Source: Syntrophaceae bacterium (GTDB taxonomy: Bacteria; Desulfobacterota; BSN033; UBA1163). From it: a stretch of DNA of 42,697 nt. Below the pieces are notes generated by a model. That model worked only from the letters and a program-made list of their open reading frames with translations. It was not told the DNA's origin and ran no database searches. This document shows positions 1 to 42,697 of the stretch, in pieces (within the stretch, counting starts at the first letter, position 1; each line of letters opens with the position of its first letter). Location of the stretch: contig JACAEV010000066.1 of NCBI GenBank assembly GCA_013388645.1, forward strand, positions 1 to 42,697, given 5' to 3'. A program made the position numbers and the translations under genes.

Positions 1-521
1 CTAAGCAATTGTAAGGAAGTTTAACATAATTTGTAGAGTTTTAAAATAGATTTTGACAAAGGGTCTTACAAATTAAATGCTTACGTTTGATGGCTTATTG
101 TGTAAGAAATTCTTACAGAAAATAAGCATTTGTTATTGCCCGAGGATACTGTGGCGAAGATATTTAACGTAATAAAAAGGTCGGCCACTGCCTCGGATGT
201 GGAAGAACATCTTTATTTTGTTATGGTGGTTATGCAAAATCCGAATGGAATGGTTCAAGTTGTTATGTTTTTAGGTGAAAATAGAACGGCACCCAAATTA
301 AGATTCGGATTGGCGAATACAGATTTGCAGTGAAAAAGTCACGAGAAAGTTCATACCGATGGTTACCGATTCAAATCCTGTATCCTTTGGCAAAATGATG
401 AATTGTTGAGTTAAGTAGTACTCTACGCATTTGGTGATAAGGTGTCTTGTCCTCTCTTCCAGAATGATTGTATTCCCTGATTTGGTGATGCAGATGGGGT
501 CGAGTCCTAATTTTCACTACT
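1..521. other. Left-edge region without a confident gene
   Basis: The first 520 bases hold no gene I can support. A TTG-started frame at 130-333 would give a 67-residue protein with no recognisable motif and no clear ribosome binding site, and its start lies inside an inverted repeat, so I treat it as doubtful. An open frame at 431-613 is largely antisense to the 3' end of the TatD gene. The AT-rich first 130 bases look regulatory and are described separately. From 334 to 521 I see only a 6-bp direct repeat (ACCGAT, near 357 and 367) and a 4-bp hairpin. Confidence 0.5.
64..131. promoter_or_regulatory. Nested palindromic operator-like site
   Basis: A perfect 17-bp palindrome, TGTAAGAAATTCTTACA, lies at 101-117. 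It sits inside a second pair of 9-bp arms, AAATGCTTA (75-83) and TAAGCATTT (123-131). An extra half-site, TCTTACA, is at 64-70, and a related TGTAAGGAA is near 10-18. A TTGACA hexamer at 53-58 could be a -35 element, but no well-spaced -10 follows. The symmetry is typical of a dimeric repressor site. The regulator and the controlled gene are unknown. Confidence 0.45.
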
Positions 522-1265
522 TTATCCAATCTGGAAGAAGTGGGTGGCGTTTGTTGTGGTTTGCTTTGCTACCACGAGGGGGGCGAGCTCTTTTAACCGG
601 ACCACTTGTTTAAGGGAAATCCTGACATCCTTAGGTCTGGATTCTTTTTCCTGATAACTCACCGGCGTATCGGTCTCGAGAAGGATTCTTTCGAGAGGAG
701 TCTTTTTTATTGCTTGCTGATGGAGGGGACTATAGGCCAGGGCAGGAGTAGCAGAAATAAAATATCCACCCGCAAGTATCTTTTCAAGAAGATCGAGGGG
801 GCCCGAGTACCAATGGAAGACGGCCTTTTTGATAGCCCTTTCCATAACCATCTCATAAGTTCGTTTATGGGAAAACCGGCAATGGAGGATCACCAGCTTA
901 TCATATTCAGCGGCAAGGTCAAGAATCTCTCCAAATACCTTCCACTGTAATTCTTTCTTCACATAGACTTTATAATCCAGACCTATTTCACCCAGGGCGA
1001 TGCACTCCTGAATATGGTTCTTGATAAAAGATAAATTTTCCTCTACTTCATTTTCCTTAAGTTTCCAGGGGTGATACCCTATTGCCGGGAATACAAACCC
1101 CCTGGTTCTTTGAGCAATCTCCAGAGTTTTTTTATTGGAGCTAAGATCCATTCCGACCGCAACAATCGCCTTTACCCCGGAAGATTTTGCTTCGGAAAGT
1201 GCATCGGATAAATCTTCTAATTCTTCCAGATGGGCATGGGCATCGATTAAAACGATCTCTTCCAA
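522..1265 (-). CDS. TatD-family metal-dependent hydrolase
   Basis: This 247-residue protein is a TatD-type amidohydrolase with a TIM-barrel fold and two divalent metals. Family members act as 3'-5' DNA/RNA exonucleases or deoxyribonucleases in the cytoplasm; the substrate here is not known. Visible motifs are DAHAHL near residue 8 (metal His pair), GEIGLDY near 93 (metal Glu), HCR near 128, HWYSG near 151 and LLETDTP near 195 (metal Asp). Length is close to the usual 250-265. The start is a TTG at 1265 preceded by an AGGA-like site; the next in-frame ATG would remove the DAHAHL motif. It lies 27 nt downstream of the unknown gene at 1293-1874 on the same strand, so the two probably share a transcript. 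Confidence 0.9.
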   Translation of the reverse strand: MEEIVLIDAHAHLEELEDLSDALSEAKSSGVKAIVAVGMDLSSNKKTLEIAQRTRGFVFPAIGYHPWKLKENEVEENLSFIKNHIQECIALGEIGLDYKVYVKKELQWKVFGEILDLAAEYDKLVILHCRFSHKRTYEMVMERAIKKAVFHWYSGPLDLLEKILAGGYFISATPALAYSPLHQQAIKKTPLERILLETDTPVSYQEKESRPKDVRISLKQVVRLKELAPLVVAKQTTTNATHFFQIG

Positions 1266-1292
1266 AGGGTATCCTAACTAAGAGACTTTTTG

Positions 1293-1874
1293 TTAAGCAG
1301 TCAGGTCGCAACCATAAAAAAGAGGGTTCTTGGATTTTGCAATTTTCTCTTTCATGGACATGACATACTCAGGGCGAATATGATTTTTCCAGCGAGGGAG
1401 ACCTCCCAGCCAGACATACCGGATTAATTCTTGGAATGTAGTATGGTTTAAAATATATTCCCCAATGGTAACCCTGTCCCCTTTGAAATTGATTGCAAAG
1501 CGGATATGAACTCTCTTCCCATATTTTAAAATTAATGTTTCGATCTCACTCCGTGTTTGATCGCCCTCGGGTTTCTGTTTAAAATCCTCCTGATATTCGG
1601 GGAAGGGAAAAAGTTTATAGACCTCTCCGATAAACCCATTGTGGTCGATTCCATGAATGGCACCCATCAGGTTTCCAGTATTCTCTGGTTTGACCTCGAA
1701 GACCTCCCATGTGGTCTCAAAGAATTCATCAGCTTTCTCTGTGATGTAAGAAATATAATTGCAGAAGTCTCCCGCGAAGAGAAAGTATTGATTGAGCAAA
1801 ATCAGATCGGTCTCGATGTTGAAGAAACCGAAGGCGATTCTTCCATGGCTCAACGATTCAAACTCGAGAGGCAT
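1293..1874 (-). CDS. Hypothetical protein, 193 residues
   Basis: I do not recognise this protein. It is 193 residues, soluble by appearance, without signal peptide, membrane segment or cysteine cluster. It is rich in aromatic residues and acidic patches, and ends in a segment with WLGGLPRW followed by a basic stretch. The ATG at 1874 is preceded by AAGGGAG at good spacing, which supports it as a real gene. It is the first gene of a two-gene minus-strand unit with the TatD-family hydrolase, 27 nt upstream of it. No function is assigned. Confidence 0.7.
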   Translation of the reverse strand: MPLEFESLSHGRIAFGFFNIETDLILLNQYFLFAGDFCNYISYITEKADEFFETTWEVFEVKPENTGNLMGAIHGIDHNGFIGEVYKLFPFPEYQEDFKQKPEGDQTRSEIETLILKYGKRVHIRFAINFKGDRVTIGEYILNHTTFQELIRYVWLGGLPRWKNHIRPEYVMSMKEKIAKSKNPLFYGCDLTA

Positions 1875-2192
1875 TTTCTTCTCCCTTTAGAATTTTGGGT
1901 CTATTTTAGCACAGAGGTGAGGGATTTGTCAGATGAGAAGATTTAAAGAGGGCGATAAAATTGTCGTTGACATTTTTGTATTAATTTTTATACAATATTT
2001 TTTGAATAGTATTTTTGATCATTTTTTGTTTATCTCTTCGGGGTGGGGAGTTCATCAAAGAGTAAAAAATAGTCAAATTCAGAGTTCCTTTCCTCATTTT
2101 TTAGGGAAAGGGCACTTATAATTTCTTGAATCAATAAAAGAGGGTTGCTTTCGAGAATCCTCAAAAAATAAAAAAGAAAGGAGGCATTTAAC
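1875..2192. other. Divergent intergenic region, about 320 bp
   Basis: This region separates the minus-strand pair from the thioesterase gene. It holds a good forward promoter (1967-1996) and then an AT-rich leader of about 190 nt. In the leader, CCTTTCC (2087-2093) can pair with GGAAAGG (2105-2111) to form a hairpin. An open frame at 1933-2121 encodes only a low-complexity hydrophobic peptide and has no ribosome binding site, so I do not call it. Confidence 0.5.
1967..1996 (+). promoter_or_regulatory. Sigma-70-type promoter upstream of the thioesterase gene
   Basis: A perfect TTGACA (1967-1972) is followed after 18 nt by TACAAT (1991-1996). An alternative -10 TATACA (1989-1994) gives a 16-nt spacer. 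Transcription would start near 2003, leaving a leader of about 190 nt before the ATG at 2193. Confidence 0.65.
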
Positions 2193-2588
2193 ATGGCATT
2201 GGAATATTCTTATGAACATGTCGTGACTCCAAGGGATGCAACCACATCAGGGATCGCCTATGACGGAAGCTATATTGAATGGGCCTGCACAGCAAGGGAA
2301 AGGATGTTTGTTGATCACATGGATGTGAGTGAGATGGCCTCTCCCTGGTTTTTGGTCGGAGAGACCAATGTACGGTACATGACCCCGGCCTATTTAAATG
2401 ACAAGATTGAAATTCGTGTGACAGTGGGCGACCATCATGATGAAAAAGGTTACGCTAAGTTTGATTTCCGTTTTATCAACAAAGAAAGCGGTCAATTATT
2501 GGCACAGGGCTACCAGGTCATTTTCTTTTATGATGCTAAAAGTGGCAAGCGCATCCCTATTCCAAAGGAGTTTACCAAATTATTGTAA
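2193..2588 (+). CDS. Acyl-CoA thioesterase, hotdog fold (4HBT-like)
   Basis: The 131-residue product has the size and pattern of a single-domain hotdog thioesterase, which hydrolyses acyl-CoA or aryl-CoA thioesters. The segment with PRDATTSGIAYDGSYIEW near residues 13-30 matches the family's N-terminal active-site region, with an Asp followed by Gly-Ile-Ala-Tyr and an aromatic on the central helix. The second half has the alternating strands typical of the fold (RYMTPAYLNDKIEIRV, then AQGYQVIFFYD). The ATG at 2193 follows a strong AAAGGAGG site. The acyl substrate cannot be told from the sequence. It appears to be transcribed alone. Confidence 0.8.
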   Translation: MALEYSYEHVVTPRDATTSGIAYDGSYIEWACTARERMFVDHMDVSEMASPWFLVGETNVRYMTPAYLNDKIEIRVTVGDHHDEKGYAKFDFRFINKESGQLLAQGYQVIFFYDAKSGKRIPIPKEFTKLL

Positions 2589-3075
2589 GGTAAGCCCTCA
2601 GTGATGAGTTTTGCATTCCATCGTCCCGACAGAAATGCTTTCGAAAATCTTAGAATGCGGATTGGAATATTATCTTTGATGGTAAGATTGGAATCACTGA
2701 TTGGATGGGGTCGTAAGACATGTCAGATGAACCGATCCAGTTAAAGAACGAAGCTAAGGTTCCCGCTCTAAAATTTTCTCCAGCATCCCTGTCGGTCCTG
2801 CTTTATATCCGAAACGGAGGGATGACGTTGTAAGCTAAAATTCCCTTGACCCTCAAGCCATTCAGCATTAATATGTTGAGAAATAGTTTGGAAGTAAAGG
2901 TCTTTGGTCTGCGGTTAGGGTAAGGGATCCAGCTTTGTCCGTCCCTGCTTGTAGCGAGCAAGGTTTAAGTCATTAATCTTAAAACCTTTATCCTCACCTT
3001 TCACGTAAAACCATACAGGCTTCCTAACCGTTACCCTAACCGAATGCCTCACTTACAAACAATAGGTCATGTGAA
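2589..3075. other. Intergenic region of about 490 bp with an inverted repeat
   Basis: There is no supported gene here. The main structure is a perfect 12-bp inverted repeat: CGGTTAGGGTAA at 2912-2923 and TTACCCTAACCG at 3031-3042. Between the arms are smaller symmetrical pieces (AGGTTTAAG near 2961 facing CTTAAAACCT near 2978). Related GTAACCCT-type words recur in spacers near 20880 and 39382. I see no clear promoter for corA. Confidence 0.5.
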
Positions 3076-4140
3076 ATGACAAAACTGGTTAAGAAAAGGT
3101 CAAAAAAAGCTGGCCTTCCGCCTGGAGCCCTTGTTCATATTGGAGAGAAGAAAGCGAGAGAACTCAAGATAACCCTCATCGATTACGATGAGAGCCATTT
3201 TCAAGAAAGGGAGATCAAAAAGATTGAGGAATGCTTTATCTTCAAAGGCCAACCCACCGTGACTTGGATCAATGTGGATGGTCTCCATCAAGTCGAGGTT
3301 TTAGAAAAACTGGGAGAGTGTTATGGGTTTCACCCACTCATGTTGGAGGATATCCTGAACACGGATCAGCGCCCGAAAATGGAGGATTATGGGGAGTACC
3401 TCTACATTGTTCTAAAAATGCTCGATCAGAGTGCCAAAAATAATGACATCGTGACGGAACAGATCAGCTTGATCTTAGGCCCGAATTTTGTCATTTCTTT
3501 CCAGGAGAGGGAGGGAGATGTTTTTGACCCGATCCGAGAACGAATTAGAAACAGTAAGGGCCGCATCAGGAAGATGGGGGCAGATTATCTTGCCTATGCT
3601 TTATTGGATTCGATTGTAGATGATTATTTCATCGTGATGGAAAAACTTGGAGAAAGAATTGAGTTCTTGGAAGAGGAGTTGGTCACGCGGCCAACGGCTG
3701 AAACTTTACGAGTCATTCATCAATTAAAAAGAGAGATGATATTCCTGAGAAAGGCGGTTTGGCCTTTGAGGGAGGTTGTGAGCGGCCTCGAGAGGGGAGA
3801 GTCAACGTTTATAAAAGAATCCACCCGGATTTATCTCCGAGACGTTTACGACCATACGATTCAGGTGATTGATACCATCGAGACATTTAGAGATATGGTC
3901 TCCGGCATGCTGGATATCTATCTTTCAAGCGTCAGTAATCGATTGAATTCAGTCATGAAGGTGCTGACCATCATCGCCACCATCTTTATGCCGCTTACCT
4001 TTATTGCAGGAATATATGGAATGAATTTTAAATATATGCCAGAGCTCGAATGGCGCTGGGGTTATTGGGTGGTTTGGTTGATTATGGTCGGCATCGGTGT
4101 CTTTATGCTGATCTACTTTAAAAAGAAGAGATGGTTGTGA
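3076..4140 (+). CDS. corA: Magnesium/cobalt transporter CorA
   Basis: CorA is a pentameric inner-membrane channel for Mg2+ and Co2+. The 354-residue product has a long acidic cytoplasmic N-terminal domain of about 285 residues, a long coiled helix, and two C-terminal membrane segments (about 293-313 and 326-346). The signature GMN is at residues 315-317, in the order IYGMNF, at the end of the first membrane helix. A positively charged KKKRW tail follows the second helix, as in the family. The ATG at 3076 is the first in frame. It stands in its own unit and is followed after 74 nt by a small conserved gene. Confidence 0.93.
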   Translation: MTKLVKKRSKKAGLPPGALVHIGEKKARELKITLIDYDESHFQEREIKKIEECFIFKGQPTVTWINVDGLHQVEVLEKLGECYGFHPLMLEDILNTDQRPKMEDYGEYLYIVLKMLDQSAKNNDIVTEQISLILGPNFVISFQEREGDVFDPIRERIRNSKGRIRKMGADYLAYALLDSIVDDYFIVMEKLGERIEFLEEELVTRPTAETLRVIHQLKREMIFLRKAVWPLREVVSGLERGESTFIKESTRIYLRDVYDHTIQVIDTIETFRDMVSGMLDIYLSSVSNRLNSVMKVLTIIATIFMPLTFIAGIYGMNFKYMPELEWRWGYWVVWLIMVGIGVFMLIYFKKKRWL

Positions 4141-4214
4141 AGGGTTTATGAAATGAATGTTTTCCGTAAACGAAAGGAAGATCTTTACAAAAACGATAAA
4201 GTGAGGATATCTGG

Positions 4215-4616
4215 ATGGAACCCGTAAAGGTCGTTGCACGATATATTGATGGAAAGAGAGTCAAAGGCTTTAGTCAAGATTTTTTCCCTAATAAGGACCG
4301 TTTTCATATCTATTCAGCGGGTCAGCCTTCAGGAGAGTCGACGGAGGTTTTGATAAAAGATTTGAAGGCTATATTTTTCGTTCGGGATTTTGGTGGAAAT
4401 CCAGTCTATGACGAGCGGAAGACATATAAAGAAGGAGATAAACCCTCTGGGCGAAAAATAGAGGTAACCTTCAAAGATGGAGAAGTCCTGGTCGGAACAA
4501 CCTTAGGTTATGATCCAAATAGACCGGGTTTTTTTCTTTTTCCAGCCGATCCCAAAAGTAACAATATTCGAATTTATGCCGTCTCCACTGGGGTCAAAAA
4601 AGTCCGCTATTTATAA
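4215..4616 (+). CDS. Small conserved protein, DUF6982-like
   Basis: The 133-residue protein begins with a segment (VKVVARYIDGKRVKGFSQDFF) that resembles a small beta-rich domain found in deltaproteobacterial proteins, sometimes beside PilZ domains, which I recall as DUF6982. A second conserved part has KIEVTFKDGEVLVGTTLGYDP, followed by a PGFFLFPADPKSNN stretch and a beta strand ending in VKKVRYL. No signal peptide or membrane segment is visible. Function is unknown. The family assignment is from memory and would need a profile search. It lies between corA and a cyclic-nucleotide-binding protein that has its own promoter. Confidence 0.7.
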   Translation: MEPVKVVARYIDGKRVKGFSQDFFPNKDRFHIYSAGQPSGESTEVLIKDLKAIFFVRDFGGNPVYDERKTYKEGDKPSGRKIEVTFKDGEVLVGTTLGYDPNRPGFFLFPADPKSNNIRIYAVSTGVKKVRYL

Positions 4617-4666
4617 CTTTTTAAAAATACAGGGAAAGAACCACTTTTCCTCTGGATTAATTTTTG

Positions 4667-4696
4667 TTGACATTATCGTTCGAACTTTAATACACT
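4667..4696 (+). promoter_or_regulatory. Sigma-70-type promoter of the cNMP-binding gene
   Basis: TTGACA (4667-4672) is followed after 18 nt by TACACT (4691-4696). The architecture matches the promoter at 1967-1996. Transcription would start near 4703, about 65 nt before the ATG at 4768. Confidence 0.6.
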
Positions 4697-4767
4697 TTAA
4701 TTGAAACTTCCGGTCCCCCCAAACCTTTAACCCAAAATAGAATTCTTATCGAAAAGGAGGAAAGAAT

Positions 4768-5199
4768 ATGTTACTCCGCCGCAGTTCGCAGAAGATCGAT
4801 TTTCTCAAGAAAGTGCCTTTGTTCAGCAACTTCAGTCAGCGACATCTTAAAGAAATTGCTAAACATGCAGACCAGGTGCAGGTGGAGAAAGGAAGGGTTT
4901 TAGTCCAGCAAGGTAAAACAGGGTGGGAGTTTATTTTTATCGTAGAGGGGAAGGCCCGTGTCGAGAAAAATGGAAAAATCATCAGACAACTGGCAGGTGG
5001 TGATTTTTTGGGGGAGATCTCCCTCATCGATGGAGAGCCTCGAACAGCCACGGTTATTGCTGAGACTGATATGACCATATTGGTCGTGCACAAACCCTCC
5101 TTCGACCATCTACTCGATGCTATTCCAGGGCTGCAGCGAAAAATTTTGGTCTCTCTCTGTCAGTACCTTCGAAGAGCCGAAAAGACCATGAATTGGTAG
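4768..5199 (+). CDS. Stand-alone cyclic-nucleotide-binding domain protein
   Basis: The 143-residue protein consists of one cNMP-binding (Crp-type) domain without a DNA-binding domain. An N-terminal helix (LKKVPLFSNFSQRHLKEIA) is followed by the beta roll and the phosphate-binding cassette GGDFLGEISLIDGEPRTATV near residues 75-95. In this cassette the Gly-Glu and Arg-Thr-Ala residues that hold cyclic nucleotide phosphate are all present, so ligand binding is likely. It ends soon after the C-helix. The ATG follows AAGGAGG. The next gene encodes a nucleotide cyclase domain, which suggests a local cNMP signalling pair. The partner that receives the signal is not visible. Confidence 0.88.
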   Translation: MLLRRSSQKIDFLKKVPLFSNFSQRHLKEIAKHADQVQVEKGRVLVQQGKTGWEFIFIVEGKARVEKNGKIIRQLAGGDFLGEISLIDGEPRTATVIAETDMTILVVHKPSFDHLLDAIPGLQRKILVSLCQYLRRAEKTMNW

Positions 5200-5237
5200 T
5201 TCAGTACATCAGACATCTATTTCCTTCGCTTACAATT

Positions 5238-5256
5238 GGGGACAGGTTCATATTTT
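5238..5256 (+). repeat. Solo GGGGAC-type repeat end
   Basis: GGGGACAGGTTCATATTTT lies just upstream of the hydrolase-cyclase gene. It resembles the GGGGAC ends of the Y1 transposase element at 30634-31010 and a degenerate copy at 6712-6730 (15 of 19 matches). It is probably a solo remnant of a REP-like dispersed repeat. Confidence 0.4.
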
Positions 5257-5289
5257 CTTAAGTGTTGAAGAGTGTTGGAGCGAATAAGA

Positions 5290-6699
5290 ATGGAACCCAA
5301 AATTCACTTCACCAAAAGAAAAGATGGTGTGAGGTTAGCGTATTCAGTATTCGGAGAAGGAGTGCCTATTGTCTATCCTGCTCCTTGGGTGAGCAATATT
5401 GCCTTTTTTCTTGAAGACCAAACTTTCAAAGCTTTTTGGGAACAAATTGCGCAATACTTTACGGTCATCTTCTATGATAAATATGGTTGTGGTCAATCGG
5501 ACAGGAATCGGACTGAATTTACACTTGAATCCGAACTGTTTGACTTGGAGACGGTCATCGACCACATTGGCCTTCAAGAATTCATTCTCTTTGGGATATC
5601 CATGGCAGGCCCTTTGGCCATAGCGTATACGGTTCATCATCAGGAGAAAGTAAAATATTTAATTTTATATGGAACCTATGCCAACGGTAAAATTCTTGCC
5701 AAAGATGAAGTTAAACTTGGTTTAATTTCGCTTATAAAAGGATCATGGGGCCTTGGTTCAAAGGCATTAGTGGATATATTCATTCCAGGAGCGAGCCAGG
5801 ATGTAGTTCAACGATATGTGGCTTTTCAGCGAGGGTCGTGTGGTGCTGAAATGGCCGCCAGTTTAATAGAGTTAACGTATAACTTGGACGTGACTGGACT
5901 TCTTTCCAGCATCCAGACCCCGACCTTAGTGATGCATCGGGAAGGAGATAAGGCAATTCAGATTCAACATGGAAGAGAGCTGGCTATTGGGATGCCCAAC
6001 GTGGTTTTTAAAGTCTTGAGGGGATACACTCATTTCCCTTGGCTGGGTGAATCGGAAAGGGTCATTGAAGAAATTTGTGATTTCGTAGGGGTGAAAAAAT
6101 CAAAAACCTCAGAAATTCCTCTTTCCGAAGCTTCAACACAACCCAGCCCAGTTGGAGGAAGAACAGATTTCTCAGCAGGAGTTGGTGAGATTGTTGAGCA
6201 GGCGACGATTGTATTTTCCGATATGATTTCATCCACCGAAATGGTGACTCGACTCGGCGATGCTGCTGCGCGTGATCTTTTTCTCCAACATGATCAGATC
6301 GTTCGCGATCAAATAAAGAAATATAAAGGAAGAGAACTTCAAACCCTTGGGGATGGTTTTATGCTTTCTTTTGAGTCACCCTCTGCAGCCATCAAGTGTG
6401 CATGTGATATACAAAAGGAATTATCCAAAAATATCCCTTCAATAAAAATCCGAATAGGCATCAACACCGGAGAAGTGGTGAGGCGGGAGGGCCAGATTCC
6501 TTTCGGGCAAACCGTGTTTGTTGCTTCAAGGCTTGCTAATAAGGCCAAGGCAGAACAGATCTTAGTTTCAGATGTGACTAAGCATCTGGCGGCTGGAAGT
6601 GGTTTTCAGTTCGTCGAAAGGGGGAGAGCTAAGCTGAAAGGGATCGGCGAAATCTTAAAATTGTATGAAGTCGTCTGGAAACCCACTTCTTCCCCTTGA
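5290..6699 (+). CDS. Alpha/beta hydrolase fused to a class III nucleotide cyclase domain
   Basis: This 469-residue protein has two domains. Residues 1-265 form an alpha/beta hydrolase with nucleophile Ser104 in GISMAG, a likely acid Asp220 (REGD) and His248 (THFP). Residues 303-465 form a class III cyclase homology domain with metal-binding Asp311 (FSDM) and Asp355 (LGDGF) and a catalytic Arg414 (ASRLA). Two positions differ from textbook adenylyl cyclases: Gln351 where the adenine-selecting Lys usually sits, and Phe410 where the ribose-orienting Asn usually sits. Activity and product are therefore uncertain. The ATG at 5290 is preferred over the GTG at 5272 because GGAG lies 9 nt upstream of it. 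The preceding gene encodes a cNMP-binding domain. Confidence 0.88.
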   Translation: MEPKIHFTKRKDGVRLAYSVFGEGVPIVYPAPWVSNIAFFLEDQTFKAFWEQIAQYFTVIFYDKYGCGQSDRNRTEFTLESELFDLETVIDHIGLQEFILFGISMAGPLAIAYTVHHQEKVKYLILYGTYANGKILAKDEVKLGLISLIKGSWGLGSKALVDIFIPGASQDVVQRYVAFQRGSCGAEMAASLIELTYNLDVTGLLSSIQTPTLVMHREGDKAIQIQHGRELAIGMPNVVFKVLRGYTHFPWLGESERVIEEICDFVGVKKSKTSEIPLSEASTQPSPVGGRTDFSAGVGEIVEQATIVFSDMISSTEMVTRLGDAAARDLFLQHDQIVRDQIKKYKGRELQTLGDGFMLSFESPSAAIKCACDIQKELSKNIPSIKIRIGINTGEVVRREGQIPFGQTVFVASRLANKAKAEQILVSDVTKHLAAGSGFQFVERGRAKLKGIGEILKLYEVVWKPTSSP

Positions 6700-6711
6700 A
6701 CTTGTGAAATT

Positions 6712-6759
6712 AGGGACGGGTTCAGATTATACAAGTGATTGTTTTCATCAACGTCCCCT
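6712..6759. repeat. Degenerate REP-like hairpin
   Basis: This 48-nt stretch begins AGGGACGGGTTCAGATTAT and ends CAACGTCCCC. GGGACG (6713-6718) pairs perfectly with CGTCCC (6753-6758). The left half resembles the solo repeat at 5238-5256, and the right half carries the same CAACGTCCCC word as the Y1 element near 31001. It lies just upstream of a hydrolase relic. Confidence 0.35.
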
Positions 6760-6771
6760 TGATCTTGTTTT

Positions 6772-9236
<2,465 letters not shown>

Positions 9237-9265
9237 TTGACAAATTTAATTATTCGGGATATTTC
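9237..9265 (+). promoter_or_regulatory. Predicted dcw promoter upstream of mraZ
   Basis: TTGACA (9237-9242) is followed after 17 nt by TATTTC (9260-9265), a weaker -10. Transcription would start near 9272, at the upstream edge of the three MraZ-type boxes, so a bound MraZ ring could block transcription. Confidence 0.5.
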
Positions 9266-9273
9266 TACATGCC

Positions 9274-9305
9274 AAGTGGTAAAAAGTGGGATAAGGTGGT
9301 ATGGT
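9274..9305 (+). promoter_or_regulatory. MraZ operator: three GTGG boxes at 10-bp spacing
   Basis: AAGTGG, AAGTGG and AGGTGG occur with their GTGG cores at 9276, 9286 and 9296, exactly 10 bp apart. A weaker TATGG follows at 9300. MraZ proteins are known to bind tandem GTGG/TGGG-type repeats spaced by about one helical turn upstream of mraZ. The site lies 32-57 nt before the mraZ ATG, as expected for autorepression. Confidence 0.75.
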
Positions 9306-9330
9306 TCCTTAAAATAGAGGGGGTATTAGG

Positions 9331-9774
9331 ATGTTTCGGGGTAGGTATGAGCATACCATAGATTCCAAAGGTCGCATCAGCATCCCTTCAAAATTTCGAG
9401 AAATCCTCAATCAAAAATATGATGACCGTTTAGTCATCACCAATTTTGATGGCTGTCTTGTTGCTTTCCCCAATGAGGAATGGAATCTTTTAGTGGAACA
9501 AAAGATCGGCTCCTTCTCCATCATGAGAAAGGAGATGAGTTCTTTTCTGAGATATTTTTATTCGAGTGCCATCGATTGCACCATCGACAAACATGGAAGA
9601 CTCCTGATTCCTCAAACCTTGAGAGATTATGCGAATCTTCAAAAAGATGTCGTTTTGGTGGGAGAAGGCCGATTCATAGAAATCTTTGCCAAAGATCGCT
9701 GGCAGGAGGTAGTACAACAGGTTGAAGGAGGATTTGACCAGGTCAGGGAAACCTTGGCCAATTTAGGAATTTAG
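9331..9774 (+). CDS. mraZ: Transcriptional regulator MraZ
   Basis: MraZ is an AbrB-fold DNA-binding protein that forms a ring and represses the dcw operon, including its own gene. The 147-residue product has the two expected half-domains, each with the signature: DSKGRISIPSKFRE near residues 11-24 and DKHGRLLIPQTLRDYA near 87-102. It begins MFRGRYEHTID, a typical MraZ start. The ATG at 9331 is preceded by AGAGGGGG. Three 10-bp-phased GTGG boxes lie immediately upstream. It is followed by an 84-nt repeat-like spacer before rsmH, longer than usual for this pair. Confidence 0.97.
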   Translation: MFRGRYEHTIDSKGRISIPSKFREILNQKYDDRLVITNFDGCLVAFPNEEWNLLVEQKIGSFSIMRKEMSSFLRYFYSSAIDCTIDKHGRLLIPQTLRDYANLQKDVVLVGEGRFIEIFAKDRWQEVVQQVEGGFDQVRETLANLGI

Positions 9775-9858
9775 CATAGCGCAGAGCGCATGGAGCACAG
9801 AGTCTATATTTCAAAGATCTATCTTATCTTTTTCCCTATGCACTATGCGTTTTTATAA
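9775..9858. repeat. Word-repeat spacer mraZ-rsmH
   Basis: The spacer is built from repeated short words: CATAGCGCA, GAGCGCATG and GAGCACAGAG on the left, and CCTATGCACTATGCG on the right. The right part read in reverse complement is CGCATAGTGCATAGG, similar to the left words, so the two halves can pair. No coding potential is visible. Confidence 0.55.
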
Positions 9859-10749
9859 ATGGGTTTTAAAATTTTGAAACATATTCCCGTAATGATGGAA
9901 GAGGTGATGAACTTTTTAAGATGTGAACCTGGTCGGACTTATGTGGATGCCACATTAGGAGGAGGGGGCCACGCTTCAGAGATTTTGAGACGCACGGCAC
10001 CGGATGGGGTGCTCATTGGAATGGAATGGGATGAGGATGCCCTGCTGGTGGCAAGCAACCGATTAAAACCCTTCGGGGAAAGGGTGAAGATATTTCACGA
10101 AAATTTTATCTCTCTTCCCATCCTCCTCAAAAATGAATCGGTAGATGGGATTCTGCTCGATTTGGGACTTTCTTCAATTCAGATAGAAAAAGAGGCAAGG
10201 GGGTTCAGTTTTAAAGGAGAGGGACCTTTAGATATGAGGATGGACCAACGAACAAATCTAACGGCAGCTGATCTCGTCAACCATCTTTCATTGAAGGAAT
10301 TGGAATTTATTTTATTTCAATTTGGAGAAGGGAGATGGGCCAGGAGAATTGCCAATGCGATTGTTCATGAAAGGGAGCGAGATCCCATTGAGACAACCCA
10401 GAGGTTGAAAAAGATTGTTCACGCCGCGATTCCCAGACGATTTCATTCTCGGAGGATCGACCCCGCCACCCAAACCTTTCAGGCCTTTCGAATCCGGGTC
10501 AATGACGAATTAGAAAATTTGAGAAAAATATTGGAAACCGGATGGACGCTATTAAAAAAAGGAGGACGGATGTGCATCCTCTCTTTTCATTCTCTTGAAG
10601 ATCGTTTGGTTAAAGAGACTTTTCGGAAATTGGAGAAAGAGGGGAAGATGCACATCCTGACGAAGAAACCCTTGACGCCTTCCGAGGAAGAGCGAAGGAG
10701 AAATCCGCGATCCCGCAGTGCGAAACTGAGGTGCGCGGAGAGAGTTTAA
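9859..10749 (+). CDS. rsmH: 16S rRNA (cytosine1402-N4)-methyltransferase RsmH
   Basis: RsmH (formerly MraW) methylates N4 of C1402 in 16S rRNA with S-adenosylmethionine. The 296-residue product starts with KHIPVMMEEVMNFL and has the SAM-binding DATLGGGGHASEIL near residues 31-44, the LLDLGLSSIQIE motif near 95, RGFSFKGEGPLDMRMD, and the C-terminal ILSFHSLEDRLVK and RNPRSRSAKLR segments typical of the family. Length is close to the usual 300-315. The ATG at 9859 lies in an AT-rich context with no strong ribosome binding site. The ftsL ATG follows 21 nt after its stop. Confidence 0.96.
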   Translation: MGFKILKHIPVMMEEVMNFLRCEPGRTYVDATLGGGGHASEILRRTAPDGVLIGMEWDEDALLVASNRLKPFGERVKIFHENFISLPILLKNESVDGILLDLGLSSIQIEKEARGFSFKGEGPLDMRMDQRTNLTAADLVNHLSLKELEFILFQFGEGRWARRIANAIVHERERDPIETTQRLKKIVHAAIPRRFHSRRIDPATQTFQAFRIRVNDELENLRKILETGWTLLKKGGRMCILSFHSLEDRLVKETFRKLEKEGKMHILTKKPLTPSEEERRRNPRSRSAKLRCAERV

Positions 10750-10770
10750 GAAAGTGCAAAGGGAATTTGG

Positions 10771-11115
10771 ATGACCAGGACGTTGAACCGAGGAGGGGAT
10801 CGAATCCTGTGGACAGGAGAGGATTCCAAGGCAAGACCTAAAAGAATCAAATGGCGACTCCTCATCTTTTTTAGCGCTTTTGTGCTTCTTTTTATTGGCG
10901 GCAGTCTGTTCTATGTTTGGTCCAGAATTCAGGTCCTCCAACTCGGATATGAAATATCGAATGCCCTTAAAGAGGAGCGATCACTCATCGAAGCCAATAA
11001 AAAGTTGAGAGTGGAGATCGCCACCCTTAAGTCTTATGGGCGGATCGAAAAATTAGCCACAGAAGAATTGAGAATGGCCAAACCTAAACCCGAACAGATA
11101 ATCGTGATTCGATGA
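10771..11115 (+). CDS. ftsL: Cell division protein FtsL
   Basis: FtsL is a small bitopic inner-membrane protein that forms a coiled coil with FtsB and joins FtsQ in the divisome. The 114-residue product has a basic cytoplasmic N-terminus, one membrane segment near residues 29-50 (LLIFFSAFVLLFIGGSLFYV), and a periplasmic coiled coil (about 52-90) with KKLRVEIATLKSYGRIEKLA. Sequence similarity in this family is low, so the call rests on topology, size and position between rsmH and ftsI. Its stop overlaps the ftsI start (ATGA at 11112-11115), which indicates translational coupling. Confidence 0.88.
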   Translation: MTRTLNRGGDRILWTGEDSKARPKRIKWRLLIFFSAFVLLFIGGSLFYVWSRIQVLQLGYEISNALKEERSLIEANKKLRVEIATLKSYGRIEKLATEELRMAKPKPEQIIVIR

Positions 11116-13085
11116 AACATAAACCGATCAATTGGTTTAAAGTCCGCATCATCTTTCTTTTCTCCCTTCTCTGCTTCTGTTTCGTGACGATTGCGGGGAG
11201 GATGTTTCAACTCCAGGTGCTGAAAAAGGAACAGCTCTATAAGCTTGCAGCCCAGCAGCATCATGTTCAGATCCCTCTCGTTCCGAAGCGCGGGACGATT
11301 TACGATAGTAAAAATAATGAATTGGCAGTTAGCGTTGAGGTGGATTCGGTCTATGCCGATGCTCGCAAGGTTGAGGATATCAAAAAGACGGTCAATGAAC
11401 TTGGTTCGATTCTACAGATTGATCGAGAAGAGTTGAGACAAAGACTAAAGAGCCGCCGACCCTTTGAATGGATTCAGAGGAAAATTTCTTCGAAAGAGGT
11501 CGAGCAGATTAAAACCCTTCAACTCCCCGGAATCCATTTTTTAAAAGAAAATCGACGCTTTTATCCCAATTCGCAACTGGCTGCCCATCTGGTTGGTTTC
11601 GTCGGCCTCGATTCAAAAGGTTTGGAGGGGGTTGAGTATCAATACGATGCATTGCTCAATGGACCAAACGATGTCATGACCACTGCAAGAGATGCATTAG
11701 GTCGAGAGATTGCCATCGGAAAGGGGCCCTTTAAAAGAGAAGGCCATTTTCGGAATATCATCCTGACCATTGATAAATCCATCCAACATATCACCGAGAC
11801 GGAATTGAGTCTTGGCACTGAAAAGTGGGGAGCCAAAGGAGGGATGGCCATTGCCATGGAACCCATGACCGGGAAAGTCTTGGCCATGGCTTCCTATCCA
11901 ACGTATAACCCGAACGAGTTTATCCATTACCGCTCCAAAAACTGGAGAAATCGAGCCATCTCCGATGTCTTTGAACCTGGTTCTCTCTTTAAAGCCTTTC
12001 TCGCAGCTACTGCCATAGAGGAGAAGGTGGTTCGGCCATCCGATTCTTTTTTTTGTGAAAATGGGTCCTATACGGTTTACGACCGAACCATTCATGATAC
12101 CTCTAAGCATGGATGGCTCACCTTCCAGCAGATTCTGAAATTCTCTAGCAATATCGGGGTATCCAAAGTAGGTGAGAAGATAGGAAAAGACCGTTACTAC
12201 CGATACATTTCTGCGTTTGGATTTGGGGAGAAGACTCGGATTGGTCTTCCGGGAGAGGGAAAAGGAATTGTCCGGCATCCGAGATATTGGCCCCCAGTGG
12301 CTCTGGATACCATCTCCTTCGGGCAAGGCATCTCTGTGACAGCCATTCAACTGGTAACAGCCCTTTCTGCCATTGCCAACGGTGGGTCTCTGATGAAGCC
12401 TTATGTCGTAGAGAAGATAATGGATGAGAAAGGGGAGGTCGTCCAATCTTTTCAACCCGAGATCGTTCGAAAGGTGATCTCAGAGGAGACGGCTAAAAAG
12501 GTGACGGCACTGCTCAAGACGACCACTGAGAAAGGCGGAACAGGGGAAGGAGCAGTTCCTGCAGGATATGAGATAGCTGGCAAAACAGGAACGGCGCAGA
12601 AAGCGGATTCTCTATTAGGGGGGTACTCTGAAGATCGTTATTTAAGTGGGTTCATGGGATTTGCTCCGATTGAGGAACCTAGGATTGTTCTCTTAGTAGT
12701 GATCGACGAGCCTCAAGGGAATAACTATGGGGGAGTGGTGGCTGCTCCGATCTTTAAGGCGATTATGGAAAAAGTTCTTCCTTACCTACAAATCATTCCT
12801 AAAGGGACAACCATTGTCAAGAATGAAGTCGATTTGGCGTCTCCCAAAGTAACTTGGGTGAATCTACCTAGGATTGATGAAGTGAAGTTGGTGAAAGGGG
12901 CAGGGGGCATCGTGATGCCAGACCTCACCGGCTTGTCCATGCGCAATGCCTTGAGCCGTATCGAGGGGAAGGGACTGATCATCAAGGTCTCAGGCAACGG
13001 AAAGGTAATAGACCAAAATCCCAAACCAGGGGCCGTGATTGAAAAAGGTGACATCTGTTATTTAAAATTTCAATCTCCATCATAA
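11112..13085 (+). CDS. ftsI: Septal peptidoglycan transpeptidase FtsI (PBP3), with PASTA domain
   Basis: FtsI cross-links septal peptidoglycan together with the FtsW polymerase. The 657-residue protein has an N-terminal membrane anchor (about 12-30), a pedestal domain starting at PKRGTIYDSKNNELAVS, and a penicillin-binding transpeptidase domain with catalytic Ser291 in SLFK (Lys294), the SSN motif at 345-347 and KTG at 491-493. Residues about 600-657 form one PASTA domain (VMPDLTGLSMRNAL...PGAVIEKGD). PASTA domains are found on the FtsI of several deltaproteobacteria but not on that of E. coli. The start overlaps ftsL by 4 nt. Confidence 0.96.
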   Translation: MKHKPINWFKVRIIFLFSLLCFCFVTIAGRMFQLQVLKKEQLYKLAAQQHHVQIPLVPKRGTIYDSKNNELAVSVEVDSVYADARKVEDIKKTVNELGSILQIDREELRQRLKSRRPFEWIQRKISSKEVEQIKTLQLPGIHFLKENRRFYPNSQLAAHLVGFVGLDSKGLEGVEYQYDALLNGPNDVMTTARDALGREIAIGKGPFKREGHFRNIILTIDKSIQHITETELSLGTEKWGAKGGMAIAMEPMTGKVLAMASYPTYNPNEFIHYRSKNWRNRAISDVFEPGSLFKAFLAATAIEEKVVRPSDSFFCENGSYTVYDRTIHDTSKHGWLTFQQILKFSSNIGVSKVGEKIGKDRYYRYISAFGFGEKTRIGLPGEGKGIVRHPRYWPPVALDTISFGQGISVTAIQLVTALSAIANGGSLMKPYVVEKIMDEKGEVVQSFQPEIVRKVISEETAKKVTALLKTTTEKGGTGEGAVPAGYEIAGKTGTAQKADSLLGGYSEDRYLSGFMGFAPIEEPRIVLLVVIDEPQGNNYGGVVAAPIFKAIMEKVLPYLQIIPKGTTIVKNEVDLASPKVTWVNLPRIDEVKLVKGAGGIVMPDLTGLSMRNALSRIEGKGLIIKVSGNGKVIDQNPKPGAVIEKGDICYLKFQSPS

Positions 13086-13132
13086 AAAGAGGACCGTATA
13101 GAGCATAGAGCATAACGCTCAACGTTTATAAA
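13086..13132. repeat. Word-repeat spacer ftsI-murE
   Basis: The 47-nt spacer contains TAGAGCATAGAGCATAACGC and then TCAACG. GAGCATA is repeated in tandem, and the same word style occurs in the mraZ-rsmH spacer. A CAACGT-type spacer also occurs at 35829-35865. Confidence 0.45.
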
Positions 13133-14710
13133 ATGGAATTGAGAAGATTAATAGAAGGCGTCGAGGTCAAAAGGATCGATGGAGACACTTCAAAAGAGGT
13201 CAAGGGAATTGCTTACCATTCGAAACAGATCCAGGAGGGATTCCTGTTTACGGCCCTCCGAGGGGTGGAAGAAGATGGTCGTCGTTTTATTGGAGAGGCA
13301 ATTAAGCGGGGTGCAGAGGTTATAGTCTTGGAAGAGACTCTGATGGAGGGAGCAGGAGTCCCCCCATATAAAAAGGCAACAGAAAACGATATTCCTAACC
13401 ATGTCACTATGATTTTAGTTCATAACAGTCGTCAGGCCCTGGCAAAGATATCCTCAAACTTCTATGGGGACCCATCATCACAGGTGAGGCTGATCGGTGT
13501 CACCGGAACCAATGGGAAAACCACCACGACCTATCTCTTGGAATCCATTTTTAAAGAAGCGGGATGTCAGGTAGGGGTGATCGGGACGATCAATTACCGC
13601 TTTGGTGAGAAGACCATTCCAGCCCTTCATACCACACCTGAGTCTTTAGACCTACAAAAGATTCTATGGGAAATGGTTCTTGGTGGAGTTTCTCACGTCA
13701 TGATGGAAGTTTCCTCGCACGGGCTCGATTTAGACCGTGCTTTTGGGTGCCAATTTGATGGGGCGGTCTTCACCAATTTAACCTCCGAGCATCTCGATTA
13801 TCATAAAACCTTAGAACATTATTTTGAAAGTAAAAAGAAACTCTTTTCGGATTATTTAATGAATAGTCGTAAAGGAGGAAGGTTTGCAGTCATCAATGAT
13901 GACGACCCATACGGAAGGGAAATGGTGAAAGGATTGGATCTCCCCATCCTCCATTATGGAATGAGCCCCTCTTGTGAAATCACTGCCAATCAGGTCGTAT
14001 CTTCCTTTGAAGGCCTTTCCTGTCGAATCAAAACTCCAAAGGGTGATTTTCCCATCCATTCAAAATTGATTGGGAGCTTCAATCTTTACAATATTCTTGC
14101 CGCAGTGGCGGTAGGGATCGGGATGGATATTTCCTTGAAAACCATCCGGAAAGGGGTCGAGGGATTAAAGGGGGTCTCAGGAAGATTTGAGAGAGTCCAG
14201 AATAAGAGGAACATTCACGTCATCATAGACTATGCTCATACTCATGATGCCTTAGAAAGGGCTTTACAAGGGTTGAGAGGGATCTTAGAAATTAGCCCCC
14301 AGAATAATGGGAAAATGATCACCGTCTTTGGATGTGGAGGGGATCGGGATCGGACCAAACGACCCTTGATGGGAAACGTGGCCGGAAAGTACAGCGATTT
14401 GGCTATCCTGACGTCAGATAACCCAAGGACGGAAGATCCATTAGCCATCCTGAATGAGGTAGAGGAGGGGTTGAAGTCCCTCCCCTTAAAAAAGTGGGAT
14501 CCAAAAGAGATGGAGTGTTGGAGAACCCAGAAGGGTTATCTCAAAGTCTCAGATCGAAGAGAAGCGATTCGAATGGCGGTCCGATTGGCCCAGCCTTCGG
14601 ACACGGTTCTCATTGCCGGAAAAGGTCACGAGGATTATCAGATTATCGGAAAAAAGAAATTTCCCTTCGATGATCGAGTTGAGGTAAAAAAGGTTTTGGA
14701 GGAAGAGTGA
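13133..14710 (+). CDS. murE: UDP-MurNAc-tripeptide ligase MurE, meso-DAP type
   Basis: MurE adds the third stem-peptide residue to UDP-MurNAc-L-Ala-D-Glu, using ATP in the cytoplasm. The 525-residue product has the P-loop GTNGKTTTT at about 125-133 and the DNPR motif at 429-432, followed by TEDP, which is characteristic of enzymes that add meso-diaminopimelate. Near residues 449-480 the sequence SLPLKKWDPKEMECWRTQ appears to be an insertion of about 20 residues before the conserved DRREAI; this makes the protein somewhat longer than the usual 490-500. The murF GTG overlaps its stop (GTGA, 14707-14710). Confidence 0.96.
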   Translation: MELRRLIEGVEVKRIDGDTSKEVKGIAYHSKQIQEGFLFTALRGVEEDGRRFIGEAIKRGAEVIVLEETLMEGAGVPPYKKATENDIPNHVTMILVHNSRQALAKISSNFYGDPSSQVRLIGVTGTNGKTTTTYLLESIFKEAGCQVGVIGTINYRFGEKTIPALHTTPESLDLQKILWEMVLGGVSHVMMEVSSHGLDLDRAFGCQFDGAVFTNLTSEHLDYHKTLEHYFESKKKLFSDYLMNSRKGGRFAVINDDDPYGREMVKGLDLPILHYGMSPSCEITANQVVSSFEGLSCRIKTPKGDFPIHSKLIGSFNLYNILAAVAVGIGMDISLKTIRKGVEGLKGVSGRFERVQNKRNIHVIIDYAHTHDALERALQGLRGILEISPQNNGKMITVFGCGGDRDRTKRPLMGNVAGKYSDLAILTSDNPRTEDPLAILNEVEEGLKSLPLKKWDPKEMECWRTQKGYLKVSDRREAIRMAVRLAQPSDTVLIAGKGHEDYQIIGKKKFPFDDRVEVKKVLEEE

Positions 14711-16110
14711 TTCTGACCATAGAGGAGGTTCTGAAGGCTACTGGAGGAAAACTTCTCCAAGGCGAGAGGAATGCCTTCTTTCAAGGGATTTCTACGGATT
14801 CCAGAACGATCAGGGAAGGCGAACTTTTTATCGCCCTGAAGGGGGCCCGCTTTGATGGCCATCACTTCGCTAAAGAGGTTCTTGAGAAAAAAGCAGGCGG
14901 CGTGGTGATCGATGAGGATAAAGGGAGAAACATTCGATGGAATGGTTATCGACCCCGAGCGGTCATTGCCGTCCAAGATACGCTTTTGGCCTTAGGAAAT
15001 CTTGCCCATGACTGGAGAAGGAAATATCGGACTCCTATGGTGGCATTGACCGGAAGCAACGGCAAGACGACGACAAAAGAGATGATCGCCACTTGCTTGG
15101 AGACCACCTTCCCTGTTCTCAAGACAAAGGGGAATTTAAACAACCTCATAGGACTTCCCCTCACTCTCCTCACGCTCACCGAGAAAGAAAGGGTCGTGGT
15201 TCTTGAGATGGGAATGAACGTGCCGGGTGAAATTCGGAGGCTGACCGAGATTGCTGAGCCGGATATTGGCTTGATCACCAACATCCAAAAAGCCCATCTG
15301 GAGGGCTTAGGAACGGTGGAGAGGGTGAAGGAAGAGAAAGGGGAACTCTTCCGAAGGATGCGAAGGGATGGGACGATTTTGGTGAATCAGGATGATCCCC
15401 TGGTGATCGATCTGTCCCATCATTACCCAGGACAAAAAATCACATTTGGAATTAAGCATCCAGCAGAAGTGATGGCAAAAGAAATCCGGCTCAGAGGCTC
15501 CGAAGGAACCTTTTTCACTCTGATTTTCGAAAAGGAGGCGATGGAGGTTCATCTGCGGTTATTGGGAAGACATTTTGTTCCAAATGCCCTTTGTGCCATA
15601 GCGATTGCCTGTCTTTTCGGAGTGGATGTAAAACAAGCGAAAGAGGCACTGGAACATTTACAACCCTTCCCCATGAGGATGGAAATCATTTCTCTACGAG
15701 GGGAAAAGATGCTGATCAATGATGCCTACAATGCCAACCCTTCCTCAATGGAACTTGCCCTGGAGACACTGGCTGAAGTGAAAGGAGAAGGGAGGGCTGT
15801 CGCTGTCCTGGGAGACATGTTAGAACTCGGAGGGTTTACAAAAGAGGCCCATGAACAACTCGGAGAGAAGGTGTGCCAACTTCCCATCGATTTCCTTATC
15901 GCTTTGGGAGAGGAAGCGGCCGTTGTCGTGGAATCAGCGATTCGGCATGGATTTCCAAAAGAGAGAGCCAATGTCGTGGAGAGTCATTCAGAGGCCATCT
16001 CCCGATTAAGACCGATGATACAGAGTGGGGATTGGGTTTTGGTCAAAGGATCAAGGGGAATGGCTATGGAAAAAATCGTAGAGGGTTTAAGAGAAGGAGG
16101 GACGAGATAA
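14707..16110 (+). CDS. murF: UDP-MurNAc-tripeptide-D-Ala-D-Ala ligase MurF
   Basis: MurF joins D-Ala-D-Ala to the UDP-MurNAc-tripeptide, completing the cytoplasmic pentapeptide precursor. The 467-residue protein has the N-terminal substrate domain (STDSRTIREGELFIALKG near residues 29-46), the P-loop GSNGKTTTKEM starting at 116, the conserved LEMGMN and TNIQKAHLE segments, and NDAYNANPSSM near 339-349 in the C-terminal half. The GTG start overlaps the murE stop by 4 nt, so it is probably translated by coupling. The stop is followed directly by the mraY GTG. Confidence 0.96.
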   Translation: MILTIEEVLKATGGKLLQGERNAFFQGISTDSRTIREGELFIALKGARFDGHHFAKEVLEKKAGGVVIDEDKGRNIRWNGYRPRAVIAVQDTLLALGNLAHDWRRKYRTPMVALTGSNGKTTTKEMIATCLETTFPVLKTKGNLNNLIGLPLTLLTLTEKERVVVLEMGMNVPGEIRRLTEIAEPDIGLITNIQKAHLEGLGTVERVKEEKGELFRRMRRDGTILVNQDDPLVIDLSHHYPGQKITFGIKHPAEVMAKEIRLRGSEGTFFTLIFEKEAMEVHLRLLGRHFVPNALCAIAIACLFGVDVKQAKEALEHLQPFPMRMEIISLRGEKMLINDAYNANPSSMELALETLAEVKGEGRAVAVLGDMLELGGFTKEAHEQLGEKVCQLPIDFLIALGEEAAVVVESAIRHGFPKERANVVESHSEAISRLRPMIQSGDWVLVKGSRGMAMEKIVEGLREGGTR

Positions 16111-17187
16111 GTGTTCTATCATCTTCTTTATCCTCTTCACGAACTGTTTTCTTTCTTCAACGTCTTTCGTTACATCACCTTTAGAACGATCTGTTCTATT
16201 TTGACAGCCCTGCTCATCAGTTTTGTCATTGGACCTTGGTTGATTGAGAAATTGAGAGCGTTTCAGATTCAACAGGTGGTAAGGGAAGATGTCCCCTCTC
16301 GACATCTATCTAAGAATGGAACCCCCACGATGGGTGGAAGTCTTATCCTGGCTGCCATTCTCATCCCGACCCTCTTCTGGTCTGACCTCGCCAACCCCTA
16401 TATTTGGATCGTTATTTTAACCACCCTTGCCTTTGGAGCACTTGGATTTTTAGATGACTATAAAAAAATGAGGGATAAAAAAGGCATTGGGATTCGGGCT
16501 CGATACAAATTTCCCATTCAAGTGATCCTCGGTCTTGTGATCAGCTTTTTCCTGTTCACCACCATTGACCACGATTCCAGGTTGATCTTTCCTTTCTTCA
16601 AAAAAGTGATGCCCGATCTTGGGGATTGGTACATCCTCTTTGGGATGTTTGTGATCGTCGGAGCAGCGAATGCGGTCAACCTGACAGATGGCTTGGATGG
16701 GTTGGCGATCGGACCGGTGCTCATCGCAAGTGGGACATTTATGCTTTTCTGTTACCTTGCAGGGAACTTCAAATTCGCCACCTATCTCCAGATCCCTTTT
16801 GTTAAAGGGAGTGGAGAACTGACCGTTTTGTGTGGGGCCATGGTCGGAAGCGGGTTGGGATTTCTTTGGTTCAATACCTATCCGGCTCAAGTCTTTATGG
16901 GAGATGTGGGTTCACTTTCCTTAGGGGCAGCCTTAGGAACCATCGCGGTGATTACCAAACAAGAGTTCCTTTTGGTCATCGTGGGGGGAATTTTTGTCAT
17001 CGAGGCACTTTCCGTCATCATTCAAGTGATTTCTTATCAATTGAGAAAGAAACGGGTATTTCGAATGGCACCCATTCACCATCATTTTGAATTGAAAGGT
17101 TGGGCAGAACCAAAGATCATTGTTCGATTTTGGATCATTGGGATCATTCTCGGGCTGGTTGCGATCAGTACGTTGAAGTTGAGGTAA
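16111..17187 (+). CDS. mraY: Phospho-MurNAc-pentapeptide translocase MraY
   Basis: MraY transfers phospho-MurNAc-pentapeptide to undecaprenyl phosphate, forming lipid I at the inner membrane. The 358-residue protein has about ten membrane segments. The catalytic acidic residues are visible as FLDDYKK (Asp115, Asp116) and [10 protein letters not shown] (Asn190, Asp193, Asp196), and the conserved [11 protein letters not shown] is near the C-terminus. The TPTMGG loop follows the first cytoplasmic segment. The start is a GTG that directly abuts the murF stop, with GAAGGAGG just upstream. Confidence 0.97.
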
Positions 17188-17259
17188 CTGAGAGTTAAGA
17201 GTTTAGAGTTATGAGTTGAGAATTGCGGACACGAGACACAGACACGGAAAACGGTATTG
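17188..17259. repeat. Word-repeat spacer mraY-murD
   Basis: The spacer reads as repeated GAGTT words (GAGAGTTAAGAGTTTAGAGT, then TATGAGTTGAGAATT), followed by repeated GACACG/AGACACAGACACGG. It interrupts an otherwise tightly packed part of the cluster. No gene or clear promoter is visible. Confidence 0.55.
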
Positions 17260-18603
17260 ATGGATCTCCACGGTAAAAGGGTATTGGTGGTAGGGCTGGC
17301 CCGAACAGGAATCGCGACAGCAAAATTCCTAAAAACAAAGGGTTCCCTTGTGACCACGACCGAGGTGCAGCCGAAAGAGGAGATGAAAGAGGCGGACAAG
17401 GAATTAAAGGGGATGGGAATCTCCATGGAATGGGGTGGCCATCAGGTGGAGACTTTTCTCAAGCAGGATATGATTGTGGTGAGTCCGGGTGTTGATTTGA
17501 GTATCGCCCCCATCCAAAAAGCCATCCAAAAGGGTGTTCAGGTGATCAGTGAGATCGAACTGGCTTACCCCTTTATCCGAGCCCCGATCATTGGTGTGAC
17601 CGGAACCAATGGGAAGACCACCACGACACTGCTCATCGGTGAGATGCTGAAAGAGGATGGGAAAAAAGTGGGGGTCGGTGGAAATGTCGGCGAGCCGCTT
17701 ATTCTTTTTACAAATGGGAAAGAGCGATGGGATGTATTGGTGGTAGAGATTTCCAGCTTCCAGTTAGAGGCCATCCATGAATTTCGCCCTAGCATTTCTG
17801 TCTTGCTTAATATAACGGAAGATCATTTGGATCGGTATCCTAGTTACTTGGATTACATCACCGCCAAAATGAGGATTTTTAGAAATCAAAATTCAGGAGA
17901 TTGGGCTATCCTCAACCGAGATGACCCGATAGTGATGCAGGGTCAAGGAAAGGTGAAGGCAAAAAAAATTTTGTTCAGCTTGAAGGAAGCCCTCGGTGAG
18001 GGTGCTTTTTCAGATGGGCGAACCATCTCTCTGAGGCTTGGAGGTGAGAAGGAGGAGTATCCCTTAGCCCAGGCGCCGTTAAAAGGAGTTCATAATGTTG
18101 AGAACATGATGGCTGCCCTCACGGCGGCGAGGGTTTTCGGCTGCTCGAAAAAGGCGGTTCAGGAGGTCCTCAATCGGTTTGAGGGGCTTGAACATCGTCT
18201 TGAATTTGTTCGGGAGATTGAAGGGGTTCGTTTTTACAATGACTCTAAAGGAACCAATGTCGGTTCGGTGGTTAAATCTCTCCAAAGTTTTTCAGAGCCC
18301 GTGATCTTGATCGCAGGGGGAAAAGATAAAAACGGGGATTTAACCCCTCTGAAAGCATTGGTCAGGGAAAGAGTGAAATGCCTGATCCTGATGGGTGAAG
18401 CCAAAGAGAGAATGGCCCATGAATTGGAGGGACAAACCGATACGGTGATGGCCAAGACCCTGGAAGAGGCGGTGCGCTTGGCCCATCAAAAGGCACGGGG
18501 AGGAGATATCGTCCTCCTCTCACCTGCCTGTTCGAGTTTCGATATGTTCAAGGACTACAAAGAAAGGGGGAGGATATTTAAAGAGGCGGTCCACCGCATT
18601 TGA
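17260..18603 (+). CDS. murD: UDP-MurNAc-L-alanine-D-glutamate ligase MurD
   Basis: MurD adds D-Glu to UDP-MurNAc-L-Ala in the cytoplasm. The 447-residue product starts with MDLHGKRVLVVGLARTGIAT, the Rossmann-like UDP-binding loop. The ATP loop GTNGKTTTT lies at about 115-123, ISSFQLE near 167, and the C-terminal FYNDSKGTN and LSPACSSFDMF motifs are present. I place the start at the ATG at 17260 rather than the TTG one codon upstream. Its stop overlaps a possible TTG start of ftsW. Confidence 0.95.
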   Translation: MDLHGKRVLVVGLARTGIATAKFLKTKGSLVTTTEVQPKEEMKEADKELKGMGISMEWGGHQVETFLKQDMIVVSPGVDLSIAPIQKAIQKGVQVISEIELAYPFIRAPIIGVTGTNGKTTTTLLIGEMLKEDGKKVGVGGNVGEPLILFTNGKERWDVLVVEISSFQLEAIHEFRPSISVLLNITEDHLDRYPSYLDYITAKMRIFRNQNSGDWAILNRDDPIVMQGQGKVKAKKILFSLKEALGEGAFSDGRTISLRLGGEKEEYPLAQAPLKGVHNVENMMAALTAARVFGCSKKAVQEVLNRFEGLEHRLEFVREIEGVRFYNDSKGTNVGSVVKSLQSFSEPVILIAGGKDKNGDLTPLKALVRERVKCLILMGEAKERMAHELEGQTDTVMAKTLEEAVRLAHQKARGGDIVLLSPACSSFDMFKDYKERGRIFKEAVHRI

Positions 18604-18620
18604 GGGATGGAACTTTAGAG

Positions 18621-19721
18621 ATGAAAGGTAAAAGAAGACTCGATCTTATTTTGTTAATGGTCACGCTTGCATTAGTGGGGATCGGGGTGATTATGGTTTA
18701 CAGCACCAGTGCCATTATCGCTGGCGATCGCTTTGGAGACCCTTACTACTTTCTCAAAAGACAGGTCCTGTACGCAGCGATCGGTTTCTTTCTGATGATC
18801 CTGATGATGTTTTTTCCCTATGAGATGCTGAAACGATTCGCCTATCCCATCCTGATTCTGTCCATTCTGCTTTTAATTGCGGTGTTGATCCCAGGAATTG
18901 GACATCGAGCAGGAGGGGCGATGCGTTGGTTGAAGATCCAATCCTTTTCGTTTCAGCCCTCCGAATTTGCAAAGTTGGGGCTGGTGGTGTTCCTCGCCTA
19001 CTTTTTGGCTAAGAAAGAGGAGAAGATCCGGAGCTTTTCTTTTGGATTTCTTCCTACGGTTCTCCTATCCGGTTTCGTCATTTTTCTGGTGATGAAGGAA
19101 CCCGATTTCGGGGCGGCTTTTTTTCTCGTCGCGATGGTCTTTCTTCTTCTCTTCCTCAGCGGCGCCAGAGTGATCTATATCGTCGGTGCTTTTTTGATAG
19201 CTATTCCTGCCGCCTATATTCTTTTGATGAACGTGGCCTATCGCTATAAAAGGCTCATGAGCTTCATCCGACCTTGGGAAGACCCCAATGGCACGAGCTT
19301 CCAAATCATCCAATCTTTCCTCTCCTTTGGCTCCGGAGGTTTTTTCGGATTGGGATTGGGAGAAGGACGGCAGAAGCTCTTCTTCCTCCCTGCCCCCCAT
19401 ACCGACTTCATCTTTTCTGTCATCGGTGAAGAGTTAGGTTTGGTGGGGGCGATGATCATCGTTCTCCTTTTCTTTATCTTAACCCTCAGGGGGATTCAGA
19501 TCGGACTCTCCCTGGGAGACAGATTTAGCGCCTATTTAGCATTAGGGATCACTTTGATGATCTCCCTTCAGGCGGTGATCAATATGGGAGTGGTTTTGGG
19601 ACTCCTTCCCACAAAAGGGTTGACACTGCCTTTTGTCAGTTATGGAGGGACATCACTGGTGGCTAACCTGATTGGAGTGGGAATACTTCTTCACCTTTCC
19701 ACCCATGTGGAACGAAGATGA
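18621..19721 (+). CDS. ftsW: Septal peptidoglycan polymerase FtsW
   Basis: FtsW is the SEDS-family glycosyltransferase that polymerises lipid II at the septum with FtsI. The 366-residue product has about ten membrane helices. It has the N-terminal VYSTSAI segment, the FQPSEFAKLGLVVFLAYF signature near residues 110-127 and the C-terminal KGLTLPFVSYGGTSLVAN. The ATG at 18621 gives an N-terminus (MKGKRRLDLILL) like those of related FtsW proteins. A TTG at 18600 overlapping the murD stop would add seven residues and is the alternative. The last 4 nt overlap the murG start (ATGA). Confidence 0.95.
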   Translation: MKGKRRLDLILLMVTLALVGIGVIMVYSTSAIIAGDRFGDPYYFLKRQVLYAAIGFFLMILMMFFPYEMLKRFAYPILILSILLLIAVLIPGIGHRAGGAMRWLKIQSFSFQPSEFAKLGLVVFLAYFLAKKEEKIRSFSFGFLPTVLLSGFVIFLVMKEPDFGAAFFLVAMVFLLLFLSGARVIYIVGAFLIAIPAAYILLMNVAYRYKRLMSFIRPWEDPNGTSFQIIQSFLSFGSGGFFGLGLGEGRQKLFFLPAPHTDFIFSVIGEELGLVGAMIIVLLFFILTLRGIQIGLSLGDRFSAYLALGITLMISLQAVINMGVVLGLLPTKGLTLPFVSYGGTSLVANLIGVGILLHLSTHVERR

Positions 19722-20806
19722 GATGTGTGATTGCGGGAGGTGGGACGGGAGGTCACCTTTTCCCGGGCATGGCGATCGCTGAGGCGTTTATTGGAAGAGA
19801 GGAAGGGAATGAAGTTCTGTTTATCGGGACGGAGAGAGGGATCGAAGCCAGCGTTTTATCAGGGGGAAAATTTCCACTGCGGATGATTCAAGCTAAACCG
19901 ATTAAAGGAAAATCTTTTGTGAGTCAATTAAAAGCGATTTGGAGTCTCCCAGGGGCCATCGCTGAGTCCTTTTCGATCTTGAAAGGGTTTCAACCCCATC
20001 TCGTTTTAGGAGTAGGGGGATATGCCTCTGGACCTACTCTGGTCGCGGCTTTTTTTCTTAGAATCAAAAGGGCCATCCATGAGCAGAACGTCGTGCCAGG
20101 GATGACCAATCGCATTCTAAAATGGTTCAGTCAACAGATCTTCGTCTCCTTTGAAGAGGCGAAGATCTATTTCCCAGAAAGAAAGACCGTTGTGACGGGG
20201 AATCCGATCAGAAAAGAATTTTTTGTCTCTCTTAAAGAAGCGAAAGAAAGCATGAAAAGAAAGGATCGATTTACCCTCCTCATCTTTGGGGGGAGCGCAG
20301 GGGCCCATCGTATCAATCAGGCGATGATGGAAGCCCTGAACCATCTTCAGGAGATCAAGTCCCGCTTCACCTTCATTCATCAAACCGGGAAGGACGATCT
20401 CGATTTTGTCTCTCGAGGTTATCAAGAGAGAGGATTCGATGCGTTGGTCAGACCCTTTTTTAACGACATGGGCACTTATTACCGGATCTCCGATTTGGTC
20501 ATCTGCCGATCTGGAGCGAGCACCGTGGCGGAGTTGGCCCTCTGCGGTAAGGCAGCGCTGCTCATTCCTTATCCTTATGCCGCCCATCGTCATCAATGGA
20601 TCAATGCAAAAAAATTGTCTGATCTTGGGGCAGCCAAAATGATTCTGGATGAAGAGGTCCATGGTCAATCGCTCGCCCAAATCATTCTTCATCTTTACGC
20701 TCACCCCGAGGAACGTGCCAGGATGGAAAAGGCGATTCAGCAGTTAGCGAAACCGAGAGCAGCCGAAGAGATTGTCGACCATTGTTATGCTTTATGTAGA
20801 AAATAG
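19718..20806 (+). CDS. murG: UDP-GlcNAc:lipid I N-acetylglucosaminyltransferase MurG
   Basis: MurG adds GlcNAc to lipid I on the inner face of the membrane, giving lipid II. The 362-residue GT28 enzyme has the N-terminal glycine-rich loop GGGTGGHLFPG near residues 7-17, the conserved GVGGYASGP and HEQNVVPG segments, a second glycine loop FGGSAGA near 190, and CRSGASTVAEL followed by PYPYAAHRHQ for UDP-GlcNAc binding. The start overlaps ftsW (ATGA), so translation is probably coupled. Confidence 0.97.
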   Translation: MRCVIAGGGTGGHLFPGMAIAEAFIGREEGNEVLFIGTERGIEASVLSGGKFPLRMIQAKPIKGKSFVSQLKAIWSLPGAIAESFSILKGFQPHLVLGVGGYASGPTLVAAFFLRIKRAIHEQNVVPGMTNRILKWFSQQIFVSFEEAKIYFPERKTVVTGNPIRKEFFVSLKEAKESMKRKDRFTLLIFGGSAGAHRINQAMMEALNHLQEIKSRFTFIHQTGKDDLDFVSRGYQERGFDALVRPFFNDMGTYYRISDLVICRSGASTVAELALCGKAALLIPYPYAAHRHQWINAKKLSDLGAAKMILDEEVHGQSLAQIILHLYAHPEERARMEKAIQQLAKPRAAEEIVDHCYALCRK

Positions 20807-20948
20807 GGTTTTTGTCCGATGGCAAGGGTCACGATGCCCGTTTCGTAATTTGGTGACGTCATTCGTTTAAAAATTTGACGTAACCCTCCGACCCTAAACC
20901 AAAGGGGCTTCGTAGCCGTAACCTTTGAGCTTGACTTCTTAGGGATCG
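20807..20948. repeat. Palindromic spacer murG-murC
   Basis: The 142-nt spacer holds an inverted repeat, GGTGACGTCA (20852-20861) and TGACGTAACC (20876-20885), with 9 of 10 pairs. GTAACCCTCC at 20880-20889 is found again at 39382-39391. Repeated ACCCT words continue to 20900. No gene is visible. Confidence 0.45.
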
Positions 20949-22322
20949 ATGTATCGAAGAGGAAAGATTCATCATATTCACTTTGTTGGGATCGGTGGTA
21001 TTGGCATGAGCGGGATTGCCGAGGTGTTACTCAATTTGGGTTATATCATCAGTGGTTCTGATACTAAGGAAACAGAGGTTACCCGGAGGCTTCGTTCTTT
21101 GGGCTGTGACATTGCCTATGGTCATCGGAGAGAAAACCTGAAGGAAGCAGACGTCGTCGTCGTGTCCTCGGCCATTCGCCCAGGTAACCCTGAAGTGGAA
21201 GTCGCTGAGGAAAGGTTCATTCCTGTCATCCCGCGAGCGGAGATGTTAGCAGAGTTGATGCGAATGAAAATTGGAATTGCGATTGCAGGAACCCACGGGA
21301 AAACGACCACCACCTCTCTCATTGCTTCTGTCTTGGCAGCAGGAGGGCTCGATCCAACGGTGGTGATTGGTGGGAGGCTGAACAGCCTTGGCAGTAACGC
21401 CAGACTCGGACAAGGTGACTTTTTAGTTGCCGAGGCAGATGAAAGTGACGGTTCCTTTTTGAAACTAATGCCCACTGTTGCCGTGGTGACCAACATTGAT
21501 CCCGAACATCTGGATTATTATAAAGGGATCGATGAGATCAAGGAGGCCTTCCTCTGTTTTTTAAACAAAATTCCTTTTTTCGGATTGGCTGTCCTCTGTC
21601 TGGATCATCCCAATATTCAGAGCCTCCTTCCGAGGTTAAAAAAGCGATTTACCACCTATGGATTGACGACCCAGGCAGATTTTCAAGCAAAAGAGATCGT
21701 TTTTGAGGGGCTTTCTACCTCTTTTGATGTTGTCCATCGACGGCAGGAAATAGGAAGGCTAAGTCTTCGAATGCCCGGGCAACACAACGTCTATAATGCC
21801 TTAGCGACCCTGGCCACGGCCTTTGAATTGGATATTCCCTTTGAGGTGGTTCAGGAGACGCTCCGCGATTTTGGCGGAATTCAGAGGCGATTTCAAATCA
21901 AGGGAGAAAAGAAAGGAATTCTCATCGTGGACGATTACGGCCATCATCCCGTTGAGATTATGGCAACGCTCAAGGCGGCGCGAACCGGCTGGGGAAGAAG
22001 GATCATCGCTATATTTCAGCCCCACCGTTACACCAGGACTCAGGCCCTGTTTAAAGATTTTCTCACCGCCTTTTATGAGGCAGATGTTCTTATTCTGACG
22101 AATATCTATTCGGCAGGGGAAGACCCCATCGAAGGCGTCGTGGCAGAGGCCCTTTTTGAAGGGCTCCGAGAATATGGCCATAAGGATGTCACCTATTTGG
22201 GGGAGAAGAAAGAGATTGTCGAACATCTTCTCCGGATTATCGCACCGGGGGATTTAGTGATCACCTTGGGTGCAGGAGATATCTGGCAGGTGTCTGAGGA
22301 GTTGGTGAGCAGGCTGGATTAA
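20949..22322 (+). CDS. murC: UDP-MurNAc-L-alanine ligase MurC
   Basis: MurC adds L-Ala, the first stem residue, to UDP-MurNAc. The 457-residue protein begins with the UDP-binding [15 protein letters not shown] near residues 11-25 and SGSDTKETE, has the ATP loop GTHGKTTTT at 114-122, the EADESDGSF segment near 160, and a C-terminal DYGHHPVEI plus QPHRYTRT, all typical of MurC. The ATG at 20949 follows a GGGATC context with a weak ribosome binding site. It restarts the cluster after a 142-nt spacer. Confidence 0.96.
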
Positions 22323-22394
22323 GAAAATTTAAGATTTCAGATTTATGATTTTAGATTTTAAATCTGCAATCTGAAATCTACCATCTGCAATCAA
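22323..22394. repeat. Long palindromic spacer murC-murB
   Basis: The spacer is nearly all repeats of the word AGATTT and its complement AAATCT. AGATTTCAGATT (22332-22343) is the exact reverse complement of AATCTGAAATCT (22368-22379), and AGATTT/AAATCT (22353-22358, 22360-22365) face each other near the centre. The transcript can fold into a long hairpin. There is no terminal U-run of the classical type. Confidence 0.65.
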
Positions 22395-23300
22395 ATGGAA
22401 CGGGATTATAGAAAATGGGCGTCACGTATCATCAAGGGGAAGGTTCTTTTCGATGCACCGATGAGGCAATTCACTTCGATCAAGGTGGGTGGGCCTGCAG
22501 AGTGCCTCCTTTTCCCAAAGGATATGAATGAACTGAAAAAGGTGATTCGGTTTGCCGGGAGAAAAAAAATTCCCTGTTTGATTTTAGGGAGGGGAACCAA
22601 TCTGATTGTAAGAGACAAAGGAGTACGCGGATGGGTCATCAATCTCACTCAAGGAATGAAAAAGATCTCACTGAATGGAGAGATCATCGAGGCGGAGGCA
22701 GGCCTCCCTCTTCAACAGATGGTGCAATTTTCCATTCGGAAGGGCCTGACAGGGTTAGAACCCTTTGTCGGCATCCCTGGTACCATAGGAGGGGGATTAG
22801 CGATGAATGCTGGAGCATGGGGTGCCGAATTGAAAGATGTCCTTCTCTCTATGACCTGTATGAAGGAAGGTGGAGAAATTGTAGAGAGGCCCCGTTCGAG
22901 GCTTCAATTCTCTTATCGAGGATTAGTCCTCCCCCCTTCATGGATTATTCTTAAGGGTCGATTTCTCCTAAAAAAAGGGAGAAGAGAAGAGATCTTGAAA
23001 AAAGTAAGCTCTTATTCCGATATGAGGAAAAGAAAACAACCCTTGGACTATCCCAGTGCTGGATCCATTTTCAAAAATCCAAAGGAAGGACCCGCCGGAA
23101 AGTGGATCGAGGAAGCGGGACTAAAAGGGTTTCGGGTAGGCCAGGCCATGGTCTCCCCTCGCCATGCCAATTTCATTGTGAATCTGGGGAAAGCTAAGGC
23201 TGAAGAGGTCATTCATTTAATGGAGCTCATTGAGAGAAAGATCTACGAAGAGAAGGGTATCTCCCTTGAGAGGGAGGTAAGGGTGGTCGGTGAGCTGTAA
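22395..23300 (+). CDS. murB: UDP-N-acetylenolpyruvoylglucosamine reductase MurB
   Basis: MurB reduces UDP-GlcNAc-enolpyruvate to UDP-MurNAc with FAD and NADPH. The 301-residue protein has the FAD-binding region with TSIKVGGPAE (about 27-36), LILGRGTNLIV (63-73), and PGTIGGGLAMNAGAWG (128-143). FSYRG near 172-176 and the proton-donor Ser224 in AGSIFKNP match the active site, and a Glu near the end (LEREVRVVG) completes it. The ATG at 22395 directly follows the palindromic spacer, so a hairpin could affect its translation. Confidence 0.96.
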   Translation: MERDYRKWASRIIKGKVLFDAPMRQFTSIKVGGPAECLLFPKDMNELKKVIRFAGRKKIPCLILGRGTNLIVRDKGVRGWVINLTQGMKKISLNGEIIEAEAGLPLQQMVQFSIRKGLTGLEPFVGIPGTIGGGLAMNAGAWGAELKDVLLSMTCMKEGGEIVERPRSRLQFSYRGLVLPPSWIILKGRFLLKKGRREEILKKVSSYSDMRKRKQPLDYPSAGSIFKNPKEGPAGKWIEEAGLKGFRVGQAMVSPRHANFIVNLGKAKAEEVIHLMELIERKIYEEKGISLEREVRVVGEL

Positions 23301-23403
23301 TGCGGTTTTGTTGAACGGCCCTATACCCAATTGGGTTCAGGATTTGCGGTACATGGAAGGCAAATAGCAGGATAGGGACCGAAGGATTTTGTTTTGGGAT
23401 GAA

Positions 23404-24348
23404 ATGAAGAATTCGTTGCTAAAGAAAAAAAAGATTGGCGTCATGATGGGGGGACTCTCTCGGGAGAGAGAGATTTCTCTGAAAACAGGAAAGGCGGTCC
23501 TGAAGGCCTTACATGAAAAGGGATATCCTGCCATCGCCATCGATGTCGGAGAAAATATTGCAGAAAAATTAGTGAAGGAAAAGATCGATTGTGCTTTTTT
23601 GGCTCTTCATGGAAGATTCGGAGAGGATGGGACCATTCAGGGAATGCTGGAGTTAATGAGGGTTCCTTATACCGGATCTGGCGTTCTGGCGAGCGCATTG
23701 GCCATGCATAAAATCATGGCCAAGAAGTTTTTCCTTTACGAAAAGATTCCAACCCCGCGTTTCGAGGTTTTCCATCGGGAGGACATCCAAAAGGGTCCAC
23801 AGAAAATATTTCCATTACCATTCCCTTTGATCGTCAAACCGGCGAGGGAGGGGTCCACGATTGGTGTTTCGATTGTCCAGAAGGAGGAGGAATGGATCCC
23901 TGCCTTAAATAAAGCAGTGGAATACGATGACGAGATATTGATTGAAGAATTTATGAAAGGAAAAGAGATCACCGTGGGAATATTGGAAGATATTCCTCTT
24001 CCTATCATTGAGATCGTTCCAAAGAGTGGCTTTTATGATTACCATTCTAAATATACCAAGGGGGAAACCCAATACATCCTCCCTGCAAGAATTTCAAGAG
24101 AAAAGTATCTCTATGCCCAGGAGATCAGCCTCAAGGCCTTTCAAACGTTGGGTTGTACGGGTGTGGCCAGAGTCGATTTAATGACGGATGAAAATGAAAA
24201 TCCTTTTGTCATCGATGTCAATACGATGCCTGGGATGACGGAAACCAGTCTATTACCCAAGGCAGCCAGTTATGCGGGTATCCCTTTTGAAGATTTGGTG
24301 GAACGGATTCTATTGGGAGCGTCATTGAAGATAGAAAATGGAAAGTAA
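23404..24348 (+). CDS. ddl: D-alanine-D-alanine ligase
   Basis: Ddl makes the D-Ala-D-Ala dipeptide used by MurF. The 314-residue ATP-grasp enzyme has the N-terminal KIGVMMGGLSREREISL near residues 10-26, ALHGRFGEDGTIQG, a central GSTIGVS loop, and C-terminal RVDLMTDENENPFVIDVNTMPGMT, where the metal-binding acids and Asn are visible. I chose the ATG at 23404, because the upstream TTG at 23389 has GAAGGA only 2 nt away; the TTG start would add five residues. It lies 103 nt after murB. Confidence 0.95.
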   Translation: MKNSLLKKKKIGVMMGGLSREREISLKTGKAVLKALHEKGYPAIAIDVGENIAEKLVKEKIDCAFLALHGRFGEDGTIQGMLELMRVPYTGSGVLASALAMHKIMAKKFFLYEKIPTPRFEVFHREDIQKGPQKIFPLPFPLIVKPAREGSTIGVSIVQKEEEWIPALNKAVEYDDEILIEEFMKGKEITVGILEDIPLPIIEIVPKSGFYDYHSKYTKGETQYILPARISREKYLYAQEISLKAFQTLGCTGVARVDLMTDENENPFVIDVNTMPGMTETSLLPKAASYAGIPFEDLVERILLGASLKIENGK

Positions 24349-24417
24349 TATTGAGTAACTTGAGTTTCTTGAGCTCTTTGGGTTAGCTCGATACACCTGC
24401 CAGACCCAAAAAACTCG
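24349..24417. repeat. Word-repeat spacer ddl-ftsQ
   Basis: The left part repeats TTGAG (TTGAGTAACTTGAGTTTCTT, then GAGCTC). The right part contains ACCTGCCAGACC (24395-24406), which occurs identically at 39424-39435 in another spacer 15 kb away. Complementary CTCGAT/ACTCGAT words lie around it. Confidence 0.5.
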
Positions 24418-25263
24418 ATGAAACCGAGAAGAGGAGCAATGGAAAAGGACCTCCAGGTACGAGAGGGAAAATTTCTAAGACCGAAAGTGAGGAGAGAGGA
24501 AAAAGAGGGAAGGAAATTTCAAGGAATTGTAAGGAAAACGATTCGAGTGGCCTTTCGAGTTCTTCTTCTTTCTTTTTTTCTGTTTACGGGTCATCAGATT
24601 TATGGGCATCTCCTGGGAGATTCCCATTTTAGAGTGCGGGAGGTAGAGGTGGAGGGAAGTCGAAAGTTGTCCAGAGAGACCCTCCTCTCCCTCACGGTAA
24701 TGGAGGGGATGCCCAACCTTTTCTCGGTTGACCTCAAAAAAGTGGTTAAACGGTTAGAGTCTCATCCTTGGATTGAGCAGGTGAGTGTCAGGAAGGTTTT
24801 TCCCAATAAGATATTGATTCAGGTGGAAGAAAGAAAGCCGATGGCCATCATTCAATTGGGAGAGCTTTATTATATCGATACTCAGGGAGAGATCTTTTCT
24901 CCAGTGGGGGATAGAGATGAATATAACTATCCTTACCTCACCGGGTTAACTCGGCCCTTTTTGGAAAAGGAGCCGGTTGAGGCAAAACGTATGATCATGA
25001 AGGCCTTGGAGCTATTGAAGATCGTGGAGCAAGAAAAGCGCTCTCCTCTCAAGGAGCTCTCCGAAATCCATATGGAAAGAACTTTTGGGATACAATGCGT
25101 CACCAAGGCAGAAGGGGTGGAGGTGAGAATGGGATGGGACCACTTTGGAGAAAAGTTGGAAAGGTTGTCTCTTATTTGGTCGGACCTTCGGAAGAGAGGG
25201 TTCTCTGCCGTCTTCATTGACTGTAGCGATTTGCAAAGAATGGTGGTCAGAAAGATTCCTTGA
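24418..25263 (+). CDS. ftsQ: Cell division protein FtsQ
   Basis: FtsQ is a bitopic inner-membrane protein that scaffolds FtsL/FtsB and later divisome proteins. The 281-residue product has a long basic cytoplasmic tail, one membrane segment near residues 44-62 (VAFRVLLLSFFLFTG), and a periplasmic POTRA domain starting near FRVREVEVEGSRKLS (about 73-87), with the conserved HPWIEQVSVRKVFPNKILI. The FtsQ/DivIB C-terminal part includes YYIDTQGEIF. An in-frame ATG seven codons later is a possible alternative start. It precedes ftsA by 29 nt, as in most clusters. Confidence 0.93.
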   Translation: MKPRRGAMEKDLQVREGKFLRPKVRREEKEGRKFQGIVRKTIRVAFRVLLLSFFLFTGHQIYGHLLGDSHFRVREVEVEGSRKLSRETLLSLTVMEGMPNLFSVDLKKVVKRLESHPWIEQVSVRKVFPNKILIQVEERKPMAIIQLGELYYIDTQGEIFSPVGDRDEYNYPYLTGLTRPFLEKEPVEAKRMIMKALELLKIVEQEKRSPLKELSEIHMERTFGIQCVTKAEGVEVRMGWDHFGEKLERLSLIWSDLRKRGFSAVFIDCSDLQRMVVRKIP

Positions 25264-25292
25264 AGGGACACTTAAAAGGGAGGTGATCATAG

Positions 25293-26519
25293 GTGGGGAA
25301 AAAAGAGTCCTTAGTTGTTGGTTTAGACATTGGGACGACGAAAATTTGTACTGTGGTTGGAGAGATGTCTGATGGAACGGTCAACATCATTGGCCTTGGA
25401 ACGTTCCCTTCGAAGGGATTACGAAAGGGGGTGGTCATCAATATTGACAGCACCGTCCATTCGATCAAAAAAGCGGTTGAAGAAGCAGAGCTGATGGCAG
25501 GATACCACCTCACCTCTGTCTATGCAGGGATCGCAGGAGGCCATATTAAAGGGATCAACAGCCACGGTGTGATTGCCGTGAAGAACAGAGAGATTGGGCC
25601 GAATGATGTCAAACGGGTGATCGACGCGGCAAGTGCCATTGCCATCCCGATGGATCGAGAGGTGATTCACATCATTCCGCAAGAATACATCGTGGACGAT
25701 CAGGACGGGATCAAAGATCCTGTAGGGATGTCAGGGGTGAGATTGGAAGGCAGGGTTCACATCGTCACGGGCGCGATTACCTCTGCGCAGAATATCGTCA
25801 AATGTGCCAACAAGGCCGGGCTGGATGTGGACGACATTGTATTAGAGCAGTTGGGCTCGAGCGAAGCGGTTCTGACTCAAGAAGAAAAAGATTTGGGAGT
25901 GGCTATTATTGACATCGGAGGGGGGACGACAGATTTGGTCATCTTTTCGAACGGATCGATCAAGCATACATCCGTTTTCTCCTTGGCAGGAAGTCACATT
26001 ACGAACGATATTTCGATGGGACTTCGGACGCCTGTTGAGGAAGCAGAGAAGATTAAAATAAAGTACGGATGTGCCCTGACGGCGATGGTTCGAAAAGATG
26101 AGACCATAGAGGTTCCCAGCGTGGGAGGCAGAAAACCCCGCGTCCTATCGAGGCAGACGTTGGCAGAGATCATCGAGCCCAGGGTCGAGGAAATTCTCAC
26201 CTTAGTGCATCATGAATTGGTGCGGACAGGCTTTTCCAATCTGTTAGCTTCCGGAATCGTCCTCACGGGTGGAAGCGCGATTCTCGAAGGGATCCCGGAA
26301 TTGGCGGAACAGGTTTTTAACCTCCCTGTTCGCCGCGGAACCCCTGTGGGGATCGGAGGGTTGGTCGATCTGGTGGCGAGCCCCGTGTATGCGACGGGAG
26401 TGGGCCTCGTTCTTTATGGAAGTCGAAATAAAGGGCAAAGCCGGTTTAAGGTAGGTGAAGGAAATATTTTTAGCAAGGTCACCCATCGAATGAGGGAGTG
26501 GATTGGAGAATTTTTTTAA
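25293..26519 (+). CDS. ftsA: Cell division protein FtsA
   Basis: FtsA is an actin-like ATPase that anchors FtsZ filaments to the membrane. The 408-residue product has LDIGTTKICTVVGE near residues 11-24 (phosphate 1), the inserted 1C domain, DIGGGTTDLVIF near 209-220 (phosphate 2), and LTGGSAILEGI near 326 (adenosine site). The C-terminal VTHRMREWIGEFF is the expected amphipathic membrane-targeting helix. The start is a GTG at 25293. AAAAGGGAGGTGATC at 25274-25287 is a nearly full complement of the 16S rRNA 3' end, placed 9 nt upstream, which supports this start and suggests strong initiation. Confidence 0.96.
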   Translation: MGKKESLVVGLDIGTTKICTVVGEMSDGTVNIIGLGTFPSKGLRKGVVINIDSTVHSIKKAVEEAELMAGYHLTSVYAGIAGGHIKGINSHGVIAVKNREIGPNDVKRVIDAASAIAIPMDREVIHIIPQEYIVDDQDGIKDPVGMSGVRLEGRVHIVTGAITSAQNIVKCANKAGLDVDDIVLEQLGSSEAVLTQEEKDLGVAIIDIGGGTTDLVIFSNGSIKHTSVFSLAGSHITNDISMGLRTPVEEAEKIKIKYGCALTAMVRKDETIEVPSVGGRKPRVLSRQTLAEIIEPRVEEILTLVHHELVRTGFSNLLASGIVLTGGSAILEGIPELAEQVFNLPVRRGTPVGIGGLVDLVASPVYATGVGLVLYGSRNKGQSRFKVGEGNIFSKVTHRMREWIGEFF

Positions 26520-26640
26520 GTCGGGAAGGATTCATGGAGTCAAGGGTTCAAGGGGCCAAGTGAAACGCATAAGAAAATGAGAAAAAATCATTAACAAACA
26601 CTTGAACCCATGAACCCTCGAATCTTTGAACACTTTAACT
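26520..26640. repeat. Palindromic word-repeat spacer ftsA-ftsZ
   Basis: The left part reads GGAGTCAAGGGTTCAAGGGG and the right part CACTTGAACCCATGAACCCT. GGGTTCAAG (26544-26552) pairs perfectly with CTTGAACCC (26601-26609), and CCAAGTG can pair with CACTTG. A further AATCTTTGAACACTTTAAC repeat continues up to the ftsZ ribosome binding site. A hairpin here could adjust the FtsA:FtsZ ratio. Confidence 0.55.
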
Positions 26641-26655
26641 AAAAAGGAGGGGAAA

Positions 26656-27861
26656 ATGATCGAATTTGACGAGAACAAAAATTTGGCCGCCAAGGTTAAG
26701 ATCATCGGAATTGGAGGAGGAGGAAACAATGCCTTGAATACCATGATTTCCTATCAACTCTCTGGAGTTGCGTTCATCGCTGCCAATACCGATGCCCAGG
26801 CACTGGCGGCAAATATGGCTCCTATAAAATTGCAGTTAGGTGAAAATTTAACCAAGGGATTAGGAGCTGGAGCCAATCCGGAGATAGGCAGAAAAGCTGC
26901 CCTGGAGGATGTGGAGAAGATTCGGGAAGCCTTAAGAGGGTCTGACATGGTCTTCATCACAGCTGGGTTAGGGGGTGGGACCGGTACCGGAGGTGGGCCG
27001 GTTATAGCGGAGGTGGCACGTGAAATGGGGGCGCTCACTGTGGCGATTGTAACCAAACCTTTCCACTTCGAAGGAAAGAAGAGGATGAAACAGGCTGAAG
27101 AGGGATTGGAAAATTTGAGGATGACGGCGGATGCGCTGATTACCATTCCAAATCAACGCCTTCTCAGTATCAGTGGCAAGACCATGACACTGCTCGAGGC
27201 ATTTAAAAAAGCAGACGAGGTTCTCTACCACGCAGCCAAAGGGATCTCAGACATCATCGTCGGTCATGGGATCATCAACTTGGACTTTGCTGATGTCCGA
27301 ACCGTTATGTCCGAAACGGGAATGGCTTTGATGGGGACGGGAATTGCTTCTGGTGAAAATCGATCCATTGAAGCGGCCCAAAAAGCGATCTCCAGTCCTC
27401 TCCTTGAAGATATCACGATTGAGGGAGCACGGGGACTTCTCATCAATATCACGGGAGGCGAGAATATGACCCTCAGCGAGATCAACGAGGCGACGACGCT
27501 CATCCAGAAAGAGGCCCACGAGGAGGCGAATGTGATCTGGGGAATGGTGGTCGATAAGGCGATGAGGGATGAAATTCGAGTGACCGTGATTGCAACGGGT
27601 TTTGGAAAGAAAGAGGAAAAGAAAACCCATTCATTTAAAAAAGTGGCACCCATTTCCTTTGGCCTGAGGGAACAAAATAAGGATCTTTCCCACCTTGCCT
27701 TTACCACCAAAGAAAATAACAGGGATATCCCTACCTTTATGAGGAGAGTGAAAGTGAGCGAGCGGTTTGACGAATTAAAATTGGAGTCCCCATCGGAGTT
27801 TTCCATCGAGGATGAAGATCGTTTTGACATCCCCACTTTTTTAAGAAAACAGGCCGACTGA
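26656..27861 (+). CDS. ftsZ: Cell division GTPase FtsZ with two C-terminal peptides
   Basis: FtsZ polymerises into the Z ring. The 401-residue product has the tubulin signature GGGTGTG at 106-112 (followed by GGPV rather than the usual AAPV), NTDAQAL near 44-50, and the T7-loop region NLDFADVRTVM. The C-terminal conserved peptide that binds FtsA occurs twice: RDIPTFMRR at 356-364 and FDIPTFLRKQ at 390-399, separated by an acidic linker. Most FtsZ proteins have one copy. The ATG at 26656 is chosen because AAGGAGGGG lies directly upstream; a TTG at 26626 would place the ribosome binding site inside the gene. It is the last gene of the dcw cluster. Confidence 0.97.
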   Translation: MIEFDENKNLAAKVKIIGIGGGGNNALNTMISYQLSGVAFIAANTDAQALAANMAPIKLQLGENLTKGLGAGANPEIGRKAALEDVEKIREALRGSDMVFITAGLGGGTGTGGGPVIAEVAREMGALTVAIVTKPFHFEGKKRMKQAEEGLENLRMTADALITIPNQRLLSISGKTMTLLEAFKKADEVLYHAAKGISDIIVGHGIINLDFADVRTVMSETGMALMGTGIASGENRSIEAAQKAISSPLLEDITIEGARGLLINITGGENMTLSEINEATTLIQKEAHEEANVIWGMVVDKAMRDEIRVTVIATGFGKKEEKKTHSFKKVAPISFGLREQNKDLSHLAFTTKENNRDIPTFMRRVKVSERFDELKLESPSEFSIEDEDRFDIPTFLRKQAD

Positions 27862-28015
27862 ACAAGCAAGTGATCAGTGGACAGTGGTCAGTCATCAGTT
27901 GTAAATTGTAAAATTATTTGCGAAGACTTAAAATTTGTTATACTTGATGTCGTAGACCTCTTTTTGATAAATGATAACTGATAACTGGTTACTGATAACT
28001 GATTACTGATAACGT
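27862..28015. repeat. Word-repeat spacer ftsZ-radical SAM gene
   Basis: The left part repeats CAGT words (GATCAGTGGACAGTGGTCAG, TCATCAGT). The right part repeats the complementary TAACTGAT words (GATAACTGATAACTGGTTAC, TGATAACTGATTACTGATAAC). The arms can pair across about 80 nt. The middle holds a TATACT (27939-27944) preceded at 15 nt by TTGCGA, a weak promoter candidate. Confidence 0.6.
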
Positions 28016-29725
28016 ATGATTTCTTGGAAGCTCGTTCAGAAGGCCAAAGGTATTCTTGAGAAAGAGAGAGGAACTGTTCAAAAACCATGGGGCGGAAAAA
28101 TTTCAATTTGCCTCCTTTATCCCAATACCTATCACGTTGGGATGTCCAACCTTGGATTTCAGACTCTCTATCAGATTTTAAATACTGAACAGGATGTTGT
28201 CTGTGAAAGAGCCTTCCTTCCTGAACCAGAAGATATTGAAGAGTATCGTGATACCCAAACAACTCTTTTCTCATTAGAGTCTCAGAAGCCTCTCTCCCAA
28301 TTCGATATCGTAGCTTTTTCCATCTCCTTTGAGAACGATTTCATGAATATCCTCACCCTATTGGAGTTGGCTCATATTCCGTTTGACAGTCGGTTTCGTG
28401 ATGGAAGGTACCCTTGGGTGATCGCTGGAGGAGTAGCCGTTTTTTTAAATCCAGAGCCCGTGAGCGAATTCTTTGATCTCTTCATCCTTGGCGAAGCGGA
28501 AGAAGCGATCGGAGAATTCTTAGAAGTCTATCGACAAATCGTTTTAGAAAAAGGAAAGAAGGAGAAGGAGGATTGTTTAAGAAAACTCAGTGGCGTGGAA
28601 GGGGTTTATGTCCCAAAGTTTTACCAAGTGACGTATAAGGAAGATGGAAAGATAGAGGCCATGGACCCGCAACCCGGAATTCCCAAACAGGTTAAACGGA
28701 GATGGGTTCCTCATCTCGATGGTTTTCCAGCTCAATCCACTCTTTTCACTCCTGATACGGAGTTTAGGGAGATGGCTATGGTGGAAGTGAATCGAGGTTG
28801 CCCGAGGGGATGTCGTTTCTGTGCGGCCTGTTTTGTTTACCATCCCTTCCGGAACCGAAGTCTTCCTCTTCTTGGTTCGATTTCAGAGGAGGCACTTTTA
28901 AAACAACATCGGATCGGTTTAACCGGCACAGCGGTTTCTGATCATCCCCAGCTTCTCTCGTTGTGTCAACATATCCTCTCCCAACAAGGAGAAATCTCTT
29001 TGTCTTCCTTAAGAGTGGATTCGGTGACTTCGTCATTGATTCGTTATCTAATAGAGGGGAAGGAGCGCACCGTGGCCATCGCGCCGGAGGCAGGTTCAGA
29101 GAGGCTTCGAAAAATATTAAAAAAGGGCTATACAGAAAAAGAAATATTGAAATCGATTGATACGCTTGTTGAAAATGGCCTTTACCAGATCAAGTGCTAT
29201 TTTTTGATCGGTCTTCCTTCGGAGACGGATGAGGACATCAAGGAAATCCTCCAACTGGTCAAACGGATTCGCCATCAAATCCTCTCCCATTCAAGGGACC
29301 CACAAAAGAGATGGAAGTTGATTTTAAGCGTCAACCCTTTTATTCCAAAACCATCCACCCCATTTCAATGGCTGCCCTTAGAGGGAGTGGGCGAATTGAA
29401 GAGAAAGTTAAAAACGATTCAAAGAGGGATTCATGGGGGGAATGGGATAGGGATGATTCATGACCTTCCCAAATGGGCATACGTTCAGGCCCTTCTCTCA
29501 AGAGGGGATCGGAGAGTGGGGAGAATTTTGGTGGCTGCCCATCGCTCTCAGGGAGATTGGGGGCAAGCCCTTCGAGAGACCCCGATCAATGCTGACTTTT
29601 ATGTTTATCGAAGGAGAGATTTAGACGAAATATTCCCCTGGGATTTCATTGATCACGGTTTCTCCAAAGAGAAACTGAAGGAAGAATATTTAACCGCGAT
29701 GAAAGAAGCAGGAGTTACTGTCTAA
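28016..29725 (+). CDS. B12-binding-type radical SAM protein (TIGR03960-like)
   Basis: The 569-residue protein starts with an N-terminal domain like the cobalamin-binding region of B12-radical SAM enzymes (ICLLYPNTYHVGMSNLGFQT near 31-50), followed by VIAGGVAVFLNPEPVSEFFD and ILGEAEEAI. The radical SAM cluster motif is CPRGCRFC at 262-269, with an extra Cys272. EAGSERLRKILKKGY and YFLIGLPSETDEDI are further SAM-enzyme signatures. I recognise this as resembling TIGR03960; its substrate is not known. In many genomes a TIGR03936/DUF2344 part is fused or adjacent; none is seen here. It lies after ftsZ, separated by a repeat-rich spacer, and may have its own promoter. Confidence 0.85.
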   Translation: MISWKLVQKAKGILEKERGTVQKPWGGKISICLLYPNTYHVGMSNLGFQTLYQILNTEQDVVCERAFLPEPEDIEEYRDTQTTLFSLESQKPLSQFDIVAFSISFENDFMNILTLLELAHIPFDSRFRDGRYPWVIAGGVAVFLNPEPVSEFFDLFILGEAEEAIGEFLEVYRQIVLEKGKKEKEDCLRKLSGVEGVYVPKFYQVTYKEDGKIEAMDPQPGIPKQVKRRWVPHLDGFPAQSTLFTPDTEFREMAMVEVNRGCPRGCRFCAACFVYHPFRNRSLPLLGSISEEALLKQHRIGLTGTAVSDHPQLLSLCQHILSQQGEISLSSLRVDSVTSSLIRYLIEGKERTVAIAPEAGSERLRKILKKGYTEKEILKSIDTLVENGLYQIKCYFLIGLPSETDEDIKEILQLVKRIRHQILSHSRDPQKRWKLILSVNPFIPKPSTPFQWLPLEGVGELKRKLKTIQRGIHGGNGIGMIHDLPKWAYVQALLSRGDRRVGRILVAAHRSQGDWGQALRETPINADFYVYRRRDLDEIFPWDFIDHGFSKEKLKEEYLTAMKEAGVTV

Positions 29726-29866
29726 AAGGATCGTAAGGTGTGAGGCGCGAGGCCGCAAGAAGAAACTTTGGGATAGACAATTCGTTGATTGAACAGAGTA
29801 AGGATCTGTAAATAATGACCCCTCCCTCCTTCCGACTCACGACTAACGAATGGAGGAGAATCTGTT
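29726..29866. repeat. Spacer with GTGAGG/CTCAC words
   Basis: The left part has AAGGTGTGAGGCGCGAGG (near 29735-29752). The right part has CCTTCCGACTCACGACTAACG, whose complement carries GTGAGTCGG. The two ends therefore share the GTGAG word in opposite orientation. The final AATGGAGGAGAA supplies the ribosome binding site for the hydrolase gene. Confidence 0.4.
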
Positions 29867-30574
29867 ATGAAAATTGAAAAGGTTTCTTTCATAAGTGAGG
29901 GCCACAAATTATCAGGCATCCTTCATCTTCCTGATAAGGAAAATATCCCTTGTGTCATTGCTTCTCATGGCCTTCTCTCGAGCAAAGACAGTGAAAAATA
30001 TATTGCTCTCGGAGAGCAGATTTCCCGAGCGGGGATGGGAATGCTTCGATTCGATTTTAGGGGTATAGGAGAAAGCGAGGGAGGGGAGGAAGATAATACG
30101 ATTAGCCAAAAGATCACGGATCTGGGCGCAGCAATCGAGTTTATACGATCCCATTCGGGCACAAGAAATCGAATCGGATTGCTCGGGTCGAGCCTTGGAG
30201 GTTTTCTATCATTGATGAAAGCTTCTATGGATCAAGAGATCAGGGCGGTGGTGGTTTGGGCCACTCCTCTTCATATGGATGATCTTGGGTCAAAAAAACA
30301 AGAAGAAGATTATCCTCTGCCCCCAGAGGCTTTCTTTGAGGACCTTCCGAGGCATCGATTGCTTCCTCTCTTACCTAATGTTTTAAATTGTCTGGTGATT
30401 CATGGTGAAAAAGATGAACTCGTTGCCATGGAACAAGCTCTAGGGATCTTTAATAGTTTGGGTATTCCGAAGGAGATTCATATTATTGGGGGAGCAGACC
30501 ATCGACTCACCGATCCAGCCCATCGCCGACGTGCCATCGAACTCAGCGTGGATTGGTTTAAAAAATATCTTTAA
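29867..30574 (+). CDS. Alpha/beta hydrolase family protein
   Basis: The 235-residue protein is a single-domain alpha/beta hydrolase of the serine aminopeptidase/dienelactone-hydrolase-like type. It shows the oxyanion segment ASHGLLSSKDSEKY near residues 33-46, RFDFRGIGESEGG near 60-72, the nucleophile elbow GSSLGG (Ser108), the acid Asp in HGEKDELV near 183, and the catalytic His in GGADHRL near 209. There is no signal peptide, so it is cytoplasmic. The substrate is not predictable. The ATG at 29867 follows GGAGGAGAA. Sequence downstream is a mobile element remnant. Confidence 0.85.
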   Translation: MKIEKVSFISEGHKLSGILHLPDKENIPCVIASHGLLSSKDSEKYIALGEQISRAGMGMLRFDFRGIGESEGGEEDNTISQKITDLGAAIEFIRSHSGTRNRIGLLGSSLGGFLSLMKASMDQEIRAVVVWATPLHMDDLGSKKQEEDYPLPPEAFFEDLPRHRLLPLLPNVLNCLVIHGEKDELVAMEQALGIFNSLGIPKEIHIIGGADHRLTDPAHRRRAIELSVDWFKKYL

Positions 30575-30633
30575 GCGGTATAATAAAAGATGAATTAGGA
30601 ATGGGGATTTATCCGCCTATGAAGTATGAAATA

Positions 30634-31010
30634 GGGGACGTTGGTTCTAAAACAACTTAAGATTTTTTATCAGATTTGTTCCTTCCTGGGAAACAGCTAA
30701 CTGATTCACTGAAAAGGAGTGTGCACATACTCTTCGAAATAGGCTGCTGACCCGTCCGGGCTAATATGTGAAAGTGATTGGGCAAGAGGGACCAGGCATA
30801 GACCACGAGGTCTCCGTTCGTGCACAATTCTGCCACTCGGTTCAGCAAGTCTTGCCGGTCTTGATCGGGGGGGATATCTTTGCCCGTTCGATCCCCCGAC
30901 CCATGATGTGATGCAAGGCTCCAGGAGCATCGAGCCTTGGCTGTCTCGGCATACCGAAACCTTACTCCCTTTCACCCCATCTGTCAAGCTGTTTTAGAAC
31001 CAACGTCCCC
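30634..31010. mobile_element. Remnant Y1/REP-type transposon with 25-bp inverted ends
   Basis: The 377-bp element is bounded by inverted repeats that match at 24 of 25 positions: 30634-30658 (starts GGGGACGTTGGTTCTAAAAC) and 30986-31010 (ends AGAACCAACGTCCCC). Inside lies a damaged Y1 (HUH) transposase on the minus strand. Y1 elements of the REP-associated type often sit between palindromic repeats of this kind. The transposase is broken and short, so the element is probably immobile. Solo copies of a similar end lie at 5238 and 6712. Confidence 0.7.
30657..30952 (-). pseudogene. Frameshifted and truncated Y1 (REP-associated) transposase
   Basis: From an ATG at 30952 the minus strand encodes MPRQPRLDAPGALHHIMGRG, the typical N-terminus of REP-associated tyrosine transposases. 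Reading fails at a run of seven C (forward G at 30867-30873). One more C would restore the frame into DQDRQDLLNRVAELC, then VVYAWSLLPNHFHILARTGQ with the HUH motif HFH. After PISKSMCTLL the family sequence breaks off, and the C-terminal half with the catalytic Tyr is absent. It is therefore both frameshifted and truncated. Confidence 0.8.
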
Positions 31011-31064
31011 CCTTTTTTTCCGTCCCCCTTTTTCTTTTCTTTCTCAACGTCCCCCCTTTTTTTC
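31001..31064 (+). repeat. Direct repeats of the element end
   Basis: CAACGTCCCCCCTTTTTTTC occurs identically at 31001-31020 and 31045-31064, with a partial CGTCCCCCTTTTT copy between them (31021-31033). The first copy is the outer part of the Y1 element end. Repeated insertion or slippage at the element border would explain this. Confidence 0.65.
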
Positions 31065-31087
31065 ACGGGCCACTTGATTTCTGGAAG

Positions 31088-32581
31088 TTAACCTACCAGT
31101 TTCACTTCTTTGATTTTCCACTCTCCTTCTTCTTTCTTTAATAGGACATCCAGAAGGCTTTTGCTCTCCTGGGATGCCCCTCCTGTCGTTGGAAAAAATT
31201 TAATCAACCATTCTACCTTTGCCCTTACAGTATCACCTGATATTGAGGGGTTCTTCAAATCGTAGGTGAGATTGAGATAGTCAAATTTTTTCCAGTTATC
31301 CAGGGTCGCTTTCTTTTTTAACTCTCGATCTTTGAAATCGGTTGAATAACAGGATAGGAAAAGATCAATATCCTTTTTTAAATTGGCCTGTCGGATATTC
31401 TCAAGCATCCTTTTTATTTTTTCGATCTCGCCCGTTTCAGAAAAAACCCCATTCGGAAGATTGGCATTTTGAGATGAGGAAGGAACACCTCCAACTTTGT
31501 CCTTGCTCTCTTTAGGCATTGGTGCCGGAGATGTCGTAGAAGTCGTTTTGGAGGAGGAGAGGAGAACAGAGGTAGGGTTTTCTTTAGAATGAAATGACTT
31601 TGCCTCCATCTCTTTGTTCGTGTGGGAAAAGATAGACCAAAAGATATATCCACCTGCCAATGCCATGATGATGACGCTCCCTATTTCCATGGAGAGACGG
31701 CGATAGTCTATCTTTCGGTTTTTTTGGAAACTGGACCTCCTTTCTAACTCGTCTCCTAATTTGGAAATAGGGGGTTGTTTCAAGGGACCCGGTGGAAGGG
31801 TTTCTTTTTTTATTTTGGAATCTGGAGTAGGGTGAATTTCAATCTCTTTGGTTTTAGCTTCTTCAAAAACTTCTGAGCTTTTCTCTTGAGGAGGTTGAAA
31901 AAACGTGGGTTCAACTTCCACTGAAGGAGGTTCGGATAGATTTGGTGTTTCCCCTTCTTGGAAGGGGAGTTGGGTCACTAATGTTAATCCACATCGGATA
32001 CAATTTCCCTCCCGTTCATAGATGATTTTGCAAGTGGGACAGATGATTTTTTTACGGGGAGCCTCTATGAGTGGTTCTTGATTGGGTTGTAAAGGAATTG
32101 ATTTTTCTCTGTCATCGGGTTCATGACCTTCTTTTAATTCTTCCTTGGTTTGAGAAGGTAGCTGAAGAACGAGGTTTGACCCGCATTTGATGCAAGAATC
32201 TCCTTTCTCGTAAATGATTTGACAGGCAGGACAGATTAGTTGGTGATGGGACTTCTTTGTTTGTTGCCCTTGTGGCGTTTGAGGTTGGAAGTTTTCTTTC
32301 TCCTCTTTTGCTTCTTGGTGATTTGCCTTCGATTCTCCTCCTTCCCAGGATGGGAGGTTTGGGACTAAAACTGAGCCACACTGGATGCAAGAACTTCCAA
32401 ATTCATAATTGATTTTACAATTGGGGCAGATCAATTTCCCGTCTAACTTCCCCTCTCCGATTCCCTCTCCTTTTTTGGGGTTGGACATGGGTTCGATCTT
32501 GGGAATAAGAGATTCGCCACAATATTTGCAAAATTTTCTTCCTTCCTCATATTCAACATTGCAATTCATGCAGATTAGCAT
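31088..32581 (-). CDS. Membrane protein with four zinc ribbons and an NTF2-like C-terminal domain
   Basis: The 497-residue protein has four Cys4 zinc ribbons: C4/C7/C18/C21, C52/C55/C65/C68, C117/C120/C130/C133 and C181/C184/C194/C197. The last three are near-copies (ICPxCxIxYE...CIxCG followed by LVxxLP), so they arose by internal duplication; they are joined by charged, Pro/Gln-rich linkers. One membrane helix lies at about 298-318. Residues about 385-497 (FLSCYSTDFKDRELKK...EGEWKIKEVKLVG) look like an NTF2-like/Cif-type domain on the other side of the membrane. Function is unknown. The ATG at 32581 follows AAGAGGG. It lies 30 nt downstream of the lipoprotein gene and is likely co-transcribed with it. 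Confidence 0.85.
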   Translation of the reverse strand: MLICMNCNVEYEEGRKFCKYCGESLIPKIEPMSNPKKGEGIGEGKLDGKLICPNCKINYEFGSSCIQCGSVLVPNLPSWEGGESKANHQEAKEEKENFQPQTPQGQQTKKSHHQLICPACQIIYEKGDSCIKCGSNLVLQLPSQTKEELKEGHEPDDREKSIPLQPNQEPLIEAPRKKIICPTCKIIYEREGNCIRCGLTLVTQLPFQEGETPNLSEPPSVEVEPTFFQPPQEKSSEVFEEAKTKEIEIHPTPDSKIKKETLPPGPLKQPPISKLGDELERRSSFQKNRKIDYRRLSMEIGSVIIMALAGGYIFWSIFSHTNKEMEAKSFHSKENPTSVLLSSSKTTSTTSPAPMPKESKDKVGGVPSSSQNANLPNGVFSETGEIEKIKRMLENIRQANLKKDIDLFLSCYSTDFKDRELKKKATLDNWKKFDYLNLTYDLKNPSISGDTVRAKVEWLIKFFPTTGGASQESKSLLDVLLKKEEGEWKIKEVKLVG

Positions 32582-32611
32582 TGAACCCTCTTGAACCGAA
32601 TTGATTGCTCA

Positions 32612-33631
32612 TCACATTGGCATAGGTTTGGGAGGAGGGGCAGAGGGAGAAGCATTAGATGCCTCGGAAGTGGCTGACTTAATCACCCATGCCTCAGTTC
32701 CATCCTCAAGTCGAACATGTAACCAATTTCCTTTCATCTCAAGAATTCCCAGGGATGTCCCTTTCTTCACATTACCAATCACCTTATAGTTTGCCCCAGG
32801 TCCTTCCCTTAAATTCACATTATCCCATGCGACTTGGGTCATACGAAGAGGCGGTGAGGGCGGGATGACTGCTGTTGGTGGAGGAGGCAATGGTACTTCT
32901 GGCTGGACCTTTACAGGTGGAGGTTTTGGGGGTTCTTTGGGGAGAGTTACAGGAAGAACCCGGTAGGATTCGGGAGGGGTTTTGGCGACGATAAAACTTG
33001 TCGAATCCTCAATCGCGATCCGGATCGCCTTCTCCATCGGTGTTTTGGAAAAGTCTTTGAAAACCTCTGGCAATTTCCCTCCTCCTTTTCCAACCATTCC
33101 GCCAAAATCAGTTGCCTTTCCCCTTATCCTCTCTGTGGCAAGAATCTGATTGGTCCTCGGATTCGTAACCGTCACCATGAGGGTTATATAAGAAGCTCCT
33201 CCTGATTTTTCTCCAGCGCCTGCGATCCCTTGTTTAAATTCCTTGATGAATCCCTCAATAGAAAGATCGATTTCATCCTCTTTTTTGTTCTGGCTGTTGT
33301 CTCCAGGATTTTGACCTCTGCTTAGCTCCGCTGAAGATTTTTGGATCTGAACAATATATCGATTGGTCGCCAACATCGCTTGACGCAACATTTCTGTGAC
33401 TCCATCTCCTGCTTGGCTGTTTTCTTGACCCCTCACTGATTTGTCAATAAACCTTATGATGGCTATTCTTGCCTTGGGCCCTTTGTAATTCTCTTCCAAT
33501 ATCTGTTCATATGTTGGCCATGTTGCAGAAGCAGATTTTTCATCAGGATGGATGACTTGATCAACGGTCGAACAGCTCATCGAGATGAGTATCAAAGTAA
33601 TTGGGAGAGCTATAATAAATAATTTCCTCAT
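32612..33631 (-). CDS. Lipoprotein with CsgG-like region and C-terminal SH3-like domain
   Basis: The 339-residue protein begins with a lipoprotein signal (IALPITLILISMSC, lipidated Cys20). Ser at +2 suggests the outer membrane. Residues about 52-220 (ARIAIIRFIDKS...DGVTEMLRQAML...LATERIRGKA) resemble the CsgG/curli-secretion fold seen in many outer-membrane lipoproteins. A Pro-rich linker (about 226-262) leads to a bacterial SH3 domain at about 268-322 (VNLREGPGANYKVIGNVKKG, GNWLHVRLEDGTEAWV). The tail is Ala/Pro/Ser-rich. It is the first gene of a unit with the zinc-ribbon protein, preceded by a repeat-rich regulatory region. Its role is probably at the envelope, but the partner is not known. 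Confidence 0.85.
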   Translation of the reverse strand: MRKLFIIALPITLILISMSCSTVDQVIHPDEKSASATWPTYEQILEENYKGPKARIAIIRFIDKSVRGQENSQAGDGVTEMLRQAMLATNRYIVQIQKSSAELSRGQNPGDNSQNKKEDEIDLSIEGFIKEFKQGIAGAGEKSGGASYITLMVTVTNPRTNQILATERIRGKATDFGGMVGKGGGKLPEVFKDFSKTPMEKAIRIAIEDSTSFIVAKTPPESYRVLPVTLPKEPPKPPPVKVQPEVPLPPPPTAVIPPSPPLRMTQVAWDNVNLREGPGANYKVIGNVKKGTSLGILEMKGNWLHVRLEDGTEAWVIKSATSEASNASPSAPPPKPMPM

Positions 33632-33691
33632 TGGAAATCCATAACTTAACTAATTTTAATTTGAAGGGTTTAATGATTTCTTTAGGAATTA

Positions 33692-33823
33692 AGCAAAATA
33701 AGTGCCAAATTTTGCTAAGGTTAATTATTTGAATTTACATGATTTTTCTACAAAAGGTTTTGTTTTGCGAACAAAAAAGTACCAAATTTTTGCTCATCAG
33801 TTACAAAATGTCCAAATTTTAAT
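33692..33823. promoter_or_regulatory. Repeated CCAAATTTT boxes upstream of the lipoprotein unit
   Basis: Three related boxes occur: AGTGCCAAATTTTGCT (33701-33716), AGTACCAAATTTTTGCT (33779-33795) and ATGTCCAAATTTTAAT (33808-33823). The first is also half of an inverted repeat, AGCAAAAT (33692-33699) with ATTTTGCT (33709-33716). A second hairpin, TTTTGTT/AACAAAA, lies near 33759-33776. The region lies upstream of the minus-strand lipoprotein gene and downstream of the sirtuin gene, so an operator for the former is likely. Confidence 0.45.
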
Positions 33824-33875
33824 GGGTTATAAATGAAATGGAGGAGAGAATTACTTTAAGATATTCAATGGGTAT

Positions 33876-34667
33876 TTAATTATCCCTTTTATTCGCCATT
33901 TCCAATCCCTGCTTAACATATCTTAAGACACTAACCATTGTAGGCCCAGCCTGTGCATGAATAATGAGGTCTGCCATATGATCACAGGAAGTCGGATCGC
34001 GATTGATGATCACCAATTTTGCTCCATTTCTCTTTGCCACTAAAGGCATCGAGGCAGCGGGTTGGACAACCAAAGAGGATCCGATCACAATGAAAAGGTC
34101 ACTAAGGGAGGATCGGTGGTAAGCCTCTTGAGTCTCTTTTTCTGGCATGGATTGACCAAATGATATGGTAGCAGGTTTGAGCAATCCACCACAAGATTCG
34201 CAAAGCGGAGCCCTCTCCCCTTTTTTAATCCGTTCTTGAATTTCATCGCGGTCATACTTCTGATGACAGCTCAAGCAGGAGACATAGAGGGCTGTTCCAT
34301 GGAGCTGAATCACCTTTTCTTCAGAGTTTCCCGCCTTGAGGTGAAGGCCATCAATGTTTTGGGTAATAACGCAGTCCAATTTACCTAATTTCTCCAGTTC
34401 GCTAATGGCCAAATGAGCGGGATTAGGTTCCGCTTTTTTAATGGGACCGTACATTTCAGTGGCCATCTGCCAATATTTTTCCCTTGAGATTTCACTGGCC
34501 AGGAAATTCTGAAAATAGAAATCCTCAGGATTATATTTATCCCAAACGCCACCAGGGCTACGGAAGTCTGGAATTCCCGATTCGGTGCTGAGCCCTGCGC
34601 CAGTGAAAACAATGATCCTTTTAGAAGTAGCGATCCATTGGGCAATCTGTTTCAGTTGTTCTTCCAT
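33876..34667 (-). CDS. cobB: NAD-dependent protein deacylase (sirtuin)
   Basis: Sirtuins remove acyl groups from protein lysines using NAD+. The 263-residue protein has the NAD-binding GAGLSTESGIPDFRS at about 23-37, TQNIDGLH near 102-109, catalytic His123 in QLHG, a Cys4 zinc site (C131, C134, C156, C159), and IVIGSSLVVQPAASMP near 191-206. There are no membrane or signal segments. The usual class III Ala-Tyr-Arg triad for desuccinylation is not obvious after the first motif (YFQNFLASEIS follows), so general deacetylase activity is more likely. The gene diverges from a radical SAM gene. The symbol cobB is by homology. Confidence 0.93.
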   Translation of the reverse strand: MEEQLKQIAQWIATSKRIIVFTGAGLSTESGIPDFRSPGGVWDKYNPEDFYFQNFLASEISREKYWQMATEMYGPIKKAEPNPAHLAISELEKLGKLDCVITQNIDGLHLKAGNSEEKVIQLHGTALYVSCLSCHQKYDRDEIQERIKKGERAPLCESCGGLLKPATISFGQSMPEKETQEAYHRSSLSDLFIVIGSSLVVQPAASMPLVAKRNGAKLVIINRDPTSCDHMADLIIHAQAGPTMVSVLRYVKQGLEMANKRDN

Positions 34668-34763
34668 GTTTTTCTCCCATTTTTATCCTTTTCCCCAATC
34701 GCCTCATCCCCCACCACCCGATCAAGCTTTTTCTAACTGTCTATATCACACGGTTCATATGAC

Positions 34764-34793
34764 TTGCAAGCAGGAGACCCCCTATGATAAAAT
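34764..34793 (+). promoter_or_regulatory. Promoter of the radical SAM gene, implying a leaderless mRNA
   Basis: TTGCAA (34764-34769) is followed after 18 nt by TAAAAT (34788-34793). The ATG at 34800 lies 7 nt beyond the -10, which is where transcription should start. No ribosome binding site is visible before the ATG. The arrangement resembles that of ligA. Confidence 0.45.
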
Positions 34794-34799
34794 TTTATA

Positions 34800-35828
34800 A
34801 TGAAATGTAATTTAATTAAGCAGGGATATCCACAGGGAAGCTGCTATGTTGAATGCGACCAGGGGAAGGTTGTTGCCTGTGAAGCCACTCTTAAGAAGAC
34901 CGACCATGGCCTCCTCAGATTGATCTCTGCAGTTCATCTCTCCCGACCAGAAAATTATCTCTCCATTTATCAATCGGGTTGTAATTTCTCCTGCCGGAAA
35001 TGTCATTCCTGGAGTTTTACAAAGATTGCCAAAGGCGATTGGTGGTCTTCTGCAGAGATATTAAAGGCGTGCAAGGAATATGAAAAAGAGGTGACCATTC
35101 GGGAACCCCGAGAAAGAGCCACTGCCTTTCATGCCTCTGACTCCTGCCGCGGGTGTGGAGCTTGTGTGATGTCTGGGAAGAGGTCACCCCTCTGTCCCAA
35201 AGTGATTCAGAAAAAGGAGATGGTTCTAAGTCCCCAAGGTTGGGGACCTGCCCGCAATATTGTTGCCTTTACGGGAGGAGATTTGACCTGCTGCCCCGAA
35301 TTCTATATCGAATGTGCCCGCTTGATCAAGGCAGACACGGAACTGTGGGTGTTAATCGAGACCAATGGTTATGGTCTCACCCCTCAGCATCTTGATGAAT
35401 TAAAGGAGGCCGGGGTGGACTCCTTTTGGCTTGACATGAAGGCCTTTGATGGGACCGACCATAAATGGTTGACCGGCTGTTTCAATCGAAACATCCTCAA
35501 GCTTCCTGAAGAAATCATCAAAAGGGGTTTTGTCCTGGAAATCCTCTCCCTCTATATCCCAAACCTTGTCGAGACGCCCCAGTTAAAAAAAATTGCTCAA
35601 CTGATTTTTGAAATCGATCCCGAAATTCCATTTACTATCTTAGCTTTTTTCCCCGAATATCAAATGAAGCGATATAGAAGCCCTAAGGTTTCTGAGATGA
35701 TCGAAGCCTATACGGAGGTAAAGGCTATTGGTCTGAGGAATGTGAGGTTAGGGAATACCGGGGTTTTTGCTTCATCGGAGCAGGATTATGATCTCCTTAA
35801 AAAGAAAGTGGGGACGAGGAATTATTAG
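34800..35828 (+). CDS. Radical SAM protein, activating-enzyme-like, with extra cysteine motif
   Basis: The 342-residue protein resembles pyruvate formate-lyase activating enzyme-type radical SAM proteins. The [4Fe-4S] motif is CNFSCRKC at residues 61-68. A second cysteine set, C116, C119, C122 and C132 (CRGCGACV...LCPK), looks like a ferredoxin-type cluster site, as in glycyl-radical activating enzymes. FTGGDLTCCPEF near 157-168 is the GGE-like SAM-binding segment, followed by LIETNGYGL and LDMKAFD. No glycyl radical enzyme gene is visible next to it. The reaction is unknown. The ATG at 34800 has no ribosome binding site. Confidence 0.85.
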   Translation: MKCNLIKQGYPQGSCYVECDQGKVVACEATLKKTDHGLLRLISAVHLSRPENYLSIYQSGCNFSCRKCHSWSFTKIAKGDWWSSAEILKACKEYEKEVTIREPRERATAFHASDSCRGCGACVMSGKRSPLCPKVIQKKEMVLSPQGWGPARNIVAFTGGDLTCCPEFYIECARLIKADTELWVLIETNGYGLTPQHLDELKEAGVDSFWLDMKAFDGTDHKWLTGCFNRNILKLPEEIIKRGFVLEILSLYIPNLVETPQLKKIAQLIFEIDPEIPFTILAFFPEYQMKRYRSPKVSEMIEAYTEVKAIGLRNVRLGNTGVFASSEQDYDLLKKKVGTRNY

Positions 35829-35883
35829 GACTACAACGTTCAACGTATCCGTGTAGAGTTCAACGATGAAGGAAGGAATGAGA

Positions 35884-37371
35884 ATGAGACGAGTTAAAAA
35901 TTTTATTAATGGAGAATGGGTGGATGCTCGATCTGGTCAATTCTTTCAGTCGATCAATCCTGCTAACAAGACTGAAGTCGTGGGCGTTGTTCCAAAATCA
36001 GGAGGGGAAGACATCGATCGGGCGGTCAAGGCAGCAAGAAAAGCCTATGAAACATGGCGATTGACCCCTGCTCCCCGTCGGGGTGAGATTCTTTTCAGCG
36101 CTGCAGAAATTCTTTTAAAGAATAAAGAGTCCTTAGGAAAACTCGAAACACGGGAGATGGGGAAGATCCTTCCCGAAGCTATGGGTGATGTCCAGGAGGC
36201 CATTGATATGGGTTATTATATGGCTGGAGAGGGAAGGAGGCTCTCTGGAGAGACCGTTCCATCCGAGCTTCCCAATAAGGATATGAAATCGATTCGCGTT
36301 CCATTGGGTGTTTTTGGATTGATCACCCCATGGAATTTTCCCATCGCCATTCCTGCGTGGAAGATCTTTCCAGCCCTCATATGTGGAAATACGATTATTT
36401 TTAAACCCTCCAGTGACACCTCGGTCTGTGCCGCTGCATTTGTGGAAGTATTAGCAGAAGCAGGTTTGCCCAAGGGGGTGTTGAATCTCGTCCATGGAAC
36501 AGGAGGAGAGGTAGGAGAATATTTGGTGAGCCATCCCGCGGTGGATGCCATCTCTTTTACGGGTTCTTTTGATACTGGGAAACATCTTGAAGCGATTTGT
36601 GGAGCCCTCCATCGGATGATTGTGACTGAGATGGGCGGGAAGAATGCCATCATCGTGATGGACGATGCGAAACTTGATTTGGCCGTTGAAGGAGCGATCT
36701 GGGGCGGATTTGGAACGACTGGACAGCGATGTACAGCCGCCAGTCGGATCGTCGTCCACAAGAAAATCTATAAAAAATTCATTGAACGATTTAAAGCTGC
36801 TGGGTCTCGGCTCAGAATAGGAGATGGCCTTCGAAAAGAGACAGATATGGGGCCTGTAATTAATGAGTCCCAGTTCAATAAAATACTTCAATATATTGAA
36901 ATCGGGAAGAAAGAAGGGGCCAAACTCATTCTCGGAGGAAAGGCCTATCAGAAGGGAAGTTGTTCCAAAGGATATTTTATCGAGCCCACTATTTTCAGTG
37001 AGGTGACTCCTGAGATGCGGATTGCGCAGGAGGAAATTTTCGGGCCGGTCGTTTCAGTGATCAGAGCCAACCACCTTGAAGAGGCCATTCAGATAGTGAA
37101 TCGTTCCCTCTATGGGCTTTCTTCTGCCATTTATACTCAGAATGTCAATTCAACTGCGATCGCAGAAAGGGACCTGGAGACGGGAATTGTTTACATCAAT
37201 GCTTCCACGATCGGAGCAGAAATTCATCTTCCCTTTGGGGGGGTCAAACATTCTGGATATGGAAGGAAAGAGGCAGGGGGTCGAGGGGGGGCTCTGGATA
37301 CGTATAGCCGTTGGAAGGTGATTTACAGAGATTTCAGCGGGCGACTTCAGAAGGCACAGATTGACAAATAA
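35884..37371 (+). CDS. NAD(P)-dependent aldehyde dehydrogenase
   Basis: The 495-residue product is a full-length ALDH-superfamily enzyme that oxidises an aldehyde to a carboxylate. Catalytic residues are visible: Asn151 (PWNF), Lys174 (KPSSD), Glu249 (TEMGGK) and Cys283 (GQRCTAAS), with FTGS near 225-228 for cofactor binding. The middle region (EMGKILPEAMGDVQEAIDMG) resembles ALDH7 and ketoglutarate-semialdehyde dehydrogenases, but the substrate cannot be fixed. I place the start at the ATG at 35884, because GAAGGA lies 7 nt before it; two earlier in-frame ATGs (35866, 35878) would put this site inside the gene. It lies downstream of the radical SAM gene after a short CAACG-word spacer. Confidence 0.93.
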   Translation: MRRVKNFINGEWVDARSGQFFQSINPANKTEVVGVVPKSGGEDIDRAVKAARKAYETWRLTPAPRRGEILFSAAEILLKNKESLGKLETREMGKILPEAMGDVQEAIDMGYYMAGEGRRLSGETVPSELPNKDMKSIRVPLGVFGLITPWNFPIAIPAWKIFPALICGNTIIFKPSSDTSVCAAAFVEVLAEAGLPKGVLNLVHGTGGEVGEYLVSHPAVDAISFTGSFDTGKHLEAICGALHRMIVTEMGGKNAIIVMDDAKLDLAVEGAIWGGFGTTGQRCTAASRIVVHKKIYKKFIERFKAAGSRLRIGDGLRKETDMGPVINESQFNKILQYIEIGKKEGAKLILGGKAYQKGSCSKGYFIEPTIFSEVTPEMRIAQEEIFGPVVSVIRANHLEEAIQIVNRSLYGLSSAIYTQNVNSTAIAERDLETGIVYINASTIGAEIHLPFGGVKHSGYGRKEAGGRGGALDTYSRWKVIYRDFSGRLQKAQIDK

Positions 37372-37524
37372 AGGCATGGGGAGAGGGTATCGGGGGAAAC
37401 TGGAATAATGGGTTAGAACCTAACATTTCGATATTCCATTCTTCCCTCATTCCAATAAATGGTTGATTCTTCCTTGGAGTTGTGGTAATGAAGAACCAGG
37501 TTGAAAATGACGAAGGGAGGGCAC
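37372..37524. repeat. GGAAT-word spacer before the REC-LpxC gene
   Basis: TGGAATAATGGG (37401-37412) faces CCCTCATTCCA (37444-37454), whose complement is TGGAATGAGGG. GTTAG/CTAAC (37412-37416, 37420-37424) forms a small hairpin between them. This is again a spacer made from one repeated word in both orientations. Confidence 0.4.
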
Positions 37525-38892
37525 ATGGAGAGAAAAGTCCTCATCGTGGACGATGAGGAGAGAGTCGTCCAATCGATTGCGGGGGTTCTGGAGGACGAAG
37601 GGTTTCGAGTTGCCAAGGCTAAAAGTGGCGAAGAGGCGATCAAGGTTTTCCAGCAGGAGGAGCCCGATATCACCCTTCTCGATATCTGGATGCCCGGGAT
37701 GGATGGCATCGAGGTATTAAAACGGCTCAAATGGATTTCTCCAGACTGTCAGGTGATTATGATCTCCGGCCATGCGACGATCTCAACCGCCATGACCGCT
37801 GTCAAATTGGGCGCTTTTGACTTCATCGAAAAACCTCTTTCTCTGGATGTCCTTCTGATGACCATTCGTCGCGCCCTCGATCAGCAAAAGGAGTTTCTGA
37901 CAATCCAGCGATCTGAAGAAATGGTGAGCGAGGATCCTTTCCAAGGGAAGAATATTTTTTCAAAAGGGATTGCCGAGGAAGTCACTGGGCCCCCCATTGC
38001 TAATCTTCGGGAAGCCATCTCGTTAACCAGGGAGTCTTCAAAGAGAAAAGGGACCTCTTTATTTCCTCAGCGCACCCTTAAGCAAAGCATGGTCCTTTAC
38101 GGAACAGGACTCCATTCTGGAAAGAAGACAGGCCTTCTTTTCCAGCCTTTACCTCCACACAGCGGAATTCTTTTCGGGAACATCTCTTCCGATGAGTTTG
38201 TTCCTGCCCATCTCGACTATGTCCAAACGACGGATTTTGCCACCTCGCTTAAAAAGGGAAGGGCAATTGCCAAGACTGTTGAGCATCTCATGGCGGTGTT
38301 GCATGCCTATCGGATCACCAACCTGATGGTGAAAATGATTGAAGAGATTCCCATCATGGATGGTTCCGCTGTTGAATTTTGTAAGATTGTGGAAGAGGCA
38401 GGGGTGGAGGACCAAGAAGAGAGGGTGGATGAATTGATCATTGATCGAAAGTTGGAGGTCGTCCAACATCATAAATCTCTGACCATTGAACCCGCAGAAG
38501 TCTTCTCCGTTCATTACTTTTTAAGTTACCCGCCCCCTATCGGGGAGCAGACTTTTGATTTCACATTAGAGAACGCGGAAGCCTTTAGGGATCAGGTTGC
38601 TCCAGCGAGAACATTTGGTTTTGTTAGGGATATCGAGATGCTTGAACGTATGGGGATGGGAGGAGGAGGCCGCCTCCATAATTTTATCCTCCTTGACGAT
38701 GAGAAGATCGTCAATACCGAACTTCGATTCTCCGATGAGTTTGTCCGACACAAGATTCTTGATTTGATCGGTGATTTCTACCTCCTCAATCGTCCGGTCC
38801 GAGGAAAAGTCACTGCTCGATTGACTGGCCATACAGAAAATATTGCTCTCATGAAAAAGATTCAGGAAGTGCAAAGAGAAAAAGAACGATGA
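37525..38892 (+). CDS. lpxC: Response-regulator receiver domain fused to LpxC
   Basis: LpxC removes the acetyl group from UDP-3-O-acyl-GlcNAc, the committed step of lipid A synthesis, using zinc. Here the 455-residue protein begins with a complete receiver domain (residues 1-125: acidic pair Asp9/Asp10, phospho-acceptor Asp53 in LLDIWMPG, Lys103 in EKPLS). A linker (about 126-180) leads to a complete LpxC (about 182-455, starting QRTLKQSM). LpxC zinc ligands are His254 (EHLMA), His409 and Asp413 (RHKILDLIGD); His436 (TGHTEN) is the catalytic base region; IPIMDGSA is intact. Spacings match E. coli LpxC (H238, D242, H265). The ATG at 37525 follows AAGGGAGGG. No histidine kinase gene is nearby. 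It could couple LPS synthesis to a phosphorelay. Confidence 0.95.
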   Translation: MERKVLIVDDEERVVQSIAGVLEDEGFRVAKAKSGEEAIKVFQQEEPDITLLDIWMPGMDGIEVLKRLKWISPDCQVIMISGHATISTAMTAVKLGAFDFIEKPLSLDVLLMTIRRALDQQKEFLTIQRSEEMVSEDPFQGKNIFSKGIAEEVTGPPIANLREAISLTRESSKRKGTSLFPQRTLKQSMVLYGTGLHSGKKTGLLFQPLPPHSGILFGNISSDEFVPAHLDYVQTTDFATSLKKGRAIAKTVEHLMAVLHAYRITNLMVKMIEEIPIMDGSAVEFCKIVEEAGVEDQEERVDELIIDRKLEVVQHHKSLTIEPAEVFSVHYFLSYPPPIGEQTFDFTLENAEAFRDQVAPARTFGFVRDIEMLERMGMGGGGRLHNFILLDDEKIVNTELRFSDEFVRHKILDLIGDFYLLNRPVRGKVTARLTGHTENIALMKKIQEVQREKER

Positions 38893-38920
38893 GCGATCAC
38901 CTGATTCTCCGGAGGAACCC

Positions 38921-39319
38921 ATGGCACAGGAAGAATACCGCCCCCCAGTCAAAGCGTTCTTGGATACGTTAGCGGACCTTCTCGCCGAGAGGTATTTTGA
39001 ACGGCTGAACGACAGGGCGAGGAAGATCCCAGAACTTCGAAGATTGATCACCGCCAAAGAGGCAAGCCAGTATCTCAGCCTTTCCACGGAAACGGTCTAT
39101 CGATTGGCCTCGACGAAGAAACTTCCTTACCTCAAAATTGGGGGCCGAGTTCTTTTCGACGTGAAAGCCCTTGACCACTGGGTTGAGAAACATATGATCC
39201 GAGAGAAGGAATGGAAGAGAGAGGAGTTGAAACCCGAGGCCGAAAAGGAAAGGTCCAATACAAAATTTCCTAAGGACTCAGATCTCCTCAGCTTCTTAAA
39301 GAAGAAAGGGAAGGATTAG
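38921..39319 (+). CDS. Small helix-turn-helix (excisionase/MerR-like) protein
   Basis: The 132-residue protein has a central HTH_17/excisionase-type domain at about residues 43-93 (ITAKEASQYLSLSTETVYRL, then LPYLKIGGRVLFDVKALDHW), which binds DNA through a winged helix. An N-terminal helical stretch (about 8-30) and a charged C-terminal tail surround it. It lies 28 nt after the REC-LpxC gene with GGAGG before its ATG, so it is likely co-transcribed. No phage or integrase gene is nearby, so it is more likely a chromosomal regulator than a true excisionase. Its target is unknown. Confidence 0.82.
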   Translation: MAQEEYRPPVKAFLDTLADLLAERYFERLNDRARKIPELRRLITAKEASQYLSLSTETVYRLASTKKLPYLKIGGRVLFDVKALDHWVEKHMIREKEWKREELKPEAEKERSNTKFPKDSDLLSFLKKKGKD

Positions 39320-39616
39320 TAATTTTAGATTTTGGATTGCGGAATTTCAGATCCCCATTTCTGATTTACGAGTCCCTTACCGTAACCCTCCTGTCATAAG
39401 AAAGAGAGCCGCCGATCCGACAGACCTGCCAGACCTCCAAAATCTCCTAAAACAAAATGACAATTACTTTTTTGAGATTCCTGAAAAAGTCCAAAAATCT
39501 TTGATAATACGATGTTGAAACGATTGCACAGATTACCAATTTATTGAAAATAAAGAAAAATCTGTGTAATCAAGAGAGGGAAAGTAGTTTTTTCAAAACC
39601 CTCTTTGTGTTTTAAC
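39320..39616. repeat. Intergenic stretch with spacer-family words
   Basis: The first 70 nt repeat GATTT/GGATT words (TTTTAGATTTTGGATTGCGG, TTTCAGATC), as in the murC-murB spacer. GTAACCCTCC (39382-39391) matches 20880-20889, and ACCTGCCAGACC (39424-39435) matches 24395-24406. From 39440 to 39616 I see AT-rich sequence without a gene. Confidence 0.45.
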
Positions 39617-39646
39617 TTGACAGAGAAGGGAAAATAAAATTAAAAT
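39617..39646 (+). promoter_or_regulatory. Promoter of a short RNA/peptide unit
   Basis: TTGACA (39617-39622) is followed after 18 nt by TAAAAT (39641-39646). Transcription would start near 39653, just before a purine-rich double ribosome binding site and about 120 nt before a strong terminator. Confidence 0.6.
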
Positions 39647-39671
39647 AAAGGAGGAGAAGGAGGTGAGGTCC

Positions 39672-39734
39672 ATGAGATGGATGTTTCCCCATGCAACCCA
39701 TTGTTCAACCTGTGGGTCGTTGCGATGGTCCTGA
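39672..39734 (+). CDS. Possible 20-residue Cys-containing peptide
   Basis: An ATG at 39672 opens a frame of 20 codons ending in TGA (39732-39734), with MFPHATHCSTCGS in the middle, i.e. a CxxC and two His. It is preceded by AAGGAGGTGA at ideal spacing, with another GGAGGAGA just upstream, one of the best ribosome binding sites in the window. The frame is short and overlaps a predicted hairpin, so it may be a leader peptide, a small metal-binding peptide or chance. Confidence 0.35.
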   Translation: MRWMFPHATHCSTCGSLRWS

Positions 39735-39773
39735 GCAAGACGTTAAACGGCTCGTAGGCAAAAGGAAGACTTT

Positions 39774-39803
39774 AAAGGCCGGTATTTGAACCGGCCTTTT
39801 TCA
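39774..39803 (+). terminator. Rho-independent terminator
   Basis: AAAGGCCGGT (39774-39783), loop ATTTGA, ACCGGCCTTT (39790-39799), then further T. The 10-bp perfect, GC-rich stem with a U-tract is a textbook terminator. It ends the short unit that begins at 39617 and separates it from the nucleotidase gene. Confidence 0.88.
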
Positions 39804-39929
39804 TTCACCCCATATCATTGTGAAGCCCCTCATTTTCAAAGACCGTAGAGGAAGGCAATATCCAAGCAAAAGGGAATGAAAAGCCCTCCTCTGTGAATTT
39901 CATCATCGAAGGTTTTAGGGAGAATCGTT

Positions 39930-41468
39930 ATGAAGAAGGTGGATGCGATTCGTCTTTTCGTTTTTCTCTTTTTTTTGTGTGGGTCCTTTGCCCATGGCCA
40001 ACCCGTTGAAATCAGGATTCTCCACATCAATGACTTCCATGGTTTTGCCGAATCTTATCAGCCCATCGGATCGGATGAACCGCTCGGGGGTATTGCTTAT
40101 CTTGCCCACCGAGCAAATGAACTTCGAAAAGAAAAGCCCACCCTGTTACTCTGCGCAGGGGATATGATCCAAGGGCATCACTGGGCCAATCTTTTTCAGG
40201 GTGAATCTGTGATCGAGTTGATGAATCAAATGAAATTTGACGCCATGGTTTTGGGAAACCATGAATTTGATTTTGGGCAAGAGGTACTTCAGAAAAGAAT
40301 TTCAGAGGCGATGTTTCCTATGCTTGGAGCTAATGTGAAAGGGCTGAATGGTCTTAAACCATTTATCGTCAGAGAAGTAAAAGGTTTGAAAATCGGGATC
40401 ATCGGAATCGTCACCGAGGAGACACCCATCAGCACCCATCCTCAAAATGTGGAGGGCCTTCAATTCCTTTCATCGATGGAAGTAGTTGGGGAATATATCA
40501 GCGATCTGAAAAACAGGGTGGATTTCATTGTAGTATTATCCCATATCGGCTACTCGAATGACCGTAGACTTGCAGAAAATATACAGGGGATCAACCTCAT
40601 TGTTGGAGGACATTCCCACACTAAGCTGAATCGCCCCGTGATGATCGGAGAAACGATCCTCGTTCAGGCCTGGGAGCACGGGAAGGCCCTCGGCGTCTTA
40701 GACCTCGCCTTGGAGCATGGAAAGATTGCGAAATACGAAGGATATCTCGAAGAGATCAGACCAAAAGGTCAGAAAGATCAGGCCGTATCAGCCCTCGTGG
40801 AAAAATTTAAAGAGAAGGTCAGCACCCTTTTAAATGAGGAAGTAGGGGAGGCCGAAGAAGACCTGGATGGTGAGAACGTGAGAAAGAGAGAGACCAACTT
40901 CGGAGATCTGCTTGCGGATATCCTAAGACAGGCCTCCGGGTCAGATATCGCCCTCATCAACGGAGGTGGAATTCGGGCGAGCATCCGTAAGGGAAGAATA
41001 AAATTGAAGGATGTTTATGCTGCTTTACCATTTAATAATTATATCGTAACGATCAAACTGAGAGGGAAGCAGATTTGGGATGCATTGGAACACGGTGTTT
41101 CGAATGTGGAAAATGAAGATGGTCGGTTTCCACAAGTCTCAGGGCTTACATTTAAATATTCTCTATCAGAGAAAAAAGGGGAAAGGGTGAAGGAAATTTC
41201 CATCTTTGGAAGACCGATCGATCTCGATAAGGAGTATTCCGTTGCCACTCACGATTTCCTCGCCGCAGGGGGCGATGGATATCAAATGTTTAGAAGAGGG
41301 CTGGAATCTTCAAAGGAGGTCCCAAATGTCGGAGGCATCCTGAAGGGGGGAAAAGTCGTCACCAGCCATACAGGAAAATGGCTAAGGGATATAGTGGTGG
41401 AATATCTTAGGGAGAAAAAAAGAGTGGCGCCAAGAGTGGAGGATAGGATCAGGGAGATTCGCTCATGA
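39930..41468 (+). CDS. Exported 5'-nucleotidase/UshA-family metallophosphoesterase
   Basis: The 512-residue protein has a signal peptide (IRLFVFLFFLCGSFAHG, cut near residue 23) and is probably periplasmic. The N-terminal metallophosphoesterase domain shows ILHINDFHG near 29-37, LCAGDMIQG near 74, VLGNHEFDFG near 106-115, LSHIGY near 202 and GGHSHT near 224, all metal-binding motifs. The C-terminal 5'-nucleotidase domain has NGGGIRASI near 345 and AAGGDGYQMF near 443, which bind the nucleotide. Family members hydrolyse nucleotides, UDP-sugars or 2',3'-cyclic nucleotides; which one is unknown. AGGGAG precedes the ATG. Its stop overlaps the next gene (ATGA). Confidence 0.93.
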   Translation: MKKVDAIRLFVFLFFLCGSFAHGQPVEIRILHINDFHGFAESYQPIGSDEPLGGIAYLAHRANELRKEKPTLLLCAGDMIQGHHWANLFQGESVIELMNQMKFDAMVLGNHEFDFGQEVLQKRISEAMFPMLGANVKGLNGLKPFIVREVKGLKIGIIGIVTEETPISTHPQNVEGLQFLSSMEVVGEYISDLKNRVDFIVVLSHIGYSNDRRLAENIQGINLIVGGHSHTKLNRPVMIGETILVQAWEHGKALGVLDLALEHGKIAKYEGYLEEIRPKGQKDQAVSALVEKFKEKVSTLLNEEVGEAEEDLDGENVRKRETNFGDLLADILRQASGSDIALINGGGIRASIRKGRIKLKDVYAALPFNNYIVTIKLRGKQIWDALEHGVSNVENEDGRFPQVSGLTFKYSLSEKKGERVKEISIFGRPIDLDKEYSVATHDFLAAGGDGYQMFRRGLESSKEVPNVGGILKGGKVVTSHTGKWLRDIVVEYLREKKRVAPRVEDRIREIRS

Positions 41469-41659
41469 AAGTTTATATCAATGACATCTCGATCGATCTT
41501 TTACCGGGCATGACGGTAAGGCATGCCCTGATCGCTGTCGGAATTCTTAAAGAGATAGACCATTCAACGAAGGTTTATGATGAATGGGGAAATGAGATGG
41601 GCTTGGATGGGGGCTTAGCTGAGGGGATGAAGATTTATACTAAAAGCTCTCAATCTTAA
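41465..41659 (+). CDS. Small beta-grasp-like protein
   Basis: The 64-residue protein (MKVYINDISIDLLPGMTVRH...) looks like a small beta-grasp (ubiquitin-like) fold: two strands with IDLLPGMTVRHAL, then a helix, then EWGNEMGLDGGLAEGMKIYTK. It has no cysteine and does not end in the Gly-Gly needed for ThiS/MoaD chemistry. The start overlaps the nucleotidase stop by 4 nt (ATGA), so the two proteins are probably made together. Unlike the nucleotidase it has no signal peptide, so it may stay in the cytoplasm. Function is unknown. Confidence 0.72.
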   Translation: MKVYINDISIDLLPGMTVRHALIAVGILKEIDHSTKVYDEWGNEMGLDGGLAEGMKIYTKSSQS

Positions 41660-41682
41660 GAACGAAATAGTCAATCAATAGC

Positions 41683-41704
41683 TTGCCTTTCAGGAGAGAG
41701 GCAA
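41683..41704. other. Hairpin before the M20 gene
   Basis: TTGCCTTT (41683-41690), loop CAGGAG, AGAGGCAA (41697-41704) form an 8-bp stem including one G-T pair. No U-tract follows, so it is unlikely to be a terminator. It lies 30 nt before the GTG of the M20 gene. Confidence 0.35.
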
Positions 41705-41734
41705 ACGTCCCGTAGAATTTGGAAGGAGAATTCA

Positions 41735-42697
41735 GTGGAAAATCGTTTAAAGAAAGAAATTATAAAAATGAAGGACTGGTTGATAGAGATTCGGAGAATC
41801 ATTCATATGCACCCTGAGCTTGGATTCGAAGAGGTTGAGACCTCCAAATTTATTTCCAAATGGCTTGAGAGATTTGGAATCGAAGTGAAGAGTGGATATG
41901 CGAAGACAGGTGTCATTGGGCTTCTTCAAGGAGGAGAATCGGGGAGAACCGTTGCCATCCGGGCTGATATGGATGCCCTTCCCCTTGAGGAGGCAAATCC
42001 AGTCCCTTATGTGTCAAAGGTGAAGGGGAAAATGCATGCTTGTGGTCATGATGCCCATGTCGCGATCCTTTTGGGTGTGGCTAAATTCTTTTCTTCCGTT
42101 AAAGATCAGATCAGGGGAAACATTAAATGGATCTTTCAACCCGCAGAAGAAGGGGGCGGTGGCGGGAAAGTGATGGTGGAGGAAGGGGTATTAGAGAATC
42201 CAAAGGTGGATGCAATCTTTGGGGCACATGTCTTTCCTTTCCTTCCGGTTGGAAAAGTGGGAGTTTATGAGCGAGAAGGATTGGCTGCGACGGATCGTTT
42301 TACCATCAAACTGATTGGAAAGGGTGGACATGCTGCTTCCCCTCATATGGCCAGAGATCCGATTCTCGCTGCAGGCCATCTCATCACACAGATCCATTCC
42401 ATTGTCAGTCGAAACATCAATCCATTGGAGAGTGGGGTGATCACCATCGGTAAAGTCATCGGAGGAACGGCATTTAATATCATTCCGGATGAGGTCGAAT
42501 TGCTTGGAACGGTTCGATCTCTCACTCCCCAGGTGAGGGAAGAATTAAAAAGCAAACTTGAACAAGTCACCCAGGGGGTTGCCCGCTCCTTTGGGATGCA
42601 TGATCAATTCCATTTCGAAGATGGATATCCGGTTTTGATCAACGACTTGGAAATGACCCGACTGGTCATTTCAGCCTGTTCCACAGGGATAGGGAAG
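41735..42697 (+). CDS. M20-family metallo-amidohydrolase, cut by the window end
   Basis: The first 321 residues of an M20D-type amidohydrolase (IAA-amino acid hydrolase/HipO/N-acyl-amino acid deacylase group) are present; family members have about 390-400 residues, so about 75 are missing at the right edge. It shows HMHPELGFEE near residues 25-34, RADMDALPLEEAN near 74-86, CGHDAH near 103 (metal Cys/His), FQPAEEGGGGG near 137 (catalytic Glu), GAHVFP near 167 and GKGGHAASPHMARDP in the dimerisation domain. There is no signal peptide. The start is a GTG with GAAGGAG 7 nt upstream. It removes an acyl group from an amino-acid conjugate; the substrate is not predictable. Confidence 0.9.
   Translation, partial: MENRLKKEIIKMKDWLIEIRRIIHMHPELGFEEVETSKFISKWLERFGIEVKSGYAKTGVIGLLQGGESGRTVAIRADMDALPLEEANPVPYVSKVKGKMHACGHDAHVAILLGVAKFFSSVKDQIRGNIKWIFQPAEEGGGGGKVMVEEGVLENPKVDAIFGAHVFPFLPVGKVGVYEREGLAATDRFTIKLIGKGGHAASPHMARDPILAAGHLITQIHSIVSRNINPLESGVITIGKVIGGTAFNIIPDEVELLGTVRSLTPQVREELKSKLEQVTQGVARSFGMHDQFHFEDGYPVLINDLEMTRLVISACSTGIGK

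Follow-up and report, generated by a model that had tools for sequence, protein, structure and literature searches.

The window (the whole stretch of DNA analysed, 42,697 nucleotides of contig JACAEV010000066.1 in the Syntrophaceae bacterium assembly GCA_013388645.1) encodes a protein in which an NtrX-type receiver domain is joined to LpxC, a drug target and the enzyme on which the flux into lipid A depends. We estimate a probability of roughly two in three that this protein is an NtrX regulator with LpxC as its output, NtrY phosphorylating Asp53 of the receiver and thereby altering LpxC activity. The features, in coordinates of the window, are:

37525..38892, + strand: rr-lpxC fusion gene, 455 aa, ATG start, TGA stop, single open frame
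37516..37520, + strand: GGAGG, Shine-Dalgarno-like, 4 nt 5' of the ATG, read from the sequence
37537..37866, + strand: receiver domain, NtrX type, residues 5-114 (PF00072; NCBIfam NF051870 as best model; tree; identities)
37681..37683, + strand: codon of the phospho-acceptor Asp53, an Asp kept in 89/89 fusion proteins
37888..38067, + strand: variable linker, residues 122-181, starting within the extended helix alpha5 (low conservation; AlphaFold)
38068..38865, + strand: LpxC deacetylase domain, residues 182-447 (PF03331; all catalytic residues present; fold match)

Pfam recognised a Response_reg domain (PF00072; residues 5-114, E=4.8e-32) and an LpxC domain (PF03331; residues 182-447, E=2.3e-81, 273.7 bits against a cut-off of 27), and the NCBIfam model TIGR00325 scored the latter at 235 bits (cut-off 187). 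The receiver hallmarks Asp9, Asp10, Asp53, Ser81 and Lys103 are all present, and the E. coli LpxC residues Glu78, His79, Thr191, His238, Lys239, Asp242, Asp246 and His265 correspond to E253, H254, T363, H409, K410, D413, D417 and H436. The preliminary description, which was made from the letters alone and proposed an intact receiver and an intact LpxC in one frame, is thus confirmed by the domain models and the conserved residues. An AlphaFold model built on a 111-row alignment reached a pLDDT of 89.6 and a pTM of 0.84 (a 13-row alignment gave a poor model, pLDDT 57); it shows a long alpha5 helix at residues 107-134, pLDDT below 50 at 140-157, and an LpxC part that superposes on solved LpxC structures at about 1.4-2.3 A for most of those from P. 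aeruginosa, Aquifex and E. coli. The domain is complete like other LpxC proteins (PF03331, TIGR00325), with all zinc ligands and the same fold, but the fused forms differ from these in occupying a branch of their own and in carrying an N-terminal receiver; fused-specific changes in LpxC include G203, K270 and C286. The protein ends about eight residues beyond the LpxC domain, with the charged tail IQEVQREKER.

The host is an uncultured deltaproteobacterium, and its genome is a MAG of 3.95 Mb in 250 contigs. The preliminary description had proposed a check for another lpxC; none was found in this 95%-complete MAG, and LpxK is encoded. With LpxK and no other LpxC in the genome, lipid A is probably made through the fusion protein.

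A fusion-profile search across 395 genomes sampled from the phylum revealed the fusion in 87 genomes (about one fifth) and in 60 of 245 genera. The matched loci fetched for inspection all consisted of receiver plus LpxC, and 84 of the 87 fused genomes gave one LpxC match only. In the window's family, the fusion is present in an open frame in 14/14 other genomes with an LpxC found, and the sister family f2 has the same receiver-LpxC architecture, also with an open frame; across the window's class (23 genomes), f1 and f2 are fused wherever an LpxC was found, and the LpxC of f3 is standalone. A frame error between the domains, named at the outset as one of three findings that could overturn the proposal, is excluded along with other assembly artefacts, because the identical open frame recurs in many independent genomes. 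In an alignment of 89 fusion proteins, the acidic pair, the phospho-Asp, Lys103 and all listed LpxC catalytic residues are invariant, and position 81 is Ser or Thr. By mean majority fraction in the fusion alignment, the receiver (0.62) and LpxC (0.65) are conserved to a similar degree, unlike the linker (0.28), which varies in length (24-63 aa) as well as in sequence.

Several loci stood apart in this survey. Three proteins of 1000-1400 aa (L150, L166, L179) were considered as kinase-receiver-LpxC hybrids and rejected as chance read-through into upstream sequence; at L150 and L166 that upstream sequence contains an NtrY-type kinase gene of its own, in another frame. The single-contig genome G017 contains two receiver-LpxC fusion genes (L201, L202), and the MAG G067 contains both a fusion (L190) and a standalone lpxC-DUF4390-ntrY locus (L272), which may reflect a mixed bin (5% contamination). 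Six nearly complete genomes of genus g71 in family f42 (G096, G128, G156, G182, G206, G249) had no LpxC match, and loss of lipid A in this genus is possible; another genus of f42 does have LpxC. The fusion was also seen on single MAG contigs labelled Acidobacteria.

In the LpxC tree, fused and standalone sequences were split by one branch with a support of 100, and the same branch was recovered after 28 lower-scoring standalone LpxC sequences had been added. The simplest reading of this topology is that the fusion arose once, long ago.

The receiver points to the partner from which it came. The best curated NCBIfam model for the window receiver is NF051870 (NtrX), with 125.9 bits over residues 4-122 only; because this model has a cut-off of 600 and, at full length, takes in AAA+ and HTH, the window protein is not classed as NtrX. 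Identity of the window receiver is 50-62% (mean 55.5%) with NtrX receivers of lpxC-ntrYX operons and only 35-42% with NtrC-like paralogs sampled from the host genome. A receiver tree, based on few columns, placed fused and NtrX receivers together against the paralogs (support 92), and D24, G82 and H83 are common to 93/93 fused and 19/19 NtrX receivers and rare in the paralogs. Among standalone lpxC genes, ntrY lies within 3 kb downstream in 26/41 sampled loci, with ntrX beside ntrY at 19 of them, and the common order is lpxC-DUF4390-ntrY-ntrX, at times followed by smpB. Judged from gene order, the ancestral operon is lpxC-DUF4390-ntrY-ntrX and, from profile, identities and tree, the fused receiver is the NtrX receiver of that operon. 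The window protein thus shares its receiver's origin with NtrX (NF051870), and the NtrY kinase is present, but it has neither the AAA+ nor the Fis-type DNA-binding domain, and its output is an enzyme. The operon itself is seen at L250, L251, L268, L271, L277 and others; DUF4390 sits between lpxC and ntrY, and remains by ntrY once lpxC is gone.

Relatives of 700-770 aa combine a receiver, a sigma-54 type AAA+ domain, an NtrX-like tail and LpxC, and match NtrX (NF051870) across residues 5-440. The GAFTGA loop, the motif for transcriptional activation, is kept in 0/19 checked three-part fusions versus 16/19 standalone NtrX; L151 has kept the AAA+ domain and lost the HTH-like stretch, and the AAA+ domain is missing from most fusion members, the window type having neither AAA+ nor HTH. 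Three architectures survive: receiver-AAA+-HTH-LpxC, receiver-AAA+-LpxC and receiver-LpxC. Because NtrX is a full-length regulator, these forms would be most simply ordered with a full NtrX-LpxC fusion first and shrinkage later. A neutral accident between operon partners, leaving a receiver with no effect on LpxC, could draw on the fact that the genes were already neighbours before they fused, but it is hardly credible beside a single old origin (support 100), a wide spread, and a phospho-site strictly kept even as GAFTGA was lost from the AAA+ domain and that domain disappeared from most members. The three-part proteins, with decayed AAA+, are those at L132-L145, L147, L148, L151 and L153-L155. 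At two of these loci in f58 (L153, L155), the place of NtrY is taken by a gene of about 850 aa, located two genes before the three-part fusion; its product at L153 is a hybrid kinase that carries three receivers. At L297, L302 and L304, a standalone NtrX beside lpxC-ntrY has an altered GAFTGA loop.

At 27/91 fused loci, the gene immediately upstream of the fusion encodes an NtrY-type kinase. In the window's class, fusion and ntrY lie at separate places, and an NtrY ortholog was found in 21/23 genomes at a strict cut-off; by the same cut-off, none was found in G017 (estimated 75% complete), the one genome without it. The host assembly contains the last 111 codons of ntrY (65% identical), the gene being cut off at a contig end, and ntrY is full length in relatives. 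The host ntrY is followed by smpB, and ntrY and the regulator gene are not adjacent, whereas they are adjacent in other families. DUF4390 and smpB are among the ntrY neighbours in the fused families of the class, and neither lpxC nor ntrX stands beside ntrY there. A true ntrX ortholog is present in f3 (83% identity, 815 bits) and was not found in f1/f2, whose best hits (<=450 bits, 44-50%) resemble paralogs of a general kind. As ntrY is kept and no ntrX ortholog was found in the fused members of the class, the fusion would be NtrY's most plausible partner; because the host also encodes many kinases and about 19 further NtrC-like regulators, another kinase could serve. The NtrY-fusion pairing is well supported by genomics, and in the host we infer NtrY as the kinase from gene content.

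Under the proposed mechanism, the membrane kinase NtrY would receive a signal and phosphorylate Asp53 of the fused receiver, the phosphorylated receiver and the long alpha5 helix would change state, and the activity of the attached LpxC would be altered through packing, dimer state, or both, so that control would be post-translational with no gene regulation in between. Since the linker varies in length and sequence, the alignment does not readily suggest a rigid coupling of great precision. The receiver might instead set the amount of LpxC, phosphorylation hiding or exposing the protein to a protease as in adaptor-type receivers. LpxC is classically set by turnover, including proteolysis in E. 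coli (PMC12444477); however, the fusion has no linked protease or adaptor gene and no degron was identified, and the short charged tail makes a C-terminal degron of the E. coli type not evident, so that another handle would be needed, and we regard control of amount as unlikely. Quite improbable, in our view, is a receiver that serves mainly as a docking or localisation module, tethering LpxC to membrane-bound NtrY with phosphorylation of minor importance: NtrX residues are retained in fused receivers where kinase contact is thought to occur, and Ght places LpxC at the inner membrane in Neisseria meningitidis (PMC12444477), but docking alone has no need for Asp53, the acidic pair and Lys103, which are invariant in 89/89 proteins. 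Phospho-control of LpxC, which the preliminary description had put forward, is the best reading; that description did not anticipate the NtrX origin of the receiver, NtrY as the likely kinase, the ancestral operon or the intermediates with decayed AAA+. As to its direction, lowered activity upon phosphorylation is slightly favoured, though as a guess only, because NtrYX represses lpxC in alphaproteobacteria.

This repression is transcriptional and is described in R. sphaeroides and C. crescentus; in the R. sphaeroides mutant the lpxC transcript rises 8.8-fold and LPS about twofold, and no NtrX site lies upstream of lpxC in this species (PMC12444477, PMC7240162). The two-component system and its target are thus shared with the fusion, but control in the alphaproteobacteria acts on transcription, indirectly in R. 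sphaeroides, whereas here the link to the enzyme is covalent. In D. vulgaris the response regulator DVU2934 binds a single target, lpxC, and in S. fumaroxidans lpxC lies directly upstream of the operon of the orthologous regulator (PMC3333781). Given the NtrYX repression of lpxC in R. sphaeroides and C. crescentus, the fusion resembles a rewired NtrYX-lpxC link. We favour, with some reserve, a lineage-wide rewiring in which the envelope-sensing NtrYX system passed from control of lpxC transcription to direct post-translational control of LpxC, intermediates surviving. Intermediates graded in this way would preserve, as nature seldom does, the steps by which a transcription factor became a regulator of an enzyme. 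A sensor kinase could then raise or lower outer-membrane synthesis directly, and it appears wired to LpxC itself in about one fifth of the genomes sampled from the phylum.

Response regulators with enzymatic output are a known class that includes CheB, PleD and RpfG. As in these proteins, the receiver of the fusion would govern an attached enzyme, but their outputs synthesise or degrade signals or act on receptors by modification, whereas that of the fusion is the enzyme that commits the cell to lipid A. By its sequence relationships, the fusion adds to this class an NtrYX-derived member with a clear evolutionary source. LpxC is also part of a fusion protein in Bacteroidota, the bifunctional LpxC-FabZ (NF009667); there the partner is an enzyme at the opposite end, in contrast to the signalling domain of the window protein. 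No paper describing a receiver-LpxC fusion was found in the open-access library searched; a review from 2025 on how lipid A is regulated uses none of the terms "response regulator", "fused" and "fusion" in its main text, and describes no such protein where it treats LpxC in other organisms. The fusion offers a single-protein system for probing the effect of NtrY signals on lipid A synthesis.

Within 33876-37371, upstream of the fusion, the window carries Sir2 and radical SAM genes that relatives such as L204 have retained; in these, the aldehyde dehydrogenase gene (35866-37371) is not found between radical SAM and the fusion. Some 10 kb further upstream than the fusion, at 9331-27861, is a complete-looking division and cell wall cluster, from mraZ to ftsZ; in E. 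coli, lpxC lies close downstream of ftsZ.
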